Shown in pieces: positions 1-64,000 of a stretch of DNA of 64,000 nt (the first letter of the stretch is position 1; each line of letters begins with the position of its first letter). The position numbers and the translations under genes are program-made. The stretch is from the NCBI GenBank assembly GCA_024207135.1, contig CP042428.1:2666001-2730000 (forward strand). The letters run 5' to 3'. This stretch comes from Arthrobacter sp. C2 (GTDB lineage Bacteria; Actinomycetota; Actinomycetes; Actinomycetales; Micrococcaceae). A model generated the notes under the pieces. It worked only from the letters and a program-made list of their open reading frames with translations. It was not told where the DNA came from and made no database searches.

Positions 1-524
1 GCCGGAAGCACCAGCTGCAGGCGCACTGCCGCGACCAATGCGCGTTCCAGGTCGGTGTCCACGTGCAACTGGTACATGAAGGCGGCATCCAGTTCTCCTT
101 GCTGCAGCCGGCGCTGGAGCTCGTCGGAGGAGGCCTCGGACACCAGGACCTCGACCTGCGGGTGATGCTCCGCGAAGTACTCAAGCACCGGCGGCACCAG
201 CCACGGGGACAGGGTGTCAAAGCAGCCAATCGTCAAGGTGCCGACGAGCTCACCCCGGATGGCGCCGGCCGAGGCCTCGAGCGCCTGGGCGGAGGCAAGC
301 ACCTGCCTTGCATTCTCGACCAGTTCGCGCCCGGCCACGGTGAGTGCGGCACCCTTGGCCCGCCGGCGAACCAGCAGCTGCACCCCGAGCGTTTTTTCCA
401 GCGTGCTTAGGGCCACCGATAGCGAGCCTGCCGTCATGTGCAGGCGTTGCGCGGCAGCGGCCAAGGTGCCTTCTTCCGCCACGACAAGGAAGATTTCCAG
501 CTGGCGCAGGGTCACGGCAAGCAA
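1..524 (-). CDS. LysR-family transcriptional regulator, 3' end cut by window edge
   Basis: The first 174 codons of a LysR-type regulator are visible and the C-terminal part lies outside the window. I chose the TTG start at 524-522 because GAAGGAG sits about six bases upstream; a GTG nine bases further in is the alternative. Residues 4-60 form the typical LysR winged helix-turn-helix (TLRQLEIFLVVAEEGTLAAA, then a recognition helix followed by LVRR). The co-inducer-binding domain begins around residue 90 (GTLTIGCFDTLSPWLVP). LysR proteins usually control the gene divergent from them, here the MBL hydrolase and MHS transporter at 625-3008. The effector is unknown. I am sure of the family and unsure of the exact start. 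Confidence 0.88.
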   Translation of the reverse strand, partial: MLAVTLRQLEIFLVVAEEGTLAAAAQRLHMTAGSLSVALSTLEKTLGVQLLVRRRAKGAALTVAGRELVENARQVLASAQALEASAGAIRGELVGTLTIGCFDTLSPWLVPPVLEYFAEHHPQVEVLVSEASSDELQRRLQQGELDAAFMYQLHVDTDLERALVAAVRLQLVLP

Positions 525-544
525 AGTTGACTCCTTCAAACAAG

Positions 545-563
545 ATCAATCATTAGTTTCGAT
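545..563. promoter_or_regulatory. Possible LysR operator in divergent intergenic region
   Basis: The 100-bp gap between the divergent LysR and MBL genes contains ATC-N13-GAT inside an AT-rich stretch, an imperfect dyad of about the size expected for a LysR recognition box. It is the only dyad I see in the gap. Assignment is by position and shape only. Confidence 0.25.
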
Positions 564-624
564 TTTCACAGTATATGTTCTGGGTCATAGTTGACTCCAA
601 GACCTTCCCCTTTCAGGAGCATTC

Positions 625-1686
625 ATGGACCTCTCTCCCCGAGTCATCACCCTTGGCACCGCCGGCGGCCCCCGCTGGTGGGGCGCCCGTTCTGCCGGCA
701 GGCGGCGCAACGGCATTGCCACCGCTGTCGTCGTCGGCACGGCCGTCTACCTTGTCGACTGCGGCCGCGGGGCCAGCGGCCAGTTCGCCGAGGCCGGGCT
801 GGACCCGAACCAGTTGCGCGGGATCTTCCTGACCCACCTTCACTCGGACCACACCGTGGACATGGCCGGCATGCTGCTCTTCGGCTGGATGATGACCGGC
901 CAGCGCCAGGGCGCCCCGGTGCGCATCGTGGGCCCGGGCGACCGCGGCATGCTTCCCCCGGTGAACCAGCACGCGGAAGGCGACGTCAAACCGCTCTTCG
1001 CCGACACCCCGACCGCCGGCACCAAGGACATGGTCGAGCATCTCTTCCGTGCCTATTCGGCGGATTTGACCGACCGCATGCTCGACTCGCTGCGCCCCTC
1101 GCCGTACACGGTGTTCGAGGCCTGCGACATCGCGATCCCCGCGGAGACCGGCTACCATCCGAACGAGAATGCCACCCCCGAGGGCATGGAACCGTTCACG
1201 ATCTACACGGACGAACTGGTCACCGTCACTGCCACACTCGTGGCCCATCCCCCGGTGGCCCCGGCGTTCGCCTTCCGCTTCGACACCGCCGAAGGCTCGG
1301 TCACCATCTCCGGGGACACCGCCCCCTGCGCCAACCTCGTGCGCTTGGCGCGGGACACCGACCTGCTCCTGCACGAGGCCATCGACATGGACTGGGCCGC
1401 CAACTCCTACGCGGACGTCGACGAGGCAACCCGCGCCGCGACCATCGAACACCACCGCAAGTCGCACACCACCCCACGGCAGGCCGGCGAGCTGGCCACC
1501 GCCGCGGGGGCCCGGGCGCTGGCCCTGCACCACCTGGTGCCGGGCAACGCCGAACCCGCCGTCTGGCGGTCCGCCGAGGAGACCTTCGCCGGACCGGTGT
1601 TTGTCCCGGACGACCTCGAGACGATCAGTTTTGCCCGCCCGCGCAACGAAGCGCTTGCGGTCGCCACCAGCACACAGAAGGACTAG
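625..1686 (+). CDS. MBL-fold metallohydrolase (RNase Z/arylsulfatase-like)
   Basis: A 353-residue metallo-beta-lactamase-fold hydrolase. The metal-binding signature THLHSDHTVD is at about residues 72-81. Further ligands are probably the aspartate in ISGDTAP and the histidine in LLHEA, with a C-terminal histidine in ALHHLVPG, an order typical of the RNase Z/AtsA-like branch that hydrolyses small-molecule esters. There is no signal peptide, so it is probably cytoplasmic. AGGAG lies seven bases before the ATG. The transporter gene starts six bases after its stop, so the two are surely co-transcribed under the divergent LysR regulator. The likely role is hydrolysis of an imported compound; the substrate cannot be read from the sequence. 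Confidence 0.85.
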   Translation: MDLSPRVITLGTAGGPRWWGARSAGRRRNGIATAVVVGTAVYLVDCGRGASGQFAEAGLDPNQLRGIFLTHLHSDHTVDMAGMLLFGWMMTGQRQGAPVRIVGPGDRGMLPPVNQHAEGDVKPLFADTPTAGTKDMVEHLFRAYSADLTDRMLDSLRPSPYTVFEACDIAIPAETGYHPNENATPEGMEPFTIYTDELVTVTATLVAHPPVAPAFAFRFDTAEGSVTISGDTAPCANLVRLARDTDLLLHEAIDMDWAANSYADVDEATRAATIEHHRKSHTTPRQAGELATAAGARALALHHLVPGNAEPAVWRSAEETFAGPVFVPDDLETISFARPRNEALAVATSTQKD

Positions 1687-1691
1687 GAACC

Positions 1692-3008
1692 ATGTCACAC
1701 GACACCACCACGGCCCCGGCCGTTGCCGAGACGTCGCTGAACACGCCGCACATGCGGCGGATCCTTGCCTCCAGCTTCGTGGGCAGCGCGGTCGAGTACT
1801 ACGATTTCCTGCTCTATGCGACGGCCGCCGCAGTGGTCTTCAACAAGGTCTTCTTCGTCAACCTTGACGCAGGCTGGGCCACCTTCGCTTCCTTCGGCAC
1901 CCTGGCCGCCGGCTACGCAGCACGCCCGATCGGCGGGGCCATCTTCGGGCACTACGGCGACCGCCTGGGCCGCAAGAAGATGCTGATCCTCTCCATGGTG
2001 ATGATGGGCGTGGCCACCACCGCGATGGGCCTGCTGCCCACCGCCGCCACCATCGGCGTGCTGGCACCGGTCCTGCTGATCACCCTGCGCGTCATCCAGG
2101 GCATCGCCGTGGGCGGTGAATGGGGCGGCGCGATGCTGATAGCGCTGGAGCAGGCGCCCAAGGGCAAGCGCGGCTTCGCCGCAAGCTTCGCCAACATGGG
2201 CGCCCCTGCCGGTGCCGCGTTGGCGACGTTGGCCATGTCCGCCGCGACCTTGCTGCCCGACGAGCAGTTCCTGTCCTGGGGCTGGCGTATCCCGTTCCTG
2301 CTCAGCGCCGCCTTGGTTGCCTTGGCCCTGGTCATTCGCCTCAAGGTCTCCGAAAGCCCGCTCTTCCAGAACCTGGAGCAGGAAGCCGACCGTCGACGCA
2401 TGCCGATCCTCGAGGTGTTCACCCGCCACCCAAGGCAGCTGACCCTGGGCATCCTGGCCGGTGTCGCACAGTTCACGATGGCCGGCATGGTCACCGTCTG
2501 GGCGGTCAGCGAGGCCGTCGCCAACGGCGCCGACAAGACCGGTGTGCTCAACGCCAAGGCCATTGCCGCAGCGGCAATGCTGATCGCCACGATCGTCAGC
2601 GCCCGGCTCTGTGACAGGTTTGGGCGCAAGAAGATCCTGCTGATCGGCATCGTTGCGGGCATGGCGGCGGTCTTCCCGATCCTGAACCTGGTGGAGACCG
2701 GCACCGTGACAGGGTACGCGACGGCGGTGATCATGGGCCAGGCGATCCAGGGATTCATGTTCGGCCCGCTGGCCGCCTTCATTGCGGAGATGTTCCCGAC
2801 CCGCGTTCGCTACACCGGCTCCTCCATTGCCTACCAGGCGTCCTCGACCATCGGTGCCGGGTTCACCCCGATGATTGCCGCGGGCATCATGGCGGCCACC
2901 GCGGGCGCGGTGGTCCTCGGAGCAGGCTGGATCTCGGTCCTCGCCATCTGCGCGATTGCCGTGATGCTCGCACCCGAGGGTCGCAAGCGCGAGCTGTCAG
3001 CCATCTAA
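1692..3008 (+). CDS. MFS transporter, metabolite:H+ symporter (MHS) family
   Basis: A 438-residue twelve-helix major facilitator. The reading frame stays open far upstream, but the ATG at 1692 (MSHDTTTAPAV) follows the hydrolase stop by only five bases with AGGAAC before it, so it is the natural start. MHS features are the N-terminal motif GSAVEYYDFLLY, the loop 2-3 motif GHYGDRLGRKKML, GGEWGGAMLIALE in helix 5, and a second D-R-FGRKK motif after helix 8. Family members take up organic acids, betaines or aromatic acids with protons. Pairing with the MBL hydrolase suggests uptake of its substrate. A hairpin 33 bases after the stop would end the transcript. Confidence 0.9.
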   Translation: MSHDTTTAPAVAETSLNTPHMRRILASSFVGSAVEYYDFLLYATAAAVVFNKVFFVNLDAGWATFASFGTLAAGYAARPIGGAIFGHYGDRLGRKKMLILSMVMMGVATTAMGLLPTAATIGVLAPVLLITLRVIQGIAVGGEWGGAMLIALEQAPKGKRGFAASFANMGAPAGAALATLAMSAATLLPDEQFLSWGWRIPFLLSAALVALALVIRLKVSESPLFQNLEQEADRRRMPILEVFTRHPRQLTLGILAGVAQFTMAGMVTVWAVSEAVANGADKTGVLNAKAIAAAAMLIATIVSARLCDRFGRKKILLIGIVAGMAAVFPILNLVETGTVTGYATAVIMGQAIQGFMFGPLAAFIAEMFPTRVRYTGSSIAYQASSTIGAGFTPMIAAGIMAATAGAVVLGAGWISVLAICAIAVMLAPEGRKRELSAI

Positions 3009-3040
3009 CCAACACGCGAATTTCCGCACATGACGTCTAA

Positions 3041-3084
3041 CGGCGGGGGTGGATGAACCGGTCGTAGTTCATCCACCCCCGCCG
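3041..3084. terminator. Strong hairpin after MHS transporter
   Basis: A perfect 18-bp stem (3041-3058 with 3067-3084) around an 8-base loop lies 33 bases after the transporter stop. No U-tract follows on the plus strand. It sits between two convergent genes (the second a pseudogene) and could serve both. Confidence 0.6.
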
Positions 3085-3132
3085 CGTTGGCCATGACAAG
3101 GAATCGCTCCGGAGCTTCGCCCGGCGCCGAGC

Positions 3133-3775
3133 CTACAGCTCGATGCCGAGGGTCTCTCGCAGGGTCAGCACCGTGCTCGCGCCGACCAGCAGCAGCACGA
3201 TGGTGTAGATCCCGAAGTAGATGTGCCCGGCATCCCCGAACCGCAGCGCCATCCCGGCCTGCAGGTAGGCAGCGGTGCCACCGAAAGCGGCAACGGATAC
3301 GGCGTACGGGATGGCAATCCCGATGGTGCGCACCGATGCCGGGAAAAGCTCGGGGTAGACGGCAGGGACAATCAACGTGGTCGCACCGATGACCACGAGC
3401 ATCATGGCTATGGCCACGCCCAGTTGCCAGACCGAGTCCTTGACGAACCAGGTCGCGGGGAAGAAGCACGCCGCCGAGCCCAATGCACCGATCAACAGCA
3501 CCGGCTAGCCGCCGATGCGGTCCGAGAGCTTGCCCCACGTTGGCCAGCACCCCTGCCCACAGCGCCCTACTCGGGTCCATGCCCAGCACGTTGATGGCAT
3601 AGGCCGGGGTGGAGACCTCCCACACCCAATAGACCACGGTGGCTCCCACCGTCAGGCCCATGATCTGCAATGCCGGACGCCAGTTCCGGGCGATGTCAAC
3701 GAGGAAGCTCGGCTTTGCGGGAGCCTGCCCGGCTCTGGCCGCCACGAAGTGTGGGAACCCCTGCTGTGGCCCGGT
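3133..3775 (-). pseudogene. Decayed MHS-type MFS transporter, C-terminal half only
   Basis: Two frames together encode the second half of an MFS transporter. The upstream frame carries a linker and helices 7-8 (QIMGLTVGATVVYWVWEV, then a segment ending LWAGVLANVG), and the downstream frame carries helices 9-12 (VLLIGALGSAACFFPATW to LRETLGIEL). At about 3525-3540 the frame breaks, losing the tryptophan region before the SDRIG loop. Immediately after, a TAG at 3507-3505 interrupts the restored frame. The N-terminal half, about 200 residues, is missing altogether and the sequence before about 3775 does not match it. Two lesions plus a truncation make this a dead remnant, marking an old deletion at the edge of the defence island. 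Confidence 0.8.
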
Positions 3776-4219
3776 GGTGCGGTACCGGCTGGGCCGACCC
3801 ATCGCCGAGATAGAAGCGCATGAGGTCATACGCCGTAGCGTGGGGGTGAAGTTGTTGGCTTGCACCGTGCCGGGGTGTCCTGGGCGCGCAGCGCCCCTAT
3901 GCGGCGGTCAGTGATGCACCTAGTAGATAAGGGGTCTCCACTCCCCCTGCCGGTAGCGCAATCGCCAATAATCGCGCCTACGTCAGCACGAGCGTTCTGA
4001 AGGTCACCACCAGTTCGCCAAGCTCCGAATGTTTGCTGAAGTCGATTGCCTTCGCCCTACGGATGGTCACCCCGCGCGGGACTTGGCCGGATCCTGCCCC
4101 GTAGGCCTCCTCAAGACCGGCTCCTCTCCCCTGCTTCGCGCACTGGAAAACTCCCGCCGACGGTAGGCCGGGCAGAGTTCGCACTTTGCTTGCTGACATG
4201 TACAACCGACCGGCAGAAG
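3776..4219. other. Non-coding junction between pseudogene and defence island
   Basis: I see no convincing gene here. A minus-strand open frame ending at 3978 has a plausible protein-like tail (RGVTIRRAKAIDF followed by ELGELVVTF), but its upstream part is low-quality and has no good start. It may be a scrap of a deleted gene. This is the probable left boundary of the inserted defence island. Confidence 0.4.
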
Positions 4220-5179
4220 TCATGGAGGACCCGGAAACGGCAATGCAGCAGCCCGTCCAGCATCTGTTGGCATCCAAGAAAAATTGGGGCCGTGGTCTCG
4301 AGTGCCTTGGGTGAGTAATCTGTGTGTCCTCATGTCTGCCTCCTCCCAAGGAAGAAATGACAGACCAGGACTCAGTTGGCCTTCCCCGAAGTCGTACCTT
4401 GCGCTTGCCCAGATTGCTGCCGTAGTCCGATCAGCTGGGGCGAACTTTTTCAACGCTGACTTATCCACTTCGGCGACGCAGGTGGCTCTGAGCTCGTCGT
4501 CTAACCCGACAACCAACAACTTCCAATAATTGTCGGCCAGTCCCGTTTCGAACTCATGGCGGCTAAGGAAGAAGGAAAGACGACCTCTGCGAGTGGTAGA
4601 TTTCACTTCGAAATGCCATTCGCAGTCCTGGATTGAGGCTGAAACGTCGTATCCGAATCCGTCGTCCCTTGCGGCCACATGATGGATTGCGCCCGGCCAC
4701 TTGGCCTCGAGGAGCATGCATAAGGCAATTTCTCCGGCATTTCCTATCTGTGCACGACGCGCCAAATCAATTTTTCCGCTAATTCTGCGTACGACGCGAA
4801 AGCCTGAGCTGGGAGGGAGCCCCAGCAGTTCCTGCCACCTATTTATGTCCTGGGGCAGGTCATCGCTGCTGTGAACCAGCACGTCCGAATTTTCCAGCCA
4901 AGGGGGGTTAGAGGCCTCCAAGAGACTGGCCAAAAGGCATTCTTTCCTGCCCTGTGAAGTCATTTTCTGTAGCGTGTCGGACCGGCCCAAGGTGTTAACT
5001 GTCAGGTCCGTCCATCGCAGCGAGTGCAGCCAATCGAGGGCAGTGGAGTATTGCGTTGGAGTCAGATCCGCGTATCGGGAGTTGGATCGAATAACCATCG
5101 AGGCCTGAGATTCAGTGGAACGCCCTAGCAAGTCAAGCCATCTGGCTGCGGCGATGAGTACTCCTTCAGCGGGGATCAT
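4220..5179 (-). CDS. DUF3883-like protein with PD-(D/E)xK nuclease core
   Basis: 319 residues. The first 120 are helical and unrecognised. Residues 145-215 look like a restriction-endonuclease fold of the DUF3883/Mrr-like kind: GNAGE (E150), then FGYDV (D178), then HFEVKST (E191, K193), a layout matching E...D...ExK catalysis. The tail from about 215 is unassigned. Its ATG overlaps the SNF2 gene's stop by four bases (ATGA), so it is the last gene of the SNF2/ParB operon and its protein probably works with them. DUF3883 domains recur as nuclease modules in restriction and anti-phage operons. My inference is that this is the DNA-cutting arm of a multi-gene restriction system. The domain name is from memory of the motif, not a search. 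Confidence 0.68.
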   Translation of the reverse strand: MIPAEGVLIAAARWLDLLGRSTESQASMVIRSNSRYADLTPTQYSTALDWLHSLRWTDLTVNTLGRSDTLQKMTSQGRKECLLASLLEASNPPWLENSDVLVHSSDDLPQDINRWQELLGLPPSSGFRVVRRISGKIDLARRAQIGNAGEIALCMLLEAKWPGAIHHVAARDDGFGYDVSASIQDCEWHFEVKSTTRRGRLSFFLSRHEFETGLADNYWKLLVVGLDDELRATCVAEVDKSALKKFAPADRTTAAIWASARYDFGEGQLSPGLSFLPWEEADMRTHRLLTQGTRDHGPNFSWMPTDAGRAAALPFPGPP

Positions 5180-6963
5180 CGATTCAAGTAGGTGGAGAGG
5201 GCAGCAAGGTCGGACAGGTCCATTCCGATAGATTCGTCGATTTCTTCTTCGAGGTCCCCGAGAACACGCACGTTGGGATCGTCGAGAATGCCGCCCATGA
5301 ATTCCAGTTTCCGGGCAAGCCGATCTTCGACTAGCTCATCGATAGTCCCTGAGGCTGACAAGATGGTGATCTTCGTAATCGTTGACGGAGCAAGACCGAG
5401 CCGATGGATGCGATCCAGGCTTTGGAGGAACCGGCCGGCGGAAAAATCACGGTCTACGTAAACGGCGTCATGACACTCATGATGGAGACTGACACCTTCG
5501 CCCAGTGTTGCGGGGTTGGACAGCAGGACAGCGCAGGTGGGATCCTCCCGGAAGCGTTTGAGTTCTGCTTCCCGGTCGATGGTTCCTCCATGGATCAAGG
5601 CGGGGTTGAAGTCCACGAGTATCCTCTCTAGCGACTTCAGGTTTCGCACGAAAGTCGACCAAATGAGAGTTTTTCTTCCTGTGGCAGCATTCTTTTCCAC
5701 TATGCTGCGTACTTCCTGGTATTTAGGGTTGAGCTCATAGAGTGGCAGGTCCCGAAGAAGTTCCATGGCGGAAGTGTTCTCGGGGACCTGATAGGGCGGC
5801 ACACGGTATGGCAAAGCTTCGTGTTTGTCCGAGCCAACGGCAAGAAGTGCGGGCGAAGTGGCAGCCATCAACAGATACAGCAGGATTCTTCCCAGAGCGG
5901 CCATGTCACCGGCCTCGGATGCTGAAGCAAGTCTTCCTTGGCCGAGAAGTGCATCGTATATTTCCCGGTGCAGCGGCGGAAGTTCGACCCGGCGGATGGA
6001 TACCTCAACTGGGGGCAAATTCAATTCGGACTTCGTTGTCCGGGTAAAAAGTGGCTTGAGGGCCTGGCTCGCAATCGAAAGATCGTCGTAGGCTACCGCC
6101 CGCTGAACAGTTGCTCGCCCTTGCCCTGGCCACACAAATGAGAAGAGGCTTTCTAGGTCCTTTGCCCCGTTGGGAGCTGGTGTACCGGTCAAGATGAGAC
6201 GATTCGTCGCGTAGGGGCCAAGAGTAAGGCACGCGCTCCCCCAGGCTCCCGAACTCCCAAGTTTCATCCGGTGGGCTTCGTCAAGGACCAAGAGGGTTGA
6301 AGCAGCTTTCATCCACGAAATAAGCGGCGGAATTGAATTGGAAAGACGCTCGTAGTTGACCAAGAGAATGTCGACCTCCGGAGGAGGACCCCCGGTCCAC
6401 ACATGGGTAGTTATCCGGGTACCACTAAAGCAGACCCCGGCTTCATATACCCAGCTTTCGAATGCAGATTTAGGGCTCACCACGAGCATGCGATCGATCG
6501 ATCCACTCCCACGACGGGTCGCGTAGACCGCCATGGTCGCCCGGGTCTTTCCTGCGCCTGGAACACTGAAGTTTGCGCCGTGATTGAGCGCCATAAGCTT
6601 AGAGAGATCACGGGTTTGGTGCTCCGTAAGCGGAGCAATCCAGTTGGATGGCAGGGTGGGAACCGACAGCGGACCGGACTCTTCGGTTCTAAGACGCGCT
6701 TCTACCACAGTGGAGTCCTGGACGTTTCCTTCGACGAGCCTGAGGAGAGTGCCGTCCCAGCGGACATCAACATCTTCTTGAGGCCATCTCGCTAGTTCAC
6801 GGAGATTGACGAGGAAGTCATCGATTTCAACGCTGACTGATGTTTTGTGCAAGCTCAAACTTGTCGAAAAGTGCGTGGTCAGCATCCGAAGATGCGGCGC
6901 GTTTTTTTCATCGCACGAAAGATCAATTCGCCCTGCCGTGAGAGAAAACCGGAGGTCGAGCAC
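5176..6963 (-). CDS. SNF2-family DEAD/DEAH helicase-like ATPase
   Basis: A 595-residue superfamily 2 ATPase of SNF2 type. Residues 1-105 are an N-terminal region with no motif I know. Q-like motif LTEHQ is at 112-116, Walker A GAGKT at 136-140, DEAH at 228-231 and LTGTP at 258-262, and the second RecA lobe ends with QSLDRIHRLG (motif VI, arginine finger). It overlaps the nuclease-like gene downstream and begins one base after the ParB-like gene ends. SNF2 translocases in restriction-type systems (DISARM DrmD, Dpd DpdE) move along double-stranded DNA and hand it to a nuclease or modification enzyme. The same role is inferred here. It is shorter than DrmD and has no DUF1998 or methyltransferase partner of DISARM type beside it. 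Confidence 0.88.
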   Translation of the reverse strand: MLDLRFSLTAGRIDLSCDEKNAPHLRMLTTHFSTSLSLHKTSVSVEIDDFLVNLRELARWPQEDVDVRWDGTLLRLVEGNVQDSTVVEARLRTEESGPLSVPTLPSNWIAPLTEHQTRDLSKLMALNHGANFSVPGAGKTRATMAVYATRRGSGSIDRMLVVSPKSAFESWVYEAGVCFSGTRITTHVWTGGPPPEVDILLVNYERLSNSIPPLISWMKAASTLLVLDEAHRMKLGSSGAWGSACLTLGPYATNRLILTGTPAPNGAKDLESLFSFVWPGQGRATVQRAVAYDDLSIASQALKPLFTRTTKSELNLPPVEVSIRRVELPPLHREIYDALLGQGRLASASEAGDMAALGRILLYLLMAATSPALLAVGSDKHEALPYRVPPYQVPENTSAMELLRDLPLYELNPKYQEVRSIVEKNAATGRKTLIWSTFVRNLKSLERILVDFNPALIHGGTIDREAELKRFREDPTCAVLLSNPATLGEGVSLHHECHDAVYVDRDFSAGRFLQSLDRIHRLGLAPSTITKITILSASGTIDELVEDRLARKLEFMGGILDDPNVRVLGDLEEEIDESIGMDLSDLAALSTYLNR

Positions 6964-6964
6964 T

Positions 6965-8392
6965 CTAGTTTTCCGCCCCTATCTCGACTCGGGTTATCGC
7001 TTGAAGCCACCGAACGCCGTCTGTCACTTCGCTGGAGCCTCGGCTGACAATCTGTGCAAGCTTGTGCAGATTCTCTCGGATTGCTCCTATGCCGTCTTCC
7101 AGGTCTGACATGCTGAAGTTGCCTGTAGCTTTAGCAACCCCGACAGCTTCCAGGGCCAGCTCCAAAGCATCGTTTGCATCGGACAGCCGGTCAGCTGCTG
7201 CTAGTTTCCTCTTCAGTACCCTGCCCTGACGGCCGGCTAGATCCAACCCATCGTCAAGGGCAGTCTGTGTGGTTGTAAGTAATTGCTGTGCTGCCGCCCG
7301 CTCCATGATGGATACATCGGCGTGGGGCTGAGTTGCTGCCCTCGCTTGGAGCACGGCGGTGGTTGAGGCTTTCAATGCTTCGACCATCGCGCTCGGGCCT
7401 GGCGCCGTCAATTGCGTGCCCGGAATGCGCACGGTGCTTCCCTGGGTCGAGGACAGCTCCGGCATAAGCGGCTTAGCGTATTTTCCGAGAAAATCAGACT
7501 CGATCAACCGGAGATCGGTCTTGGATTTATTGAGTGCTATGGCCAACAGGCGCTGTTCTCTCAGCGCTTCCGCTTCATCCGGTGCCTTTACCTTGAGGGC
7601 GGAATAGGACCGGTAGAGTTCCTCGAGTTTCCCCTGCTGTTCTTCAAAATCCACTAAACGCAGGGAAACGGGCAGGCCGTCCGATGCCACGATCCGGCTC
7701 CTGTCGATGGCTTCGCGGACGAGGCTCAAGATCCATAGATGGCGTTCAAGAGTTGCCGCCTTGATTCGGAAGTCAGTCGTGATCTCATGGGCAGGTCGTC
7801 CCTGTTGGATCCTTTCCTCAATGGCCAGTAGGAAGTTCATGAACGAGTAGTCGCGCTTGTGGTCTTTTCTCAATTGCAGAGCAAGCTCTATGGAACGAAG
7901 ATCATCCAGGCCTGCATCCGGAGGAAGGACTCCGACGCGGATGTGCTCCTGCTTCAGCTCCGAAAGCGCCGCCCGGCGTGTGTTGCCGTTGATCAGGACA
8001 CCGTTACGCGTTATGAGGCCCGGGTCGCTTTGACCGTGGACCTTCAGGTCCTCTTTAAGTACCTCAAAGGCGGGATCTACGGACTCCGGGTTTGTGGGAT
8101 CACCTTTGAGCAGTTGATGGAGGTACGCCTGGCCAAGATCGCCATACGGATCGTTGTCCAGGTCTTGGTCCTTGACGCTGTCGATACTCCGCTGGGCACG
8201 AATACGATGAGTTGCGGGGTTGTAGTACAAAATTTCCACCGGCATGGAAATGACTGGCAAGTGCGTCGAGCTTCCGCGCCATTCAATCGAGACAGTCTCA
8301 TGGACTCCCTCTGTGGACCGGTTCGCAGCTAAACGCTCCTCGATAATGGCTTTGTTGTCCTGCGCACGCCTTGGCACGTTGCTCACAGTCAT
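6965..8392 (-). CDS. ParB-like N-terminal domain protein of a defence operon
   Basis: 475 residues. Residues 45-150 resemble the ParB/Srx nuclease-like domain: a P-V-I-YNP entry motif (about 51-60) and INGNTRRAAL (134-143), the conserved nucleotide-binding box of ParB-like proteins. Residues 155-250 look like a ParB helix-turn-helix stretch (ERIQQGRPAHEI...RIKAATLERHLWIL). From 330 onward it is alpha-helical and probably coiled. It is not next to parA or an origin, so chromosome partition is unlikely. As the first gene of the operon with SNF2 and the nuclease-like gene, it may be a sequence-sensing or CTP/ATP-switch subunit. The ATG at 8392 has AAGGGGG immediately before it; GTG at 8386 has better spacing and may be the true start. 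Confidence 0.72.
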   Translation of the reverse strand: MTVSNVPRRAQDNKAIIEERLAANRSTEGVHETVSIEWRGSSTHLPVISMPVEILYYNPATHRIRAQRSIDSVKDQDLDNDPYGDLGQAYLHQLLKGDPTNPESVDPAFEVLKEDLKVHGQSDPGLITRNGVLINGNTRRAALSELKQEHIRVGVLPPDAGLDDLRSIELALQLRKDHKRDYSFMNFLLAIEERIQQGRPAHEITTDFRIKAATLERHLWILSLVREAIDRSRIVASDGLPVSLRLVDFEEQQGKLEELYRSYSALKVKAPDEAEALREQRLLAIALNKSKTDLRLIESDFLGKYAKPLMPELSSTQGSTVRIPGTQLTAPGPSAMVEALKASTTAVLQARAATQPHADVSIMERAAAQQLLTTTQTALDDGLDLAGRQGRVLKRKLAAADRLSDANDALELALEAVGVAKATGNFSMSDLEDGIGAIRENLHKLAQIVSRGSSEVTDGVRWLQAITRVEIGAEN

Positions 8393-8467
8393 CCCCCTTA
8401 AAGTAAAGTTCCCAATTTCATCCTAATGTGTTGCCCCCGGTCAATCTTCAGGGGACACCCAAACCGC

Positions 8468-8479
8468 CAGACATGTCTG
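8468..8479. promoter_or_regulatory. Perfect 12-bp palindrome in divergent promoter region
   Basis: CAGACATGTCTG is a perfect dyad between the divergent ParB-like and winged-helix genes. A second TCATGA-N6-TCATGA symmetry follows at about 8504-8521, covering the likely start of the winged-helix gene. Both would be good places for autoregulation by a DNA-binding member of the system. Confidence 0.35.
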
Positions 8480-8505
8480 CATTGTCCATAAGGCATAAAT
8501 CAATC

Positions 8506-9186
8506 ATGATTGACGTCATGAACCTTCCCGACTGGAGAACAAGCAACGCTGGGACACGCGTCCGGGCTGCCCTATGGCTGGCATCAGAGATTGGCGAGGG
8601 GGGCGTCTTTACGAAAGCCCGGCTCCGGGAAGCGTTTCCGGGAGTCGAACAGATTGATCGCCGTATGCGGGATCTAAGAAAGGACGACTGGATCATTGCA
8701 ACGTACGCGCAAGAACGCTCACTGGCCGTGGACGAGCTCCGGCTGGTCAAGATCGGTGGCCCTGTCTGGGAAGTCGGGTATAAATCCACAACAACCCGAA
8801 CCGCCAGCAACCGTGAGCGCCGGGAGACTCTTGCCAGGGACAACTTTGCTTGTGTCTTCTGCGGCATAGGCGCCGGAGAATCCTACAGTGACGATCCGGC
8901 TCGTTCGGGACAGTTGAGCGTTACCTGGTGCGGGTCGGCTGGGCCAGCAGGACGTTATGTGACTTCTTGCAAACTGTGCCGCAATCCGCTTGACGGAGCC
9001 GACTCAGGTAATGACGCTTTTGAGGCCGCCGCACGGCTCGACCCTGCTGAAACTCAGGTGCTAGCCCAGTGGATAGCCGTCGGCTACAGGACGCCGCAAA
9101 AACTCGATAAGACCTGGACTCTTGTGAGGCTGCTTTCGAAGGCGCAGCGCGACGATCTACTACATCGACTTAAAACGATCACCTAA
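8506..9186 (+). CDS. Winged-helix plus HNH-like zinc-finger protein lacking catalytic histidine
   Basis: 226 residues from the ATG at 8506 (MIDVMNL). Earlier in-frame starts at 8428 and 8473 would run through the palindrome at 8468, so I prefer 8506. Residues 8-95 predict a winged helix: two helices, a recognition-like segment around LREAFPGVEQIDRRMRDL, then beta strands ending PVWEVGY. Residues 103-160 resemble the zinc frame of an HNH nuclease (RRETLARDNFACVFCG, then CKLC at 155-158; C116, C119, C155, C158). Where HNH enzymes carry D-H, this protein reads LSVTWCG, and no histidine lies between the cysteine pairs. It is divergent from the SNF2/ParB operon and directly upstream of a dead 5mC methyltransferase. 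It may be a DNA-recognition subunit or a regulator. Confidence 0.7.
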   Translation: MIDVMNLPDWRTSNAGTRVRAALWLASEIGEGGVFTKARLREAFPGVEQIDRRMRDLRKDDWIIATYAQERSLAVDELRLVKIGGPVWEVGYKSTTTRTASNRERRETLARDNFACVFCGIGAGESYSDDPARSGQLSVTWCGSAGPAGRYVTSCKLCRNPLDGADSGNDAFEAAARLDPAETQVLAQWIAVGYRTPQKLDKTWTLVRLLSKAQRDDLLHRLKTIT

Positions 9187-9247
9187 ATAGGATCCAAGGC
9201 GCGTCAGGCGACCAAACCATCACAGATGACATGAGATGATGGGCCGC

Positions 9248-10204
9248 ATGGTTGCAACCTCCCCCGCCCTCAACGTGCCCGAAATCTGCGCCGGAGCGGG
9301 AGGTCAATCCGTCGGCATGGAAAAGGCAGGATATCGGACACTCCCTCGCGGCGGATCTCGATATTGATGCAGCCGCGACCCTTCGCCTGAACCGTCCTGA
9401 TTGGAATGTGCATCAGGGCGACGTCCGGGAAATCAGTGGACGGGGTTACAAAGGCATTGATCTCTAGGCCGGTGGAATTCCCTGCCCGCCTTTCAGCATT
9501 GCCGGCAAGCAGCTGGGCGCTGATGACGAACGCGACCTTTTCCCCGCAGCGCTCCGCCTTGTCCGCGAACCGTCACTTACAGCCGTACTACTCGAAAACG
9601 CAAGGGGCTTGGCCTCGGCTCGGTTCACTCCGGACCGCCAGTTAATCTTGGAGGCCCTCGACAAGCCGGGTTACGACTCTGACTGGCAGCTGTTTAACTC
9701 AAGCGAGCTTGGGGTCCCCCAGTTGCGTCCCCGGGGCCCAGGGCACTCCCCCGACGGTGGGCGGCGTCCTGTGGCCGTTGATGAAAAGCGGAGGCTGGCC
9801 ACGCGCAGAGGCATGGGCAGCGAGAGCCAACTACATTGCTCCAACAGTTGTAGGAGGCTCGAAAAAACACGGCGGCGCCGACCTCGGTCCCACCCGTGCG
9901 AAGGCCGCGTGGCTGCAGCTCGGGGCCGACGGCAAGGGAATCGCAAATGAAGTGCCTGCCCCTGACACAGCCCTCAACCATGTACCGCGACTGACGAACG
10001 AAATGGTAGCGCGCGTCTAGGGGTTTCCCCAGAGTGGCAGTTCGCAGGTCGCAAAACCTCCGTTTACCGCCAGACCGACAACGCCTTTCCCCCGCTTGTC
10101 GCATGCGCGATCGGAAGTTTCATTGCGCATGCCCTCGGCGTAAAGAGCCACTCGAACAACATGGAAATCGATTTGGTCGACAGGTATTTTCAAGCCGTTA
10201 GCTA
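9248..10204 (+). pseudogene. Wrecked DNA cytosine-5 methyltransferase, paralogue of the 12410-13417 gene
   Basis: The pieces align end to end with the intact methyltransferase at 12410. Frame one gives the AdoMet motif (EICAGAGGQSVGMEKAGY). A one-base insertion at about 9334 shifts to a frame encoding GHSLAADLDIDAAATLRLN. A TAG at 9465-9467 stops it just before the catalytic region, where IPCPPFS is still readable after the stop. Near 9720-9735 roughly 20 codons are lost and the frame changes again, giving GTPPTVGGVL then the target-recognition segment (VVGGSKKHGGADLGPTRAK). A TAG at 10018-10020 and another shift precede the terminal AVS. At least four lesions make it non-functional. It probably once protected DNA for the winged-helix/SNF2 module or an older copy of the NaeI-like system. 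Confidence 0.9.
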
Positions 10205-10248
10205 AATTTCATTTTCCTTTCGGATCTCGCCAGCCTTGACTGATATTC

Positions 10249-10458
10249 CTAACGACCGCGCCGCAACAAGTCGTTTTCGACAGCGAGTATCCATTCCCTG
10301 TCTCCGACTCGGATCTCAACCAAGGCCTTTCCCTTTGAATCAGTGCCTCGCTCTTCAGCCTCAAAGTAAGGCCAGCCATCTCTGGCCTGCGCAACGGCGT
10401 CCCGCGTTTTAACCACATGGCACCATCCCAATGGCTGGATCTGCTCGGCACCCTGCAC
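10249..10458 (-). CDS. Small hypothetical protein, doubtful
   Basis: A 69-residue frame with protein-like composition in its second half (RDGWPYFEAEERG, then VEIRVGDREWILAVEND). No family is recognised, the ribosome-binding site is weak, and part of it could be the tail of a lost gene. The rest of 10205-10655 holds nothing I can support, only scattered stop codons in all frames. Confidence 0.3.
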   Translation of the reverse strand: MQGAEQIQPLGWCHVVKTRDAVAQARDGWPYFEAEERGTDSKGKALVEIRVGDREWILAVENDLLRRGR

Positions 10459-10655
10459 GTTTCAAAATTCTTTTCCATCCCTCAACATTGCTGCGGCCTT
10501 AAAGCCACGGGCTGTTCTTGCGCCCAATGCTCACTAGCGGCCGCATTTGAACAACCGACGTTCAATTCGTTGTCGTCAAACCAAAGGGGTGAGTTGGCGA
10601 CGGGTGGGACGATCAGCCTCGTTCTATACGGTGATTTGGCATCCCAGAGGATCGT

Positions 10656-11186
10656 CTACGTTTGAACTTTCTCGAGCGTTGATCGCACGCTTTCAAGGGT
10701 ATCTCCGTGGGGGTGCATCCAATCAGGGGCGGCACCAGGGCGCACCTCCAACCAGGCCGTTTCATTAGCGCCAGAGCCCGTATGCTGCCCCATACGGCCG
10801 ATGACATGCTCTTTGATGACACTTTTCGGCAGCAACCATGCGTGTATTTTGAAAGGTGAGATTCCCAGGCAGAGACAATATGCATAGTCCTGGTCGCGAA
10901 TTTGCTGGAACTTATAGAAGCCCACGTCCCAAAGGGTGGACATCTTTATTTGGATTAGATGTCCATTGATCCAACGATCCCCTTGTCCATCTGGAGCTCC
11001 CTCTACAAAAAGTCCAACAGCACGCGCCCATTCAGTTATCAAGGTCTTCCCAACCCGACCCTTGGTGGCCGAAGGAACTCCTCGAATCCATTCGAAAGAA
11101 CTCCCCGTCCATGCGTCGTTCCGCACGATCTCCCCAAGAAGCTTTTCGGAGGCGGAGGTCATGATCTTATAGTCACTTAAAGTCAT
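10656..11186 (-). CDS. Putative restriction endonuclease partner of the adjacent methyltransferase
   Basis: 176 residues, not assigned to a named family. The core looks like a small PD-(D/E)xK fold: a helix with GKTLITEWA (E52), then GDRWINGHLIQIKMST, where D70 and Q79-I-K81 fit a D...QxK variant, followed by an alternating hydrophobic strand (YAYCLCLGI). Its ATG overlaps the methyltransferase stop (TAATG), so translation is coupled and the methyltransferase is made first, the usual order for a restriction-modification pair. Length and position favour a type II endonuclease. If the QxK reading is wrong it could be a specificity or accessory protein. Base composition is lower in GC than the flanking metabolic genes, consistent with transfer. 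Confidence 0.6.
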   Translation of the reverse strand: MTLSDYKIMTSASEKLLGEIVRNDAWTGSSFEWIRGVPSATKGRVGKTLITEWARAVGLFVEGAPDGQGDRWINGHLIQIKMSTLWDVGFYKFQQIRDQDYAYCLCLGISPFKIHAWLLPKSVIKEHVIGRMGQHTGSGANETAWLEVRPGAAPDWMHPHGDTLESVRSTLEKVQT

Positions 11187-12121
11187 TACGCTAGCCCCCG
11201 TTTGGATGGACTAGCGGCATAAATCCGAACCTCCTCCTCCATGTCGGCAGAGCTTCTCAGATGGGGACTGAGTCGCGCCTTGATGGTGACTAACGACTCA
11301 GGATTTTGATCGATCATTACAAATTTCCTTCCGAGGTCATGCGCCACCGCTCCCGTAGTTCCACTTCCTGCAAAAAAATCGAGAACCCAATCGCCTGGCT
11401 CGCTACTAGCTTGAATAATCCGCCGAAGGATGCCTTCCGGTTTTTGGGTAGGATACCCTGTTTTTTCCTTCCCCATTGTCGACACAATAGTGTGCCACCA
11501 GACATCGCTGGGAAGAACATCTGTGGCTGACGGCCTAAGACTCAGGCCCGGAGTCTTATACGGTTCTCCATCAACGTCCCGTGTGTTGAAAATGTAGTTC
11601 TCTGAGTTCTTCACATAGACCAATATATTGTCATGCTTTGTTGGCCATTTCGTTCGGGCTCTTGCGCCATAATCGTACGCCCAAATAATTTCATTCAAAA
11701 AGCAGTTACTTCCGAATATCGAATCCAAATAGACCTTGGCGTAATGCACTTCACGGTAATCAAGGTGCAAATACAAGGTCCCGTCGTCGGTCAACAGCCG
11801 CCAGGCTTCCATCAAACGTGGCTTCAGGAAAGCCCAATAGTCATCAAAAGTATCGTCGTAGGCTAACTTCGCGCCCTTGACCGTTTCGTACCTCTCGCCC
11901 TTGAAACCTAACCTGTTACCAGTAGCAGATCGCATCGTTTTCAACGAGTGCCGAACTTGAGTTTTTCCGGTGTTAAATGGCGGGTCAATGTAGATCAGTC
12001 GGAAAGTTTCATCCGGCAAAGAACGAAGTACGCCCAAATTGTCACCTTCAACAACCAGGCTCGGTCCGGAGTGACTCCAGCTCAGAGTCGTTTGATTTTC
12101 ACGTGCTGTCGCATCAATCAT
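11186..12121 (-). CDS. Site-specific DNA amino-methyltransferase (N6-A or N4-C), beta class
   Basis: 311 residues. The catalytic motif IYIDPPFN (D46-F49) comes before the AdoMet-binding motif LDFFAGSGTTGAVA (248-260), the order that defines the beta class. The GYPTQKP motif at about 222-228 is also typical. DPPF is commoner in N6-adenine enzymes, so adenine methylation is the likelier product. The target-recognition part lies between about 120 and 215. It forms a coupled two-gene unit with the 176-residue protein after it and presumably protects the host from that protein. There is no type I S subunit or type III Res gene nearby, so a type II system is most economical. An ATG with an upstream purine-rich stretch begins the gene. 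Confidence 0.88.
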   Translation of the reverse strand: MIDATARENQTTLSWSHSGPSLVVEGDNLGVLRSLPDETFRLIYIDPPFNTGKTQVRHSLKTMRSATGNRLGFKGERYETVKGAKLAYDDTFDDYWAFLKPRLMEAWRLLTDDGTLYLHLDYREVHYAKVYLDSIFGSNCFLNEIIWAYDYGARARTKWPTKHDNILVYVKNSENYIFNTRDVDGEPYKTPGLSLRPSATDVLPSDVWWHTIVSTMGKEKTGYPTQKPEGILRRIIQASSEPGDWVLDFFAGSGTTGAVAHDLGRKFVMIDQNPESLVTIKARLSPHLRSSADMEEEVRIYAASPSKRGLA

Positions 12122-12409
12122 GATGACGACCCTACTTCCTACCGGTCCATAGCTACGACAACGACAGTCCCAACCGCCCCCCCCTATCTTGGCGGCCGTT
12201 CCATTCTCGAAAACGAACGATTAATGAGACCGGTTGACCCCTCTCGCGGGGTCTTTAGGAGTTCGCGGCACGACTGTAGACTTCAACGTCTAGTGGCGGC
12301 ATTCTCAGCCTGAGCTCCCCCGGTGACTAACTGTCAGTGCTGCATGGCACTGTGGGAGGCGCACCACACAAGGTCCCGGTAACTGCCCCGTAATGAGAAG
12401 ATAGACGAC

Positions 12410-13417
12410 ATGAACACCACCAACTCCCTTTCCGTACTTGAAATCTGCGCTGGTGCAGGTGGCCAGTCAGTTGGCCTGGAAAAGGCCGGCTTCGGCCATG
12501 CTTTGGCAGTCGAGATCGACAAGGACGCGGCGGCAACGCTGAAGCTCAACCGTGAGGCATGGAACGTCCACCATGGGGACGTTCGGGAGATCAACGGCAA
12601 GGACTACAAGGGTGTGGATTTGCTCGCCGGCGGTGTGCCGTGTCCTCCATTCAGCGTTGCGGGAAAGCAGCTTGGTGCTGACGATGAGCGTGACTTGTTC
12701 CCGGAAGCATTGAGGCTCGTCAAAGAAGCCAATCCGTCGGCGGTCATGCTTGAAAACGTTAAGGGGCTAGCTTCGGCTAGGTTTGCGACCTACCGACAGT
12801 CGATTCTGGATGAACTCAAAGAGCTTGGGTACCATGCGGATTGGCAGCTGTTTTATTCGAGTGAGTTTGGCGTGGCCCAGCTGCGCCCCCGTTTTATCCT
12901 GGTGGCTGTCAAAACCCGCTTTCAGAAGAAGTTTGCTTGGCCCGCGCCGCAAGGTACTCCGCCGACGGTCGGTGAAGTTTTGCTGCCATACATGGCTAGT
13001 GGTGGCTGGGCCGGGGCGGAAGCATGGGCGGCCAAGGCTAACAGTGTTGCCCCGACCGTCGTGGGCGGTTCCAAGAAGCACGGCGGAGCCGATCTCGGCC
13101 CGACTCGCGCCAAGGCCGGATGGCTGCAGCTCGGCGTCGATGGCAAGGGAGTTGCTAACGAGGTTCCAGGGCCGGATACTCCTTTCGACCACATTCCGCG
13201 TCTGACCAACCAGATGGTCGCCCGAATCCAGGGCTTCCCTCCGGAGTGGCAGTTCTCCGGACTGAAGACATCCGTATACCGTCAGATCGGCAACGCGTTC
13301 CCGCCGCCGGTTGCTACAGCTATCGGGACATCGATCGCAACCGCGCTGGGCGTCAAAGCGGCGGCTAAGAAATACGATTCGGCGGATGTAGTACGCCATC
13401 TTCGTGCCGTGAGCTAG
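12410..13417 (+). CDS. DNA cytosine-5 methyltransferase, probably of a NaeI-type system
   Basis: 335 residues with all the expected blocks: motif I EICAGAGGQSVGLEKAG (11-27), catalytic VPCPPFS (C78), ENV (about 115), a QLRPRF block, a target-recognition region around GGSKKHGGADLG, and motif X QIGNAFPPPVATAIG near the end. It transfers a methyl group from AdoMet to C5 of cytosine. The intact NaeI-like endonuclease follows on the same strand 252 bases later, so the probable target is a GCCGGC-like site; specificity is inferred from the neighbour only. A degraded paralogue lies at 9248-10204. GAGAAG lies eight to ten bases before the ATG. Confidence 0.92.
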   Translation: MNTTNSLSVLEICAGAGGQSVGLEKAGFGHALAVEIDKDAAATLKLNREAWNVHHGDVREINGKDYKGVDLLAGGVPCPPFSVAGKQLGADDERDLFPEALRLVKEANPSAVMLENVKGLASARFATYRQSILDELKELGYHADWQLFYSSEFGVAQLRPRFILVAVKTRFQKKFAWPAPQGTPPTVGEVLLPYMASGGWAGAEAWAAKANSVAPTVVGGSKKHGGADLGPTRAKAGWLQLGVDGKGVANEVPGPDTPFDHIPRLTNQMVARIQGFPPEWQFSGLKTSVYRQIGNAFPPPVATAIGTSIATALGVKAAAKKYDSADVVRHLRAVS

Positions 13418-13669
13418 GGCTGCTAAACGAAACTCGCTCCCGTTCGTGTTTGCGTGGGCAAGCCTCAGCGCTGAACGTGGAGGTGAGCAGATCTCAACCA
13501 TTCGGGTAGGCGTATCGCAGCACGACGCATCCATCTAACCTCTCACGACTCATTCGGCAGAATTGATGCAGCGACTCCCTGGCGCATAGCGGTCGTGACA
13601 CGCGATCTGACATCGACATGCAGAAGTGTCGAGGTGCGAGAGCACGGTTGCATTCTGTAGTCTCAGACG

Positions 13670-14611
13670 GTGAATCAGTCATTTGAAGTCTTCGTTCCCA
13701 AACCAGACCCCGCTCTTGATGAGGTCGCCGCTGAGCTGAAACGGCTCGACCCTGAAGGTGTACGTTGGGCAGCCGTAATTCGGCACACGTATGACATGAT
13801 TTATAACGGCCAGGAATCGGGGCGTTATCGCTGGGATCAGTTAATGAAGACTGAAAAGACTCATTTCGGGACTGTCCTGGAAATTAATGCCCAAAGAGAA
13901 TTTGAGTTTGAAGATGGGGATAAAACCGATTACAGGATTGCTGGCCATCAAGTTGATGCGAAGTGGAGTCAAGACTGGGGTAAGTGGATGCTCCCCCCGG
14001 AGGTTTTCGGTGAGCTAGCGTTGGTTGTAACAGCTAGCGATGAGAAATCTGTCTGGTCCCTTGGGCTCATCCGCATAACGGCAGATGTCCGCCATGAAAA
14101 AGACAATCGCGATAAGAAGAGTCGGCTCAACAAGTTTGGGCGTGATAACGTCGCTTGGGTCTGGATGGATGCGCCACTTCGTCCAAACGTCCTTTTACAG
14201 CTTCCAGAAAGCATCGTTGAAGACATTCTGGACCATCCGCACGGCACCCAGCGGACTCACCGCCTCTTCAGAGCGACCGCGGACATGATCGTTCACCGCA
14301 ACATCGTTGCCACCGTAGGTCATCAGTTAGACCCGCAAAAGAGAGTGCGCTACAATGGAGGGTCCAGATCTGCCTTGCAGCCTGAAGGCATCATCATCCT
14401 CAGCGGGCTTTATCATCGGCAATTGGCCGAGGATCTTGGCATTGCGGTTCCCCTCCAAGATGAGTACATTTCAGTTCGCGTTACGCCATCCACTGACGCC
14501 ACAGGGGCTGTAATCAATGGCCGTCGGTGGCGGCGCGCTCGGCCGGATGAGGCAATCGACGAGCCTGCCCCCATCATCGAGGAACCGCGACGAGGCGATC
14601 GCAATAGCTAA
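13670..14611 (+). CDS. NaeI-family type II restriction endonuclease
   Basis: 313 residues, close to NaeI's length. The catalytic set known for NaeI (Glu70, Asp86, Asp95, Lys97) is present shifted by one: E71, D87, D96 and K98 in TDYRIAGHQVDAKWS. The ligase-like segment of NaeI is also recognisable at 40-49 (TYDMIYNGQE), with Ile44 where NaeI has the well-known Leu43. Residues from about 165 onward correspond to the DNA-binding Topo domain that binds a second site as effector. The start is a GTG with no Shine-Dalgarno; the TA-rich box about 10 bases upstream suggests a leaderless transcript. The methyltransferase at 12410 is the presumed partner. Confidence 0.88.
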   Translation: MNQSFEVFVPKPDPALDEVAAELKRLDPEGVRWAAVIRHTYDMIYNGQESGRYRWDQLMKTEKTHFGTVLEINAQREFEFEDGDKTDYRIAGHQVDAKWSQDWGKWMLPPEVFGELALVVTASDEKSVWSLGLIRITADVRHEKDNRDKKSRLNKFGRDNVAWVWMDAPLRPNVLLQLPESIVEDILDHPHGTQRTHRLFRATADMIVHRNIVATVGHQLDPQKRVRYNGGSRSALQPEGIIILSGLYHRQLAEDLGIAVPLQDEYISVRVTPSTDATGAVINGRRWRRARPDEAIDEPAPIIEEPRRGDRNS

Positions 14612-14765
14612 AGCGACAAGGTTTGAATGATGGGCTGGATCCCCGAGCTCAGTTGCTTGGATGACACTGCTGGTTGGTTTCGACAGGCAGTGATGTTAAT
14701 TCGAAGCATCGGATAGCGGGTGTGGAGCGAATCGGTAGCACCCGTGGGTGCATCGGATTGCTGCG

Positions 14766-14806
14766 AAATAGCGCCTCTTGGTAGTGCTGATCCGACGACC
14801 TGGTGT
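14766..14806 (+). repeat. Repeat copy R1 of an intergenic repeat family
   Basis: Begins AAATAGCGCC and continues through GGTAGTGCTGATCCGACGAC. It shares its layout with R2-R5: AAATAGCG, a six-base variable segment, GGTA, then a segment ending in TCCG and usually CGACC. R2 begins exactly 50 bases later in the same orientation. A weaker ATAGCG copy may lie at about 14712. Confidence 0.6.
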
Positions 14807-14811
14807 GTAAT

Positions 14812-14890
14812 TGCCAAATAGCGTCTGATGGTACCGGTGTTCCGGCGACCAACAGGTCGGAACGGGAGTACCGTCTGGCCCTATTTGGCA
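14812..14890. repeat. Head-to-head repeat pair R2/R3 forming a 79-bp imperfect palindrome
   Basis: R2 (14816-14856, plus) and R3 (14887-14848, minus) meet tip to tip. The outer arms match perfectly for ten bases (TGCCAAATAG against its complement), then share GGTAC and GTTCCG blocks, with a GACC-AACA-GGTC turn. It could fold into a long cruciform or RNA hairpin. The arrangement is that of REP/BIME elements, which favour gaps between convergent genes. This gap is convergent (NaeI-like plus strand, HNH minus strand). Confidence 0.7.
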
Positions 14891-15003
14891 TCTATCTCGC
14901 CGACGGAGAAGGATTTCGTGTATTGGCGTGGCTTTCGGTACGGGTGTGTCACGAAGCGGAACACCTGTGCGGGTGCGGGCATCAGACAAGACATAGAAGA
15001 GTC

Positions 15004-15042
15004 CAAGTCGTCAGAACAGTAGTACCTTCAGACGCTATCTGG
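15004..15042 (-). repeat. Repeat copy R4
   Basis: Read on the minus strand it begins CCAGATAGCGTCTGAAGGTAC and ends GTTCTGACGACTTGG, matching R2 closely, including the six-base middle. It is the last copy before the Septu-like genes and points away from them. Confidence 0.6.
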
Positions 15043-15183
15043 CAGGTGGTCGCTTCATTGTGGCCAGCCACCCCTACCGGCCAATTGCAAATCTCACGGA
15101 ACATGTCTAGGGAACTCACAATCACCGAATACACCTAACGGAAATTGCAATAAACAATATGAGGAGATCGCAAATCTTGTAAA

Positions 15184-15798
15184 TCATAAGGAATCCAATA
15201 TCCTGTCATAGATATACTGTAATATTGGTGGCAGTCTATCAAACTTGTTTCTTCTGTAATCATTTTTCCATTCACTGAGCAAGTCGGGTGAAGCAAGATC
15301 GAAAAGTCTAACCGTCTCCCGTCCCTTATCGTCGAGAGTTTGAATTGGAGTTGGCCTACGGTTATCATTCATGAATCCACCGCAAAGATGGTTATCCAAT
15401 TTATCAAGATACGGATGAACTAAAGTAAATTCCGTAGAATAATAAATCGAATTTTTTATATTTTTCGAGGTGGGAACCACAGGGTCATAGCGAGATTTGA
15501 AGTGCTGGTTGCAGCTGCTGCACGCGACTATCCAATTCATGGTTTCGAATGTCCACCGAGGATACGTCTCTTTGGGTGCAAAGTGGTCAATATCGATTCC
15601 GCGACGGGCCAGAACGTGCCCGATCTTTGCTAAGCAAAAAGCGCATCGATGATTCTGCGAAGTCAAAGCCCAAGCTCTGAAGCTATCTTTAAGGTCTTCT
15701 AGCTCATTTGCTGAACTGTCCCATGACCGTTGGCCACCGGTTCGCGAAACTCCAACTGTTGATGAGGCTGAAATTTTCGGCTTAGATAACTGGCGCAT
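15184..15798 (-). CDS. ptuB: HNH endonuclease, PtuB-like (Septu)
   Basis: 204 residues. The zinc and catalytic frame is complete: C52-AF-C55, D71-H72 in IDIDHFAP, N88, C93-SS-C96 and H99. This is the HNH/beta-beta-alpha-Me nuclease arrangement. The gene starts directly after the ATPase stop (TAG then ATG), so the pair is translationally linked. An AAA/SMC-like ATPase immediately followed by an HNH nuclease is the defining layout of Septu, where PtuA regulates PtuB and PtuB cleaves DNA. The same pair also occurs as the effector of some retrons, but I find no reverse transcriptase here. The C-terminal residues 110-204 are of unknown role. Confidence 0.82.
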   Translation of the reverse strand: MRQLSKPKISASSTVGVSRTGGQRSWDSSANELEDLKDSFRAWALTSQNHRCAFCLAKIGHVLARRGIDIDHFAPKETYPRWTFETMNWIVACSSCNQHFKSRYDPVVPTSKNIKNSIYYSTEFTLVHPYLDKLDNHLCGGFMNDNRRPTPIQTLDDKGRETVRLFDLASPDLLSEWKNDYRRNKFDRLPPILQYIYDRILDSL

Positions 15799-17118
15799 CT
15801 AGTTCTCCCCACTACCGAGCAATTCGCGAACTTGACCAATCACATCGTTCAAGTCTTTCGTGTCCGGTCCGGATAAAATCTCTAGCCGACGCAGGCTTCG
15901 CGCGACTTCAGCGTCCGGAAAATCACCCAAACCGGCAATATATTCCAGCAGAATCTGCAAATCGTCTTGAACCAACGAGTTCCCACTGATTCGGGCCCTA
16001 AAAACGCGGTAAAGGATGTTTTCGACAGAGCGTCCCTGAAAAGGCTCATCAAATTGCACAAAATCACCCCACTTGGCACCCGGGACAAGCAGATCGCTGC
16101 CGTCTGAGACAATATACGGGGAATGGGTGGCAATGACGAAGTGGCAACGATAATTCGACGGGATCGATTCGTTGAGAAGTGGAATATAGCGGTGCTGCCA
16201 ATTTGGATGTAGTCCAGATTCTGGCTCATCAATAAGGACCAGCGCCCCAGGCTCGATATTCGCAACTATTCGGGCGAATGTAGAGATAATTATTTGCTGA
16301 CCAGCGCTAAGTGATGTGAAATTGAATGTTCCATATTTCCCAGTAAATGTCGATTCGACCTTACCCAAACTCAGTATTCTAAATAATTGAGAAATTTTGG
16401 ATGGGCTGACTTCATACTTATAAGACATGTCTAAAACTTTTTCAATTGATCTACCGAACTTGAAACTGTCTTCTTCGTCGATACCAAAATGTCTTATTGC
16501 TTCCTCGACATCCTGAGCTAGTCCGGAAATTTCTACATTAGCTGAATCCAAAAGTTGAGATATTAAAGCACTTCTAGTGCCCTTGGGTTTTTCCAAAATT
16601 TCTGAAATTCTATAAATAACGTTTGGTTTGCTTATTTCCGCCTTGTTCGCTGCTTCGAAAGTGAATCCAAATTTCGTCATTTGAATTTCTGATAGAAGAG
16701 GTTGGATCCACTCCAGCTTTGCCGGTGTTCCTTCAAAGTCCAAGAGTGAATCGCACGTCGTTTGTGCAAGGGATCCAGTAAACACATTGTTGGTTGCCCC
16801 GCGCAATCCTAGGTACTTGTATCCACCTATGGTGCCGGTGTCGTACGGAAATGAATCCTGTACCAGGTTCGAGATTGCAAGGAGGCTGGTGTTATCCGGA
16901 AAGCTCCCAGGGGCCTTGTCCTGGTCGAATCTAAGTTCCCAAGACGTCAATCCTTTGGTCTCTCGCCTAAACTGATGGGCAATGCTTCCAAGCAAATGGC
17001 TTTTCCCGGCACCATTTGCGCCAATAACAACTGTGAACTTATTTTCCAATCGCCTGTTTTTAATATTTTCGGTTGGCATCGAAAACGTGCCGATCTTTGA
17101 CACAAATTTAGTTCGCAA
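15799..17118 (-). CDS. ptuA: AAA ATPase, PtuA-like (Septu)
   Basis: 439 residues of the OLD/RecF-type ABC-ATPase group. Walker A GANGAGKS is at 33-40, the ABC signature region LSAGQQ at 270-275, Walker B with catalytic glutamate LVLIDEPESGLHP at 294-305, and the His switch ATHS shortly after. The insert between about 60 and 240 is the variable arm region. No TOPRIM domain follows, which separates it from OLD nucleases and fits PtuA. The start is TTG at 17118 behind an A/G-rich leader; no ATG is available upstream in frame. The gene is markedly AT-richer than the surrounding chromosome, with AAA/ATT codons common, indicating recent acquisition. Confidence 0.82.
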   Translation of the reverse strand: MRTKFVSKIGTFSMPTENIKNRRLENKFTVVIGANGAGKSHLLGSIAHQFRRETKGLTSWELRFDQDKAPGSFPDNTSLLAISNLVQDSFPYDTGTIGGYKYLGLRGATNNVFTGSLAQTTCDSLLDFEGTPAKLEWIQPLLSEIQMTKFGFTFEAANKAEISKPNVIYRISEILEKPKGTRSALISQLLDSANVEISGLAQDVEEAIRHFGIDEEDSFKFGRSIEKVLDMSYKYEVSPSKISQLFRILSLGKVESTFTGKYGTFNFTSLSAGQQIIISTFARIVANIEPGALVLIDEPESGLHPNWQHRYIPLLNESIPSNYRCHFVIATHSPYIVSDGSDLLVPGAKWGDFVQFDEPFQGRSVENILYRVFRARISGNSLVQDDLQILLEYIAGLGDFPDAEVARSLRRLEILSGPDTKDLNDVIGQVRELLGSGEN

Positions 17119-17406
17119 TTTATTTCTTTCTTTCGTTGAGAAGTGATGTAGATATTTGTTCGAAATCCACTTCGCTATCTCATGAGTATCATTCTATATT
17201 TGTGACGAAACTTTTATAGCTAGTGCAAGTTTTGTCGGCTACTCGGATGTCATTCTCTTTAGAATACTCGCTATTTTGGCTCGCCGGGTTTCAAAACTCA
17301 CACGCAATACTATTGAATCTTTTGTTACGCTCGTAGACTCTTAGCTGGATTGGTTTGTGTCGTATAGATCCGCACACTTCGCGGGCGCGAAAGCTAGTTT
17401 TTCCTT
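17119..17406. promoter_or_regulatory. AT-rich leader upstream of the Septu-like operon
   Basis: This stretch has no gene. It must contain the minus-strand promoter for the Septu pair, with several TATAAT-like and TTGTCA-like hexamers but no unambiguous pair. A CGCTATTTTGGC string at about 17268 is reminiscent of the repeat family end but too short to call. Confidence 0.35.
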
Positions 17407-17760
17407 CTAGTTATTCCCCCATGCTATTGTCCCGTTGGAGACGGTCACGTCGGCGAAGGCGATCCCATCCTCGTGCATTAAATTCAACGCCTTCGACTCG
17501 GAGGCTCCTCGCTGCCTCCTATCTCTCCACATAATCGACCGCTTTTGACCTTGAAATTCGGCGTTGCGGCCCGGGGCAAGCCACAGAAATGGAACTTGGT
17601 ATCCATTAGGTTGATGGGGGCAGCTTCCCCTGTTCTTGACCGGTGCAGCCACGTACGTTTCGTGGCAGAATTCTCTTGGAAGACCTAGCCCGAGGGTTTC
17701 ATGAGGGCTGGCGTCATTGTCCGTCTTTAACGAAGAAAAGATGACCTGAACTGGGACAAT
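17407..17760 (-). pseudogene. C-terminal fragment of an unrecognised gene, cut by the IS1380-type element
   Basis: An open frame with good protein character runs from the IS boundary to a TAG at 17409-17407. It has no ATG, and the only late start is GTG at 17652. Readable segments are ETLGLGLPREFCHETYVAAP, NGYQVPFLWLAPGRNAEF, KRSIMWRDRRQRGASESKA and LNLMHEDGIAFADV. The fragment is about 117 residues and its missing N-terminus would lie where the transposase now begins. The family is unknown to me. Its location among restriction genes makes a defence role plausible, but nothing in the sequence proves it. Confidence 0.55.
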
Positions 17761-17807
17761 AGGAGTGTCTAAGCTTTATATCTACCGGTTCAAAGGGTCA
17801 CCTTTCA

Positions 17808-18540
17808 GTGCACAACTCTACCCCAGTCTTCCCCGCCGTTCCGGCATCCCTCACCGGCCAGGCGCTGGTGTCCCACGCCGGGCTGGGGGTGCTCACCGGC
17901 TTGCTGAACGCCTTGGGTTTCCGGAAGCTCTGCGAGGACCGGTTCTCCCAATTCGTGCCTTCGACGGCGGTGCACCGGCCGGGAAGGATCCTCGGGACCC
18001 TGGCGGTGATGCTCGCCGCCGACGGCGAACAGGTCACCGACGTCGACCAGCTGCACGCCGCCCCCGGCACTGTTCGGTGCCGTCGCCTCGGAGGCGACGA
18101 TCAGCCGGTTCATGGCCCGCGTCAAGGACCAGCCTGAGGCCTTCGCCCACGGGTTCGCCACGACGATGCAGCGAACCCTGCGACCCAAGGTCTGGGCGCG
18201 GCAGGCAAGCGGAACCCCGGGCGCCGGGCCACCGCGGCGGACCCGCTGATCATCGACATCGACGCGTCACTCGTGCACGTGCACTTTGGAGAAGGAAAAG
18301 GCTGTGGGAACCTACAAGGGCGGGTACGGGTTTTCGCCGCAGATCGCCATCGTCGATTACGGCCGGGACGACGGGACCGGGGAAATCCTCGCGGTGATGA
18401 TGCGCCCGGGCAACGAGGGAGCCAAGCGCGCGGGACCACATCGAGGTGCTCACCCGGGCGTTGGCGCAGCTGCCGGACGGCTTCTACGACGGGCACGGGA
18501 ACCTGCTCGGCGAGAAGATCCTCATCCGCACCGACAGTGC
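17808..18540 (+). pseudogene. IS1380-family transposase, frameshifted and truncated
   Basis: The N-terminal part is readable from GTG 17808 (ALVSHAGLGVLTGLLNALGF, then HRPGRILGTLAVMLAADGEQ). Frameshifts follow at about 18065, 18190, 18290 and 18430. In the shifting frames one can still read SRFMARVKDQPEAFAHGF, the first catalytic aspartate in LIIDIDASLVHVHF, YKGGYGFSPQIA, and the second in ILIRTDSA. The frame and the similarity end there, immediately where repeat R5 begins at 18539, so the last third including the final catalytic residue is absent. I could not define terminal inverted repeats or a target duplication. Confidence 0.85.
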
Positions 18541-18577
18541 TAAATAGCGCCAGTGGGTACTCCCGTTCCGGCCTGCG
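18539..18577 (+). repeat. Repeat copy R5 at the break point of the transposase pseudogene
   Basis: GCTAAATAGCGCCAGTGGGTAC followed by TCCCGTTCCGGCCTG. Its second half matches R3 almost exactly. It starts at the last recognisable codon of the IS1380-type transposase and is 3.5 kb from R4. R4 and R5 therefore bracket the Septu genes, the unknown fragment and the IS remnant in inverted orientation. Confidence 0.65.
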
Positions 18578-18776
18578 CCTTGCGAGGTTACGCACAACAC
18601 CCGTAGCATTTAGGCATATTTGTCACTGTGAGCGATGCTCGCAGTATGTCTGCCCCCTATCATTACTGCCATAGTTGACTACCACTTGGAGCGGCATACA
18701 TGAAACCCGCGAGCATCCTTGCCAACGGCCAAGAATCGCTTACTGCACCTGAACGTGTGAGGCTCTCCCGGCCCCA

Positions 18777-19808
18777 CTATGCTTCGAGCGCGCCTACCTT
18801 GATCAAGACCTTCGAGGAAACTGCCGAGTTTTGGGCCATGGCGAAAGCCTCCTCGGCTTCTACGAGCGGGTAGTCGTGGCTGATGACCCGCGCCAGGAAC
18901 GGGTGCTCCGCCAACAATTCCACCGCCTCGTCCATCTCGGTCTCGAATCGCTGTGAACCAAACACCGTCAGCTCGCGCAGGCCCAGCTCCGAGAGCGAGA
19001 TCGACGCCGCATCGCGGGGCAGGATCCCCAGCTGCACCACAGTCCCTCCGCGACAGGTCGCATCCAACACTATCTGCAGGCTCGCAGCGGCACCTGCGGC
19101 CTCCACGCTCACATCAAAGACGAGTGATACGGGGCTTTCTCCCTCCAGGATGTTGAAGGTCTCTTCAATGCCCATGGCCCTGGCCACTTCCAGCGCCCGC
19201 GGCTGCAGATCGGAAATCGCCACCGAAGCAGCGCCGCGCAGTTTCAACACCGCCGCCGCCAGCAATCCGATCGGCCCGGCGCCGCTGACGAAGCAGCGCG
19301 ATCCCTCGATGCAGCCAGCTGCCCGGTCGATCCCGTGTATGGCGATTGCCAGCGGTTCGGCCAACGCGGCGGTGCGCAGGTTTAGCCCCTGGGGCAGTCG
19401 GCGCAGCTGTCGCGCCTGGACGTTCAGCACCTCAACCAGTCCGCCCTGGGTGTGCGGCGTGGTGCTCGCACTTCCCAGATAGGTGCCGCCCTGGACCAGG
19501 TGCATGCCCGTTGGCTTGGCACCGGGTTCGGGGCACGGCGTTGCCGGGTGGATCGCCACGGCGTCCCCAACGCTCCAGCCAGTGACATCTTCCCCCAGCT
19601 CACGCACGCGCCCGACCACTTCGTGGCCTAGGACCAGCGGTTCCTTGACCTCGAAGGACCCATTGCGGCCATGCTGCCAATAGTGCAAATCGGACCCGCA
19701 GATCCCGCCGTAGGCGATATCCACGGCCACCTCGCCCGGTCCCACCGGGGATTCCGGGACCTCTTCCACGCGCAGGTCCTTGGGTCCGTGCACCACTACT
19801 GCCTTCAT
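18777..19808 (-). CDS. idnD: L-idonate 5-dehydrogenase-like zinc alcohol dehydrogenase
   Basis: 343 residues of the medium-chain dehydrogenase family, close to L-idonate 5-dehydrogenase/sorbitol dehydrogenase. Catalytic zinc ligands are in GGICGSDLHYWQHG (about 36-49) and LGHEVVG. The Rossmann motif is SGAGPIGLLAA (about 173-183). The lobe that usually holds four structural-zinc cysteines reads IHPATPCPEPGAKPTGMHL with one cysteine, so structural zinc is probably lost, as in some actinobacterial relatives. The probable reaction is NAD(P)-dependent oxidation of a sugar acid such as L-idonate to 5-ketogluconate. It is the last gene of the sugar-acid operon, 57 bases after the KDG kinase. The exact substrate is uncertain. 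Confidence 0.82.
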   Translation of the reverse strand: MKAVVVHGPKDLRVEEVPESPVGPGEVAVDIAYGGICGSDLHYWQHGRNGSFEVKEPLVLGHEVVGRVRELGEDVTGWSVGDAVAIHPATPCPEPGAKPTGMHLVQGGTYLGSASTTPHTQGGLVEVLNVQARQLRRLPQGLNLRTAALAEPLAIAIHGIDRAAGCIEGSRCFVSGAGPIGLLAAAVLKLRGAASVAISDLQPRALEVARAMGIEETFNILEGESPVSLVFDVSVEAAGAAASLQIVLDATCRGGTVVQLGILPRDAASISLSELGLRELTVFGSQRFETEMDEAVELLAEHPFLARVISHDYPLVEAEEAFAMAQNSAVSSKVLIKVGALEA

Positions 19809-19865
19809 TACAACTCCTTGGTTTTTGTCTATCTGGTATTGCCCGCTGGTCCTGTCGGGGGTTTC

Positions 19866-20825
19866 TCAGCGGGCCACCGGTTCGGTGTGCTCGAGCAGCC
19901 CGAGCTCGTCGCGTCGCGGCATGCCTTCCCAGTCTCCGGGGACCATGCAGGCAAAGGCCCCGGTGCGCACCGCGGTTTCAAGCCGCTGGAGCGGATCCAG
20001 GCCATTTAGCAGTTCGGCAATGTAGCCGGCGACGAATGCATCCCCGGCACCGACGGTGTCAACCACCGGCACCTTGATCGCCTCGCGCCGGTATTCGTTG
20101 CCGTCGATCAGCGCCACGGCGCCCGCATCACCCAGCTTGATGATGACCTGGCGCGGGCCCAGCTCGGCGATCCGTCGGGCCAGCTCCATGGGGTCATCGC
20201 TCGGGCCCACGGCGATGGCTGCTTCCTCGTCCCCGGCAAAGACCACGTCGACCTTGGGCAGGATGGCCCGATAGGCTTCCCCCGCCTCTTCCTCGCTCCA
20301 CAACGCCGCCCGGTAGTTCAGGTCGAAGGAGACCAAGACGCCGGCGGCGTGGGCGATCTCGATGGCCGAGTCCACCGCACCGGCGGCCTCCGCGGAGAGC
20401 GCCGGGGTGATTCCGGTCAGGTGTAGCAACTTGGCGTTGGCAATCAACGATTCAGGAAGGTCTGCGGCGCAGAGCTTCGAACCGGCAGACCCGGCGCGGT
20501 AGTACCAGACCTTCTGGTGAGTTTCTGTGCGGCGTTCCTTGATCATCAGGCCGGTGGGGGCCGACTCGTCGCGCACCACCACGGTGTTCACGTCCTCGGC
20601 GCGGATTTCTCGCTGCACCAGATCACCCAGGCTGTCGGCCCCCAGACGTCCGATCCAGGACACGGAGGTGCCCAGCCGGCGCAGCGCGATGGCGAAGTTC
20701 GACTCGGAGCCGCCCATGCCCAGACCCAGGGTGGAGGCGTGGGCCAGCGGACCGGCACTGGTGCCGCGCATCAGTGCCATGCTTTCCCCCAGGGTCACCA
20801 CGTCGGTGCATTTCTCCTGGCTCAT
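19866..20825 (-). CDS. kdgK: 2-keto-3-deoxygluconate kinase (PfkB family)
   Basis: 319 residues from the ATG at 20825 (MSQEKCTDVVTLGES), which overlaps the aldolase stop by four bases; the frame is open further upstream but without a comparable start. PfkB signatures are the N-terminal GMGGSESNFAIALRRLG and the C-terminal DTVGAGDAFVAGY with the catalytic aspartate. The substrate-side residues (YYRAGSAGSKL) are like those of KDG kinases. It would phosphorylate 2-keto-3-deoxygluconate to KDPG, which the adjacent aldolase cleaves. That gene pair is what identifies the substrate. Confidence 0.88.
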   Translation of the reverse strand: MSQEKCTDVVTLGESMALMRGTSAGPLAHASTLGLGMGGSESNFAIALRRLGTSVSWIGRLGADSLGDLVQREIRAEDVNTVVVRDESAPTGLMIKERRTETHQKVWYYRAGSAGSKLCAADLPESLIANAKLLHLTGITPALSAEAAGAVDSAIEIAHAAGVLVSFDLNYRAALWSEEEAGEAYRAILPKVDVVFAGDEEAAIAVGPSDDPMELARRIAELGPRQVIIKLGDAGAVALIDGNEYRREAIKVPVVDTVGAGDAFVAGYIAELLNGLDPLQRLETAVRTGAFACMVPGDWEGMPRRDELGLLEHTEPVAR

Positions 20826-21487
20826 GCCCTTTCCTCGTTCCGTGCGGCCGCGACGGCGGCGACCAGTGCCTTGGCCCGGGCCGTGAGCTCGTCCAGGTTC
20901 CCACCATTGAAGGCGTCTCCCAGCAGCGGGCCGCCCACGCTGACAGCGAGCGCCCCGGCACGGATCCACTCAACGGCCTCGGCAACGCCGACCCCGCCGG
21001 AGGGGACAGCTTGGATGTCCGGGAACGGGCCGCGCAGGTCCTTGAGGAACCCGGGGCCCACCTGGGAGGCGGGGAAGATCTTCACCGCGGTGGCCCCGGC
21101 CTTCCAGCCGGCGAACAGTTCGGTGGGGGTCATGCCGCCCGGGTAGACCGGGATACCCGCCGCCACCGCGGCGGCAACGACTCTTGTGTCGGTGATCGGT
21201 GTGACAATGAATCCGGCGCCACCAGCAATGGCTGCCTCGGCTTCCTCCACCGTGGTGATGGTGCCTACCCCGATATCCGCCGCGGTCCCATAACGGGCGC
21301 GCAGCCCGGGCAGTTCCTCGAACACGCCGGCGGTGCTCAGCGTCAGCTCGATGCTGGTGATGCCGCCTGCGACTAGCGCGTCAATGACCGGGGCGTATTC
21401 GCTTGCGTGCTTGGCCCGCAGCACCGCCACGATCGGGGTTTCGCGCAGCAGTGCGCCGGGTGCCGGGCGATTGATTCCGGTGCTCAT
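20822..21487 (-). CDS. eda: KDPG aldolase
   Basis: 221 residues from ATG 21487 (MSTGINRPAPG), chosen because it overlaps the SDR stop as ATGA; a slightly longer GTG-type start is possible. A class I aldolase: IELTLST with the catalytic glutamate, and AVKIFPAS with the Schiff-base lysine. The phosphate loop is AVPSGGV and VGGPLL. It splits 2-keto-3-deoxy-6-phosphogluconate to pyruvate and glyceraldehyde-3-phosphate. It is coupled on both sides by four-base overlaps, making one translation unit with the SDR and KDG kinase. Confidence 0.9.
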   Translation of the reverse strand: MSTGINRPAPGALLRETPIVAVLRAKHASEYAPVIDALVAGGITSIELTLSTAGVFEELPGLRARYGTAADIGVGTITTVEEAEAAIAGGAGFIVTPITDTRVVAAAVAAGIPVYPGGMTPTELFAGWKAGATAVKIFPASQVGPGFLKDLRGPFPDIQAVPSGGVGVAEAVEWIRAGALAVSVGGPLLGDAFNGGNLDELTARAKALVAAVAAARNEERA

Positions 21488-22260
21488 CGCGACAGCCACC
21501 CGCCGTCCACCGGAAGAACCGTGCCGTGGATGTAGTCGGCAGCGCCGCTGGCCAGGAAGAGGACCGCACCGGCCAGGTCATCCGGGTTGCCCCAGCGTCC
21601 GGCCGGGATGCGCACCAGGATCTGTTCGTTGCGTGCCTCATCCGCCAGCAACGCCTCGTTCATGTCGGTGGCGATGTAGCCTGGGGCCACCGCGTTCACG
21701 TTCACTCCGCGTCCGGCCCATTCGTTGCACAGGGCCTTGGTCAGCTGCGACACCGCACCCTTGGAGGCGGCATAGGCAGGAACCCGGAAGCCGCCCTGGA
21801 AGGTGAGCATCGAAGCCAGGTTGATGATCTTGCCGTTCCCGCGCTCGAGCATCGGCGCGCCAAAGAGCTGGCAGAGCTGGAACACCGCGCGGGTGTTCAC
21901 GTTCATCACGGTGTCGAAATCCGCCAACGGGAACTCAACCGCGTCATGGCGGATCTGGGTTCCTGCGTTGTTCACCAGGATGTCCACCTGCCCCAAGGCC
22001 AGTGCCTGCGCCGCTGCGCTGGCGACGGAGGCCTCGTCGCCCAGGTCCACGGCGATCGCGTGGGCGCTGCGGCCTGTTTCCCTTGCCAGCTGCTCGAGTT
22101 CGGGGGCGAGCCCGCCGCGCTGCAGGGTGATCACGTTGGCGCCCTGGCGCATGAGGCCCAAGGCTATGTGCAGTCCGATCCCGCGGGAGGCTCCAGTGAT
22201 CACTGCTGTGCGACCGGAGATGTCGAAGACTCCCCCGGTCTGTGTCGTGTGGGTGGACAC
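21484..22260 (-). CDS. kduD: SDR oxidoreductase, KduD-like (2-deoxy-D-gluconate 3-dehydrogenase)
   Basis: 258 residues from the GTG at 22260, which has AGGAG seven bases upstream. Features are the NAD-binding TGASRGIG, NNAG, and the catalytic S...YAASK set, followed by the PGYIATDMNEAL tail and RWGNPDDLAG, a combination typical of the KduD/2-deoxy-gluconate dehydrogenase group. It would interconvert a 3-keto sugar acid and 2-keto-3-deoxygluconate-type compounds, feeding KDG kinase. The gene ends inside the aldolase start and begins ten bases after the 2-hydroxyacid dehydrogenase gene. Confidence 0.82.
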   Translation of the reverse strand: MSTHTTQTGGVFDISGRTAVITGASRGIGLHIALGLMRQGANVITLQRGGLAPELEQLARETGRSAHAIAVDLGDEASVASAAAQALALGQVDILVNNAGTQIRHDAVEFPLADFDTVMNVNTRAVFQLCQLFGAPMLERGNGKIINLASMLTFQGGFRVPAYAASKGAVSQLTKALCNEWAGRGVNVNAVAPGYIATDMNEALLADEARNEQILVRIPAGRWGNPDDLAGAVLFLASGAADYIHGTVLPVDGGWLSR

Positions 22261-22270
22261 GGTAGAGCTC

Positions 22271-23248
22271 CTAGCGGGCAACAGCGAGTGCTGCCGGATT
22301 GTAGATATTGCGTGGTTCCTTGCCCTGGCACACGTCAATGACGTTGCCCAAGGCGCGTGACTTCAATTCGGTGTAGGACTCCTCGGAATACCAGGCCGCG
22401 TGCGGGGTCAGCACCGCATTGGGCTCGGTGAGCAGGTCCGAATCCTTGGGAAGCGGTTCTTCCTCGAACACGTCCAGGCCCGCACCGCAGAGCTTGCCGC
22501 TACGCAGGGCGCGGACCACTGCGGCGGATTCCACGACGCCGCCGCGGCAGGTGTTAATGAGCACCGCGCCGTCCTTGGCCTTGTCCAGGAAGTCGTCGTT
22601 CACCAGATGGTGGGTGTGGCTGTTAAGCGGTACGTGCAGGGAGATGACATCAGCCTGCTCGAGCACCTGCTCCATGGTGAGCACCTCGATGCCCTCCTCA
22701 GTGGTGGTGCCGACCTCGCGGGCCGGGTCCGAGCCGATGACCTGGTAGCCCAGGCCCTTGGCCTTTCGTCCGGTGGCGGCACCGATCAGGCCCAGGCCGA
22801 TCACGCCGAAGACGCGTCCGCGGATGCGGCGCAGCGGCTTGACCGATTCCAGGGAGAAAGAGCCTGCACGCAGTTCGCGGTCCAGGCGGGTGATCCCGCG
22901 GGCCAGGGTGGCGGTCAGGCAGATCGCGTGGTCCGAGACGTCCTCGGTGCCGTAGTCAGGGACGTTGGAGACCACGATGCCGCGTGCGGTGGCTGCCTCA
23001 ACGTCCAGGGTGTCAACGCCCACGCCGTAGCGGCCAATGGCCTTGAGCCTGGGCAGGGCGTCCATGACGCGTGCGGTGATCGGCGCGTACTGCACCACGA
23101 TCCCGTCGAAGTCGGCGGCCGCGGCAATCACCTCGTCCTCGGTGTGGCACTGGGCCAGCACCAGTTCGATCCCTGCCGCGGCGGCGACCTCCTGCTCGAC
23201 GGCGATCGAGTCGTGGTCGCAGTCGGTAATCAAGATGCGGATGCTCAT
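22271..23248 (-). CDS. D-2-hydroxyacid dehydrogenase (phosphoglycerate dehydrogenase-like)
   Basis: 325 residues from ATG 23248, which overlaps the transporter stop (ATGA). The NAD motif is GVIGLGLIGAATGRKA, the catalytic arginine is in NTCRGGVV, glutamate follows in the EEEPLP segment, and histidine is in LTPHAAWYS. That is a complete D-2-hydroxyacid dehydrogenase set, and GVGVDTLDVEAA is typical. There is no ACT or regulatory domain, so a SerA role in serine synthesis is unlikely. In this operon it more probably reduces or oxidises a 2-keto sugar acid (2-ketogluconate reductase-like). The exact acid is not readable from sequence. Confidence 0.85.
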   Translation of the reverse strand: MSIRILITDCDHDSIAVEQEVAAAAGIELVLAQCHTEDEVIAAAADFDGIVVQYAPITARVMDALPRLKAIGRYGVGVDTLDVEAATARGIVVSNVPDYGTEDVSDHAICLTATLARGITRLDRELRAGSFSLESVKPLRRIRGRVFGVIGLGLIGAATGRKAKGLGYQVIGSDPAREVGTTTEEGIEVLTMEQVLEQADVISLHVPLNSHTHHLVNDDFLDKAKDGAVLINTCRGGVVESAAVVRALRSGKLCGAGLDVFEEEPLPKDSDLLTEPNAVLTPHAAWYSEESYTELKSRALGNVIDVCQGKEPRNIYNPAALAVAR

Positions 23249-24624
23249 TTGTGGGCGTCTTCTTCCGTGAGTAGGTCGCGGTCCCGGGTTTCGGGGGCCT
23301 TGAGTGCGGCGATGAAGGTGATGGCCATCATCAACATCATGTAGATGGCCACGGGGATCCAGGATCCGGATGCCCAGGTGACAAGGGCGGAGCAGATCAG
23401 CGGGGCGATGCCGCCGCCGAAGACCGAGGAGAACTCGCGTCCCAGGGCCACGCCGGCGTAGCGGTAGCGGGAGCCGAAGAGCTCCGGGAAGTAGGCTGCC
23501 TGCACGCCCACGGTGCCCTGCGCGGCGAAGATGAAGCCGAGCACGATGACCACGCCGATCCAGAAGAGGTTGCCGGTGTTCAGCAGCATGAAGGCGGGGA
23601 ACGGGAAGAGCAGCAGGAACCCGGTGATGGCCAGGTAGAGCGGGCGGCGGCCGAACTTGTCGGAGAGGTTGCCGGCGACCCAGGCCGATATGCAGGCGAA
23701 CATGGCGCCAATGAACAGCACCTTCGGGATGAAGGTCGAGTCCACGGCCAGGTAGGTGATCAGGTACGAGCCCATGAAGGTCTGGAAGATGTAGGAGTGC
23801 GCGTTGGCGCCCACGTTCATGAAGAAGACGCTGAACAGGCCACGGCGGCCGTTCTTGAACACGTCGGCGGCGGGGGTCTTCTGGCGTTCGGCCATGCCGA
23901 CTTCGGCCTTGAGCTCCGCCATGACCGGGGATTCCTTGAGGTTGCGGCGGATCAGCCAAGCGGCGATGGTGACGAAGATCGAGGAGAAGAAGACCAGGCG
24001 CCAGCCGTAGGACAGCAGCGCTTCCCTTGGCATGAGCTGCACCAGCATCCAGACGACCGCGCCCATGGCGGTGCCGGCGGCGGCACCAACGAAGACCAGC
24101 GAGGCGAAGCGTCCGCGCTTGCCCTTCGCGGCGAGCTCGGTCAGGAGCACCACGCCGCCGGCCTGTTCGGCGCCGGCGCCGAAGCCCTGCAGGAAGCGGC
24201 AGGCCACCAGCAGGATCGGGGCCCAGACGCCGGCCTGTGCGTAGGTCGGCAGCAGGCCGATCGCGAAGGTGGCAACGCCCATGAGCATCAAGGTACAGAC
24301 CAGCACCCACTTGCGTCCCAGGCGGTCGCCGTAGCGGGAGAAGAACAGTCCGCCGAGCGGGCGTGCGCCGAAGCCGACTGCGTAGGCGCCGAAGGAGGCG
24401 ATGATGCCGACGGCCGGGCTGACGTTGGGGAAGAAGATCGTGTTGAAGATGATCGCCGACGCGGTCCCGTAGATCACGAAGTCGTACTGCTCAAGTGCCG
24501 TGCCGACCAGGCCCGCCCAGGCGGCGCGGCGGACGTTCTTCTGGTCATGCCGGGCAGTCGTGGCGGCGGGCTGAGGGCCAGCCGTCACTGTTCCGCCGGC
24601 GGGAACACCGTTGTTCTCGTTCAT
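23245..24624 (-). CDS. MFS transporter, MHS family (sugar acid or organic acid uptake)
   Basis: 459 residues from ATG 24624 (MNENNGVPAGG); a start nine codons earlier at 24651 is possible. Twelve membrane segments. MHS marks are LVGTALEQYDFVIYG, FFSRYGDRLGRKWVL, FGAGAEQAGGVVLL and a second DKFGRRPLY motif. It is the first gene of the five- or six-gene sugar-acid operon and is presumably the importer of its substrate. Transcription would start in the 158-bp gap shared with the divergent IclR gene. Confidence 0.88.
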   Translation of the reverse strand: MNENNGVPAGGTVTAGPQPAATTARHDQKNVRRAAWAGLVGTALEQYDFVIYGTASAIIFNTIFFPNVSPAVGIIASFGAYAVGFGARPLGGLFFSRYGDRLGRKWVLVCTLMLMGVATFAIGLLPTYAQAGVWAPILLVACRFLQGFGAGAEQAGGVVLLTELAAKGKRGRFASLVFVGAAAGTAMGAVVWMLVQLMPREALLSYGWRLVFFSSIFVTIAAWLIRRNLKESPVMAELKAEVGMAERQKTPAADVFKNGRRGLFSVFFMNVGANAHSYIFQTFMGSYLITYLAVDSTFIPKVLFIGAMFACISAWVAGNLSDKFGRRPLYLAITGFLLLFPFPAFMLLNTGNLFWIGVVIVLGFIFAAQGTVGVQAAYFPELFGSRYRYAGVALGREFSSVFGGGIAPLICSALVTWASGSWIPVAIYMMLMMAITFIAALKAPETRDRDLLTEEDAHK

Positions 24625-24782
24625 AGTCACCAATCCAAAGAATTGTGTCATCCCTATTATCGGTATGACGTCCCACTTTCAATAAGGTCAACTATAAGCC
24701 ACCTCACACCCTGAAATGCAACCCCGGTCACACCCGCGGAGGCCCCGGCAGGGAAAGGCCCAAGTCATGTAAGACTGATGGC

Positions 24783-25550
24783 ATGGAAAAACCGACCGGA
24801 GCCAAGACCCTCGAGCGCGGCCTCGAGCTGCTGGACCACGTGGCGGCCGGCGTAGATCGGCTTGATGGCATCGCCGCGGCGGCCGGCCTGAGCCGCTCCT
24901 CGACACACCGCATGCTGACCTCCCTGGTGGCCGGGCGATACCTTTCCCTGGGTGCGGACAACCGCTACCGGCTCGGTCTCAAGCTCATGGAACTCGGCGC
25001 CCAGACCCAGCGCAGCCTGAACCTGCCCGAGGAAATCCAGTCCCGGCTGGCGGAGATCGCCGAGGCCACCCGCGACACCACGCACCTGGGCATCCTCGAA
25101 GCAGATGACGTCCTCTACCTCGCCAAGGCGCGCGGCAGCCGGGGCATCGAAATGGCCTCGCGGCCCGGCGGCCGGCTGCGCGCCCAGAACACCGCCATGG
25201 GCAAGATGCTCCTCGCCCTGCGGCCGCGAGCCGAGGCCCTGGCCCGCTTCGACCCCTCCGCCACGATCACCGAGCACTCCATCACGACCGTGGAGGACTT
25301 CGACAAGGAATTGACGCTGATCCGCGAGCGCGGCTACTCCCTGGACAATCAGGAGAACGAACTAGGCATCATTTGCGTGGCTATCCCGATCCCCGACCTG
25401 AGCGGGGAGCCGATCGCGTCGATTTCCGTCTCGGCCCCGAGTGTCTACATGACCGAGGAGCGGATCTCCGACCTGGTGGCGCTGCTGAACTCGCACGGCC
25501 CGGAAATCACCAGCTGCCTGCCTCCGGGGTTCAAGGACTCCTGGGACTGA
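24783..25550 (+). CDS. IclR-family regulator of the sugar-acid operon
   Basis: 255 residues. N-terminal winged helix (about 8-65: LERGLELLDHVAAG, then GLSRSSTHRMLTSL), C-terminal effector-binding GAF-like domain (AMGKMLLAL, GIICVAIPI, ISVSAPSVYM). Divergent from the MHS transporter, so it probably controls the 18777-24624 operon in response to a sugar-acid intermediate such as KDG. No clear Shine-Dalgarno precedes the ATG; a leaderless mRNA is possible. A decayed copy of a closely related C-terminus lies at 32876-33020. Confidence 0.9.
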   Translation: MEKPTGAKTLERGLELLDHVAAGVDRLDGIAAAAGLSRSSTHRMLTSLVAGRYLSLGADNRYRLGLKLMELGAQTQRSLNLPEEIQSRLAEIAEATRDTTHLGILEADDVLYLAKARGSRGIEMASRPGGRLRAQNTAMGKMLLALRPRAEALARFDPSATITEHSITTVEDFDKELTLIRERGYSLDNQENELGIICVAIPIPDLSGEPIASISVSAPSVYMTEERISDLVALLNSHGPEITSCLPPGFKDSWD

Positions 25551-25698
25551 CCCTGGGCTCCCCAGAGACAGAACTCAGGAAACAATTGGGCCCCCGCGGA
25601 GGATCGGCGATGCAGCATAGAATCCGTCGCCCGTAACCAGGAACGCTGTGTCGAGTCACCACGGTGTCCGTCAACTTCGAGCAAGAGAACGTCGGGCC

Positions 25699-26916
25699 TT
25701 ACGCGGAACACACTCGAGCATGAGCCAAGTTGGCGACGTTTTGCACTCGCTCCAGCAGCAGTTCTGGACTCAGCGACAGATCCAATGGAAAGTGAACGAT
25801 TTCCTTGCGCGTGTTTCGGACTTTCACAAGCCTGGCTTTGCCGGATCCTGCATAGAGCAACCATGCCCTTGGCACAGCAAGTGCGGTGCAGTAAGCAAGC
25901 ATCTGGTACTCATCGGCGTTCGAGTAGCTACCGAAATATGAAGCCTTGTACTTGGCGTCAAATACGATTCGAGGCACTCCAGTCTCGCAATAGACGGCAT
26001 CGACATACATGGACGTCCGCGGCTTTCCCCCTGGTTTCGGTTCATCCAAATGAGCTTCGAACTGCGAGTGAACAGTCCCGGGAAAGGAAAGCATCGATTC
26101 TCTCAACGCTGCCGCAACAAAGTCCTCAAAAACCTTTGCCATGTCCACTGCAAATGAGCTCATCCGGCCGCGCCCTATTCCTGCCTCCACCGATAGGCCA
26201 GCCCGGATCTGCGCGGCCAAGCGCAGAGCAGGAATGTAATGGGCGTTGGCCTTGCTTTCGCGCCAATCCGGCCAAGCGGCACCTCGACGAAGCACCTCAA
26301 CACCGTCCAGCTTCCTGTCCAAATGAGAGAGACGTGCGCTGACCTCCGGAGAAAGATCGGGAAGAGCGAGCAGCAATCGGATCGCCGTCCGAAGGATCCG
26401 GTTCTCAGCGATGTCCATCGTGAATTCGTCATAGGTGACTTCCAGCGGAACAGGTAGTCCAACGTGTCGCGAGAGCTGGTCACCCACACGGATCCTGCCA
26501 CGGAGTACTCGCAGAGATTCATCCACGGTGAGGTAGCTGAATAGCGGTCCGCGTTTCAGTGCCTTTTCGCATTGCCGTGCAAAGGAGTGCGCGATCGCCG
26601 CAAAAAAGTCTGGCTCCTCCACCGCGTCAGTGTCCTCTTCGCGAAACCCTGGATCGGCAGCGTATCCGAGCATGAACATCAATCGGTTCAGGCCCACCCT
26701 CGCTTTGGGAAGAACCTCAATCAGCAGCCCGCCCATCTGCACGGCCCCCACCATTCCCGTCGGGCAGATAGTCCAGCCACCGCCCCATGCCCGAGCGACA
26801 AGCAACAACTTGGAGGCCCGCAGCCGCGCAGCATCGCCCTCACTTAGTTCCACCGTTCGGGGTGCGGTTTCAAGCTCGTCAAAGACGATGTGCGTACTCA
26901 CGTCAGGACAGATCAT
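25699..26916 (-). CDS. mcrC: McrC-like nuclease subunit of McrBC restriction system
   Basis: 405 residues. The N-terminal part matches the McrC bridging region (GLLIEVLPKARVGLNRLMFML). The PD-(D/E)xK centre is at about 310-325: DAVYCET, then RIVFDAKYK, with aspartate before and D-A-K after. It cuts DNA when McrB translocates from methylated sites. The ATG at 26916 overlaps the McrB stop by 14 bases, so synthesis is coupled. The pair sits between two metabolic regions on its own, with metabolic genes on both sides. Confidence 0.9.
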   Translation of the reverse strand: MICPDVSTHIVFDELETAPRTVELSEGDAARLRASKLLLVARAWGGGWTICPTGMVGAVQMGGLLIEVLPKARVGLNRLMFMLGYAADPGFREEDTDAVEEPDFFAAIAHSFARQCEKALKRGPLFSYLTVDESLRVLRGRIRVGDQLSRHVGLPVPLEVTYDEFTMDIAENRILRTAIRLLLALPDLSPEVSARLSHLDRKLDGVEVLRRGAAWPDWRESKANAHYIPALRLAAQIRAGLSVEAGIGRGRMSSFAVDMAKVFEDFVAAALRESMLSFPGTVHSQFEAHLDEPKPGGKPRTSMYVDAVYCETGVPRIVFDAKYKASYFGSYSNADEYQMLAYCTALAVPRAWLLYAGSGKARLVKVRNTRKEIVHFPLDLSLSPELLLERVQNVANLAHARVCSA

Positions 26917-29212
26917 CTTCGGTCGCTAATTCCGACTCGACCACCGCAGCCTCGCGGACATCGTTATTGGAGGCAAGCCGCCCAGCCTTCCTGCGGATGC
27001 TGGAGAGGCCGAACCGATGGCGAACTTCGTCTCGACCGAAGCGTCCAAAGTAGTGCTCTTCCAGCAACGGTAAGAGCTCGTACCGCCAGATCCGTTCCAA
27101 GCCAATGTCGCTCTCCGCGTGCTTCCCCATGAAGTACGACGGGCCGATCATCAAGTCTCGATCCGTGCCTTCGATCTCCAAGTTCAACGCCCTGAGCAGA
27201 TCGGCCCGTAGCGATGGTTGTCCTGTGGCTCGAAGGAAACGATCAAGCAAGCCCTCAATCAGTCCCTCCTGGGGATGCAACTCTATGAAGGCGAAGCGAC
27301 GGCGGATAGCTGCATCGATCATCGCGACCGATCTATCCGCGGTATTCATGGTTCCGATGAAGAAAAGATTGGGCGGAAGCTTGAATGTCGATCCTGGACT
27401 GTACTGAAGGTTGATGCTCTGGTCACGGTATTCGAGCAGGAAGTAGAGCTCGCCGAAGATCTTGGCCAGGTTGCCACGGTTCATCTCGTCGATGATCAAG
27501 AAGAACGGTTTGTCTCGATTCCCCTCCGCCGCAGCTTCGGCCGCAATGCGTCTTAGCGGGCCCGGCTCCAACGAGAAGCCCATTTGGCCGTTGTCGATAG
27601 CCGCCGGACGGAAGCCCTCGAAGAAATCCTCGTAAGCATAAGAAGGGTGGAACTGAACCACTTGGACGTGGTCGACGTGTTCCGCCGTCGCAAGGTATCT
27701 AGCAAGCTTGCCTGCAAGGTAAGTTTTGCCCGTTCCCGGCGGACCGTAGAAAACAATTTGCCGGCGGGTCCGCAGCATTTCCACAACCTCTTGCAGCTGC
27801 TCTCGCTCGATGTGGATGGATGCGGCAAACGTCTCGTCAATATCGGGCAGGAGCCCTGGTTGCGCCGTGGATTTCTGCGCCTTCGGAGTTTCAAGGTCCG
27901 CGGTATCTTCGCCTGCGCCAGCTCCCGTGAGCAAAGCGGTCAAGGCCGACAGCGCAGCCGTCGCGTCAACAATGATCCCCCGTTCGTCAAATGTTCCCAG
28001 GATTAGTTCATCTACATCGCCAACAGGCAGATCCAGCAGCTGCCAGTCAACCGCGCAGGCTAGATGATCCGGCTCGCCTGAAACGAAGCGGGCTCCGGAC
28101 TCAACGACGCCAACAAAAAGTTCGTCACTGCGACGAGTGAAGACCACATCTCCCTCGCCCATCAAAGTCAGGAATCGATGAAAAGCATGGGCGCTCTGCT
28201 TGCGTTCCGCATAATCAACGTGGTCATAACCCAACTCAACGGCGCTCTGAATCTGGGGGAGAGTGCTCCCCGCCTCAATCTCGCCGAGATGGGTTGCATT
28301 CAGAGAGACCTCTCCCCGATCCAACCAGTCGTCCAATAGCTGATGGCTACCCTGTTGTTGGCGAACCAGCCAGGCCCGCTGTCCTGCCTTCGTCGAAGTT
28401 TTGCTCAGCCAGTCGTGGATGAATGGTTCTTCATACCAATCCACACGGTGGCCGGCCTTGGAATTGTGGATCCTGTGGATGGCGGCGAGGTCCTTGGCAA
28501 TTGCGCGTTGATCTGTGCCACTTCGACCACCAATTTCCCAGGCGTACGCCTCGAGAAGTAGTTTTCGATGGTTTTGGCTAACCACCGGTTCGAAGAAGTT
28601 CGGCCACATCATGTATTCGATTGCAAAACGAACACCCTGAATTTGGTCGTCAACCGCGTCTGTAAGTGCGCCGAAGGCTTCAGGGTCGTTAAGTGCATCC
28701 TCCACAGCATTTTGGGGCTGCGAACGCACCTTCTGCACGAAGCGGGCAAGCCACACAAAATGATGCCATTTCCGGCTGTTGTAGCCCTGCCCGCCGTTGA
28801 AAGCACCAGATGAATCCATCCCTCTGAGGACTTCATCTGGGATTTTTGTCTCTGCATGCGCCCAGGACAGAATCAGTTCGACATGGTCCCGCTTGGTGTC
28901 GCTCCTGACATTGACGAGCGGCAACTGGGTCAGGGCCATGAGCTCGGCGGCCAGAACGATGACTGCGGTCTCGGCCCCTTCCAACTGGCCTTGCAGCTTG
29001 AACAAGAAGTTGCCTGTGCCGCCGTCGTAGTTGACGAACGTCCTACGGAGCAGCTCCGTAGCGTTGTGCTCGGTCCATGTCGGCTGATCCCAGAAGGGGG
29101 ACGGGTCGCCGCGTAGGCCTCGTTCAAGGATCATTTGACCGGCTGATTCCAGCTCTGGCTCGGATCCCCTTCGGTCCCTACTCATCGATTCATCAGCACT
29201 GTATTCACTCAA
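26903..29212 (-). CDS. mcrB: McrB-like GTPase with N-terminal sensor region
   Basis: 769 residues, longer than E. coli McrB (459). The AAA+ core lies in the last 290 residues: GPPGTGKTYLAGKLA at about 487-501, FFLIIDEMNRGNLAKIFGE (Walker B and the McrB hallmark), then GTMNTADRS and IRRRFAFIEL. The N-terminal 200 residues resemble an AAA-lid/DUF4357-like or EVE-type sensor only vaguely, and 330-420 contains a compact domain (GEGDVVFTRRSDELFVGVVES) that could be an EVE- or PUA-like modified-base reader. It presumably recognises modified DNA and drives McrC. The start is TTG 29212 behind GGGGG; an in-frame ATG at 29185 is the alternative. Confidence 0.88.
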   Translation of the reverse strand: MSEYSADESMSRDRRGSEPELESAGQMILERGLRGDPSPFWDQPTWTEHNATELLRRTFVNYDGGTGNFLFKLQGQLEGAETAVIVLAAELMALTQLPLVNVRSDTKRDHVELILSWAHAETKIPDEVLRGMDSSGAFNGGQGYNSRKWHHFVWLARFVQKVRSQPQNAVEDALNDPEAFGALTDAVDDQIQGVRFAIEYMMWPNFFEPVVSQNHRKLLLEAYAWEIGGRSGTDQRAIAKDLAAIHRIHNSKAGHRVDWYEEPFIHDWLSKTSTKAGQRAWLVRQQQGSHQLLDDWLDRGEVSLNATHLGEIEAGSTLPQIQSAVELGYDHVDYAERKQSAHAFHRFLTLMGEGDVVFTRRSDELFVGVVESGARFVSGEPDHLACAVDWQLLDLPVGDVDELILGTFDERGIIVDATAALSALTALLTGAGAGEDTADLETPKAQKSTAQPGLLPDIDETFAASIHIEREQLQEVVEMLRTRRQIVFYGPPGTGKTYLAGKLARYLATAEHVDHVQVVQFHPSYAYEDFFEGFRPAAIDNGQMGFSLEPGPLRRIAAEAAAEGNRDKPFFLIIDEMNRGNLAKIFGELYFLLEYRDQSINLQYSPGSTFKLPPNLFFIGTMNTADRSVAMIDAAIRRRFAFIELHPQEGLIEGLLDRFLRATGQPSLRADLLRALNLEIEGTDRDLMIGPSYFMGKHAESDIGLERIWRYELLPLLEEHYFGRFGRDEVRHRFGLSSIRRKAGRLASNNDVREAAVVESELATEDDLS

Positions 29213-29692
29213 GATGTCCCCCTGGTTTCTAGCTTGGCTTTGCGGCCTTGGGAAACACTATATGACAAGGAAATGTTCCTTCGATGGGGACTCGGATCAT
29301 TCGTTGCGGCACAAGAGATCCGTTGTAGGAAAAGAACCATTTTTCAAGCTCGGCCAGCCACCGCTTTCGGTGAACGGCTGCTCCTGACGACACAGCAACG
29401 ATAATTGACGAAGCCGGCTGTGCCCGCGGCGTAGAAGGTGGAAGCATTAGGTTTGTTCAGCGGCATGCGGTCGCACGTCGTGGAACTGGCCATTCTTCAG
29501 AAAGCCTGATGGTCTGGCGGCGCTCGGGGTGGGCAACTCGTTCCTGCCCGAATCTGTGGCTCTCTTCCAGATGCCGATACTAGCCTTCCTACCGATTTTC
29601 GCCCGACCGCGAAGCGTCCTTTATCTGGCCCGCGAAACCGCGAATCCCACTGCCCAGCCTTCATGGAGTGCTTGATCAAGGTTGGACGGGGC
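29213..29692. other. Intergenic region upstream of McrBC
   Basis: No convincing gene. A 72-residue minus-strand frame (29229-29447, containing KRWLAELEKWFFSYNG) ends 17 bases before the McrB start and could be a small leader protein, but I see no support for it. The rest holds the McrBC promoter and no repeat. Confidence 0.35.
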
Positions 29693-30529
29693 TCAGGCTA
29701 CGGAGGGAGACCCGTCATCAAGCTGCAAAAAACCCTGCTCGAAGGCCGAGCGGAGCATCCACTTCGGCCACGGAAGCCGGGTGCTATCCAAGGCCTCCTC
29801 AATTTCAGTCCCGGCTGCATGGGCTCCGCGAATGGCAACTGCCACCGCATGCAGGTCGGCGGCTTGACGTGTGACAAACTCCCGGTCAACCACCCGTCCA
29901 TGGCCGGGAACCACCACGTCGTTCGGCTTGATCTTGGGCAGAACCTCGTCCAACGCCGCTGGCCATTCAAGTGGCCAACAGCCCGAGCCGAACATGGGCG
30001 GGCCGGATTCCTCGATCGCGTCACCGAGCACCCAGACCCCTGCGTCGGGCACGTATACGACCAGGTCCGTGTCGGTGTGGCCGCGGGAGATCGGAATGAG
30101 TTCGATATTGCGCCCGCTTGCGGTGAGTGTCGTGGACCGTTGGATCAGGACCGTGGGCTGCGCTAACACCACGTGGTCCCACTTTTTGTCAGGTTCGCGA
30201 GCCGGGTCGGCTTGCCAGGCGCGCAGCCGGGGCCCCTCGAAGGTGGCGTAGTGCTCGGGAATCCGATGGTGCCCAATCACCGGAACACCGACGTTGGCAA
30301 AGACTGAGTTACCAAAGCTGTGGTCGTAGTGTGCATGGGTGTTGACCGCACCAACGATCGGCATGCCGAAGCGTTCGGCCACGTCGTCGACGATCTCCTG
30401 CGCTTCCGCCGGCGAGCCTCGCGTGTCGATGACAGTCACTCCCTGGGGTCCGGGGATTGCCACCACGTTGACGTCGCCCGCTTCGTATCTCTTGACGAAG
30501 ACGTCGGCTGCTACTTCGACCCATGACAT
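29693..30529 (-). CDS. MBL-fold metallohydrolase
   Basis: 278 residues. The metal site NTHAHYDHSFGN is at about 62-73, with further ligands in RGHTDTDLVVY and the C-terminal VVPGHGRVV. This is the glyoxalase II/class B beta-lactamase-like arrangement; proteins of this subgroup hydrolyse thioesters, lactones or similar. There is no signal peptide. It lies 66 bases downstream of the broken AraC gene on the same strand. The substrate is unknown. Confidence 0.82.
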   Translation of the reverse strand: MSWVEVAADVFVKRYEAGDVNVVAIPGPQGVTVIDTRGSPAEAQEIVDDVAERFGMPIVGAVNTHAHYDHSFGNSVFANVGVPVIGHHRIPEHYATFEGPRLRAWQADPAREPDKKWDHVVLAQPTVLIQRSTTLTASGRNIELIPISRGHTDTDLVVYVPDAGVWVLGDAIEESGPPMFGSGCWPLEWPAALDEVLPKIKPNDVVVPGHGRVVDREFVTRQAADLHAVAVAIRGAHAAGTEIEEALDSTRLPWPKWMLRSAFEQGFLQLDDGSPSVA

Positions 30530-30595
30530 GTAGTTGATGGTACGCCGGGCGGCGCGATCGGCCGCGGCGGCCGCCCACCGCCCGAACGTCCCGGG

Positions 30596-31458
30596 TCAGG
30601 ACTTCTCGATGGGCAGCCAAAGTTCGCACGAGGCATAGGTGTCGGTGAGCTCGAGGTAACGCAGCATCGATGGGCCGGGGCGCAGCCGCCACGGGTTCGA
30701 GGGGAACCACTCCGTCGCCGTCGCGGCCCACAGTTGTTGCAGAGCCTCCGGGAACGGTCCTCGGGAGGAGAACACCGCCCAGGTCCCCGCCTCGAGCCGG
30801 ATGGTGTCGAGGTCATCGGGCAGCGCGGTTGCCGCATTGACCGCGACCCCGTGGAGGTAGGTGAGCATCGACCCTTCCGGCGCGTCCGGTTCCACATCCG
30901 CGGTGACGGCCAGGATCCCGGCGAGGTCGGTGTCCCCCAGCGCCTTGAGCCGTGCGTGTTCCTCCGGCGCAATGCCGGCAATGTGCCGCTGGATGTGCGG
31001 GTTGACGCCCTCGTGAATGAGCGGGACCTGCGCCGCGTGTCCCGCGAGAACGAATTCGGGCTTGTGGGTGATGGTGACGTCCATCGGGGTGCTCCCTTCG
31101 ACGCTCAGGCGGAACCTGAGCATGGGTTGTGTGCTCAGCGGACCACCATGATGGCGCACCTCGGCCGGGCCGGTGCCGTGCACCGAGCGGAATGCCCGCC
31201 CGAACGCCTCCACCGATCCGTAGCCGTAGCGCACAGCGACATCCAGCAGGTTCGGATCCCCCGCCGCGAGGTCGGCTCCGGCCGGGGTCATCCGACGGCG
31301 GCGCGCATATTCCGACAAGGGCATCCGGGCCAGCGCCGAGAACATCTTGCGCAGGTGGTATTCGGTCGTCCCGTGCTTGCGGGGAATGCCGCGACGTCGA
31401 ACGCGTCGCCGGTATTCCGCTCGACGAGATCTACCAGGGCATTGAGTGTGCCGATCAT
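30596..31458 (-). pseudogene. AraC-family regulator with GyrI-like domain, one-base frameshift
   Basis: Two frames make one protein. The first reads MIGTLNALVDLVERNTGDAF then DVAAFPAST. After a missing G at about 31370-31373 the second continues TTEYHLRKMFSALARMPLSE, the AraC helix-turn-helix, with VAVRYGYGSVEAFGRAF as second motif. From about residue 120 it is a GyrI/BmrR-type ligand-binding domain (MDVTITHKPEFVLAG to CELWLPIEKS). The downstream part alone would start inside the DNA-binding domain. With a single lesion and otherwise intact coding, this is either a recent pseudogene or an error in the sequence. Confidence 0.75.
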
Positions 31459-31687
31459 GTGGTCCTCACTTTCAGACTCCATCCTCCCTCGGCCGCGGCG
31501 GGCGCCACCCGATTATCGTGGCCATCTCCGATCGGGTGCGAACCCGATGGAGCTGAGACACCGAATCCCGTGCACCACTCCGCGGTGCGCATGCAGGGGG
31601 GCGCGCCCAACCCACTGATAGCGTTGTCCAGATAAACCATGAAACGCAAGGTTTTAGTTTCGCCACCACCGTCCCCGGGAGCCAGCC

Positions 31688-32656
31688 ATGAACACTCCGG
31701 AACCCGCCCCGCCGGCGACTCGCTCCGATGCGGCGGTTGCCTGGGCCACGCGGACCGTCTCCGGCTTGGGCCTTGTCGTGTGCGTGTGGGCCGCCATCGC
31801 CGCGGGTGACGTGTTGGTTCACGGCCACCCCGCGTATGCCGTATTCCTCGGGATCGTTTTCCTGGCCAGCGCCTTCGCGGCCGTGCGGGCTTGGCCCAAG
31901 CCGAGGGCGCAGGGGCGCAGGTTCAAGGTGCTGCGCTGGGTTGCCCTCGCGGCGTCATGCGGGGTGCTGGCCTCTGTGTGGTGGCTCGTTCCGTACCGGG
32001 CGATCGGCCCGGCCCACGCCGCCATGAAGTCGGATGCCACCGTGGCCGTCACCGAGACGGCCGGTCGGATCGTCATGGCCCCGGTCAAGAATCCCGGGGA
32101 TGTCGGGGTGTTCTTCCAGCCCGGCGCCCTGGTGGATGCACGGGCCTACGCCGCCATATTGCGGCCGCTGGCCGAAGCCGGGCACACCGTGGTCATCCCC
32201 AAACAACCGTTCGGCATCGCCTTCCTGGCGACGGGCGCCTTCTCCGGGGCACGCTCGGATCACCCGCCGGTGATCCGCTGGGTGGTTGGAGGCCATTCGT
32301 TGGGCGGCGTGGTGTCCGCGAATGACGCAGCGTCCTTCGCCGCAGCAGCGGATGCTCCGGTGGCAGGGTTGCTGTTCTTCGCTTCCTATCCGGCCACCGA
32401 CGTGAGCATCCTGAACATGCCCGTGCTCTCGGTCTCGGGGTCGAATGACGGGCTCTCCACGCCGGAGGAAATCGACGCATCCCGGGACCTGTTGCCGCCC
32501 GGCACCCGATTCACCGAGATCGAGGGTGCAACCCATGCAAGCTTCGGCGACTACGGACGCCAAGCCGGAGACGGCTTCCCGTCGATTCCGCCCGAGGAGG
32601 CCCGCACCCGGGTCTCCGGGGCGAGCATGGACTTCCTCGACTCCTTGGATAGGTAG
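31688..32656 (+). CDS. Membrane-anchored alpha/beta hydrolase
   Basis: 322 residues. Three hydrophobic segments in the first 110 residues (LGLVVCVWAAIAAGDVLV, AVFLGIVFLASAFAAV, WVALAASCGVLASVWWLV) anchor it, followed by an alpha/beta hydrolase domain with nucleophile motif VGGHSLGGV (Ser about 201), aspartate in VSGSNDGLS and histidine in GATHASFGDY. The domain would face outward. Similar actinobacterial proteins are annotated as dienelactone-hydrolase-like or lipase-like; the substrate is unknown. GGGAG precedes the ATG. Confidence 0.82.
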   Translation: MNTPEPAPPATRSDAAVAWATRTVSGLGLVVCVWAAIAAGDVLVHGHPAYAVFLGIVFLASAFAAVRAWPKPRAQGRRFKVLRWVALAASCGVLASVWWLVPYRAIGPAHAAMKSDATVAVTETAGRIVMAPVKNPGDVGVFFQPGALVDARAYAAILRPLAEAGHTVVIPKQPFGIAFLATGAFSGARSDHPPVIRWVVGGHSLGGVVSANDAASFAAAADAPVAGLLFFASYPATDVSILNMPVLSVSGSNDGLSTPEEIDASRDLLPPGTRFTEIEGATHASFGDYGRQAGDGFPSIPPEEARTRVSGASMDFLDSLDR

Positions 32657-32671
32657 CCTGCCACTACATCT

Positions 32672-32868
32672 CGGCTAGTTCTCCCAGAACGGGTAGTCGG
32701 TGTAGCTGGCGGCTCCCTCGGTGTAAATCGTGAACCGCGTGCCGGATGTTCAGCCCGGCCATCAGATTGTGATCCGGTCGATGAGTGCAGCATCGGTGGC
32801 CGCGACGCCAGCCGGATCGTTCTCTACTGTGCCCCGGACATCGTACTCGGGGAAATTCGCAGTGAAAC
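32672..32868 (-). pseudogene. Remnant of an old yellow enzyme (C-terminal pieces)
   Basis: The first 60 bases match the 3' end of the intact old yellow enzyme gene at 39991 nearly base for base (YTDYPFWEN terminus). A second block, 32762-32860, matches an internal part of the same gene (EYDVRGTVENDP and ATDAALIDRI against EHNVQGAVESDP and ATYAALIDGI). The 500 bases that should separate the blocks are gone. It is a dead scrap. Confidence 0.75.
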
Positions 32869-32875
32869 TACGTGT

Positions 32876-33020
32876 GGATCCGATCGTCTCGATCTCCGAC
32901 TCCGCGCCCCGCGGCGCCGTGACCGAGGAGCGGATCGTCAAACTAGGGGCGTTGTCGAACTCGCCCGGCCTTGACGCGACGAACTGACTGCCGCCGGAGT
33001 CTATGGACTCTTCGGACTGA
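32876..33020 (+). pseudogene. Remnant of an IclR regulator C-terminus
   Basis: Reads DPIVSISDSAPRGAVTEERI, then a degenerate LGALSNSPG with a stop, then LPPESMDSSD and a final stop. This matches the last 45 residues of the intact IclR protein at 24783 (EPIASISVSAPSVYMTEERI...LPPGFKDSWD). It abuts the old yellow enzyme remnant on the other strand with no gene between, so the two scraps were joined by deletion. Confidence 0.72.
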
Positions 33021-33139
33021 GTCCCGGTTTCCCCCCAAGCCGCTACCGAGCAAAAAGTCCAGCTTGCTGCTCCAGCGATGGTGGGTTCATCTCGAAGGCG
33101 CTCGTCTCTTGGCAGCCTCCTGGTTGATACGCTCAGTGC

Positions 33140-34069
33140 ATGCGTGCAATTGAAGAAATCATCGCCGGTCGTCTGACCGGGGAAAGCGGGCAGGCCGCCC
33201 ACCATCGCCATATCCTGACGGTGTTTGGGCTATATGCCCGTCCTGCCGGCGTGCCGATAGCGGTGGCCGCAATTGTGCACCTTCTCCAGGACTTGGGAGC
33301 CGAGCCAGCCAGCGTTCGATCATCGATTTCCCGGCTCAAGAAGCGGGAAGTGCTCACCAGCGAACGCATCAATGGCGAGGCCGGCTATGCACTTTCGGCC
33401 GAGCTCGAAGAACACATGCGCGTCGGAGACGAGCGAATCTTTTCACCGCACCCTGCCCGCGCGTCCGACCCATGGTTGTTGGTTTCTTTTTCGGTCCCGG
33501 AAACCCAGCGCGGCCAGCGACACAAAATCCGCAGCGGACTCTCTCGCATGGGATTCGGCACCGTCAGCGCGGGACTTTGTGTTGCACCCGGGCACGTCTA
33601 TGACGAGGCCCTCGAATACCTCCAAGACAATGACCTGTTGCAATTTGTCGATTTTTTCCACGCCAACCATGGTGGCCCGGAAGAACTCCGCGCCAAGGTC
33701 GCCCAGTGGTGGGATTTGGACAGCTTGGAGGCGCACTACCAGGAATTCATTGACAAGTACTCGCCGCTACTGGCCCGGTGGGGCAAACCCGCCCAGCAAA
33801 CGGAGGAAGGCTCCCGGGAAGCCTTCGTCGACTATATCCGGATGGTGACCGACTGGCGGACCCTTCCGTACCTCGATCCGGGGCTTCCCCTGGAAGCCCT
33901 GCCCAATTCGTGGAAAGGGGGAGCTGCCCGCTCCCTATTCCTTGATTTGCGAGCCCTGCTGAGCCCGTTGGCCGGATGGCACGCCCAACGCATCATCCAC
34001 GGCACTACGCACTCCGGTGGCCCTGCACAAAACGCGCCAAAAGTCGGCGCAATCGTAGGGACTCGATAG
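33140..34069 (+). CDS. PaaX-family transcriptional regulator
   Basis: 309 residues with the PaaX layout: N-terminal winged helix (LTVFGLYARPAGVPIAVAAI, then VRSSISRLKKREVL), a central PaaX domain (WLLVSFSVPETQRGQRHKIR, LSRMGFGTVSAGLCVAP) and a C-terminal PaaX_C segment (DYIRMVTDWRTLPYLDPGLP). PaaX proteins repress aromatic-acid catabolic genes and release on CoA-thioester effectors. Here the likely targets are the convergent carboxylesterase and the monooxygenase cluster. Its 3' end overlaps the convergent esterase gene by 65 bases. Confidence 0.9.
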   Translation: MRAIEEIIAGRLTGESGQAAHHRHILTVFGLYARPAGVPIAVAAIVHLLQDLGAEPASVRSSISRLKKREVLTSERINGEAGYALSAELEEHMRVGDERIFSPHPARASDPWLLVSFSVPETQRGQRHKIRSGLSRMGFGTVSAGLCVAPGHVYDEALEYLQDNDLLQFVDFFHANHGGPEELRAKVAQWWDLDSLEAHYQEFIDKYSPLLARWGKPAQQTEEGSREAFVDYIRMVTDWRTLPYLDPGLPLEALPNSWKGGAARSLFLDLRALLSPLAGWHAQRIIHGTTHSGGPAQNAPKVGAIVGTR

Positions 34070-35342
34070 CGAATTCCTCGGGGTCAACGCCTTGAAGCAT
34101 CGGCGCATCCGCCCACGCGTCCAAGGTCCCAAACCAATATGGCAGGTCAAGGCAATGACCGCTTAAGACTCCGGGTTGCAGACTCCGCATCGCAAGGCGC
34201 ACGAGATGGGAATTCAACCCCCGTTCGCTGTACGCGTTGTCCAGCTCTGTCGGAAAACGCTGGAATTGAACCCATGACGAGATGTGCACGATCCGATCGT
34301 ACGGTTCCCGGGATCGGCATCGAAGGTCCATGTCCGGCGGGAGATCCGCTTCATCCAAGGTTGCCACCCACGCGTCGCCGGCTTCATGGGTCACCGACCT
34401 TTCCTCCGATGCTTCGCAGAAGAACGTCCCCGTTTCCTGGGCCGTAAAACTTAGCAGGACGTCGTTCACGTGGACGTTCTGGGCACACCATTCGGTTCGC
34501 AAGAAATCCTCCGGGATGTTTTCGGCAAGGCCGGGCAGATAGCCGGATGGCGCGTGGCCCAGCGGGCGGCGTTCGGCTGTTTCCTGCAGCGCGCCGACGC
34601 CCGCCTTGAGCAAGTCCTCCACCTCGGCATTTTCAAGGCTCCGGGGATGCAATCGCTTGGCGGCGGCATCCCTCACGGCTTCCAGCCTTTCCCTGCTCCA
34701 CGGCTCACGCGTCGCCATGCTCAGCAAGGCAACACGGCGCATGAGTCCCTTCGCACCCGGATCCATGCTGAGCAGATGTACATACCAAGCCCCCGCAGAT
34801 TGGCCGGCCAGGGTGACTTCGTCAGGATCTCCGCCGAAGGCGCCGATGTTTTCGCTGACCCATTGAAGGGCCAATGCCAAATCCTGCATCGGGAGGTCCA
34901 GGGCCCCGGGTGCCGCCAGATGGGCCAGGGGGCCGATGCGGTAGTTTACGGTCACGACCACCATGTTCTCGGCCGAAAGCGCCGACCCGTCATACCACTC
35001 ATTGGATCCTCCGCCGCTCGTCCAGGCCCCGCCATGGACGAAGACCAGGACGGGCAATCCAACGGCACCCTCGGGTGCCCAAACATTCAGGAAGAAGGAG
35101 TCCTCGGCTTGCGGGTTATCCCTGCCCGTGCCCATGACACTGGCCAGGCGACTGGGGAGCTGGGGAAAGACGGGAACCTCCGCCAGTCTTTGGACTTCCA
35201 GTTGTCCATCCGCCGCCACCGGGGCCGAAAACCGCTCTCCGTTGGCGAGCTGCGCGTAGCGGATTCCAAGCACCGCACGAATGCCGGCTTGGTCGATCTT
35301 CGACTTCAATCCGTCGATTCTTGGCGACGTCGAGGTTCCCAT
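34005..35342 (-). CDS. Type-B carboxylesterase
   Basis: 445 residues. Features are FFLNVWAPEG, the oxyanion loop VFVHGGAWTSGG (about 120-131), the nucleophile motif LAGQSAGAWYVH (Ser about 196), and catalytic acid and histidine in the C-terminal half (LDLPYWFGTLD). The length is slightly short of typical type-B esterases (about 490-550), with no signal peptide, so it is cytoplasmic. It hydrolyses carboxyl esters or carbamates. Downstream of the flavin monooxygenase gene with a 12-base gap, it is probably in the same transcript, implying that the pathway substrate carries or acquires an ester (a Baeyer-Villiger-like product or an ester xenobiotic). Confidence 0.88.
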   Translation of the reverse strand: MGTSTSPRIDGLKSKIDQAGIRAVLGIRYAQLANGERFSAPVAADGQLEVQRLAEVPVFPQLPSRLASVMGTGRDNPQAEDSFFLNVWAPEGAVGLPVLVFVHGGAWTSGGGSNEWYDGSALSAENMVVVTVNYRIGPLAHLAAPGALDLPMQDLALALQWVSENIGAFGGDPDEVTLAGQSAGAWYVHLLSMDPGAKGLMRRVALLSMATREPWSRERLEAVRDAAAKRLHPRSLENAEVEDLLKAGVGALQETAERRPLGHAPSGYLPGLAENIPEDFLRTEWCAQNVHVNDVLLSFTAQETGTFFCEASEERSVTHEAGDAWVATLDEADLPPDMDLRCRSREPYDRIVHISSWVQFQRFPTELDNAYSERGLNSHLVRLAMRSLQPGVLSGHCLDLPYWFGTLDAWADAPMLQGVDPEEFAIESLRLRRLLARFVQGHRSA

Positions 35343-35354
35343 CCTTGCCCCGGC

Positions 35355-36590
35355 CTAGAGCTTGGTGGAGATGTAGACGGTATCGGTCAGCCCGTTGCCC
35401 TGGAGTTCATATCCCATGTGGGCGGTGATCGAGGCATGTCGAGTGCCCGTATTAATATCCCGCCACATCCGTCCCAGCAGGCTGTTCTCGGCAAAGGCAG
35501 CGGTGCCGTGAAGCCAGCACAGGTCATTGACCGCATCCACCAGCTCATGTCCCGCGTGCCCGATGCCGCCCCGGTGTCTGGCGCGGTTTGCCAAGGGCAT
35601 GGGAGCGGTTCCTGCCGCTGCGTCATCGATTTCGGCAGCGGAACGCTGGAGCAACAACAGTGCCGAGTCGATCTTCATGCTGGCCTGGCCCAGGTTCTGG
35701 ACGAAGGCACCCGAGTCGATTTGGCGCTTGTAGTGGGTGTAGGTAATGCCCCGGCTTTGGGCTTTCTCGGTCACGTGGTCAAGTGCCGCCTGCGCAGCTC
35801 CCAGCGAGGCGGCCTGAATGGTGGTCGACATGGTCAGGTGCGGGGTGAGTCGCCGGGCAAACGTGGCCTGGGGGTCCTTTTCGTTTGCGTCGCCCATCAG
35901 CTGGGTAAAGGTGATGACCCTGCCCTGCGGCACCCAGAGGTCCTTAGTGTGCATGGTGTTGGACCCGGATCCCCGCATGCCAATGGTGTGCCAGGTGTCC
36001 CTGACCTCGTATTCCCCGCGGCGCATGAGCGCAAACCCAATCTGAGGAGTTTCGGTGGTGCCGTCTTCGATGAAGAGAATGCCAATGGCCCACTCGGAGT
36101 GCGAGGAATTCGACGCAAATGGCCATTCGCCGCTGACCCGCCAGCCCCCGGCCTCGGGAGTCGCGGTTCCCTGCGGGCTGGCGAAGATCGAGGCCATGCG
36201 CACCGGACCGCCGGCGAACACTTCGTCGAGCACCTCGTCGGAATAGCGGTTGGCGAGCATGACCGAACCATTGGAAATCACGGTGCACCAGGCGGCGGCC
36301 GGGTCGTAGAAGCCGATGGTTCGAGCCACCTCAAGAAGCATCGAGGCGCCGCCTTCATACCCTCCGTAGCGTTGCATCGCCGAGATGCGCATGGCGCCGA
36401 TGGAGTCCAGGGCCTCGATTGATTCGTCGGACATCACCCTCTGTGCATCGGCTTCCACCGCATTCCTGCGCAGCAACGGCCCGATCTCGTGAACACGCTT
36501 AACCATGTCCGCGGTGATCTCCGACGGGGGCGCGCAGATCGCGACCGGTCGGGCTGTTTCGCTTGAAAGGTTTTCTGCTACTTCGATCAT
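35355..36590 (-). CDS. Acyl-CoA-dehydrogenase-fold flavin-dependent monooxygenase
   Basis: 411 residues from ATG 36590 (MIEVAENLSS). It has the fold of acyl-CoA dehydrogenases (GGYEGGASMLLEVARTIG; WRVSGEWPFASNSSHSEW; TWHTIGMRGSGSN; the helical C-terminus LHGTAAFAENSLLGRMWRD) but lacks the catalytic YEGT-type glutamate. It matches the group D flavin monooxygenases (HsaA, C2-HpaH, DszC-like). Such enzymes use reduced flavin delivered by a separate reductase, which is encoded divergently at 37813. It probably hydroxylates or oxygenates an aromatic or cyclic compound. The ATG is eight bases after the SnoaL-like gene's stop. Confidence 0.85.
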   Translation of the reverse strand: MIEVAENLSSETARPVAICAPPSEITADMVKRVHEIGPLLRRNAVEADAQRVMSDESIEALDSIGAMRISAMQRYGGYEGGASMLLEVARTIGFYDPAAAWCTVISNGSVMLANRYSDEVLDEVFAGGPVRMASIFASPQGTATPEAGGWRVSGEWPFASNSSHSEWAIGILFIEDGTTETPQIGFALMRRGEYEVRDTWHTIGMRGSGSNTMHTKDLWVPQGRVITFTQLMGDANEKDPQATFARRLTPHLTMSTTIQAASLGAAQAALDHVTEKAQSRGITYTHYKRQIDSGAFVQNLGQASMKIDSALLLLQRSAAEIDDAAAGTAPMPLANRARHRGGIGHAGHELVDAVNDLCWLHGTAAFAENSLLGRMWRDINTGTRHASITAHMGYELQGNGLTDTVYISTKL

Positions 36591-36598
36591 TGCTCTGC

Positions 36599-37057
36599 CT
36601 AACCTTGTACGTTGAATGTTGCAATGGGTGCGCTTCGGATTTCCTCGCCGAACGCCCGGCGGACCTCGTGGAGATCCATGAACTCCTGGCATTTGGCGAT
36701 CCGGCCGCCTGCGACGGTCATGATGGTGACGATGTCGTTGTCGAACAACAGTCCGTCACGGGTGCTTGCGGTCTCCCGCAGATGCGTGACCACCACGGAC
36801 TGACCGGCATCGAGGTACATGCCCCGGATCTCCATGACCGCGCTGCCCGGCACGAATGTCGCCGCAAGTGTTCCGATCAATTCATCGAAGAATGCATCCA
36901 CCCCTCGATATGTTCGTGCCAGTCGGGAGTGCTGACCTACGACAGTCCACTCGAGGCCCTCGGCCAGCACCGAGCGTGCTGACTGCTCGTCTCCAACGGC
37001 CTGGGCATCCCAGAACTTCCGCACCACAACCAGTTGCCCGTCGGACGTCTGTCCCAT
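36599..37057 (-). CDS. SnoaL/NTF2-like protein
   Basis: 152 residues of the SnoaL-like (nuclear transport factor 2 fold) family: VVRKFWDAQAVGDEQSARSV, then a pocket segment (LEWTVVGQHSRLARTYRGVD) and RIAKCQEFMDLHEVRRAFG. Members are small isomerases, dehydratases or ligand-binding proteins. Starts inside the cupin stop (TAATG) and is followed by the monooxygenase, so it is the middle gene of a coupled trio. Its role is probably processing of the monooxygenase product; no catalytic residue can be assigned safely. Confidence 0.8.
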   Translation of the reverse strand: MGQTSDGQLVVVRKFWDAQAVGDEQSARSVLAEGLEWTVVGQHSRLARTYRGVDAFFDELIGTLAATFVPGSAVMEIRGMYLDAGQSVVVTHLRETASTRDGLLFDNDIVTIMTVAGGRIAKCQEFMDLHEVRRAFGEEIRSAPIATFNVQG

Positions 37058-37584
37058 TAGATGTCAGTTCCCGTCACCACGCCCGGCTCGGCCAGGAGGG
37101 TGATATTGAAGTCGTCGCAAGCATTCTGGAGTCGATGTTCGGTTTCCTCGTCCATTTCCCAGCCCCGCTGCGGGCCAGCGTACTCCGCCGGAATGGCGAC
37201 GGCACGGAAGAACTTCTCCAGTCCCCCGGGTGCCGACATGACCAACCATTTGGCTTCGATGTCGGGGCTCGCCTGGAAGGTATGCGGGACATCCTTGGGC
37301 ATCAGGATGCAGTCGCCGGGGCCCAGTGTCAGCCCATCGGCTTCGGCGGCCCAAAATGTCACGGTTCCCTCAAGGATGTAAAAGATCTCGTCCTCGCCGA
37401 CGTGTTCATGCAGCGGCGGCTCCGAGGCGAGCTTTGAATGGGTCAGTGCCATCATGAATCGGCCGTCTGTCATTTCGCTGGTAATGATCGGCTGGATCAA
37501 GTCGCCCAGGAACCACAGGTTCTCCCGCTCGGATTGCCTGACAACGCTCAGGCGACTGGTCTGCTGCTGGGTAAGTTGTGTCAT
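37057..37584 (-). CDS. Cupin-domain protein (quercetinase-like)
   Basis: 175 residues from ATG 37584 with AAGGAG eight bases upstream. A single cupin barrel: PPLHEHVGEDEIFYILEGTV gives the motif 1 metal ligands H-x-H...E, and the PKDVPHTFQA segment gives the motif 2 histidine. Similar proteins are quercetin-2,3-dioxygenase-like or mere binding proteins. First gene of the minus-strand trio, divergent from the flavin reductase. The promoter for both lies in 37585-37812. Confidence 0.82.
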   Translation of the reverse strand: MTQLTQQQTSRLSVVRQSERENLWFLGDLIQPIITSEMTDGRFMMALTHSKLASEPPLHEHVGEDEIFYILEGTVTFWAAEADGLTLGPGDCILMPKDVPHTFQASPDIEAKWLVMSAPGGLEKFFRAVAIPAEYAGPQRGWEMDEETEHRLQNACDDFNITLLAEPGVVTGTDI

Positions 37585-37812
37585 CTTTTGCTCCTTCATG
37601 GCGGCTGGCGCACTGGCGCCGAACGATGTGACCGAAGCTACTACGGTCGCCACGAATGCGCAATATCCATTTGTGAGGCGCGTCATATTGCCGAAATCTA
37701 GACGAGCGTTCAAAAAGGGCTATACAGGATCGTCTCCGTCTGGCAAGCTACTGCTCACAGGAAGTTCCACCGGGCTCCTGCGCCGGTGGAAGAACCAGCC
37801 AAGGAGCAGAAA

Positions 37813-38310
37813 ATGATCTTGACACCCCAGACCTTGGACTCGCAGGTCCTTCGCGAGACCTTTGCCCATTTCCCCTCCGGGGTTGCCGCGATGACGGCCG
37901 AGGTCGATGGGGTTGCCCACGCACTCGTCGCCTCGTCGTTCACCGTTGGAGTTTCACTGGAGCCGGCCCTGGTGATGTTCGCAGTACAGAAGTCCTCCGG
38001 GACGTGGCCCATCCTGCGACAGGCGAGACGCGTGGGCGTTTCCATCTTGGGGCAGGACCAGGGCGCCCTTTGCCGGCAGCTGGCCAACCGCGACAAGAAC
38101 GCCAGATTCGCCGACGTGGAGGTTCACCGCTTGGAGTCCGGCGCCCTGCTGTTGCCCCATGCTTCACTGTGGTTTGAATGCAGCATCTTCGACGAACATC
38201 CCGCTGGGGACCACGACGTCGTGCTGCTGGAGATCCACGCCCTGCACGCCGACAAGACCACCAGCCCCTTGGTATTCCACGACTCCGCCTTTCGGCAACT
38301 CGCCGCATAG
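37813..38310 (+). CDS. Flavin reductase (HpaC/HsaB-like)
   Basis: 165 residues from ATG 37813, with AAGGAG six bases upstream (an earlier in-frame ATG at 37786 overlaps that site). Typical flavin-reductase-like FMN-binding barrel: LRETFAHFPSGVAAMTAEVDG, VASSFTVGVSLEPALVMFAV, VSILGQDQ, and DHDVVLLEIHALH. It would supply reduced flavin to the monooxygenase encoded divergently at 35355-36590. Confidence 0.9.
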   Translation: MILTPQTLDSQVLRETFAHFPSGVAAMTAEVDGVAHALVASSFTVGVSLEPALVMFAVQKSSGTWPILRQARRVGVSILGQDQGALCRQLANRDKNARFADVEVHRLESGALLLPHASLWFECSIFDEHPAGDHDVVLLEIHALHADKTTSPLVFHDSAFRQLAA

Positions 38311-38495
38311 CAGGACCCCTGTCAAGATCTGGCATTCTCATGACGACCGCCAGAATTTGATAACGGCCCAAGGGCCATCAATGCACCAGATTCGGGGTGA
38401 GCCATGCCCCGCCCAGGCGGCGCCTATAAAAAGGTCGTGGCCTTTCCACGGACTCCAAAGTTCTCCTTCGACACCTACTCGCAAAGGTTTACATC

Positions 38496-39866
38496 ATGAG
38501 TGATTCAACAACTGCCACGGCATTAACGGCCTTGCCCGGTTCAGCCATGGACCGCAAGGAAAAGCGCAAGATCATCCTGGGCGTGGGCGTGGGAAATGCC
38601 CTCGAATGGTACGACTGGACGGCATATTCCATCTTTGCCGCATACTTCGCCGGACAGTTCTTTCACGCCAAGGACCCCGTCACCGCCCTGCTGGGAACCC
38701 TCGCGATCTTTGGCGCCGGCTTCTTCATGAGACCGCTGGGCGGGTTGTTCTTCGGTTGGTTCGCCGACAAATATGGACGCCGCCAAGCCATGTCGGTGTC
38801 AATGCTGATCACGGCCGGGGGAAGCCTGCTCATCGGCATCTCCCCCAACTACCAAATGATCGGTGCGGCCGCGGCGGTCTTCTTGCTCCTTGGACGCATG
38901 TTGCAGGGACTCGGACACGGCGGAGAAGTGGTCTCGTCCTTCACCTACGTCACGGAAATGGCCCCGCGTAAATCGCGCGGCTTGTGGTCTTCCTCCGTCT
39001 TCGTCTTCGTCACCCTCGGCGTCATCGCCGCAACTTTGCTCGGAGCGATCCTTTCCTCGACGTTGGGCACCGATGCCGTGCGCGAGTGGGCCTGGCGCGT
39101 ACCGTTCATCCTCGGTGGATTGCTGGGTGTTTATGCCCTGTACCTTCGCCGCAAGCTGGATGAAACGCCGATGTTCCGTGCCAAGGTCGAAGCCGCCGCG
39201 GCAGCCAAGGCGGCAGGCCTGGCCATTCCACGCACACGCGGCCTGGGTCGCGAGATTTGGCGCCACCGTCGCGCTTGCCTGCGCATCGTTGGCCTGGCCG
39301 CCGGCGGAACCGTCATGTTCTACGTCTGGTCAATCATGGCACCCGCCTTTGCCATGGGCCCGCTGAAAATGGATCCGACGCAGGTGCTGTGGATCAGCAC
39401 AGGCGCCAACGTGTTCTTCATGGCCTGCCTGGTGTTCTGGGGCTGGCTCTCGGACCGGGTGGGACGCAAGTTCAATTGGTACTTCTTCGCAGTCGGCGCC
39501 ATCGTGCTCATCATTCCGCTGACGCTGGTGCTCAACGGCGGTCCGGAAGTGTGGCGCCTGGCCTTCTACATGGGCATCGGCATGGTGCTGATTTCGGCAC
39601 CAACGGCGATCATGCCAGCAACCTTCCCGGAGCAGTTCCCCACGCACGTGCGGGCTGTGGGCATGGGCCTGCCGTACTCCATTGCCGGGGCCTTGGCGGG
39701 TGGCACGGCTCCGTATCTGCAGACGTGGCTCTACTCGCAGGGCAATCCACGGATCTTCGACGTCTACCTGATGGTGCTTTGCGCCTTTGTGCTCGTCGCA
39801 GCAATTGCTTCCCCCGAAACACGGGGCAAAGATCTCAATGACGGGTCCTTGGTGGACGCGGCCTAA
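38496..39866 (+). CDS. MFS transporter, MHS family
   Basis: 456 residues, twelve predicted helices. MHS motifs: GVGNALEWYDWTAYS, FGWFADKYGRRQAM, GLGHGGEVVSSFTYVTEM and GWLSDRVGRKFNWY. The likely substrate is the compound attacked by the flavin monooxygenase system. It is the second gene on the plus strand after the flavin reductase (185-bp gap) and is closed by a strong terminator hairpin. Confidence 0.9.
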   Translation: MSDSTTATALTALPGSAMDRKEKRKIILGVGVGNALEWYDWTAYSIFAAYFAGQFFHAKDPVTALLGTLAIFGAGFFMRPLGGLFFGWFADKYGRRQAMSVSMLITAGGSLLIGISPNYQMIGAAAAVFLLLGRMLQGLGHGGEVVSSFTYVTEMAPRKSRGLWSSSVFVFVTLGVIAATLLGAILSSTLGTDAVREWAWRVPFILGGLLGVYALYLRRKLDETPMFRAKVEAAAAAKAAGLAIPRTRGLGREIWRHRRACLRIVGLAAGGTVMFYVWSIMAPAFAMGPLKMDPTQVLWISTGANVFFMACLVFWGWLSDRVGRKFNWYFFAVGAIVLIIPLTLVLNGGPEVWRLAFYMGIGMVLISAPTAIMPATFPEQFPTHVRAVGMGLPYSIAGALAGGTAPYLQTWLYSQGNPRIFDVYLMVLCAFVLVAAIASPETRGKDLNDGSLVDAA

Positions 39867-39884
39867 CGGAAACCCAAGAAATAC

Positions 39885-39922
39885 GTGTGGGGTGGACGAA
39901 CTTCGGTTCGTCCACCCCACAC
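39885..39922. terminator. Perfect 17-bp hairpin with TTCG loop
   Basis: Left arm 39885-39901, loop TTCG 39902-39905, right arm 39906-39922, then ATTTTTG. A textbook rho-independent terminator for the MHS transporter gene. It may also act for the old yellow enzyme gene ending at 39991 on the other strand. Confidence 0.9.
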
Positions 39923-39990
39923 ATTTTTGCGCAGGTGCCAAGTCCTCACGTCAATCGGCGGGGAACCCCGCGCACTTATGAACCGCCGGC

Positions 39991-41064
39991 TTAGTTCTCC
40001 CAGAACGGGTAGTCGGTGTACCCGGCTGCACCCTCGGTGTAGAACGTGGAGGCATCGGGCTCGTTCAACGGCAAGCCTTCCTGCCAGCGGCGCACCAAAT
40101 CCGGGTTGGCGATCGCCGGGCGGCCAACCACCACTGCATCTCCCCAGCCATTGGCGGCAACCGCGGCCGCGTCGTCGTAGGTGGTGACGGTCTGGAACCC
40201 GGTGTTCAGCAGGACGGGTCCGTTGAACCGTGAGCGCAGGTCCTGGACCAGTTCGCCGGCGGGATCCGCATGCAGGATGCTCAGCGCGGCCAGCCCCAGG
40301 GGTGCAATCCCGTCGATGAGCGCCGCATAGGTGGCGGCGGTGTCCACCGGATCGCTCTCCACCGCACCCTGGACGTTGTGCTCGGGGGAAATGCGCAGGC
40401 CTGTCCGGCCCGCACCGATGGCGTTGGCCACGGCGGTGACCACCTCGATGACGAAGCGCGCCCGGTTTTCCGGGGATCCACCGTAGGCGTCGATCCGGGT
40501 GTTGGAGCTCGGGGCCAGGAACTCGTGCAGCAGGTAGCCGTTGGCGCCGTGCAGTTCCACGCCGTCAAACCCCGCGGCGATCGCATTGCGGGATCCGGCC
40601 ACGAACTCCTCAATGATGCCCGGCAGCTCATCCGTCTCCAGGGCGTGCGGGACGGGGTAGGCGTGCTTGCCGGTGTAGGTCCGCGTCAGCCCCTCCACGG
40701 CAATGGCGCTCGGGGCCACGACGTGGCCTTGACCGGTGGTCTCGGTGTGGGTGACCCGGCCGGCGTGCATCACCTGGGCGACGATGAGGCCGCCCTCGGC
40801 GTGCACGGCGTCGGTAACGCGCTTCCATCCGGCAATCTGCTCCTCGGTGGCCAGTCCCGGCTGGCGGACGAACCCCTGGCCGGTGGCGCTGGGGTAGACG
40901 CCCTCGGACACGATCAGCCCCATCGAGGCGCGCTGGCGGTAGTACTCGACGACGTCGTCGTTCGGCACGCCGTCCACGCGGGAACGGGAGCGGGTCAGCG
41001 GCGCCATGACGAGTCGGTTGGGAAGTTCGAGGTCACCTAGGGTCAGCGGGGAAAACAGGTCCAT
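39991..41064 (-). CDS. Old yellow enzyme-family ene-reductase (NemA-like)
   Basis: 357 residues from ATG 41064 (MDLFSPLTLGD). FMN barrel signatures are LVMAPLTRSRS, LIVAQVMHAGRV, ELHGANGYLLHEFLAP (substrate-binding His/Asn type), YGGSPENRARF, and GDAVVVGRPAIANPDLV. It reduces activated C=C bonds (enones, nitro-alkenes) or nitro esters with NAD(P)H. Near the monooxygenase cluster but on its own transcript. A second, dead copy of this gene lies at 32672-32868, showing that the gene has been duplicated and lost in this neighbourhood. Confidence 0.9.
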   Translation of the reverse strand: MDLFSPLTLGDLELPNRLVMAPLTRSRSRVDGVPNDDVVEYYRQRASMGLIVSEGVYPSATGQGFVRQPGLATEEQIAGWKRVTDAVHAEGGLIVAQVMHAGRVTHTETTGQGHVVAPSAIAVEGLTRTYTGKHAYPVPHALETDELPGIIEEFVAGSRNAIAAGFDGVELHGANGYLLHEFLAPSSNTRIDAYGGSPENRARFVIEVVTAVANAIGAGRTGLRISPEHNVQGAVESDPVDTAATYAALIDGIAPLGLAALSILHADPAGELVQDLRSRFNGPVLLNTGFQTVTTYDDAAAVAANGWGDAVVVGRPAIANPDLVRRWQEGLPLNEPDASTFYTEGAAGYTDYPFWEN

Positions 41065-41299
41065 GGGGCAGTACTCCAAACGTTGGGGTGGGTTGCCTGG
41101 TGCAACCGGCCACGCTGCGGCGATATTCCTTCTGGGCCCGCCGGGTGAGGTGGATCACGGTTCGTCCCTCAACCATCCGGGTCATGCCCTGGCGGCAATG
41201 TCCCGCAATGTGAACTACCTCGGACACCGGCGAACCTCCGTGTAAAACGTGCCCGGCCCAAGGAATTCGCGTCATACACGAGCAATTCAAAAACTATCC

Positions 41300-41328
41300 T
41301 TGTGCGATCCACATCACAGTGCTAGATT
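41300..41328 (+). promoter_or_regulatory. Sigma-70-type promoter of the dipeptidase/ABC operon
   Basis: TTGTGC (41300-41305), a 17-base spacer, then TAGATT (41323-41328) preceded by TGC, an extended -10. It is about 75 bases before the first gene of the operon at 41404. The surrounding 41065-41403 region holds no gene. It must also carry the minus-strand promoter for the old yellow enzyme. Confidence 0.5.
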
Positions 41329-41403
41329 CTTGTCGCTTTCCAAAGGATCGAGTCCTTACATGCAGGACAGTCACCGAAATTGGATCTAACCACAAGGACG
41401 TTC

Positions 41404-43125
41404 ATGAGTACCGTCGCATCACCTCCGAGACCACCACAGCGGATCATGCATCCTCGCTGGCTCGGTGCCCTCCAACCGAACAGGCTCAGCGCTGCCCGCA
41501 GTTTTGTGGCAAAGATGGTGCGTGAGCACTGGGACATCGAGCTGCTGAGCACCGATGTCGATGCATCCGGTAACGGAACCATGACTTACCGGATCAGCAC
41601 CCCCTCAGGGATCATGTCCTTCGTGGGATTCGTGTCCGAACCCCGCTCGGTCAACCGGACCTCCAGGATCATCGGCTCAAGCTGGGACATGCTCGGCAGC
41701 CTCATGGACGGCGCACCGGATCCCGCCAGGATCGAACAGAACCGGCGCGAACTGCCCAAGCTGTACGCAGGCCGGGCACCGGCAGGCACCCTCACCTGGT
41801 TCCGCGCCAACCAAAGCGTGCGCCTCTTCGAACACGTGCGCGAGCGTCTGGCCGCCGGAAGCCAGCCGGACCAGGAACTCGTGGCCGAGGTCGGCTACCT
41901 GATGCGCAACACCGGCCTGGACGGCAACGGCACCTTCGGCACCCGGGACTTCCGGGAGCTCGGCCCCGATCACCCGTTGGCCGCCCCGTACCACGCCCAA
42001 ATGCTCTCCGCCTACCTGATGCGCGAGCTCTCCATTGACCTGGTGCAGCACCTGGCGCGGCTGGATAGCACGGACGCTGCCTCCCTCTCCCCCGTCATCC
42101 GCCGCGGCATCGCGATCGGAAATGGCTCGGCCCTGGGCTTGGTGCTCTTTGCCTTCAATCGTCCCCAGTTGATCGGCACCCTCATCGGCCAATATGAAAA
42201 GGCCCTGGCCCAGGCGCTGGACCTTCCACTCAACGCCGATGACCCGGCCTGGGAACGCCTGGACACCCTGGTCAACCGATCCATCCTCTACCGCCAGCAG
42301 GACGTGGGCCGCTACGTCACACTCCCCGGCGGACCGCAGATCTCCTCCGACCTCCGAGCGGCCAAGCGCCTCATCGATGCCGCAAGAACCAGCGGCTCCC
42401 CACGTCCCCTGCGCGTGCTTGAGGAATCGATGAACGGGATATTCCTCCCCGAAACCATCGAGACCGTCCACGCGATCCTGCTGGAACTGGCTCCGGAGGC
42501 AACCGATTCGTTCCTGCTCTCCGACGCGGTCGACGAGAGCCTGCTAGCCAATGGAGCGCAGAGCATTGACTCGTTGCGAGTCGACATCGAGGAGCACTTC
42601 GGGTGGGCGCTGGATCTCCAGCTCGCCGCAGACCACGAAGCCAACCGGGTTTGGTACAAGTCCAGGGATTCCGAAGAGCCGCGATGCGGCCCGGCGGGCG
42701 AAGTCCCCGCGGGCACCGTTGACCTGTCGTTCGATGTTCCACGCGAGATCCAGCGCCTGCTGGGCCGGATCGACCGGGACGCCGGCCTCGAGACCGTCGG
42801 AGCCCTGCTGGTCGCCGACCCGACGCTCGAGCAGATCGTCGCCCACGTGCAGAACCTCGCGGATCTCCCCTACGCCATTCCGCGCATGGACATCAAGGAC
42901 GACTATCTGGTGCCCGTCCACCTCATCCACCTGCTCAACGGCTTTGCCTTCGGACTGGATAAGACGGTGGACCGCCTCGAGCGCATCCTGCGCGGAGTCA
43001 TCTTCGACGGCGCCCCCTACCGCGATGAGCTCGCCCACCCGGACGCCACGGACTGGTACTGGGCGCCGAACCACGACACCTACGCCCTTCCCGTCATCGA
43101 CGCAGTCCAATGGAGCGACAAATAA
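41404..43125 (+). CDS. Uncharacterised 573-residue protein heading the dipeptidase operon
   Basis: I do not recognise a family. Start chosen at ATG 41404 with AAGGA before it; a TTG at 41380 lacks one. The protein is soluble-looking: no signal peptide, no membrane helices, largely alpha-helical, with segments such as LSAARSFVAKMVREHWDIEL, GTMTYRISTPSGIMSFVGFV, GNGSALGLVLFAFNRPQLIG and MDIKDDYLVPVHLIHLLNGF. No P-loop, Rossmann, metal or nucleophile motif is visible. It overlaps the IclR gene by one base (TAATG) and is first in an operon of dipeptidase and ABC importer, so an enzymatic step on the imported compound is likely. Good candidate for a new enzyme family. Confidence 0.7.
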   Translation: MSTVASPPRPPQRIMHPRWLGALQPNRLSAARSFVAKMVREHWDIELLSTDVDASGNGTMTYRISTPSGIMSFVGFVSEPRSVNRTSRIIGSSWDMLGSLMDGAPDPARIEQNRRELPKLYAGRAPAGTLTWFRANQSVRLFEHVRERLAAGSQPDQELVAEVGYLMRNTGLDGNGTFGTRDFRELGPDHPLAAPYHAQMLSAYLMRELSIDLVQHLARLDSTDAASLSPVIRRGIAIGNGSALGLVLFAFNRPQLIGTLIGQYEKALAQALDLPLNADDPAWERLDTLVNRSILYRQQDVGRYVTLPGGPQISSDLRAAKRLIDAARTSGSPRPLRVLEESMNGIFLPETIETVHAILLELAPEATDSFLLSDAVDESLLANGAQSIDSLRVDIEEHFGWALDLQLAADHEANRVWYKSRDSEEPRCGPAGEVPAGTVDLSFDVPREIQRLLGRIDRDAGLETVGALLVADPTLEQIVAHVQNLADLPYAIPRMDIKDDYLVPVHLIHLLNGFAFGLDKTVDRLERILRGVIFDGAPYRDELAHPDATDWYWAPNHDTYALPVIDAVQWSDK

Positions 43126-43883
43126 TGACCATCGAAAAGACGGCAACAGGCGGGACCAACCTGCTGAGCACCGGGTTGAAAATGCTGCAGGTCATCGACG
43201 CGGTGGCCGACTACAAAAACGGCGTGGGGGTTTCCGAGCTGGCACGGGTGCTCGGTTGGTCGCGCAACGTCACCCACCAATACCTGACCACCGGGGTGGC
43301 TGCGGACTGGCTGGTCCAGGGCGAAAACCAAAAATACTCGGTGGGTTTCCACGCCGCCGTGGTGGCCAGAAACGCCTCCCCGCACGGCCGGATCCGCTCG
43401 TTGCTGCTGGCCGAAATGAACGACCTGGTGCAGATCGTGAACGCGGCGGTGTCCTACGCGGTCCTCGACAAGGAAAGCCCGATCGTCATCGACCGCGTCG
43501 AGCCCGACCGCGCCATCCAGATACGCAGCGGGCTCGAGTCGCGCTTCTCGCTGCGCACCTCGGCCTCCGGGCAGGTGTTCCTCGCCCACGCCCCTGGACT
43601 CATCGAATCCTCCGCGATCGACAGCAACGAGGAGGAACTGCAGCAAATCGTGCACCGCGTCAAGACCCGCGGCGCCTCCCGGGTGCACTCGCGTTGGCTC
43701 GGCGACGAAATCATCGCCGTGGCCAGCCCGGTGTTCCTGCGCGGACATTGCGTTGGTGCGCTCAGCGTCATCATGCCCGCCACGCGCCATGATGCGGACG
43801 CCGTCGAGGCGGCACTTGTCGACCGGGCGGAATCCATCAACCAGCAAATCCTGAACCAACAGAACGGAATGAGCCAGTGGTGA
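43125..43883 (+). CDS. IclR-family regulator, co-transcribed with the operon
   Basis: 252 residues from ATG 43125, which shares a base with the upstream stop and has GGAG ten bases before. Winged helix at about 15-70 (LKMLQVIDAVADY, then VGVSELARVLGWSRNVTHQY), effector domain with IRSGLESRFSLRTSASGQVF and IIAVASPVFL. Being inside the operon rather than divergent suggests autoregulation and control of the promoter at 41300. The effector is probably the transported compound or its hydrolysis product. Confidence 0.88.
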   Translation: MTIEKTATGGTNLLSTGLKMLQVIDAVADYKNGVGVSELARVLGWSRNVTHQYLTTGVAADWLVQGENQKYSVGFHAAVVARNASPHGRIRSLLLAEMNDLVQIVNAAVSYAVLDKESPIVIDRVEPDRAIQIRSGLESRFSLRTSASGQVFLAHAPGLIESSAIDSNEEELQQIVHRVKTRGASRVHSRWLGDEIIAVASPVFLRGHCVGALSVIMPATRHDADAVEAALVDRAESINQQILNQQNGMSQW

Positions 43884-44563
43884 ACCCCATGAACCCGGCC
43901 CAGGACCATCACGACATGGTCGACCTGGATGAAGTCGGCGACGAACCTCTGCTGCTCAAGCGGCGCGAGCTCACGCTCATCAGCGAGCGGGTGTTCCAGC
44001 ACCGGGGAGTGCCCAACGGGGCCTGGGCAGCTGCCCGCAACAACTTCCTCGACGTCGCGGTCTTGCTCAAGGCGGACGCCGTGGCCGGGCTGCTGGAGGT
44101 CGTCAACTGCCCCCAGCCAGTGCACCCCGACGGGCTGGGCGTGGACACGTCCCACGACGGCCACCGGATCGATGCACGCCACCAGCATTCGCTGGTCGCC
44201 GGCGCCCTCGTTGGCAATGCCATGGAGTCCCTGCTATCCCGATCCCGGAGCGTGACGCTTTCGGTGGTCAATGTCTCCAGCCCCCGCTTTCTTGCCGGGG
44301 TCGTGCACCGCCTGGCGCGCCGCGGCGTGGAGGTTCAGATCGTCGAGGGCGAAAACTCGGCGACCTTCCTGGCCCAGGGAGAAATCCGGGACGTCCGGCC
44401 CTCCAGCCACGGCGACCTGGTGCAGGGAATCATGGTCTCCCCGACCCTCTGGTGGCCCATCTACAACGCCTCGACGCTGGCGCTGAGCCACATCACCGAG
44501 ATCTCCCGGTTCCACACCGGCAACACCCCCTCACCCACCCCTCGCCGCCTGGCGATCAAGTAA
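43880..44563 (+). CDS. Uncharacterised 227-residue protein of the dipeptidase operon
   Basis: No confident family. The start is probably GTG 43880 (overlaps the IclR stop as GTGA) or ATG 43889. Features: DEPLLLKRRELTLISERVFQ near the N-terminus, a glycine/alanine-rich central part (LVAGALVGNAMESLL) and a strand-rich C-terminal half (SVTLSVVNVSSPRFLAG, VEVQIVEGENSA). The overall look recalls DUF3726-type proteins that I remember beside dipeptidases and ABC importers, but I cannot verify this. No signal peptide. It is likely a partner or specificity subunit for the 573-residue protein. Confidence 0.6.
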   Translation: MNPMNPAQDHHDMVDLDEVGDEPLLLKRRELTLISERVFQHRGVPNGAWAAARNNFLDVAVLLKADAVAGLLEVVNCPQPVHPDGLGVDTSHDGHRIDARHQHSLVAGALVGNAMESLLSRSRSVTLSVVNVSSPRFLAGVVHRLARRGVEVQIVEGENSATFLAQGEIRDVRPSSHGDLVQGIMVSPTLWWPIYNASTLALSHITEISRFHTGNTPSPTPRRLAIK

Positions 44564-44572
44564 GGAAACGGC

Positions 44573-45532
44573 ATGTACTTGGATAGCTTGATCTGTTCGC
44601 GTCTGGACCGGGCCGGCCTGCAGGACCTGGTCGACGGCGGGGTTCGCTGCGCCACGGTGACCTGCGGGTTCTGGGAAGACGCCACCGAATCCATGGATTC
44701 GCTGGTCAACTGGCACCGGCTCATCGCCGAAAACCCCGACCTGGCCGGGCTCGGCACCTCGCCGGCCGAAATCGAGGCCATTTCCGCCCAGGGCCGCGTG
44801 GCCATCATCCTGGGATTCCAGAACAGCGCATTCCTCCAGGGGCGTCTCGGCTACGTCGAGATGTTCCACAGGATGGGAGTGCGCGTGGCCCAACTGACCT
44901 ACAACATCCAGAACGACATCGGCGGCAGCTGCTACGACCCCGAGGACGCGGGCCTGACCCGGTTCGGCGAGGAGGTCGTGGGGGAAATGAACCGCGTGGG
45001 CATGGTCGTTGACCTCTCCCACGTCGGAAACCGCACCTCCCTCGAGGCGATCCAGGCCTCCACAAAGCCCGTGGCGGTGACGCACGCCAATTGCTCGGAC
45101 CTGGTTGATCACCCCCGCAACAAGCCGGCGCACATCCTGAAGGAACTAGCGGCGCGCGGCGGCATGGTCGGGCTGACGACCTATCACAACATCACCCGGG
45201 GCTACAACGGATCCCCCGACGAGTGGGCCACCATGGTTGCCAGGACCGCCGAGTTGATCGGTGCCGAGAGCATCGGCATCGGCACCGACGACAACCAGGG
45301 CGGGGACGCGTCCTACCTGGCGTGGATGCGCAACGGGCGCTGGAGCTTCCGCACGCAACAGGGCGCAAGCGTCGGCCCGGGACTCGCCACGGGCACCAAG
45401 ACCGAGTGGTACCGGGGGCCCGGTGATTTCCAGGTGTTTGGGCCCGCCCTGCGGCGCGTGGGATTCAGCGACGAGGAAACCGGCAACATCCTTTGGGGAA
45501 ACTGGAACCGCTTCTACAAGGAGGTCATGTGA
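44573..45532 (+). CDS. Membrane dipeptidase family (peptidase M19)
   Basis: 319 residues of renal-dipeptidase type. Metal and substrate residues appear in AIILGFQNSAFL, VRVAQLTYNIQNDIGGSCYD, MVVDLSHVGNRTS (His), VAVTHANCSDL (His) and GIGTDDNQGG (Asp). The usual N-terminal HxD pair is replaced by YLDSLICSRLD, so one metal ligand set is changed, as in a subgroup of bacterial M19 proteins. It would hydrolyse a dipeptide, an N-acyl amino acid or a cyclic amide. It is followed by the ABC importer with a one-base overlap (TGATG), which argues that the enzyme and importer serve the same nutrient. Confidence 0.85.
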   Translation: MYLDSLICSRLDRAGLQDLVDGGVRCATVTCGFWEDATESMDSLVNWHRLIAENPDLAGLGTSPAEIEAISAQGRVAIILGFQNSAFLQGRLGYVEMFHRMGVRVAQLTYNIQNDIGGSCYDPEDAGLTRFGEEVVGEMNRVGMVVDLSHVGNRTSLEAIQASTKPVAVTHANCSDLVDHPRNKPAHILKELAARGGMVGLTTYHNITRGYNGSPDEWATMVARTAELIGAESIGIGTDDNQGGDASYLAWMRNGRWSFRTQQGASVGPGLATGTKTEWYRGPGDFQVFGPALRRVGFSDEETGNILWGNWNRFYKEVM

Positions 45533-46365
45533 TGACTGCAGCACTTTCGGAATTGCCGGCCACCAGGGCCACCAACATCTCCATCCAGTCCGTCACCAAG
45601 CGCTACCACCGCGCGGGCAAGACCATCCACGCGCTGGCGGAGACCTCGCTGGAGTTCGAGGCGGGGAAGTTCGTCTCGCTCATCGGCCCCAGCGGGTGCG
45701 GAAAGTCCACGCTGCTCAAGATCATGGCAGGACTGGAAACCCCCACCTCCGGGCGGGTCGTGATCGACGGCAAGACCCTGACGGGACCGCAGGACGGCGT
45801 CAGCGTCGCCTTCCAGAAACCCACGCTGCTGCCCTGGCGCAGCGTCATGGACAACCTGTTGCTGCCGATCCAGATCTCCGGCAAGCGGATCGACTCCGGG
45901 ATCAAGGACCGCGCCCAGCAGCTGCTCAAGGTCATGGGCCTGGAGGACTTCTCCGGCCACTATCCCCGCGAGCTCTCCGGCGGCATGGAACAGCGTGCCG
46001 CCATCGCCAGGTCCCTGATCTCGCGGCCCAGCCTGCTACTGATGGACGAGCCCTTCGGCGCGCTGGACGAGTTCACCCGGGAGGACCTCAACGACGAGTT
46101 GCTCTCCCTCTGGGCGCGCGAACCCAAGACCCTGGTCTTCGTCACGCACAGCATCTCCGAGGCGGTGTTCCTCTCCGACCAGATCGTGGTCATGAAGGCG
46201 CGTCCCGGCGCCGTCCACGAGGTGATCGACGTGCCGCTGGCACGTCCCCGCCACCGGAATATCCGCAACAGCCAAGAATTCTACGACCTCATCCGCACCG
46301 TGCGGCTCAGCCTCGAAGAGGCCAAGGCCGGCCACGACGTGGAGCCGAATCGGAAGGCATCATGA
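45532..46365 (+). CDS. ABC importer ATPase, nitrate/sulfonate/taurine type
   Basis: 277 residues from ATG 45532 (the dipeptidase's stop overlaps it; AAGGAGG lies ahead). Walker A GPSGCGKST (about 57-65), Q-loop FQKPTLLPWRSV, signature LSGGMEQRAAIARSL, Walker B LLLMDEPFGALD and switch THSISEAVF. The TLLPWR and EFTREDLN segments are typical of the SsuB/TauB/ThiZ subgroup. It energises import with the permease and lipoprotein that follow. Confidence 0.92.
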   Translation: MTAALSELPATRATNISIQSVTKRYHRAGKTIHALAETSLEFEAGKFVSLIGPSGCGKSTLLKIMAGLETPTSGRVVIDGKTLTGPQDGVSVAFQKPTLLPWRSVMDNLLLPIQISGKRIDSGIKDRAQQLLKVMGLEDFSGHYPRELSGGMEQRAAIARSLISRPSLLLMDEPFGALDEFTREDLNDELLSLWAREPKTLVFVTHSISEAVFLSDQIVVMKARPGAVHEVIDVPLARPRHRNIRNSQEFYDLIRTVRLSLEEAKAGHDVEPNRKAS

Positions 46366-47213
46366 GCATCCTCGAGAAGACACCGCAGATCGACAGGCCC
46401 GGAGCCATCACCACGACGGCCGCCGACGAGTTGCCGACCCGGCTGGCGCTCACCCTGAAATCGACATCGTTCCGCGCGGGCGTCATCGCCATTGTCTTGC
46501 TGGTCGGCGGGTTCATCCTCTGGAACGTCGCCACGGACAAGGAATGGGTGTCCCCGCTGGTGGTCGCGCCTCCCGACGAGGTCGGCAAGGCGCTGCAGGA
46601 CATGTTCGCCACCGGGGCGGTATGGAAGAACCTGGGTGCCACCGCCTACGTCACGCTCATCGGGTTCTTCGTGGCGACGGCGGCCGCGCTTCTGGTCAGC
46701 TTCGTCTTCGTCTTCTCGGAGTCGCTGCAGAAGGCCATCTACCCGTTCCTGGTCATCATCCAGACCTTCCCCAAGGTCGCCATCGCCCCGTTGATCATTG
46801 CGTCCTTCGGCTACGGCCTGCTGCCCAAGGTCGTGCTGGCGGCACTCATGGCCTTCTTCCCGGTCCTGGTCAACGCGATGGTCGGCCTGACCAACATCAA
46901 CGTTGACCAACTCAACTTGTTCAAGTCGATGCGGGCCAACACCTGGCAGGTGCTCTTCAAGCTCCGGATCCCCAATGCCATCAGCTACATCCTCCCTGCC
47001 CTGAATACGGCGCTGGTGCTGTCCCTGATCGGCACCATCGTCGCGGAGTTCGTCTCCGCCCGGCAGGGCCTGGGCTTCGCCATCCAGTCGGCGACCCAGA
47101 CCGGCAGCGTCGCCACGACCTATGCGCTGCTGATCGTGCTCGGTGTCTTCGGCGCCATGATCTGGGTCGTCATGGCCATCCTCAACCGCGTTTTCAAGAA
47201 CTACAAGCAGTAG
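46362..47213 (+). CDS. ABC importer permease, SsuC/ThiX-like
   Basis: 283 residues, about six membrane segments (for example AGVIAIVLLVGGFILWNV, YVTLIGFFVATAAALLVSFV, ALVLSLIGTIVAEFV). The cytoplasmic coupling loop (MRANTWQVLFKLRIPNAISYI) is the EAA motif of binding-protein-dependent permeases. It overlaps the ATPase gene by four bases and is followed 13 bases later by its binding protein. One permease gene is enough, forming a homodimer as usual in this subgroup. Confidence 0.92.
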   Translation: MSILEKTPQIDRPGAITTTAADELPTRLALTLKSTSFRAGVIAIVLLVGGFILWNVATDKEWVSPLVVAPPDEVGKALQDMFATGAVWKNLGATAYVTLIGFFVATAAALLVSFVFVFSESLQKAIYPFLVIIQTFPKVAIAPLIIASFGYGLLPKVVLAALMAFFPVLVNAMVGLTNINVDQLNLFKSMRANTWQVLFKLRIPNAISYILPALNTALVLSLIGTIVAEFVSARQGLGFAIQSATQTGSVATTYALLIVLGVFGAMIWVVMAILNRVFKNYKQ

Positions 47214-47226
47214 GAAAGGACCACTC

Positions 47227-48321
47227 ATGAAAATCAAGAATCTCGCAGCGTCCTCGGCAGCGCTCGCCCTGGCCATTGGGCTCACCGGTTGCGCGGGCTC
47301 GTCCTCGGAAGCCGACGGACTGAGCCGTGTCACCTTTGCCGTGGCGGACCAGTCGCTGAGCGCCACCTCTGCCAGCTATGCCACGGTTCCCGGCTCGATG
47401 GGCTACTTCAAGGAGGCAGGCCTCGAGGTGGAGATGCAGCCGGTCGAATCCGCCCTGGCGGCAATCCAGTCGGTTGCCTCCGGCAACTCCTTCTGCACCT
47501 ACGCCTCGACCTACAATGCGCTCTCCGCCATCAAGGACGACCCGAACCTCGTCATCGTCGGAACCACCACCGGCAACATCTTCCGCGTCATCGCCCCCGA
47601 GTCGCTGGGCATCAAGACCTCCGGCGACCTCGCGGGCAAGAGCATCGGAGTTTCCTCACTGACCTCGATTGCCACCGACATCGCCAGCATCGGCATGCGT
47701 TACGACGGCGTGGAGCCCAGCAAGGACCAGTTCCTGTCCGTGGGCTACGGCGCCCAGACGGCGCAGGCCTTCAAGAACAACGACATCCAGGCGTACTCGG
47801 GATTCGACGGCCCCAACATGGTCATCGAATCGCTGCTCGGCGAACCGGTGGTGGACGTGGCGTCCGAGGCCGACTCGATGACCGGGACCTCCTCGCTGGT
47901 GTGCCGGGCGAAGGACGTGGCCGAAAAGCCGGACATGGTCGCAGGGCTGTGGACCGCCTTCTTCAAGGCCTTGGTCTTCTCCCAGGAAAACCCGGAAGCC
48001 GCGGTGAAGATGCACTGGGAAAAGTTCCCCGCCAGCAAGCCAACCCAGGGCGATGAGGCGGCAAACCTGAAAATGGCCACCGGCCAGTTGGCATTGCGCA
48101 TGAAGACCACCGCGCAGGTCGGATCCGCAGGCCGCTACGGCGAGCAGACCGAAAAGGACATGCAGCGCCTGATCGACGACGGGCTTGAGGGCGGAATCCT
48201 CACCGGCTCGGCATCCGATTTCGCGCTGGAGAAGATGTTCAACTACGACCTCGTCGAGAAGTACAACGACTTCGATGCGAAGGCTGTCATCAAGCAGGCC
48301 CGCGAATGGCAGGCCAAGTGA
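47227..48321 (+). CDS. ABC substrate-binding lipoprotein, NMT1/SsuA-like
   Basis: 364 residues. Lipoprotein signal peptide with lipobox LTGC (Cys about 22) in MKIKNLAASSAALALAIGLT. Mature domain of the NMT1/THI5-like type: DQSLSATSASYATVPGSMGY, FKEAGLEVEMQPVES, ALAAIQSVASGNSFCTY, and GLWTAFFKALVFSQENPEAA. Such proteins bind sulfonates, pyrimidine precursors, nitrate or aromatic amides. With the dipeptidase and RidA in the operon, an N-containing acyl or amide compound is plausible. The identity of the ligand is not readable. Confidence 0.9.
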   Translation: MKIKNLAASSAALALAIGLTGCAGSSSEADGLSRVTFAVADQSLSATSASYATVPGSMGYFKEAGLEVEMQPVESALAAIQSVASGNSFCTYASTYNALSAIKDDPNLVIVGTTTGNIFRVIAPESLGIKTSGDLAGKSIGVSSLTSIATDIASIGMRYDGVEPSKDQFLSVGYGAQTAQAFKNNDIQAYSGFDGPNMVIESLLGEPVVDVASEADSMTGTSSLVCRAKDVAEKPDMVAGLWTAFFKALVFSQENPEAAVKMHWEKFPASKPTQGDEAANLKMATGQLALRMKTTAQVGSAGRYGEQTEKDMQRLIDDGLEGGILTGSASDFALEKMFNYDLVEKYNDFDAKAVIKQAREWQAK

Positions 48322-48668
48322 GTTCCGGTGCGCCGGTTCCGCCCATGTTCGCGCGCGTAGGCGAGATCGTGTGGACCGGGGGCCACCTGCCCCGGCTCCC
48401 CGACGGCACCGTCCCGGCCGCCTTCGCGGACCAAGTGAGGCTGGTGCTGGAGAAGATCTCCGCAACCCTTGAGACGGCTGGAACGGGCTTGGACAAGCTA
48501 GTCAAGGTCAACGCCTACCTGTCCGACATCGACAACCTCCCGGAGTTCAACGACATCTACTACGGGTTCTTGGACGGTCACCCGATTCCCCCGCGGACAT
48601 CGGTGGAAGTGACCCGCTTCAGGGATGCGTCGATGCTGGAAATCGAAGTAGTCGCGCATTCCAACTAG
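48306..48668 (+). CDS. RidA/YjgF-family deaminase
   Basis: About 120 residues; start uncertain between ATG 48306 and GTG 48318, the latter overlapping the binding-protein stop (GTGA). RidA features: GEIVWTGGHLPRLPDG, QVRLVLEKISATLETAGTGL, VKVNAYLSDIDNLPEFNDIY, and PPRTSVEVTRFRDASMLEIE with the conserved arginine. It hydrolyses enamine/imine intermediates from amino acids. As last gene of the operon it suggests that a 2-aminoacrylate-like imine is formed during breakdown of the imported compound. Confidence 0.88.
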   Translation: MAGQVSSGAPVPPMFARVGEIVWTGGHLPRLPDGTVPAAFADQVRLVLEKISATLETAGTGLDKLVKVNAYLSDIDNLPEFNDIYYGFLDGHPIPPRTSVEVTRFRDASMLEIEVVAHSN

Positions 48669-48674
48669 CGAATG

Positions 48675-48717
48675 TCGGGGTTGGGACTTGGATCTAACAG
48701 ACAGTTCCCAACCCCGA
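48675..48717. terminator. Rho-independent terminator after RidA
   Basis: TCGGGGTTGGGACT pairs with AGTTCCCAACCCCGA (one bulge) across a 14-base loop and is followed by TTTT. It closes the 41404-48668 operon. The rest of 48718-49012 holds no gene I can support. Confidence 0.85.
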
Positions 48718-49012
48718 TTTTCCGTGTCTCGTCGGACGAGATCCGTCGGCATCGAACAAAGACCGCGAGATAGTCCTTCACATCTTTTGTTTGAAGTGCC
48801 ACATGCCAAAGGGATTCGGCTTACAAGCGGACGTCACTGGTAGTGGGGGATTTTCCAGGCAATACCGGTTGGCGAGCGAGGACCGCGACCTCGCGGGAAA
48901 CGACGGCCGTTGACCTCGGCACCGGGGATGATCCGGCACCCCCATCCGTTGGATAGACATGCGATCATTAATTTCGACCGCATGATTCCGATGATAGAAG
49001 GTGGGAAACGCC

Positions 49013-49201
49013 GTGGCAGGTTTCAGTAAATTCAGCAAGATCCTTAGGGAAGCAGCGAAAAACCCCAAGGTCAGGCAGGCCGGTGGCCAGGTGGTCGACA
49101 AGGCCGCGGTTCTGGCTGGAAAAGCCACCAAGGGCAAGCACCTGGACAAGATCGAACGCGCGCGGGAGGAAGCGCGCAAGCGCTTGGACAAGCGCCCCTA
49201 A
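49013..49201 (+). CDS. Small lysine-rich protein, Rv0909-type antitoxin-like
   Basis: 62 residues from GTG 49013 with AAGGTGG eight bases upstream (GTG 49001 has no spacing for a site). The sequence is a helical, charged repeat-like chain: KNPKVRQAGGQVVDKAAVLA, KATKGKHLDKIERAREEARK. This matches the short antitoxin-like proteins of mycobacteria (Rv0909 type), which resemble a degenerate KxxK-G-KxxDxI pattern. No toxin gene is next to it, so it may be an orphan or a small structural protein. Confidence 0.6.
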   Translation: MAGFSKFSKILREAAKNPKVRQAGGQVVDKAAVLAGKATKGKHLDKIERAREEARKRLDKRP

Positions 49202-49363
49202 ACCTCCGCGAGGGCCATGGTCATGGACAGGCACCGGGGATTCCAGGTTCGCACCTGCATCTGTCCGCGGGGAGCGGATGATGCCTGAATCAATCGCGGT
49301 GGGGTGAGAGCACGGAGTCTCGTGTTTTCGCTCCTTCGCGCTTCTTTTTCAATTCCCGGGTTG

Positions 49364-50572
49364 CTACCTTGTCGACTGCTTGCGGGTGAACGCGGAAATG
49401 CCGGTGATGTCGCGACCGACAATTAGGGCCTGCATTGAATCGGTGCCCTCATAGGTGGAAACGACTTCCATGTCCATCAAGTGACGGGCCACGTGGTTTT
49501 CCAGCAGGAGGCCGTTGCCGGCCATCATGTCACGCGCTTCACGGCAGATGGCAAGGGCCTTGCGCGAGGTCGTCATCTTGATCATCGACGCCATGGGGGC
49601 GGTTAGTTCGTCGCGTTCCTGCAACTCCGCCATGCGGGTGCACATCAACTGCATGCCCGTCAGGTCAGAAAGCATCGTCGCCAGCTTCTCCTGGACCAGC
49701 TGGTAGCTGGCGATCGGAGCCCCGAACTGTTCACGTTGCAGGGCGTACTTGGCAGCCATTTCGAAGGCAGCCATGCCGTGACCCACCGCTTCCCACGAGG
49801 CACCGCCACGGGTCGCTTTCAGCACGCGGTTGACCCCGGCAAATGACTCGCAGTTTTCCAGGCGGTTTTCCGCCGGGATGCGCAGGTTTTCGATAACGAT
49901 GTCTGCCTGCAGGATTGACCGCTTGGCGATCTTGCCAACGATCGGTGTCGGTCGGTACCCGCTGGGGTACTCCCCCGAGGCCTGACGTTCCACGACGAAT
50001 GCCTTGACCTGCCCATCGGCCTCATCGCGGGCGAAGAGCACGATCACGTCCGCCTCGTGCCCGTTGCCGATCCACCGCTTGTGCCCGTTGAGCAACCAGG
50101 TGTCGCCGTCACGGCGTGCCGAGGTCTCCAACGAGACCGAATCGGATCCATGGTCGGGCTCCGTCAGTGCAAAGGCCCCGGTCTTCTCAAGTCGCGACAT
50201 CGCAGGCAACCAACGCTGCCGCTGTTCCTCGTTGCCCAGCATGTAGATGGAACCCATGCACAGGTTGGAGTGCACGCCAAGGAACGTGTTGACCGAACCA
50301 TCAATGCGCCCCATTTCGCGGGCAACGAGTCCGGCAGCCTGCCGGGAGAAACCCGGGCAGTCGTAGCCATTGATGAAGGTGCCAACGATTCCAAGATCAC
50401 GAAGACCCGGGATTACCTCTCGCGGAAATTCTGCGCGTTCCCAGTAATCATTGATGATCGGCTCAATGCTTGCCTGTCCAAAGGCGCGCACCCGGTCACG
50501 GAGCTCTCGATCTGCGTGGGTGAGATCCGCATCAAGCAAGAAGTAGTCTGGGTGGTCGATAACCGAGGTCAT
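49364..50572 (-). CDS. Glutaryl-CoA dehydrogenase-like acyl-CoA dehydrogenase
   Basis: 402 residues from ATG 50572 (MTSVIDHPDYF). Acyl-CoA dehydrogenase fold with GAFALTEPDHGSDSVSLETS, the FAD/substrate-binding WIGNGHEADVIVL and the catalytic glutamate in VSTYEGTDSMQALIVGRDIT. The ending YEGT...ALI-GR-ITGI-AF is the glutaryl-CoA dehydrogenase pattern, so a decarboxylating dehydrogenation to crotonyl-CoA is likely, though related short-chain ACADs share parts of it. Cytoplasmic. It lies alone on the minus strand with gaps on both sides, so probably in its own transcript. Confidence 0.82.
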   Translation of the reverse strand: MTSVIDHPDYFLLDADLTHADRELRDRVRAFGQASIEPIINDYWERAEFPREVIPGLRDLGIVGTFINGYDCPGFSRQAAGLVAREMGRIDGSVNTFLGVHSNLCMGSIYMLGNEEQRQRWLPAMSRLEKTGAFALTEPDHGSDSVSLETSARRDGDTWLLNGHKRWIGNGHEADVIVLFARDEADGQVKAFVVERQASGEYPSGYRPTPIVGKIAKRSILQADIVIENLRIPAENRLENCESFAGVNRVLKATRGGASWEAVGHGMAAFEMAAKYALQREQFGAPIASYQLVQEKLATMLSDLTGMQLMCTRMAELQERDELTAPMASMIKMTTSRKALAICREARDMMAGNGLLLENHVARHLMDMEVVSTYEGTDSMQALIVGRDITGISAFTRKQSTR

Positions 50573-51123
50573 GGTCCATCTTTCTTTTCGTATTCTGCAG
50601 AGACATGAAGTCCTGGCAGCGCCAATGGGTAGGCGGCAGGGCATCAACCGTCATCCCGCCGTGGCAGGCGATTGCACGCCATGACGCCACGCTGATGGCC
50701 CGTGGCGTAGGCGCATCCGCCTATCGCGCTTGGCTCACCCTGGGCTTACACCATGGTTTCCATCCACTGCGGACTTTCACGTCACCTGGTAACCCGCACC
50801 ACACTAACAACCGTGTTGGGCAAACCGGATTGGACCAGCAGGCCTACACGCTGCCTCAGAGCATGAAAGCCAGTCCAACCCTTGACATTCCGTCAACGAC
50901 CTCACTGCATGACCACCGAAGCCGCATGAAGTCCGTATTTTCGCCAGCTGGGCACCAATGCCGGGCTCCATGTCTGGCATTCGCGCTTCTGCCCAGGACC
51001 GGAATCATGGCTTCCGTCCCTCGCCAATCGGTTCCTCGGGCCGTTCTTCAACTAATCACCCCGATAGATGCTGGCCCGGAGTGGATGGCCAACCACTACG
51101 GGGATCACACCATTCCATGCCCC
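50573..51123. other. Intergenic region with no supported gene
   Basis: Several frames are open for 60-180 codons here but all have poor composition, no ribosome-binding sites, and overlap the enoyl-CoA hydratase on the other strand. It must contain the promoter of the ACAD gene at 50572. Confidence 0.4.
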
Positions 51124-51948
51124 TCAGGTGGCCAGCCCCGAGCCCGGGAATCCGGCGCCTCGCAGGGCCGTAAAGTCGGCGGCCCGCCGAGCCAGCACGG
51201 CGGAGATACCTTCGACCGCCTCCGGGTCGACCATACTGGCGACCATGGCACCGGCTTCGTCATCCAGCTGCGCTTCGAGGGTTTGGGTGTGCGCGGTGCG
51301 GCACAATCCGAGGATTCGTTCCGTGGCGTGTTCCGGGCCTCGGGCCAACTGCGTTGCCAGTTCGATGGCCTTGGTTTCGGCATGGCCGGCCTCCACCAGT
51401 GCTGAAACAGCACCCAGCCCGTGCATGCGCTCAGCTCCGACCCGTTCGCCGGTGAGGCACATCTGGGTCAGCGCCTGACGCGGCACCGATTCGGCAAGCA
51501 GAGCCGTCAGTCCGCCGTCGGGGGTCAGCCCGGCCTTGATGTAGGCGGCGGAAAAGAATGCATTGCGGGCCGCAACGAGCAGGTCGCCTGCAAGCGCCAG
51601 CGACAAGCCCGCCCCGGCGGCGCCTCCTTCCACCGCCGTGATGACGGGCTTGGGGCATGACCTGATGTCAAGGATCATCCGGTGCAGCAAATCGATGCGC
51701 GCACGTCGTGCTTCTGCGTCAAGGTTCCGGGTGCCGGCGAGCTGGTGAAGGTTGCCGCCGGAGCAGAAGAATCCATCGGCACCAGTGATCACGACCGCTC
51801 CCACAGCGGGATCGCCCGCAGCGGCTGCCAGCGTCCGGCTGAGAGTCTGGAAGAACTCGGGGCCGATCGAGTTGCGCGTGGAAGGGCTGTTGATGGTCAG
51901 CACCAGGACGTGGCCTTCGGTGCGCTCCAAGAGGACGTCGGTGCTCAT
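51124..51948 (-). CDS. Enoyl-CoA hydratase/isomerase family
   Basis: 274 residues from ATG 51948 (MSTDVLLERTEG); another ATG 18 bases upstream is possible. Crotonase-fold marks: VLVLTINSPSTRNSIGPEFF, GADGFFCSGGNLHQLAG (first oxyanion hole), AVEGGAAGAGLSLALAGDLL (second), and ARNAFFSAAYIKAGLTPDGG. It would hydrate or isomerise an enoyl-CoA. The catalytic-glutamate positions of classical hydratases are not both obvious, so an isomerase is also possible. Confidence 0.86.
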   Translation of the reverse strand: MSTDVLLERTEGHVLVLTINSPSTRNSIGPEFFQTLSRTLAAAAGDPAVGAVVITGADGFFCSGGNLHQLAGTRNLDAEARRARIDLLHRMILDIRSCPKPVITAVEGGAAGAGLSLALAGDLLVAARNAFFSAAYIKAGLTPDGGLTALLAESVPRQALTQMCLTGERVGAERMHGLGAVSALVEAGHAETKAIELATQLARGPEHATERILGLCRTAHTQTLEAQLDDEAGAMVASMVDPEAVEGISAVLARRAADFTALRGAGFPGSGLAT

Positions 51949-52496
51949 GCTGTGGATCCTGTCCATGGTCGATGAAATTTTCCGGTGAAGGAACTCGTTG
52001 CCGGGCATCGCACGGTTGTACGGCGTCCATCCGAGGACCCCAATACCCCGCGCCCTTCTCCACCGCCGCGGCCTTGGAGCTGACTTGCCGCAGAGGTGTG
52101 TAATACCGCTGAGCCTACCGGCACTGGAATTCCTGGCAACCCCCCATGGCCCACGACAGATACCCGGCATCTATCACGGCCAAGCCTTTTCCGGGCCATG
52201 TCAGGCCGGTCATGACGAGCCGGTCGGCTGGCACGTTCCCGTGGCTTCCGTGGCTCTCTTCCACTTCCGGCCCCGGTGGCCTTCGTGCGGCTGACCGAGC
52301 GCTCCCCCGATGTCGATCTGTGGTCTGCATGGCGCTGCGCCGACAACGACCCTGCGATTGGAACCCTGCCGACCGATCCGAAGGGCTTCAAGAACGGCAG
52401 GGGCAAAGTAGCCGGCGATGGTCCGCTTTTCGCCTATCGCGGCTATAAGGGGCGGATGCTATCCGCGGTGGAAGTGGCTGGGCTAACGTCCAGAAG
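51949..52496. other. Intergenic region, doubtful open frame only
   Basis: A plus-strand frame at 52276-52500 (AFVRLTERSPDVDLWSAWRC, GKVAGDGPLFAYRGYKGRML) has some protein character but no site, no known family and would overlap the phosphatase start. I treat it as a possible remnant. The rest carries the divergent promoters. Confidence 0.35.
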
Positions 52497-53150
52497 GTGA
52501 GCGTTCTCTATTTGGTCCGGCATGGACAAGCATCCTTTGGCACCGACGACTATGATCGATTGTCGCGGCGCGGCATCGCCCAGAGCCAGGCCCTCGGCGA
52601 GCATTTGAAGCGTCATGGAACCATCCCCGACCGCGTCCTCACCGGTGACATGAAACGCCAGCGGCAGACGGCGCTGTGCGCCCTCGAGGTTGCAGGCTGG
52701 GACGCTGCCCCCGCCGTTGACCCCGGCTGGGACGAATTCAACGCCACCGCGGTGATCGATGCCTTCCCCGAAAAGGACCCGAAGTCCAAGACCGATACCG
52801 GCGCCTTCCAGCGGATGTTGGAGAAATCCTCGGCACGCTGGGCCTCCGGCGAGCACGACGATGACTACCGGGAGACGTTCAAGGCCTTTGCCGACCGGAT
52901 CGATGCGGCCATGGACAATGCCATGGCCGGGCTCGGCCCAGGCAAGAGCGCGCTGGTCGTCTCGAGCTCGGGGGCCATCGCCTGGGCGGTTACCCGACTG
53001 GTCAATGGCGGCTTTCCGCAATGGCTCGCGCTGAACCGCGTCACCGTCAACTCCGGCGTCACCAAGATCGTCTCCGGGGCCCAGGGCAAGACGATGGTCA
53101 CCTACAACGACCATGGCCATCTCCCCCAGTCCTGGATCACCTACCGCTGA
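52497..53150 (+). CDS. Histidine phosphatase-fold protein with altered second histidine
   Basis: 217 residues from GTG 52497. The phosphohistidine motif LVRHGQASFG (His about 9) is intact, as is the arginine in MKRQRQTA. The place where the branch-2 catalytic histidine is expected reads ALVVSSSGAIAWAV, with serine instead of HGG. Such SGG-type variants occur in proteins that travel with acyl-CoA genes, as here, where an SDR and MaoC gene follow. Activity as a phosphatase is therefore uncertain. AAGG lies directly before the GTG, so the ribosome-binding site is unusually close and the start may be imprecise. Confidence 0.75.
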   Translation: MSVLYLVRHGQASFGTDDYDRLSRRGIAQSQALGEHLKRHGTIPDRVLTGDMKRQRQTALCALEVAGWDAAPAVDPGWDEFNATAVIDAFPEKDPKSKTDTGAFQRMLEKSSARWASGEHDDDYRETFKAFADRIDAAMDNAMAGLGPGKSALVVSSSGAIAWAVTRLVNGGFPQWLALNRVTVNSGVTKIVSGAQGKTMVTYNDHGHLPQSWITYR

Positions 53151-53206
53151 GCCGGCCGGCGTTCCCCTCCAACCACTGCATTCAAGACAAGGAAACAGGT
53201 TTCATC

Positions 53207-53965
53207 ATGACTGAACACAAGCGCACTGCGATTATCACCGGGGCGGGACGCGGCATTGGCGCGGAAGTTGCCCGTCGACTGGCCTCCGACGGATTCAACA
53301 TCGCCGCGGTGGACCTGGACGAAAAAGGCCTTGATGCGCTCACCAGCGACCTTCATGCAGAGGGCCACGCCGCCATCGGCATTGTCGCTGACATCTCCGA
53401 CGAGGATGCCGTCACCGCGGCAGTGGCTCGCACCGCCGACGAACTTGGCCCGCCGGTGGTGGTGGTCAACAATGCCGGCATCATCCGGGACAACATGCTG
53501 TTCAAGATGCCCGTCTCCGATTGGGACCTGGTCATGAACGTCCACCTGCGCGGATCCTTCCTCGTCGCCCGGGCCGCACAGAAACACATGGTCGAGGCCA
53601 AGTGGGGGCGCATCATCAATCTTTCGAGCACCTCCGCCCTGGGCAACCGCGGCCAGGCTAACTACTCGGCGGCCAAGGCCGGGCTGCAGGGATTCACCAA
53701 GACCCTCGCCCTGGAATTGGGCCCCTTCGGCGTCACCGCCAATGCGATAGCCCCCGGCTTCATCGAAACCGAGATGACAGCATCCACGGCCGAGCGGATG
53801 GGCGTCAGCTTCGAGGACTTCAAAAAGGCCCGCGCGGAAGAGATTCCGGTGCGCCGCGCCGGCACGCCGACCGACATCGCCAACGCCGTCTCGTTCTTCG
53901 CCCATGAGGCGGCCGGCTTCGTATCCGGCCAGGTGCTGTACGTGGCGGGCGGACCGAAGGCATGA
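53207..53965 (+). CDS. SDR oxidoreductase, FabG-like 3-ketoacyl reductase/3-hydroxyacyl-CoA dehydrogenase
   Basis: 252 residues. NAD(P) motif TGAGRGIGAE, NNAGIIRDNMLFKM, catalytic S and YSAAKAG in SSTSALGNRGQANYSAAKAG, then PGFIETEMT. Start ATG 53207; the frame extends upstream without a site. It reduces or oxidises a 3-keto/3-hydroxyacyl-CoA. ATGA overlap with the MaoC gene couples it to a dehydratase, so the pair converts 3-ketoacyl, 3-hydroxyacyl and enoyl thioesters. Confidence 0.88.
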   Translation: MTEHKRTAIITGAGRGIGAEVARRLASDGFNIAAVDLDEKGLDALTSDLHAEGHAAIGIVADISDEDAVTAAVARTADELGPPVVVVNNAGIIRDNMLFKMPVSDWDLVMNVHLRGSFLVARAAQKHMVEAKWGRIINLSSTSALGNRGQANYSAAKAGLQGFTKTLALELGPFGVTANAIAPGFIETEMTASTAERMGVSFEDFKKARAEEIPVRRAGTPTDIANAVSFFAHEAAGFVSGQVLYVAGGPKA

Positions 53966-54447
53966 GAGTCTTCAGCTCCATCGACGAGCTCGCGCAAAAT
54001 GTTGGCCAGGAACTGGGCGTCAGTCAATGGCGGACCATCACGCAGGATGACATCGACGTGTTTGCCAAGGTCACCAATGACGAGCAATGGATCCATGTTG
54101 ATGCCCAACGTGCCGCAGACGGCCCATTCGGCACCACCGTGGCGCATGGCTACCTGACGCTTTCGCTGATTCCGGGACTCGTGCGAACCGTGTACCAGCT
54201 GGACGGATTGGCGATGGCCGTCAACTACGGATCGAACAAGGTCCGCTACCCGGCCCCCGTGCCCACGGGGGCAACGGTACGTGCCCGGGTCAAATTGCTG
54301 TCGGTGGAACGCACCGAGCCCTGGAGCCAGTCGATCATCCAAGTCACCATCGAGCAGCAGGCGAACGGGATGCAGTCCAAACCCGGTTGCGTGGCCGAGA
54401 TCGTCTCACGGCTCTACGAGTCCCCCGGCACATCGTCCGGAACCTGA
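53962..54447 (+). CDS. MaoC-like (R)-specific enoyl-CoA hydratase
   Basis: 161 residues of hotdog fold. The hydratase 2 signature is in FAKVTNDEQWIHVDAQRAAD (the Asp/His pair about 36-46) and VAHGYLTLSLIPGL. It adds water to an enoyl-CoA to give the (R)-3-hydroxy form. Overlaps the SDR gene by four bases. A hairpin 36 bases after the stop ends the unit. Confidence 0.88.
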   Translation: MRVFSSIDELAQNVGQELGVSQWRTITQDDIDVFAKVTNDEQWIHVDAQRAADGPFGTTVAHGYLTLSLIPGLVRTVYQLDGLAMAVNYGSNKVRYPAPVPTGATVRARVKLLSVERTEPWSQSIIQVTIEQQANGMQSKPGCVAEIVSRLYESPGTSSGT

Positions 54448-54482
54448 GGGAATCCACCCTTCACCTCGGGGGCGATGCAATG

Positions 54483-54522
54483 GGGAGGTGCCCCGGAACA
54501 ATGGGGTTGCGGGGCACCTCCC
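54483..54522. terminator. Hairpin after MaoC gene
   Basis: GGGAGGTGCCCCG (54483-54495) pairs perfectly with CGGGGCACCTCCC (54510-54522). No long U-tract. It separates the phosphatase/SDR/MaoC unit from the thiolase gene. Confidence 0.6.
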
Positions 54523-54662
54523 GGAATGTGGCCCAGGGCGGCAGTGCCGCTCACTGGCCAATGATCCGCCTTCGGCAAGGACACACCTGACGCAGCGCGT
54601 CGGTGTGCCTTGCCTTGCTTTTAGACCACGAGTTAGACCCAAACACAATCCAAGGAGTCGGC

Positions 54663-55865
54663 ATGACCAGAGCAGCCATCGTTGCAACCGCCCGCACGCC
54701 CATTGGCAAGGCCCACCGTGGCGCATTCAACAACACCTCTGCCCCCGAGCTGGCCGGCCACGCAATTGCGGCGGCGCTTGCCAAGACGGGGATCGACCCG
54801 GCGTCGGTCGAAGATGTCATCATGGGTGCCGCGGCGCAGCAGGGGACGCAGGGCTTCAACGTCGCCCGCCAGGGAGCCCTGCGCGCTGGCCTGCCGGTGA
54901 CGGTGCCCGGGCAAACCATCGACCGGCAGTGTTCCTCCGGGTTGATGGCCGTCGCGACAGCTGCCAAGCAAATCCTCGTCGATTCCATGAATGTTGCCGT
55001 CGGCGGCGGGGTCGAATCCATTTCGCTGGTCCAAAACGAACACCTCAACAGGTACCGCAACCGCGATCCCTGGCTTGAGGCCAACCGCCCGGGCACCTAC
55101 ATGCCCATGCTGCAGACCGCCGAACTCGTGGCCGAGCGATACTCCATCAGCCGCGAACGGCAGGACCAAATGGGCGCGCTCTCCCAGCAACGGGCAGCCA
55201 ACGCCCAGGCCGGCGGCAGGTTCACCGACGAGATCGCCCCGATCCTGGTGACCACGCTGAAGACCGACAAGGAATCCGGCGAAGTCACCGAATTCGAGCA
55301 GCTCGTCAGCCAGGATGAGGGCATTCGGGCCAGCACCACGCTCGAAACCCTGGCCGGGTTGCGCACGGTGCTGAAGCCCGGGGACTTCACCGCGAATCCG
55401 ACGGTGACCGCGGGCAACGCCTCACAGCTTTCCGATGGCGCCTCGGCGAATGTGCTGATGAACAGCGACTACGCAGCGTCCCTGGGGTTGGCGCCGCTGG
55501 GCTTCTACTGCGGCATTGCCGTGACCGGATGCGAACCCGACGAGATGGGGATCGGGCCGGTCACCGCCATCCCGAAGTTGCTGAAGAACCACGGGCTCAC
55601 CGTTGACGACATCGGGATCTGGGAACTGAACGAGGCCTTCGCCGCCCAGGCCGTCTACTGCCGCGACATTCTGGGCATCGACCCGGAAAAGATGAACGTC
55701 AACGGCGGTGCAATCGCCCTGGGCCATCCCTACGGCATGACCGGCTCGCGTGCCGTGGGCAGCGCCCTGCTCGAGGCCCGGCGCCGCGATACGCAATTCG
55801 TTGTCGTCTCGATGTGCGTGGGCGGCGGCATGGGAGCCGCCGGCCTCTTCGAGGTCGCACGCTAG
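54663..55865 (+). CDS. Acetyl-CoA acyltransferase (thiolase)
   Basis: 400 residues from ATG 54663. Catalytic residues: nucleophilic Cys90 in [13 protein letters not shown], His in [19 protein letters not shown] and the second cysteine in [19 protein letters not shown] degradative-type thiolase of about the usual 390-400 length. It cleaves 3-ketoacyl-CoA to acetyl-CoA in the beta-oxidation cycle encoded around it. It has its own promoter region (54523-54662) and ends with a strong hairpin. Confidence 0.92.
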
Positions 55866-55874
55866 AAACAAGAA

Positions 55875-55930
55875 GCACGGGGCAGGGCGGTTGGCCGGCA
55901 TGATGCCGGAATAACCGCCCTGCCCCGTGC
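55875..55930. terminator. Bidirectional nested hairpin between thiolase and P450
   Basis: An 18-bp perfect outer stem (55875-55892 with 55913-55930) encloses a second small hairpin (CCGGCATGATGCCGG). Located between convergent genes, so it probably terminates both transcripts. Confidence 0.8.
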
Positions 55931-56031
55931 CGTGATCATGTCGTGGCAGGTGAAAAGTCGAAGTCCGAAAACAGGGCGCCGGCACTAAGGGTTCTTCCTC
56001 GATGCCGGCGTTGATACGCCTAGGGGTTTTC

Positions 56032-57249
56032 CTAGGCGAGTGTCAGGCGCAGCGGCACGGCTCCCCAGCCGCGCAGCGCGTTGTTGTGGTGGTACCGAAC
56101 CGGTGCGGCCAGCTCAATGCGTTCGACAAGTGGCAGCAGCTTCTCCAGGAGGCAGGCGGCCTGCAGTCGGGCGGCATGCTGGCCCACGCATTGGTGCACG
56201 CCCATGCCGAAGGCCAGGTGGCCGGAGGGGTCACGCGACAAGTCGAACTTGTCCGGGTCTTCCCAGCGGCGCGGGTCGCGGTTCGCGGCGGCGAAGTTCA
56301 GCATGACACGGGTCCCGGCGGCAATGACGGTTCCACCAATTTCCACGTCGTTCGCTGCCTTGCGGAAGAGATGCTGCACCGGGGAGATCCAGCGCAGCGA
56401 CTCGTCGAAGGCCACGCGGGCCAGGCCCGGATTGGCCTTCAGCGCGGCCCACTGGTCGGGGTTGGTGGCCAGCGCGTACAGCAGGCCGGTGATGCCGTAC
56501 ACGGTCGTGTCCACGCCGGCAGACAGCAGCGAACGGGTCAGCAGCGGCGCAAAGTCATGGGTGATGTCCCCGCGGTCGGCGGCTGCCCAGACGTCGGCTC
56601 CGAAGCCCTCGGGCTTCAGGGAGTCGCGTTGGCACTTTGCGGTGGCCCACTCGGCCAGTGCCGGGGCCTGGCATTCGCCTTGTTTGTACAGCTCGTTGTG
56701 CGGGCCGGCGGCATTGAAGATGTGGTCGGCATAGGGCACGAGGTTCTCGCGGCCCTCGTCGGAAATGCCCGCGGCATCCGGGAAGAAGTTCACCGGCAAG
56801 ACGGAGCCGATGTCGCCGAAGCCGTCTATCTCGACCTGCGTACCGGGGTCTTTTCCGGCCAGCAGGGGGTTCAGCACCCGATCGGCGTGCGACAGGCAGG
56901 TGTCCCTCAGCGCACGCAGGGCGCGCGAGGACATGATCTCCTGCAACACCTCGCGCGGGGCGTCATGCTCCGGCGGATCCATCTGCAGCAGGCCCCGAGC
57001 ACGCCAAGGCTCGTTCAGGCCCACGCCCGAGCCCGAGTTCAGCTCCTGCCAGTTCTCCAGCGAACCGGCCAGCTCCTCGTGACGCCCGATCGCATGGACG
57101 TTGTATTTCGACAGGAATACCACCGGGCCGGCCTCGCGCAGGCGCTGCTGGAACGGCAACGGGTCTTCAAGGATCTCCGGCGAGAACGGGTCATCGTCGA
57201 GGACCGGGATGGCACCCTGGTGGGCCGGGCATTTCGTCGTGATCGACAT
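56032..57249 (-). CDS. Cytochrome P450
   Basis: 405 residues from ATG 57249 (MSITTKCPAHQG). I-helix SLLSAGVDTTVYG, ExxR in FDESLRWISP, and heme loop FGMGVHQCVGQHAA with the cysteine ligand at about residue 354. Size and motifs are of soluble bacterial P450s (CYP class I). It starts 13 bases downstream of the reductase gene's stop on the same strand, so electrons probably come directly from that [2Fe-2S] reductase rather than from separate ferredoxin and ferredoxin reductase. It would hydroxylate or demethylate the pathway substrate. The family number cannot be assigned without a search. Confidence 0.92.
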   Translation of the reverse strand: MSITTKCPAHQGAIPVLDDDPFSPEILEDPLPFQQRLREAGPVVFLSKYNVHAIGRHEELAGSLENWQELNSGSGVGLNEPWRARGLLQMDPPEHDAPREVLQEIMSSRALRALRDTCLSHADRVLNPLLAGKDPGTQVEIDGFGDIGSVLPVNFFPDAAGISDEGRENLVPYADHIFNAAGPHNELYKQGECQAPALAEWATAKCQRDSLKPEGFGADVWAAADRGDITHDFAPLLTRSLLSAGVDTTVYGITGLLYALATNPDQWAALKANPGLARVAFDESLRWISPVQHLFRKAANDVEIGGTVIAAGTRVMLNFAAANRDPRRWEDPDKFDLSRDPSGHLAFGMGVHQCVGQHAARLQAACLLEKLLPLVERIELAAPVRYHHNNALRGWGAVPLRLTLA

Positions 57250-57262
57250 GGGAGTACCTCTT

Positions 57263-58279
57263 CTATAGATCCAGCACGAGGCGATCGGAGACCGCTCGCG
57301 AGACACAGACAAACATTCGGTCGTTCTTGGCACGCTCGGCATCGTTGAGCAGCGAGTCGCGGTGTTCCGGGGTGCCCTTGAGCACCCCGACCTCGCAGGT
57401 GCCGCACACGCCCTCCATACACGAGGCCAACACCGGGACCCCGGCGCAGGACAGGGCGGAGAGAACGGTTTCGTTGGTTCCGACGGTGACGGTCTTCTTC
57501 GACACGGCCAGTTCCAGCTCGAACGGCTCGGTGCGCACCGGTTCGTCCAGGCTTGCGGCAACGAAGCGTTCAAAGCGCACCGCCCACGTGGGCCATGCCG
57601 CCGCGGCTCCGGCTACCGCGTTCAACAGCGGTTCCGGTCCGCAGCAGTAGACGCGTCCGTCTTCGGGCATCTCGTTGAGGAAGCCCAGGTTCAGGTGGCC
57701 GAGTTCGTCCTGCGGCCAGATGGTGACGCGGTCGCCGTACTGCGCCAATTCGTCGAGGAAGGCCATCGAGGCGCGCGTCCTGCCGCCGTAGTGCAAGTGC
57801 CAATCGATGCCCAACTGTTCGGCGGCCGCGATCATCGTCATGATCGGGGTGATCCCGATGCCGCCGGCAATGAACTCGAAGCGCTTCGCCTGAGACAGGG
57901 GAAAGTTGTTGCGCGGGGTTCCCACGGTGATCATGTCCCCCACCGCGAGCTCCTCGTGGATGTAGCGCGATCCGCCCCTGGAATTCGGTTCATTCAAGAC
58001 CGCCACCTCGTAGGCATGCGCGTCCCACCGGTCGCCACACAACGAATAGTGCCGCGACACGGTTCCCTCGTCCGAGGTCGGGAGCACCAGTTCGATGTGC
58101 GCGCCGGGCGTCCAGTCCGGCACTCGGGCCTGGTTCGGTTCCTCCAGCCGCAAGCGGACGACACCGTCTGCCAGCAGATCCTTCCGGGCTACCCGGAGGG
58201 ACTGGATTCCAGGGCGGCCAACGGTGGGCCTGTACGCCGACGAAACGTCGACCGGGAGCGAAGTGGCATGAGTAGACAT
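57263..58279 (-). CDS. Phthalate dioxygenase reductase-type flavin/[2Fe-2S] reductase
   Basis: 338 residues from ATG 58279. Flavin domain with RHYSLCGDRWDAHAYEVAV, NAD-binding domain with IAGGIGITPIMTMI, and a C-terminal plant-type ferredoxin domain (VLASCMEGVCGTCEV, then a later CVSR cysteine; C-x4-C-x2-C-xn-C). The order flavin, NAD, ferredoxin is that of phthalate dioxygenase reductase and of reductases that serve vanillate-type oxygenases. Its pairing with a P450 instead of a Rieske oxygenase is notable but known. Confidence 0.9.
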   Translation of the reverse strand: MSTHATSLPVDVSSAYRPTVGRPGIQSLRVARKDLLADGVVRLRLEEPNQARVPDWTPGAHIELVLPTSDEGTVSRHYSLCGDRWDAHAYEVAVLNEPNSRGGSRYIHEELAVGDMITVGTPRNNFPLSQAKRFEFIAGGIGITPIMTMIAAAEQLGIDWHLHYGGRTRASMAFLDELAQYGDRVTIWPQDELGHLNLGFLNEMPEDGRVYCCGPEPLLNAVAGAAAAWPTWAVRFERFVAASLDEPVRTEPFELELAVSKKTVTVGTNETVLSALSCAGVPVLASCMEGVCGTCEVGVLKGTPEHRDSLLNDAERAKNDRMFVCVSRAVSDRLVLDL

Positions 58280-58392
58280 ACCTCGATCATCCCTGCCAAA
58301 CAAGCCTGTAATCAATCTCACATGTCGTATCGACGTGATAGCCGGGTGGTAGAGGGGCAACGCTTGACGGCAAATGCCGGAAGTTGGTCCGG

Positions 58393-58437
58393 GCACGGCA
58401 AAGTCCCCCGCCACCGTGGCGAGGGACATTGCCGTGC
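58393..58437. terminator. Imperfect hairpin in the 58280-58534 gap
   Basis: GCACGGCAAAGTCCC pairs with GGGACATTGCCGTGC around a GC-rich inner hairpin. It lies downstream of the minus-strand binding-protein gene that ends at 58535 and probably terminates it, before the promoter for the reductase/P450 pair. Confidence 0.65.
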
Positions 58438-58534
58438 ACCCCGTCCGCCCTCCACGGCCGACCGGCGCCGGCAATTGATTCCCGGTCAACCGCAGTGGGC
58501 GAATGCGTGCATCACGCATTCATGCCCGTGCCAC

Positions 58535-59650
58535 CTACGCCCGCGCAAATTCGGGTACCAAGGTTTCGTAGGTTATATCCCCCTTATTGATGCTTCCGAA
58601 ACGCTCGGCGAGTGTGGCCATGTGTTCCACGGTTTCCTTCTTCGCCTTGAACATCGGTTGGATGTTCGGAGCCATCGTGGTGGCGTAGTGCTCGATGTAC
58701 GCCTCGGCTATATCCAGCGCCTTGCCACCGAGCCCGGTGGTGTTGAGCAGCTCGGCCGCCGCCTTCTTGTTGTCAATGATCCAGTTCTTGGCATCGTCTT
58801 GGCATGCCAGCCAGTTCGTGACCAGCTCCGGCTGATTCTGGGCCGTTTCCTCGCGGACGGCGATCGCAAGCACGGCCTGGTTGCGCAGCAGCTCCGGAAC
58901 ACTCGGTTCGGCGAAATCGATGATGATGGAACCGCCGGCTTCCTTGGCCACGTACCGAGTCGAGGTCCACTGGACGGTGACATAGGCATCGACGCGCCCC
59001 TGCTTGAGGTTCGGGATGGCGTTGGCGGTGGTGCCGACCGCCAGGGCGGTGACGTCGCCGTACTTCATGCCGGCCAGTTCGAGCGCCAGCTTCAGTTGCA
59101 GGTCACTGCCCGAACCAACGCTCGTCACGCCCACCTTCTTGCCCTTCAGCGACCGCATCTTCTCCTCAAAACCCGCATCGGAACCTGGCGACTGGAAGTC
59201 CTTGCCTCCGACGATTCCGTAGGAGGTCTCTGCCGTTCGGAAGCCAATGAGAACGGGGCGCTTGCCCTTGGAGCTGTTCGCGTGGGTCGCCATCAGCAGC
59301 ATCGTGTCGGCGCCCAGCCCGTCAAGAGCTCCGGCAACCATCAGCTGGAAGGACTGGACACCGCTTTGCGGAGTCAGGTGCTTGGGAACGTCCAAGCCGT
59401 GCCTGGAATAGTCCTTGTTGGCCAGATTGACCGTATCGAGGAAGAACGAGTCCCCCGGGAACGCCCCGATCCCGAATGTCGTGAGGCCGTCCGCGGCTCC
59501 TGCCCCGCCTCCGCAGGCCGTCAGCAGGGACGCCGAGCCAAGTGCCGCCGCTCCGAGTCCGGCATACTTCAACAGCGAACGCCGCGACACGCCACCTTCC
59601 AACTGCCTCAGGCTTCCGATGGACAATCCGCTGTTCCGTGACTCAAACAT
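58535..59650 (-). CDS. Tat-exported substrate-binding lipoprotein (paralogue 1)
   Basis: 371 residues. A twin-arginine signal (VSRRSLLKYAGLGAAALGSA) ends in lipobox LTAC, so export is through Tat and the mature protein is a membrane-anchored lipoprotein. Binding domain of NMT1/SsuA-like type: FLDTVNLANKDYSRHGLDVP, QLMVAGALDGLGADTMLLMA, KGKKVGVTSVGSGSDLQLK, LLRNQAVLAIAVREETAQNQ. It is closely similar along its whole length to the protein at 62483-63610. No permease or ATPase gene is in the window next to it. They may lie beyond 64000 or these proteins may share another transporter. Confidence 0.9.
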   Translation of the reverse strand: MFESRNSGLSIGSLRQLEGGVSRRSLLKYAGLGAAALGSASLLTACGGGAGAADGLTTFGIGAFPGDSFFLDTVNLANKDYSRHGLDVPKHLTPQSGVQSFQLMVAGALDGLGADTMLLMATHANSSKGKRPVLIGFRTAETSYGIVGGKDFQSPGSDAGFEEKMRSLKGKKVGVTSVGSGSDLQLKLALELAGMKYGDVTALAVGTTANAIPNLKQGRVDAYVTVQWTSTRYVAKEAGGSIIIDFAEPSVPELLRNQAVLAIAVREETAQNQPELVTNWLACQDDAKNWIIDNKKAAAELLNTTGLGGKALDIAEAYIEHYATTMAPNIQPMFKAKKETVEHMATLAERFGSINKGDITYETLVPEFARA

Positions 59651-60078
59651 TCCTGCTCCTCAGTGGTTGATTCGTGCTTCGTGCCAGTGGTTGCGTTGGG
59701 TACGGCATTCGATTTCCTTGGGTCCGGCATGGTCCATGGGCATTCGCCGGGCGCCCGTTGACCGGCGAACCGCGCACCTGCTGGGGACATAGGCCGTTGG
59801 CGGGAACTTCGTGATGCACAGTCCTGGTTGACCCCCGTGGTCGAGTGTTGGTGGCCAATGCACGGATTTGCCTTGCGCTCCGGGGCCATCCGCCAGGGCG
59901 GTTTCGATTGGCGACCCGGTACGCCTGAATGGACGTCGAATCTGGACGTCGATCCCGCGCTCCCGCACCCCCGGTGTGAGCCAAGTCTCGTTTGCGGAGC
60001 TGGCCGCAGGAAGTGCACGGCCCATGGCAGGGTGATATGCATCCGCTATCGGAACGTCGCCTGTCCCCGGATATGACA
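59651..60078. other. Intergenic region upstream of a binding-protein gene
   Basis: 428 bases with several shadow frames but no gene-like one. It holds the promoter for the 59650 gene. I see no repeat or RNA gene here. Confidence 0.4.
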
Positions 60079-60111
60079 ACGTCCCCCGCCACGAGGTGTG
60101 GCGGGGGACGT
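60079..60111. terminator. Perfect hairpin after ACAD10/11-type gene
   Basis: ACGTCCCCCGCCAC (60079-60092) pairs fully with GTGGCGGGGGACGT (60098-60111) across a GAGGT loop. It closes the minus-strand operon that ends at 60150. Confidence 0.8.
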
Positions 60112-60149
60112 CGATTCAGACTGGGTCAGCAGCGCTGCGCCGAACCAAC

Positions 60150-61391
60150 TTAGGCGTTGGCGCGGGCCTCACGGCGGGCGCGCTGGCGCTTGAGCTCGTT
60201 GCGGGCCAGTGCGTTCTTGTGCACCTCGTCCGGACCGTCGGCGAAGCGCAGGCTGCGCACATAGGCGAAGGCAGGAGCCAGGAAGGTGTCCTGCGAGAGC
60301 CCGGCGGCCCCGTGGACCTGGATGGCCTTGTCAAGGATCCATTCCACGGTCGAGGGGGTGGCGATCTTGATCGCCTGGATCTCGGTGTGGGCGCCCTTGT
60401 TGCCCACGGTGTCCATGAGCCAGGCCGTCTTGAGCACCATCAGGCGCAGCTGCTCCACGCGAACCCGGGATTCGGCGATCCAGTCGCGGACCACTCCCTG
60501 GTCCGACAGCGGCTTGCCGAAGGGCACGCGCTCGTCGGCACGCTCGCACATCGAGTTGATGGCACGCTCGGCCATGCCTATCGCACGCATGCAGTGGTGG
60601 ATGCGGCCCGGACCCAACCGGGCCTGGGCGATGGCGAAGCCCTCGCCTTCCCCGCCAATGATGTTCGTTGCCGGGACGCGCACATCGTTGAACTCGATCT
60701 CGCCGTGGCCGCCGTTGTAGTGGTCCTGGTACCCGAAGACCGTCATGGCCCGCTTGATGACCAGGCCGGGGGTGTCTCGCGGAACCAGGATCTGGCTCTG
60801 CTGGCGGTGGCGGTGGGCGCTTGGGTCGGTCTTGCCCATCACGATGAAGATCTCGCAGTTCGGGTTCACCGCACCGGTGATGAACCACTTGCGGCCGTTG
60901 ATCACGTAGTCGTCCCCGTCGCGCACGATCGAGGTCTCCACGTTGGTCGCATCCGAGGAGGCCACGGCCGGCTCGGTCATGGCGAAGGCCGACCGGATTT
61001 CGCCCGCAAGCAGCGGCTTGAGCCACTTTTCCTTCTGTTCCTCGGTGCCGAACTCGGCCAGCAACTCCATGTTCCCGGTGTCCGGGGCCGCGCAGTTCAG
61101 CGCGGCGGGAGCCAGCGTCCGGCTGCGGCCGGTGATCTCGGCCAGCGGCGCGTACTGCAGGTTGGTCAACCCGGCTCCTTCCTCGCCCGGCAGGAACAGG
61201 TTCCACAGCCCGCGGCTGCGGGCCTCGGCGCGAAGCCGCTGCAGGGTCGGGGACTGCGAGAACGCAAAGGGGTCCTCCATGGCCTCCAATTCCTGCTCGT
61301 ACTCGGCTTCCGCCGGGTACACGTGGCCGTACATGAAATCGACGAGCTCCTTTTTCAGCAGCTCCGTCCGCTCATCCGTCGAGAAATCCAT
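60150..61391 (-). CDS. ACAD10/11-type acyl-CoA dehydrogenase
   Basis: 413 residues. ACAD fold with SAFAMTEPAVASSDATNVET, WFITGAVNPNCEIFIVMG, and FGYQDHYNGGHGEIEFNDV, and the C-terminal segment AAGLSQDTFLAPAFAYVRSL followed by ADGPDEVHKNALARNEL, a combination typical of the ACAD10/ACAD11 group. In that group the substrate is a 4-phosphorylated acyl-CoA and the phosphate is eliminated. The gene follows the kinase gene with no gap (TAA then ATG), which matches the kinase-ACAD fusion of animals and the split LvaA/LvaC arrangement of levulinate pathways. So it is probably involved in removing a 4-hydroxyl (or similar) from an acyl-CoA. Confidence 0.88.
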   Translation of the reverse strand: MDFSTDERTELLKKELVDFMYGHVYPAEAEYEQELEAMEDPFAFSQSPTLQRLRAEARSRGLWNLFLPGEEGAGLTNLQYAPLAEITGRSRTLAPAALNCAAPDTGNMELLAEFGTEEQKEKWLKPLLAGEIRSAFAMTEPAVASSDATNVETSIVRDGDDYVINGRKWFITGAVNPNCEIFIVMGKTDPSAHRHRQQSQILVPRDTPGLVIKRAMTVFGYQDHYNGGHGEIEFNDVRVPATNIIGGEGEGFAIAQARLGPGRIHHCMRAIGMAERAINSMCERADERVPFGKPLSDQGVVRDWIAESRVRVEQLRLMVLKTAWLMDTVGNKGAHTEIQAIKIATPSTVEWILDKAIQVHGAAGLSQDTFLAPAFAYVRSLRFADGPDEVHKNALARNELKRQRARREARANA

Positions 61392-62486
61392 TTACTTGTA
61401 CTCCTTCAGTGATTCAAGCCCGAGTTCCAGCAGCATCGGTACGGTGTTGCCGGCGTTTTCGAAACCTTCGCCAACCGTTTGGCGGTTGATGTATCTGTAG
61501 CGGACCCCCTCGGCGATGCCGGCCAGCTTGAAGGCGGCCAGGCCGAGATGGAACCCGAATCCGTCCAGGGAACGTCCGCTCTCCTTCGCGTAGAGCGCCA
61601 TGATCTCCTCTTGGGAGGGGTATCCCGGTGCCAGGGTTGCGTCGTGGGTGGCGGGGTCGGTCGATTCCCAGCCGGCCACGACCTCCGCCCGGCGCTGGTA
61701 GGTGAGCATCAGCGCAAGGTCGAGCAGCGGGTCCCCGAGCGTGGCCATTTCCCAGTCGATGACGGCGGCCGGCACATCGTCGGCCCCCATCAGCACGTTG
61801 TCCAGGCGGAAGTCGCCGTGCACGATGCCGGAGGCCGACGTGGCGGGCAGCGCCGCAACGAGCTTCCGGTACAGCTCCCCGGACCCGGGAAGTTCCCGGG
61901 TGAAGGAGGCATCCAACTGCTTCTTCCAGCGGTTGACCTGCCGACCCAGGAATCCCTCGGGGCGGCCGAAGTCGCCCAGGCCAACCTCGGCGGGATCCAC
62001 GGAATGCAGCTTGGCCAGGGTGGAAACCAGCTGGTCCGCGATGGCGCGGGTGCGCTTTTCGCCCAGCGGCTTCAACTCGTCCGCGTACCGGTAGGGCACG
62101 CCTTCGACTAGTTCCATGACGTAGAAGTCGGCGCCCAGCACGTCCTTGTCACCGCAGTAGGCGATCATTTTCGCCACCGGGACGTCGGTGCCTTCCAGCG
62201 CCGAGGCCATGGCGTATTCCCGGTTCATGTCATGCGCGGTGGCCATGATCTCGCCCAGGGGCGGGCGGCGCACGATCCACTGCCGGGTTCCGTCGCCCAT
62301 GGCGTAGGTCAGGTTGGAACGGCCGCCCTGGATCAGGGTTGCCCTCAGGTCCCCGGCCACCAGGCCTGGCTTCTCCGTCTCCAGCCAGGCCTTCAGCCGG
62401 CCAAGATCGAGTCCGGTGGGTGAGCCGGCCGGCGCCGCTGCGCCGGGTTCGTGTGCGGTTTTCATTATGTCTGCCGTTTCACTCAT
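61392..62486 (-). CDS. APH-like hydroxyacyl-CoA kinase (phosphotransferase family)
   Basis: 364 residues of the aminoglycoside-phosphotransferase fold. ATP site: LIQGGRSNLTYAMGDG, a lysine/arginine strand (WIVRRPPL), catalytic loop VHGDFRLDNVLMG and DxD-like IDWEMATLGDPLLDLA. The subgroup found with ACAD10/11 phosphorylates the hydroxyl of hydroxyacyl-CoA, not antibiotics, so this is not a resistance gene. Its ATG overlaps the binding-protein stop by four bases (ATGA), so the binding protein, kinase and dehydrogenase form one operon, presumably uptake, activation and elimination. Confidence 0.88.
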   Translation of the reverse strand: MSETADIMKTAHEPGAAAPAGSPTGLDLGRLKAWLETEKPGLVAGDLRATLIQGGRSNLTYAMGDGTRQWIVRRPPLGEIMATAHDMNREYAMASALEGTDVPVAKMIAYCGDKDVLGADFYVMELVEGVPYRYADELKPLGEKRTRAIADQLVSTLAKLHSVDPAEVGLGDFGRPEGFLGRQVNRWKKQLDASFTRELPGSGELYRKLVAALPATSASGIVHGDFRLDNVLMGADDVPAAVIDWEMATLGDPLLDLALMLTYQRRAEVVAGWESTDPATHDATLAPGYPSQEEIMALYAKESGRSLDGFGFHLGLAAFKLAGIAEGVRYRYINRQTVGEGFENAGNTVPMLLELGLESLKEYK

Positions 62487-63610
62487 GCCCGTGCGAACTC
62501 CGGAACGAGCGTCTCAAAGGTGATGTCGCCCTTCTTGACGCTGCCGAAGCGCAGTGCAAGCTCGGCCATGTTATCGACCGTTGCCTCGTCGGCCTTGAAC
62601 ATCGGCTTGATCTTTGGCTGGACCGCAGTGATGTAGTGCTCCACATAGGCCGCCGCGATTTCCGGGGCCTTGCCGCCCAGCCCATTGTCGTTGAGCAACT
62701 TCGCCGCCGCCTCCTTGTTCGCGTGGATCCAGTTGCTGGCATCTTCCTGGGCGGCCAGCCAGTTCTGGACGACTTCGGGCTGCTTTTGTGCCAGTTCCTC
62801 GCGGACGCCGATCGCCACCACCGCCTGGTTGCGCAGCAATTCCGGGACATTGGCCGCGGAGAAGTCGAGCAGAATGTTTCCGCCGGCTTCCTTCGCGATC
62901 AGGCGCGTGGAGGTCCATTGGACCGAGACGTAGGCGTCGATGCGCTTGGCCTTGATGTTGGGGATCGCCTGGACGGTGGGCCCGACGGCAAGGACGGTGA
63001 CGTCGCCGGCCTTCATGCCCGCCAGTTCCAGGGCCAGCCGCAGTTGCAGGTCGCCGCCGGCGCCAACGGCCGTGACGCCGATCTTCTTGCCCTTCAGGGA
63101 GCGCATCTTCTCCTCGAAGCCGGCATCGGCCGCGGGCCACGAGACATCCGGGCTGCCAACGATTCCGTAGGTGGTCTCCAGGGTCCGGAAGCCCACCAGC
63201 ACCGGGCGCTTGCCCTTGGAGCTGTTCGCGTGGGTGGCCATCAGCAGCCCGGTGTCGGCGGCGTAGCCGTCAACTGCACCGGCGACCAGGAGCTGGAACG
63301 CCTGGACGCCGCTCTGCGGGGTTAGGAGCTTGGGCACCTCCAGCGAGTGCTTGGCGTAGTCCTTGTTGGCCAGGTTCACGGTGTCCAGGAAGTACGCGTC
63401 GCCGGGGAAGGACGCCACCCCGAACTTCTGGGCGGCACCGGAGGCGCCCGCCGCGCCCCCGGCCTGCCCACCGCAGGCCGCCAGCAGCGAGGCCGAGCCA
63501 AGGGCGGCCGTGCCAAGGCCGAGATACTTCAACAGCGAACGTCGAGATACGCCGCTGTCCAACATCCGCCGGGCCCCGAGGGGCGAGCGGCCGTTCTGTG
63601 ACTCAAACAT
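62483..63610 (-). CDS. Tat-exported substrate-binding lipoprotein (paralogue 2)
   Basis: 375 residues. Twin-arginine signal VSRRSLLKYLGLGTAALGSA then lipobox LAAC. Mature part nearly parallel to the 58535 gene (FLDTVNLANKDYAKHSLEVP, QLLVAGAVDGYAADTGLLMA, KGKKIGVTAVGAGGDLQLR, LLRNQAVVAIGVREELAQKQ). First gene of the minus-strand operon with the kinase and dehydrogenase. Binding of a carboxylate-type pathway substrate is an inference from context. Confidence 0.9.
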   Translation of the reverse strand: MFESQNGRSPLGARRMLDSGVSRRSLLKYLGLGTAALGSASLLAACGGQAGGAAGASGAAQKFGVASFPGDAYFLDTVNLANKDYAKHSLEVPKLLTPQSGVQAFQLLVAGAVDGYAADTGLLMATHANSSKGKRPVLVGFRTLETTYGIVGSPDVSWPAADAGFEEKMRSLKGKKIGVTAVGAGGDLQLRLALELAGMKAGDVTVLAVGPTVQAIPNIKAKRIDAYVSVQWTSTRLIAKEAGGNILLDFSAANVPELLRNQAVVAIGVREELAQKQPEVVQNWLAAQEDASNWIHANKEAAAKLLNDNGLGGKAPEIAAAYVEHYITAVQPKIKPMFKADEATVDNMAELALRFGSVKKGDITFETLVPEFARA

Positions 63611-63681
63611 CTTCACTCCATTGTGGTTGATTCGTACCTGCCGGCCCCGGCCGTCCGTGGCCCGGTGCGACGGTGAGCTGA

Positions 63682-64000
63682 CTAGTGTTGGTTCTCGGCG
63701 TGTTCCATGACCACGCGGCCCACGGTCTTTCCATCTGCCAGCCGCTGGAGTGCGGCGGGCACGCCGTCCAGGGTGAACCTTTCGCTGACGAAGGGGTCGA
63801 TGGCCCCGGAGTCCGCCAACCTGGTCAATTCCTGGTGGCACCGGTCCACGAGTGCCGGGTTCTTGGTGTTGTAAAGGCCCCAGTGGATGCCCATGATCGA
63901 GTAGTTCTTCACCAGCGCGTGGTTCAGCTTCGCGCTCTGGATTTCTCCCCCGGCAAAGCCGACGACAATGATCCGGCCCTCGAACGCGATGCACTTGGTC
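63682..64000 (-). CDS. NADPH:quinone oxidoreductase/zinc-independent alcohol dehydrogenase, 5' end outside window
   Basis: Only the C-terminal 105 codons are present, reading in from the window edge: TKCIAFEGRIIVVGFAGGEI, NYSIMGIHWGLYNTKNPALV, and the ending GRVVMEHAENQH. The GRIIVVGFAGG strand and following loop are those of quinone oxidoreductase-like MDR enzymes. It is upstream of, and on the same strand as, the binding-protein operon, separated by 71 bases, so probably part of it. Confidence 0.85.
   Translation of the reverse strand, partial: TKCIAFEGRIIVVGFAGGEIQSAKLNHALVKNYSIMGIHWGLYNTKNPALVDRCHQELTRLADSGAIDPFVSERFTLDGVPAALQRLADGKTVGRVVMEHAENQH

Follow-up and report, generated by a model that had tools for sequence, protein, structure and literature searches.

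SNF2-family motors are found in several described systems, among them DISARM, Dpd and Zorya. DISARM also includes a 5mC methyltransferase, and the methyltransferase of CglI is of the 5mC type too; Druantia combines DruE, DruF and DruG with DruM. According to the accessible part of PMC5737866, Type II enzymes require no ATP, and CglI consists of the R.CglI nuclease and the helicase-like ATPase H.CglI, for which ATP-driven translocation was proposed. The accessible part of Iyer, Abhiman and Aravind (2008, PMC2292703) describes 5mC R-M operons with a MORC/paraMORC ATPase, an SFII helicase, an HNH, EcoRII-like or HKD nuclease and Vsr; in one group of them the helicase is SWI2/SNF2. In the accessible sections of two further papers, a SNF2 helicase is fused to DUF3883 in DUF499/HEPN R-M operons (PMC3710099) and a SWI2/SNF2-nuclease occurs with COG1743 and DUF499 (PMC7641849).

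The locus analysed here lies in a window of 64,000 nucleotides from Arthrobacter sp. C2, with the following features:

4220..5179, minus strand: NOV_C/DUF3883 PD-(D/E)xK nuclease, 319 aa (PF13020, E=3e-6; dN/dS 0.21)
5176..6963, minus strand: SNF2-family ATPase, 595 aa, GTG start (PF00176, E=7e-17; motifs intact; dN/dS 0.14)
6965..8392, minus strand: ParB-like protein, 475 aa, GNTRR for GERR (Spo0J/ParB matches; dN/dS 0.23)
8506..9186, plus strand: winged-helix and degenerate HNH protein of 226 aa with four invariant Cys, lacking the catalytic His and Asn (dN/dS 0.38)
9257..10202, plus strand: 5mC methyltransferase remnant (matched by tblastn as four pieces that lie in different frames)
12410..13417, plus strand: M.NaeI-like 5mC methyltransferase, intact and probably the one that protects (PF00145, E=1e-69; dN/dS 0.07)
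13670..14611, plus strand: NaeI-family restriction endonuclease (PF09126, E=1e-100)

The ORF positions agree with those of a first-pass annotation of this DNA, and so do the junctions, which we read directly: the ParB-like gene ends in TAG, followed after one base by the GTG of the SNF2 gene, the end of which shares ATGA with the start of the NOV_C gene. The Pfam matches bear out the SNF2 and NOV_C/DUF3883 assignments made there. In the SNF2 protein Helicase_C is matched as well, and the active-site motifs SVPGAGKT and DEAH are intact and conserved; NOV_C residues E150, D178, E191 and K193 are each present in 36-37 of 37 sequences and intact in the window. The ParB-like gene has no match in Pfam, PADLOC or NCBIfam and weak PHROG ParB matches (E=1.7e-5), and ParB profiles found Spo0J (1vz0, E=8.5e-4) and 5k5a, a “ParB domain protein nuclease” (E=8.8e-4). 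The position of the GERR CTP-binding motif aligns, with GNTRR or GNRR in its place, and nucleotide binding is putative. The winged-helix ORF extends in full over 8428-9186 (+); a GTG start gives 252 aa, and starting at ATG 8506 gives 226 aa. Its sole family match in Pfam, PADLOC and NCBIfam is an insignificant one to AnkUBD (E=0.21). By a simple Nei-Gojobori comparison of the window with one same-genus genome (G001), the dN/dS of the four module genes is 0.14-0.38, and therefore they are not chance ORFs. The four genes are intact, coupled and kept by purifying selection.

Model scores reject DISARM, Dpd, Zorya, Druantia and BREX helicases as the identity of the module, as the first-pass annotation had proposed for DISARM, Dpd and BREX. 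The window SNF2 protein scores 30 bits against NF038317 (the DrmD equivalog; cut-off 610), 14.7 bits against NF041062 (DpdE; cut-off 500) and 10.6 bits against NF041790 (ZorD; cut-off 1500). DISARM, Dpd and Zorya have SNF2 relatives, as the module does, but their other parts are not among the PADLOC matches listed for the window proteins; for the ten proteins of 4220-17118 these matches include neither drmA nor drmB. Among the listed PADLOC matches, that of the intact methyltransferase to DrmMII is weak, at 117 bits compared to 573 for a DruM model, and no Dru component other than DruM appears.

With the MORC-type operons, as far as the accessible part of PMC2292703 describes them, the module shares the 5mC methyltransferase, Vsr, a SNF2-type helicase and varied nucleases. 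It differs in having a ParB-like protein where those operons have a GHKL ATPase, and a dead restriction-enzyme relative in first position. No GHKL (MORC/paraMORC) ATPase is found among the Pfam matches of the ten proteins of 4220-17118, and the word ParB is absent from PMC2292703. Like CglI (PMC5737866, accessible part), the module encodes its helicase-like ATPase and its nuclease as separate proteins and has a methyltransferase as guard. It also resembles the DUF499/HEPN operons (PMC3710099), the COG1743/DUF499 systems (PMC7641849) and BREX-related systems (PMC12839542), which in the accessible parts of these papers join a SNF2 motor and a nuclease with R-M; in contrast to them, its components are separate genes with a ParB-like partner, and no DUF499 or PglZ was seen. 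The NaeI and NgoMIV Type II R-M systems have the same methyltransferase family and a nearby restriction endonuclease. In the literature searched, which excluded preprint servers and most subscription papers, no listed paper describes a ParB-SNF2 pair with R-M systems or with adjacent dead restriction enzymes.

In order to follow the module, we retained the best 80 of 219 ParB relatives in species genomes. Nearly all are Actinomycetota by title, and therefore all counts out of 80 given here describe one clade. The gene order is conserved: SNF2 adjoins ParB in 79/80 loci, the winged-helix gene lies beside ParB in 78/80, Vsr is present in 74/80 and an M.NaeI-like 5-methylcytosine methyltransferase in 75/80. 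The gene association is solid. The methyltransferase supports the earlier view that the gene set belongs to DNA restriction, as does NOV_C, NaeI or NgoMIV in 71/80 loci. The claim that it forms an undescribed module is not supported as stated, for the set is not free-standing: it is an add-on to known R-M systems (NaeI, NgoMIV or NOV_C with an M.NaeI-like methyltransferase, and R-M systems of other types elsewhere), so that its recurrent neighbours are named systems, the very outcome that the annotation had set against its own proposal.

The link to the methyltransferase extends beyond the locus. In four of the five loci without a local copy, a copy of 55-61% identity is encoded elsewhere in the genome. 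Among 394 genomes sampled from the class, the methyltransferase (E<=1e-40) occurs in 8 of 9 genomes with the module, the window genome being one of the nine, vs 38 of 385 without it (p=1.6e-7). At the thresholds used, no M.NaeI-like methyltransferase is seen in G495, a genome with the module, or in L074, the genome of one of the loci. In the window the dead copy shares 69.8% identity, across 325 aa, with its intact paralogue, which lies 2 kb away beside NaeI; the methyltransferase next to the module is also broken in G001. The former pairing of the module with this dead methyltransferase, suspected from the start, is supported by 11/80 loci where an open copy stands in the same divergent arrangement. 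In the putative target-recognition stretch, NOV_C-linked and NaeI-linked methyltransferases are as conserved between as within groups (0.64), and the rest of the protein is less conserved (0.55). This shared conservation makes a single target for both groups likely.

The nuclease, on the other hand, varies. NOV_C is found in 36/80 loci, in most of them directly after SNF2, and is absent from 44/80; NaeI is found in 38/80. Six of the 80 loci hold both, which rules out that the two are strict alternatives, and nine have no NOV_C, NaeI or NgoMIV. On a ParB+SNF2 tree of 84 leaves, NaeI and NOV_C swap eight times by parsimony when loci with neither are scored as unknown. With three states there are 18 changes, vs 24 or more in 500 shuffles; nuclease type is not freely exchanged between loci. 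Among NaeI loci outside the window, 4 of 25 carry the module, which rules it out as part of every NaeI system; it is an optional addition to them.

The place just upstream of ParB is occupied, in three unrelated lineages, by a restriction-enzyme relative without catalytic residues. The winged-helix/HNH proteins in this slot have the catalytic His in 0/79 and the Asn in 0/79, compared to 9/12 and 11/12 of their relatives outside it; the three outside relatives without His are L022 15053, L026 and L085. This corrects the HNH-like reading of the first-pass annotation: two CxxC knuckles are kept, and the catalytic residues of HNH enzymes are not. In the PD-ExK slot proteins of alphaproteobacterial plasmids (8 of 13 remote records of this family examined) D and E are missing in 4/4, while D...(E/D)xK is kept in 9/9 methyltransferase-linked relatives, which include the near-duplicates L172/L176 and L171/L175; the unrelated DUF4928 protein L008:18307-19233 (18% identity) was left out of these counts. 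There the partner methyltransferase comes from a family normally beside the intact enzyme, and one Rhizobium plasmid carries both a dead slot protein and an intact relative. In BglII-like slot proteins D and E are missing in 3/3 (L011, L098, L100) and kept in two outside relatives, the only comparators in what is a remote comparison. Slot copies within a lineage are related, so that the 79, 4 and 3 proteins count as three independent cases in all. The BglII-like slot protein of L102 resembled that of L100, and none was recovered in L099.

The structure model of the winged-helix protein has a mean pLDDT of 87.8, and a structure search with it gave no significant match, the best being the HNH enzyme EcoKMcrA (E=0.27). 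Judged by its sequence, this protein is a degenerate relative of an HNH restriction enzyme. Its constant QxDRRxRxLR helix is no proof of one target, since the helix also occurs in other HNH relatives. The slot protein may be a retired restriction enzyme that perhaps only reads DNA, and for the role of DNA reader the winged-helix protein is a stronger candidate than the ParB-like “sensor” of the first-pass annotation.

We hypothesize, with about even confidence, that the locus encodes an ATP-dependent restriction module plugged onto R-M systems, composed of a dead-restriction-enzyme reader, a ParB-like clamp, a SNF2 motor and a nuclease. Target reading, clamp loading, translocation and cleavage, as well as their order, are what we infer. 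The SNF2 motor and its ParB-like partner would form the core. The reader, a restriction endonuclease derivative without active site (in the window the winged-helix/degenerate-HNH protein), would recognize the site that the partner methyltransferase modifies, probably the NaeI site GCCGGC, when it is unmethylated. There the ParB-like clamp would load, after which SNF2 would translocate, and cutting would be performed by NOV_C in the window and by the partner restriction endonuclease where NOV_C is missing. Host DNA would escape through modification of its sites by the M.NaeI-like methyltransferase, a task that in the window would fall to the intact copy (12410-13417) in place of the dead one.

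Could the dead enzymes instead be transcription regulators of the operon, like the C proteins of R-M systems, leaving ParB-SNF2-NOV_C to restrict with targeting of its own or via the methyltransferase? The N-terminal winged helix and the divergent promoter arrangement, seen in 17/78 loci and in the window, would fit, but 61/78 loci have the winged-helix gene in line with ParB, and three unrelated restriction-enzyme families at one position would be odd for a regulator; we consider this unlikely. We regard as unlikelier still that the module protects, with the dead enzyme occupying or inspecting host sites and SNF2 removing the partner restriction endonuclease or aiding repair (restriction alleviation, with Vsr). 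The constant link to methyltransferase and Vsr and the separate endonuclease in many loci (NaeI in 38/80) are consistent with such a role, whereas a NOV_C with intact active site directly after SNF2, and selection on the window module despite the death of its own methyltransferase, argue against it.

A free-standing anti-phage system merely located in defence islands near R-M genes appears improbable. The module is known from plasmids and chromosomes of several phyla, and in four genomes the methyltransferase is elsewhere, as expected of such a system; against it stand the single methyltransferase family in 75/80 loci, the genome co-occurrence and the fact that the slot-protein family tracks the methyltransferase family.

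If the restriction module is what we propose, it would be a novel design for energy-driven defence against foreign DNA. It would explain how ordinary Type II systems can give rise to ATP-dependent restriction, the disarmed cutter being kept as reader and a motor-driven complex cutting, and ParB-fold proteins would gain a defence role as clamps, parallel to the MORC proteins of related operons. The plasmid with a dead candidate reader and an intact enzyme of one family offers a ready pair for testing. Outside this clade, ParB-SNF2 pairs lie downstream of Type III genes on Lactococcus and Enterococcus plasmids; where the context in Bacillota is Type III or Sau3AI-type, the annotation shows no such slot protein. 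More tentatively, and with somewhat more doubt than belief, we suggest that restriction enzymes have been turned at least three times into cleavage-dead readers for a portable ParB-SNF2 pair, an ATP-driven second line for Type II and, with its own Mod-Res, Type III systems; this would be a new restriction architecture whose specificity subunit is a retired endonuclease. The 25.4-kb stretch of a Streptomyces plasmid copy (L005) contains neither a winged-helix gene nor a C5 methyltransferase profile match. A scan of viral contigs gave no matches with a single-protein query and six with an alignment query.

The first-pass annotation proposed as one defence module a nuclease, a SNF2 ATPase, a ParB-like protein and a divergent winged-helix protein, and reading of the open reading frames and their junctions confirms all four genes in place. 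Features of the window assigned to families include the following.

4220-5179, minus strand: NOV_C nuclease (Pfam PF13020, E=3e-6)
5176-6963, minus strand: SNF2 ATPase (Pfam PF00176, E=7e-17)
10656-12121: Type II restriction-modification (R-M) pair, neighbour of the module
12410-14611: intact 5mC methyltransferase and NaeI-family endonuclease, neighbours of the module
15184-17118, minus strand: PtuA/PtuB-like pair (PADLOC models), beside the R-M cluster

Active-site residues are conserved in both SNF2 and NOV_C, and in PHROGs the SNF2 protein matches phrog_62, a family of phage DNA helicases, with 211 bits. The ParB-like and winged-helix proteins have no significant match in Pfam, PADLOC or NCBIfam. 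In PHROGs the 475-aa protein weakly matches several ParB-like families, and its profiles find Spo0J (1vz0; E=8.5e-4 in one search, 0.0036 in another) and the ParB-domain nuclease 5k5a (E=8.8e-4). The CTP-binding motif of ParB is GERR; at this position the 475-aa protein has GNTRR.

Among 198 relative genomes, 4 contain a ParB relative; a profile search finds one in 9 of 394 class genomes (window genome counted in both), and 8 of 72,556 plasmid records also have one. The species-genome collection holds 219 places, the best 80 of which form our locus set. The proposed combination does recur jointly: among these best 80 of 219, SNF2 adjoins ParB in 79 and the winged-helix gene is adjacent in 78, on the same strand as ParB in 61 and divergent in 17, all 17 with NOV_C. 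The supposed pairing with a 5mC methyltransferase also holds, as an M.NaeI-like enzyme is present in 75 of the best 80, and Vsr in 74, all within those 75. The nuclease is variable (best 80 of 219: NOV_C 36, NaeI 38, both 6, neither 12). NgoMIV-like enzymes occur in seven of the 80 loci, three of them among the 12 with neither; none of the three enzymes was found in nine of the 80, one of which (L026) is a 4.5-kb contig. NaeI and NgoMIV share a recognition sequence. NgoMIV cleaves at G|CCGGC (PMC4081073), and that paper prints a different NaeI site, apparently a slip.

On a ParB+SNF2 tree of 84 leaves, parsimony counts 8 switches between NOV_C and NaeI. Scoring “none” as a third state gives 18 changes, where 500 shuffles gave a mean of 32.9 and a minimum of 24; nuclease exchange is therefore repeated, yet type is also inherited. 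The methyltransferase tree mixes NOV_C-linked, NaeI-linked and solo NaeI copies, and the putative target-recognition region (taken as window residues 212-262) has a likeness of 0.64 between NOV_C and NaeI groups versus 0.55 for the remainder. Regarding the METHYLTRANSFERASE link, four of five genomes without a local methyltransferase hold a 55-61% identical copy elsewhere; in L074, a locus without one, the best genome-wide match is just 30%. In the class sample, the methyltransferase is found at E<=1e-40 in 8 of 9 module genomes (all except G495) versus 38 of 385 others (p=1.6e-7). Any PF00145 match occurs in 43 of 98 class genomes, so a chance copy within 10 kb of the module should be rare. 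That the module is part of every NaeI system was rejected: it is optional. When 25 further NaeI loci were examined, not counting that of the window, 4 had the module within about 9 kb or up to the contig end, and 23 had the methyltransferase. In eight loci (L022, L028, L030, L032, L037, L039, L057, L082) the module is flanked by an additional M.NaeI-like methyltransferase together with a paralogue of the winged-helix/HNH protein; this paralogue retains the HNH His in seven.

In three lineages the protein in the slot directly upstream of ParB appears to be a dead restriction enzyme. In Actinomycetota the winged-helix slot protein has four invariant cysteines and can be aligned with HNH proteins; non-slot relatives match HNH PF01844 (L045 E=9e-11, L022 2e-10; L028 and L082 below cut-off), and that of L082 also matches a PADLOC model for Type II REases (E=1.7e-6). 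The catalytic His is present in none of 79 slot proteins (78 loci plus the window; 73 have Arg) versus 9 of 12 non-slot relatives, and the Asn of CxxCN in 0 of 79 versus 11 of 12. The L026 copy, which lacks both, was placed among the 12 by a distance rule, as about 800 bases separate its start from the ParB match. In the predicted model of the window protein (mean pLDDT 87.8, pTM 0.65, 39-row alignment) the first elements fit a winged helix; a Foldseek search with it gave nothing significant, the top match being the HNH enzyme EcoKMcrA (E=0.27).

On alphaproteobacterial plasmids (L006, L007, L008, L010) the slot holds a protein of ~285 aa, and the copy tested, from L010, matches a PADLOC model for Type II REases (E=2.8e-19). 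Homologues on eight plasmids (L170-L177) and at L010:4845-5708 each immediately follow a DNA cytosine methyltransferase; D...(E/D)xK is retained in 9 of 9 of these, while D and E are lost in 4 of 4 slot copies. The methyltransferases of L006, L008, L010 and L097 (a contig from a viral collection) are 53-72% identical to the partners of the intact enzyme; the plasmid of L007 encodes one with 68% identity to the L010 methyltransferase. Operons of a further alphaproteobacterial type (L011, L098, L100) comprise genes for an N4/N6 methyltransferase, for a BglII-like protein of 155 aa (in L011 PF09195, E=1.6e-5), and for ParB, SNF2 and NOV_C (in L011 PF13020, E=6.5e-15); in a remote alignment, D and E are present in both PF09195 relatives used as comparators but missing from the BglII-like slot proteins. 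Contigs with this N4/N6 version (L098, L100, L102) are listed as viral in IMG/VR.

Beyond the first set, 65 plasmid records show a SNF2 match, and the view of further contexts covers 7 of these. A PLD-like domain lies at the N terminus of the SNF2 proteins of Exiguobacterium, Priestia and Lactiplantibacillus (in L009 PF13091, E=1.3e-5, below cut-off; HxK motif in L180 and L184). Genes for dcm lie near the Exiguobacterium and Priestia copies, Sau3AI-type enzymes near those of Priestia and Lactiplantibacillus, and a short methyltransferase fragment adjoins the latter. On Lactococcus and E. faecium plasmids (L179, L182), Type III Mod and Res are followed directly by overlapping ParB-SNF2; in E. 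faecalis the pair is preceded by a protein of 864 aa whose annotation is sigma-factor-like HTH, and in E. lactis by a hypothetical protein of 860 aa. Six ParB proteins were compared with the family profile, and each matches it (E=1e-33 to 1e-55). ParB-SNF2 is thus a dyad that can accompany R-M systems of several types.

The window's own order, nuclease-SNF2-ParB divergent from winged helix-methyltransferase, matches 11 of the best 80 of 219 loci (L025, L027, L038, L047, L051, L063, L072, L081, L084, L085, L096). The methyltransferase frame is open in all 11; in the window it survives as four tblastn pieces in different frames, in agreement with its earlier description as dead. Its nearest relatives are the intact paralogue at a distance of 2.2 kb (69.8% identity over 325 aa) and the counterpart of that paralogue in the sister genome (70.5%); the next best reaches 59%. 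G001, a genome of the same genus, shares this gene set and also has the adjacent methyltransferase broken. Between the two genomes, dN/dS is 0.07 for the intact methyltransferase and, within the module, 0.21 for NOV_C, 0.14 for SNF2, 0.23 for ParB and 0.38 for the winged-helix gene. The module has thus outlived its own methyltransferase and selection persists; the surviving paralogue (12410-13417) is the likely protector of host DNA. The intact methyltransferases are 95.5% identical between the sisters and NaeI 48% (13670-14611 in the window, 6074-7165 in the sister record L013); NaeI was either swapped or evolves much faster. A Vsr profile has no match within the 64-kb window.

The data show which genes make up the loci and in what order, which of them occur together, the loss of catalytic residues and the action of selection. 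In the best-supported mechanism, which is inferred, the dead restriction enzyme would read an unmodified target, the ParB-like protein may act as clamp and SNF2 as motor, and NOV_C, PLD or a partner REase would cut; the methyltransferase would protect, and Vsr would repair deaminated 5mC. Related helicase-containing R-M operons have been described (PMC2292703, PMC3710099, PMC7641849, PMC10853773, PMC12458937, PMC12839542, PMC5737866), and speculatively ParB could fill the place of the MORC/GHKL ATPases in the operons of PMC2292703. No description of ParB-SNF2 with a dead restriction enzyme was found in the literature searched, these papers included. The module would belong to ATP-dependent, methyltransferase-guarded restriction, which is already known, with an unusual specificity part. 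The window also encodes, at 25699-29212 on the minus strand, an McrBC pair for restriction of 5-methylcytosine DNA, made up of a PF10117 protein (E=1e-56) and one of AAA_5 type; it could in principle attack the products of the window's 5mC methyltransferases.
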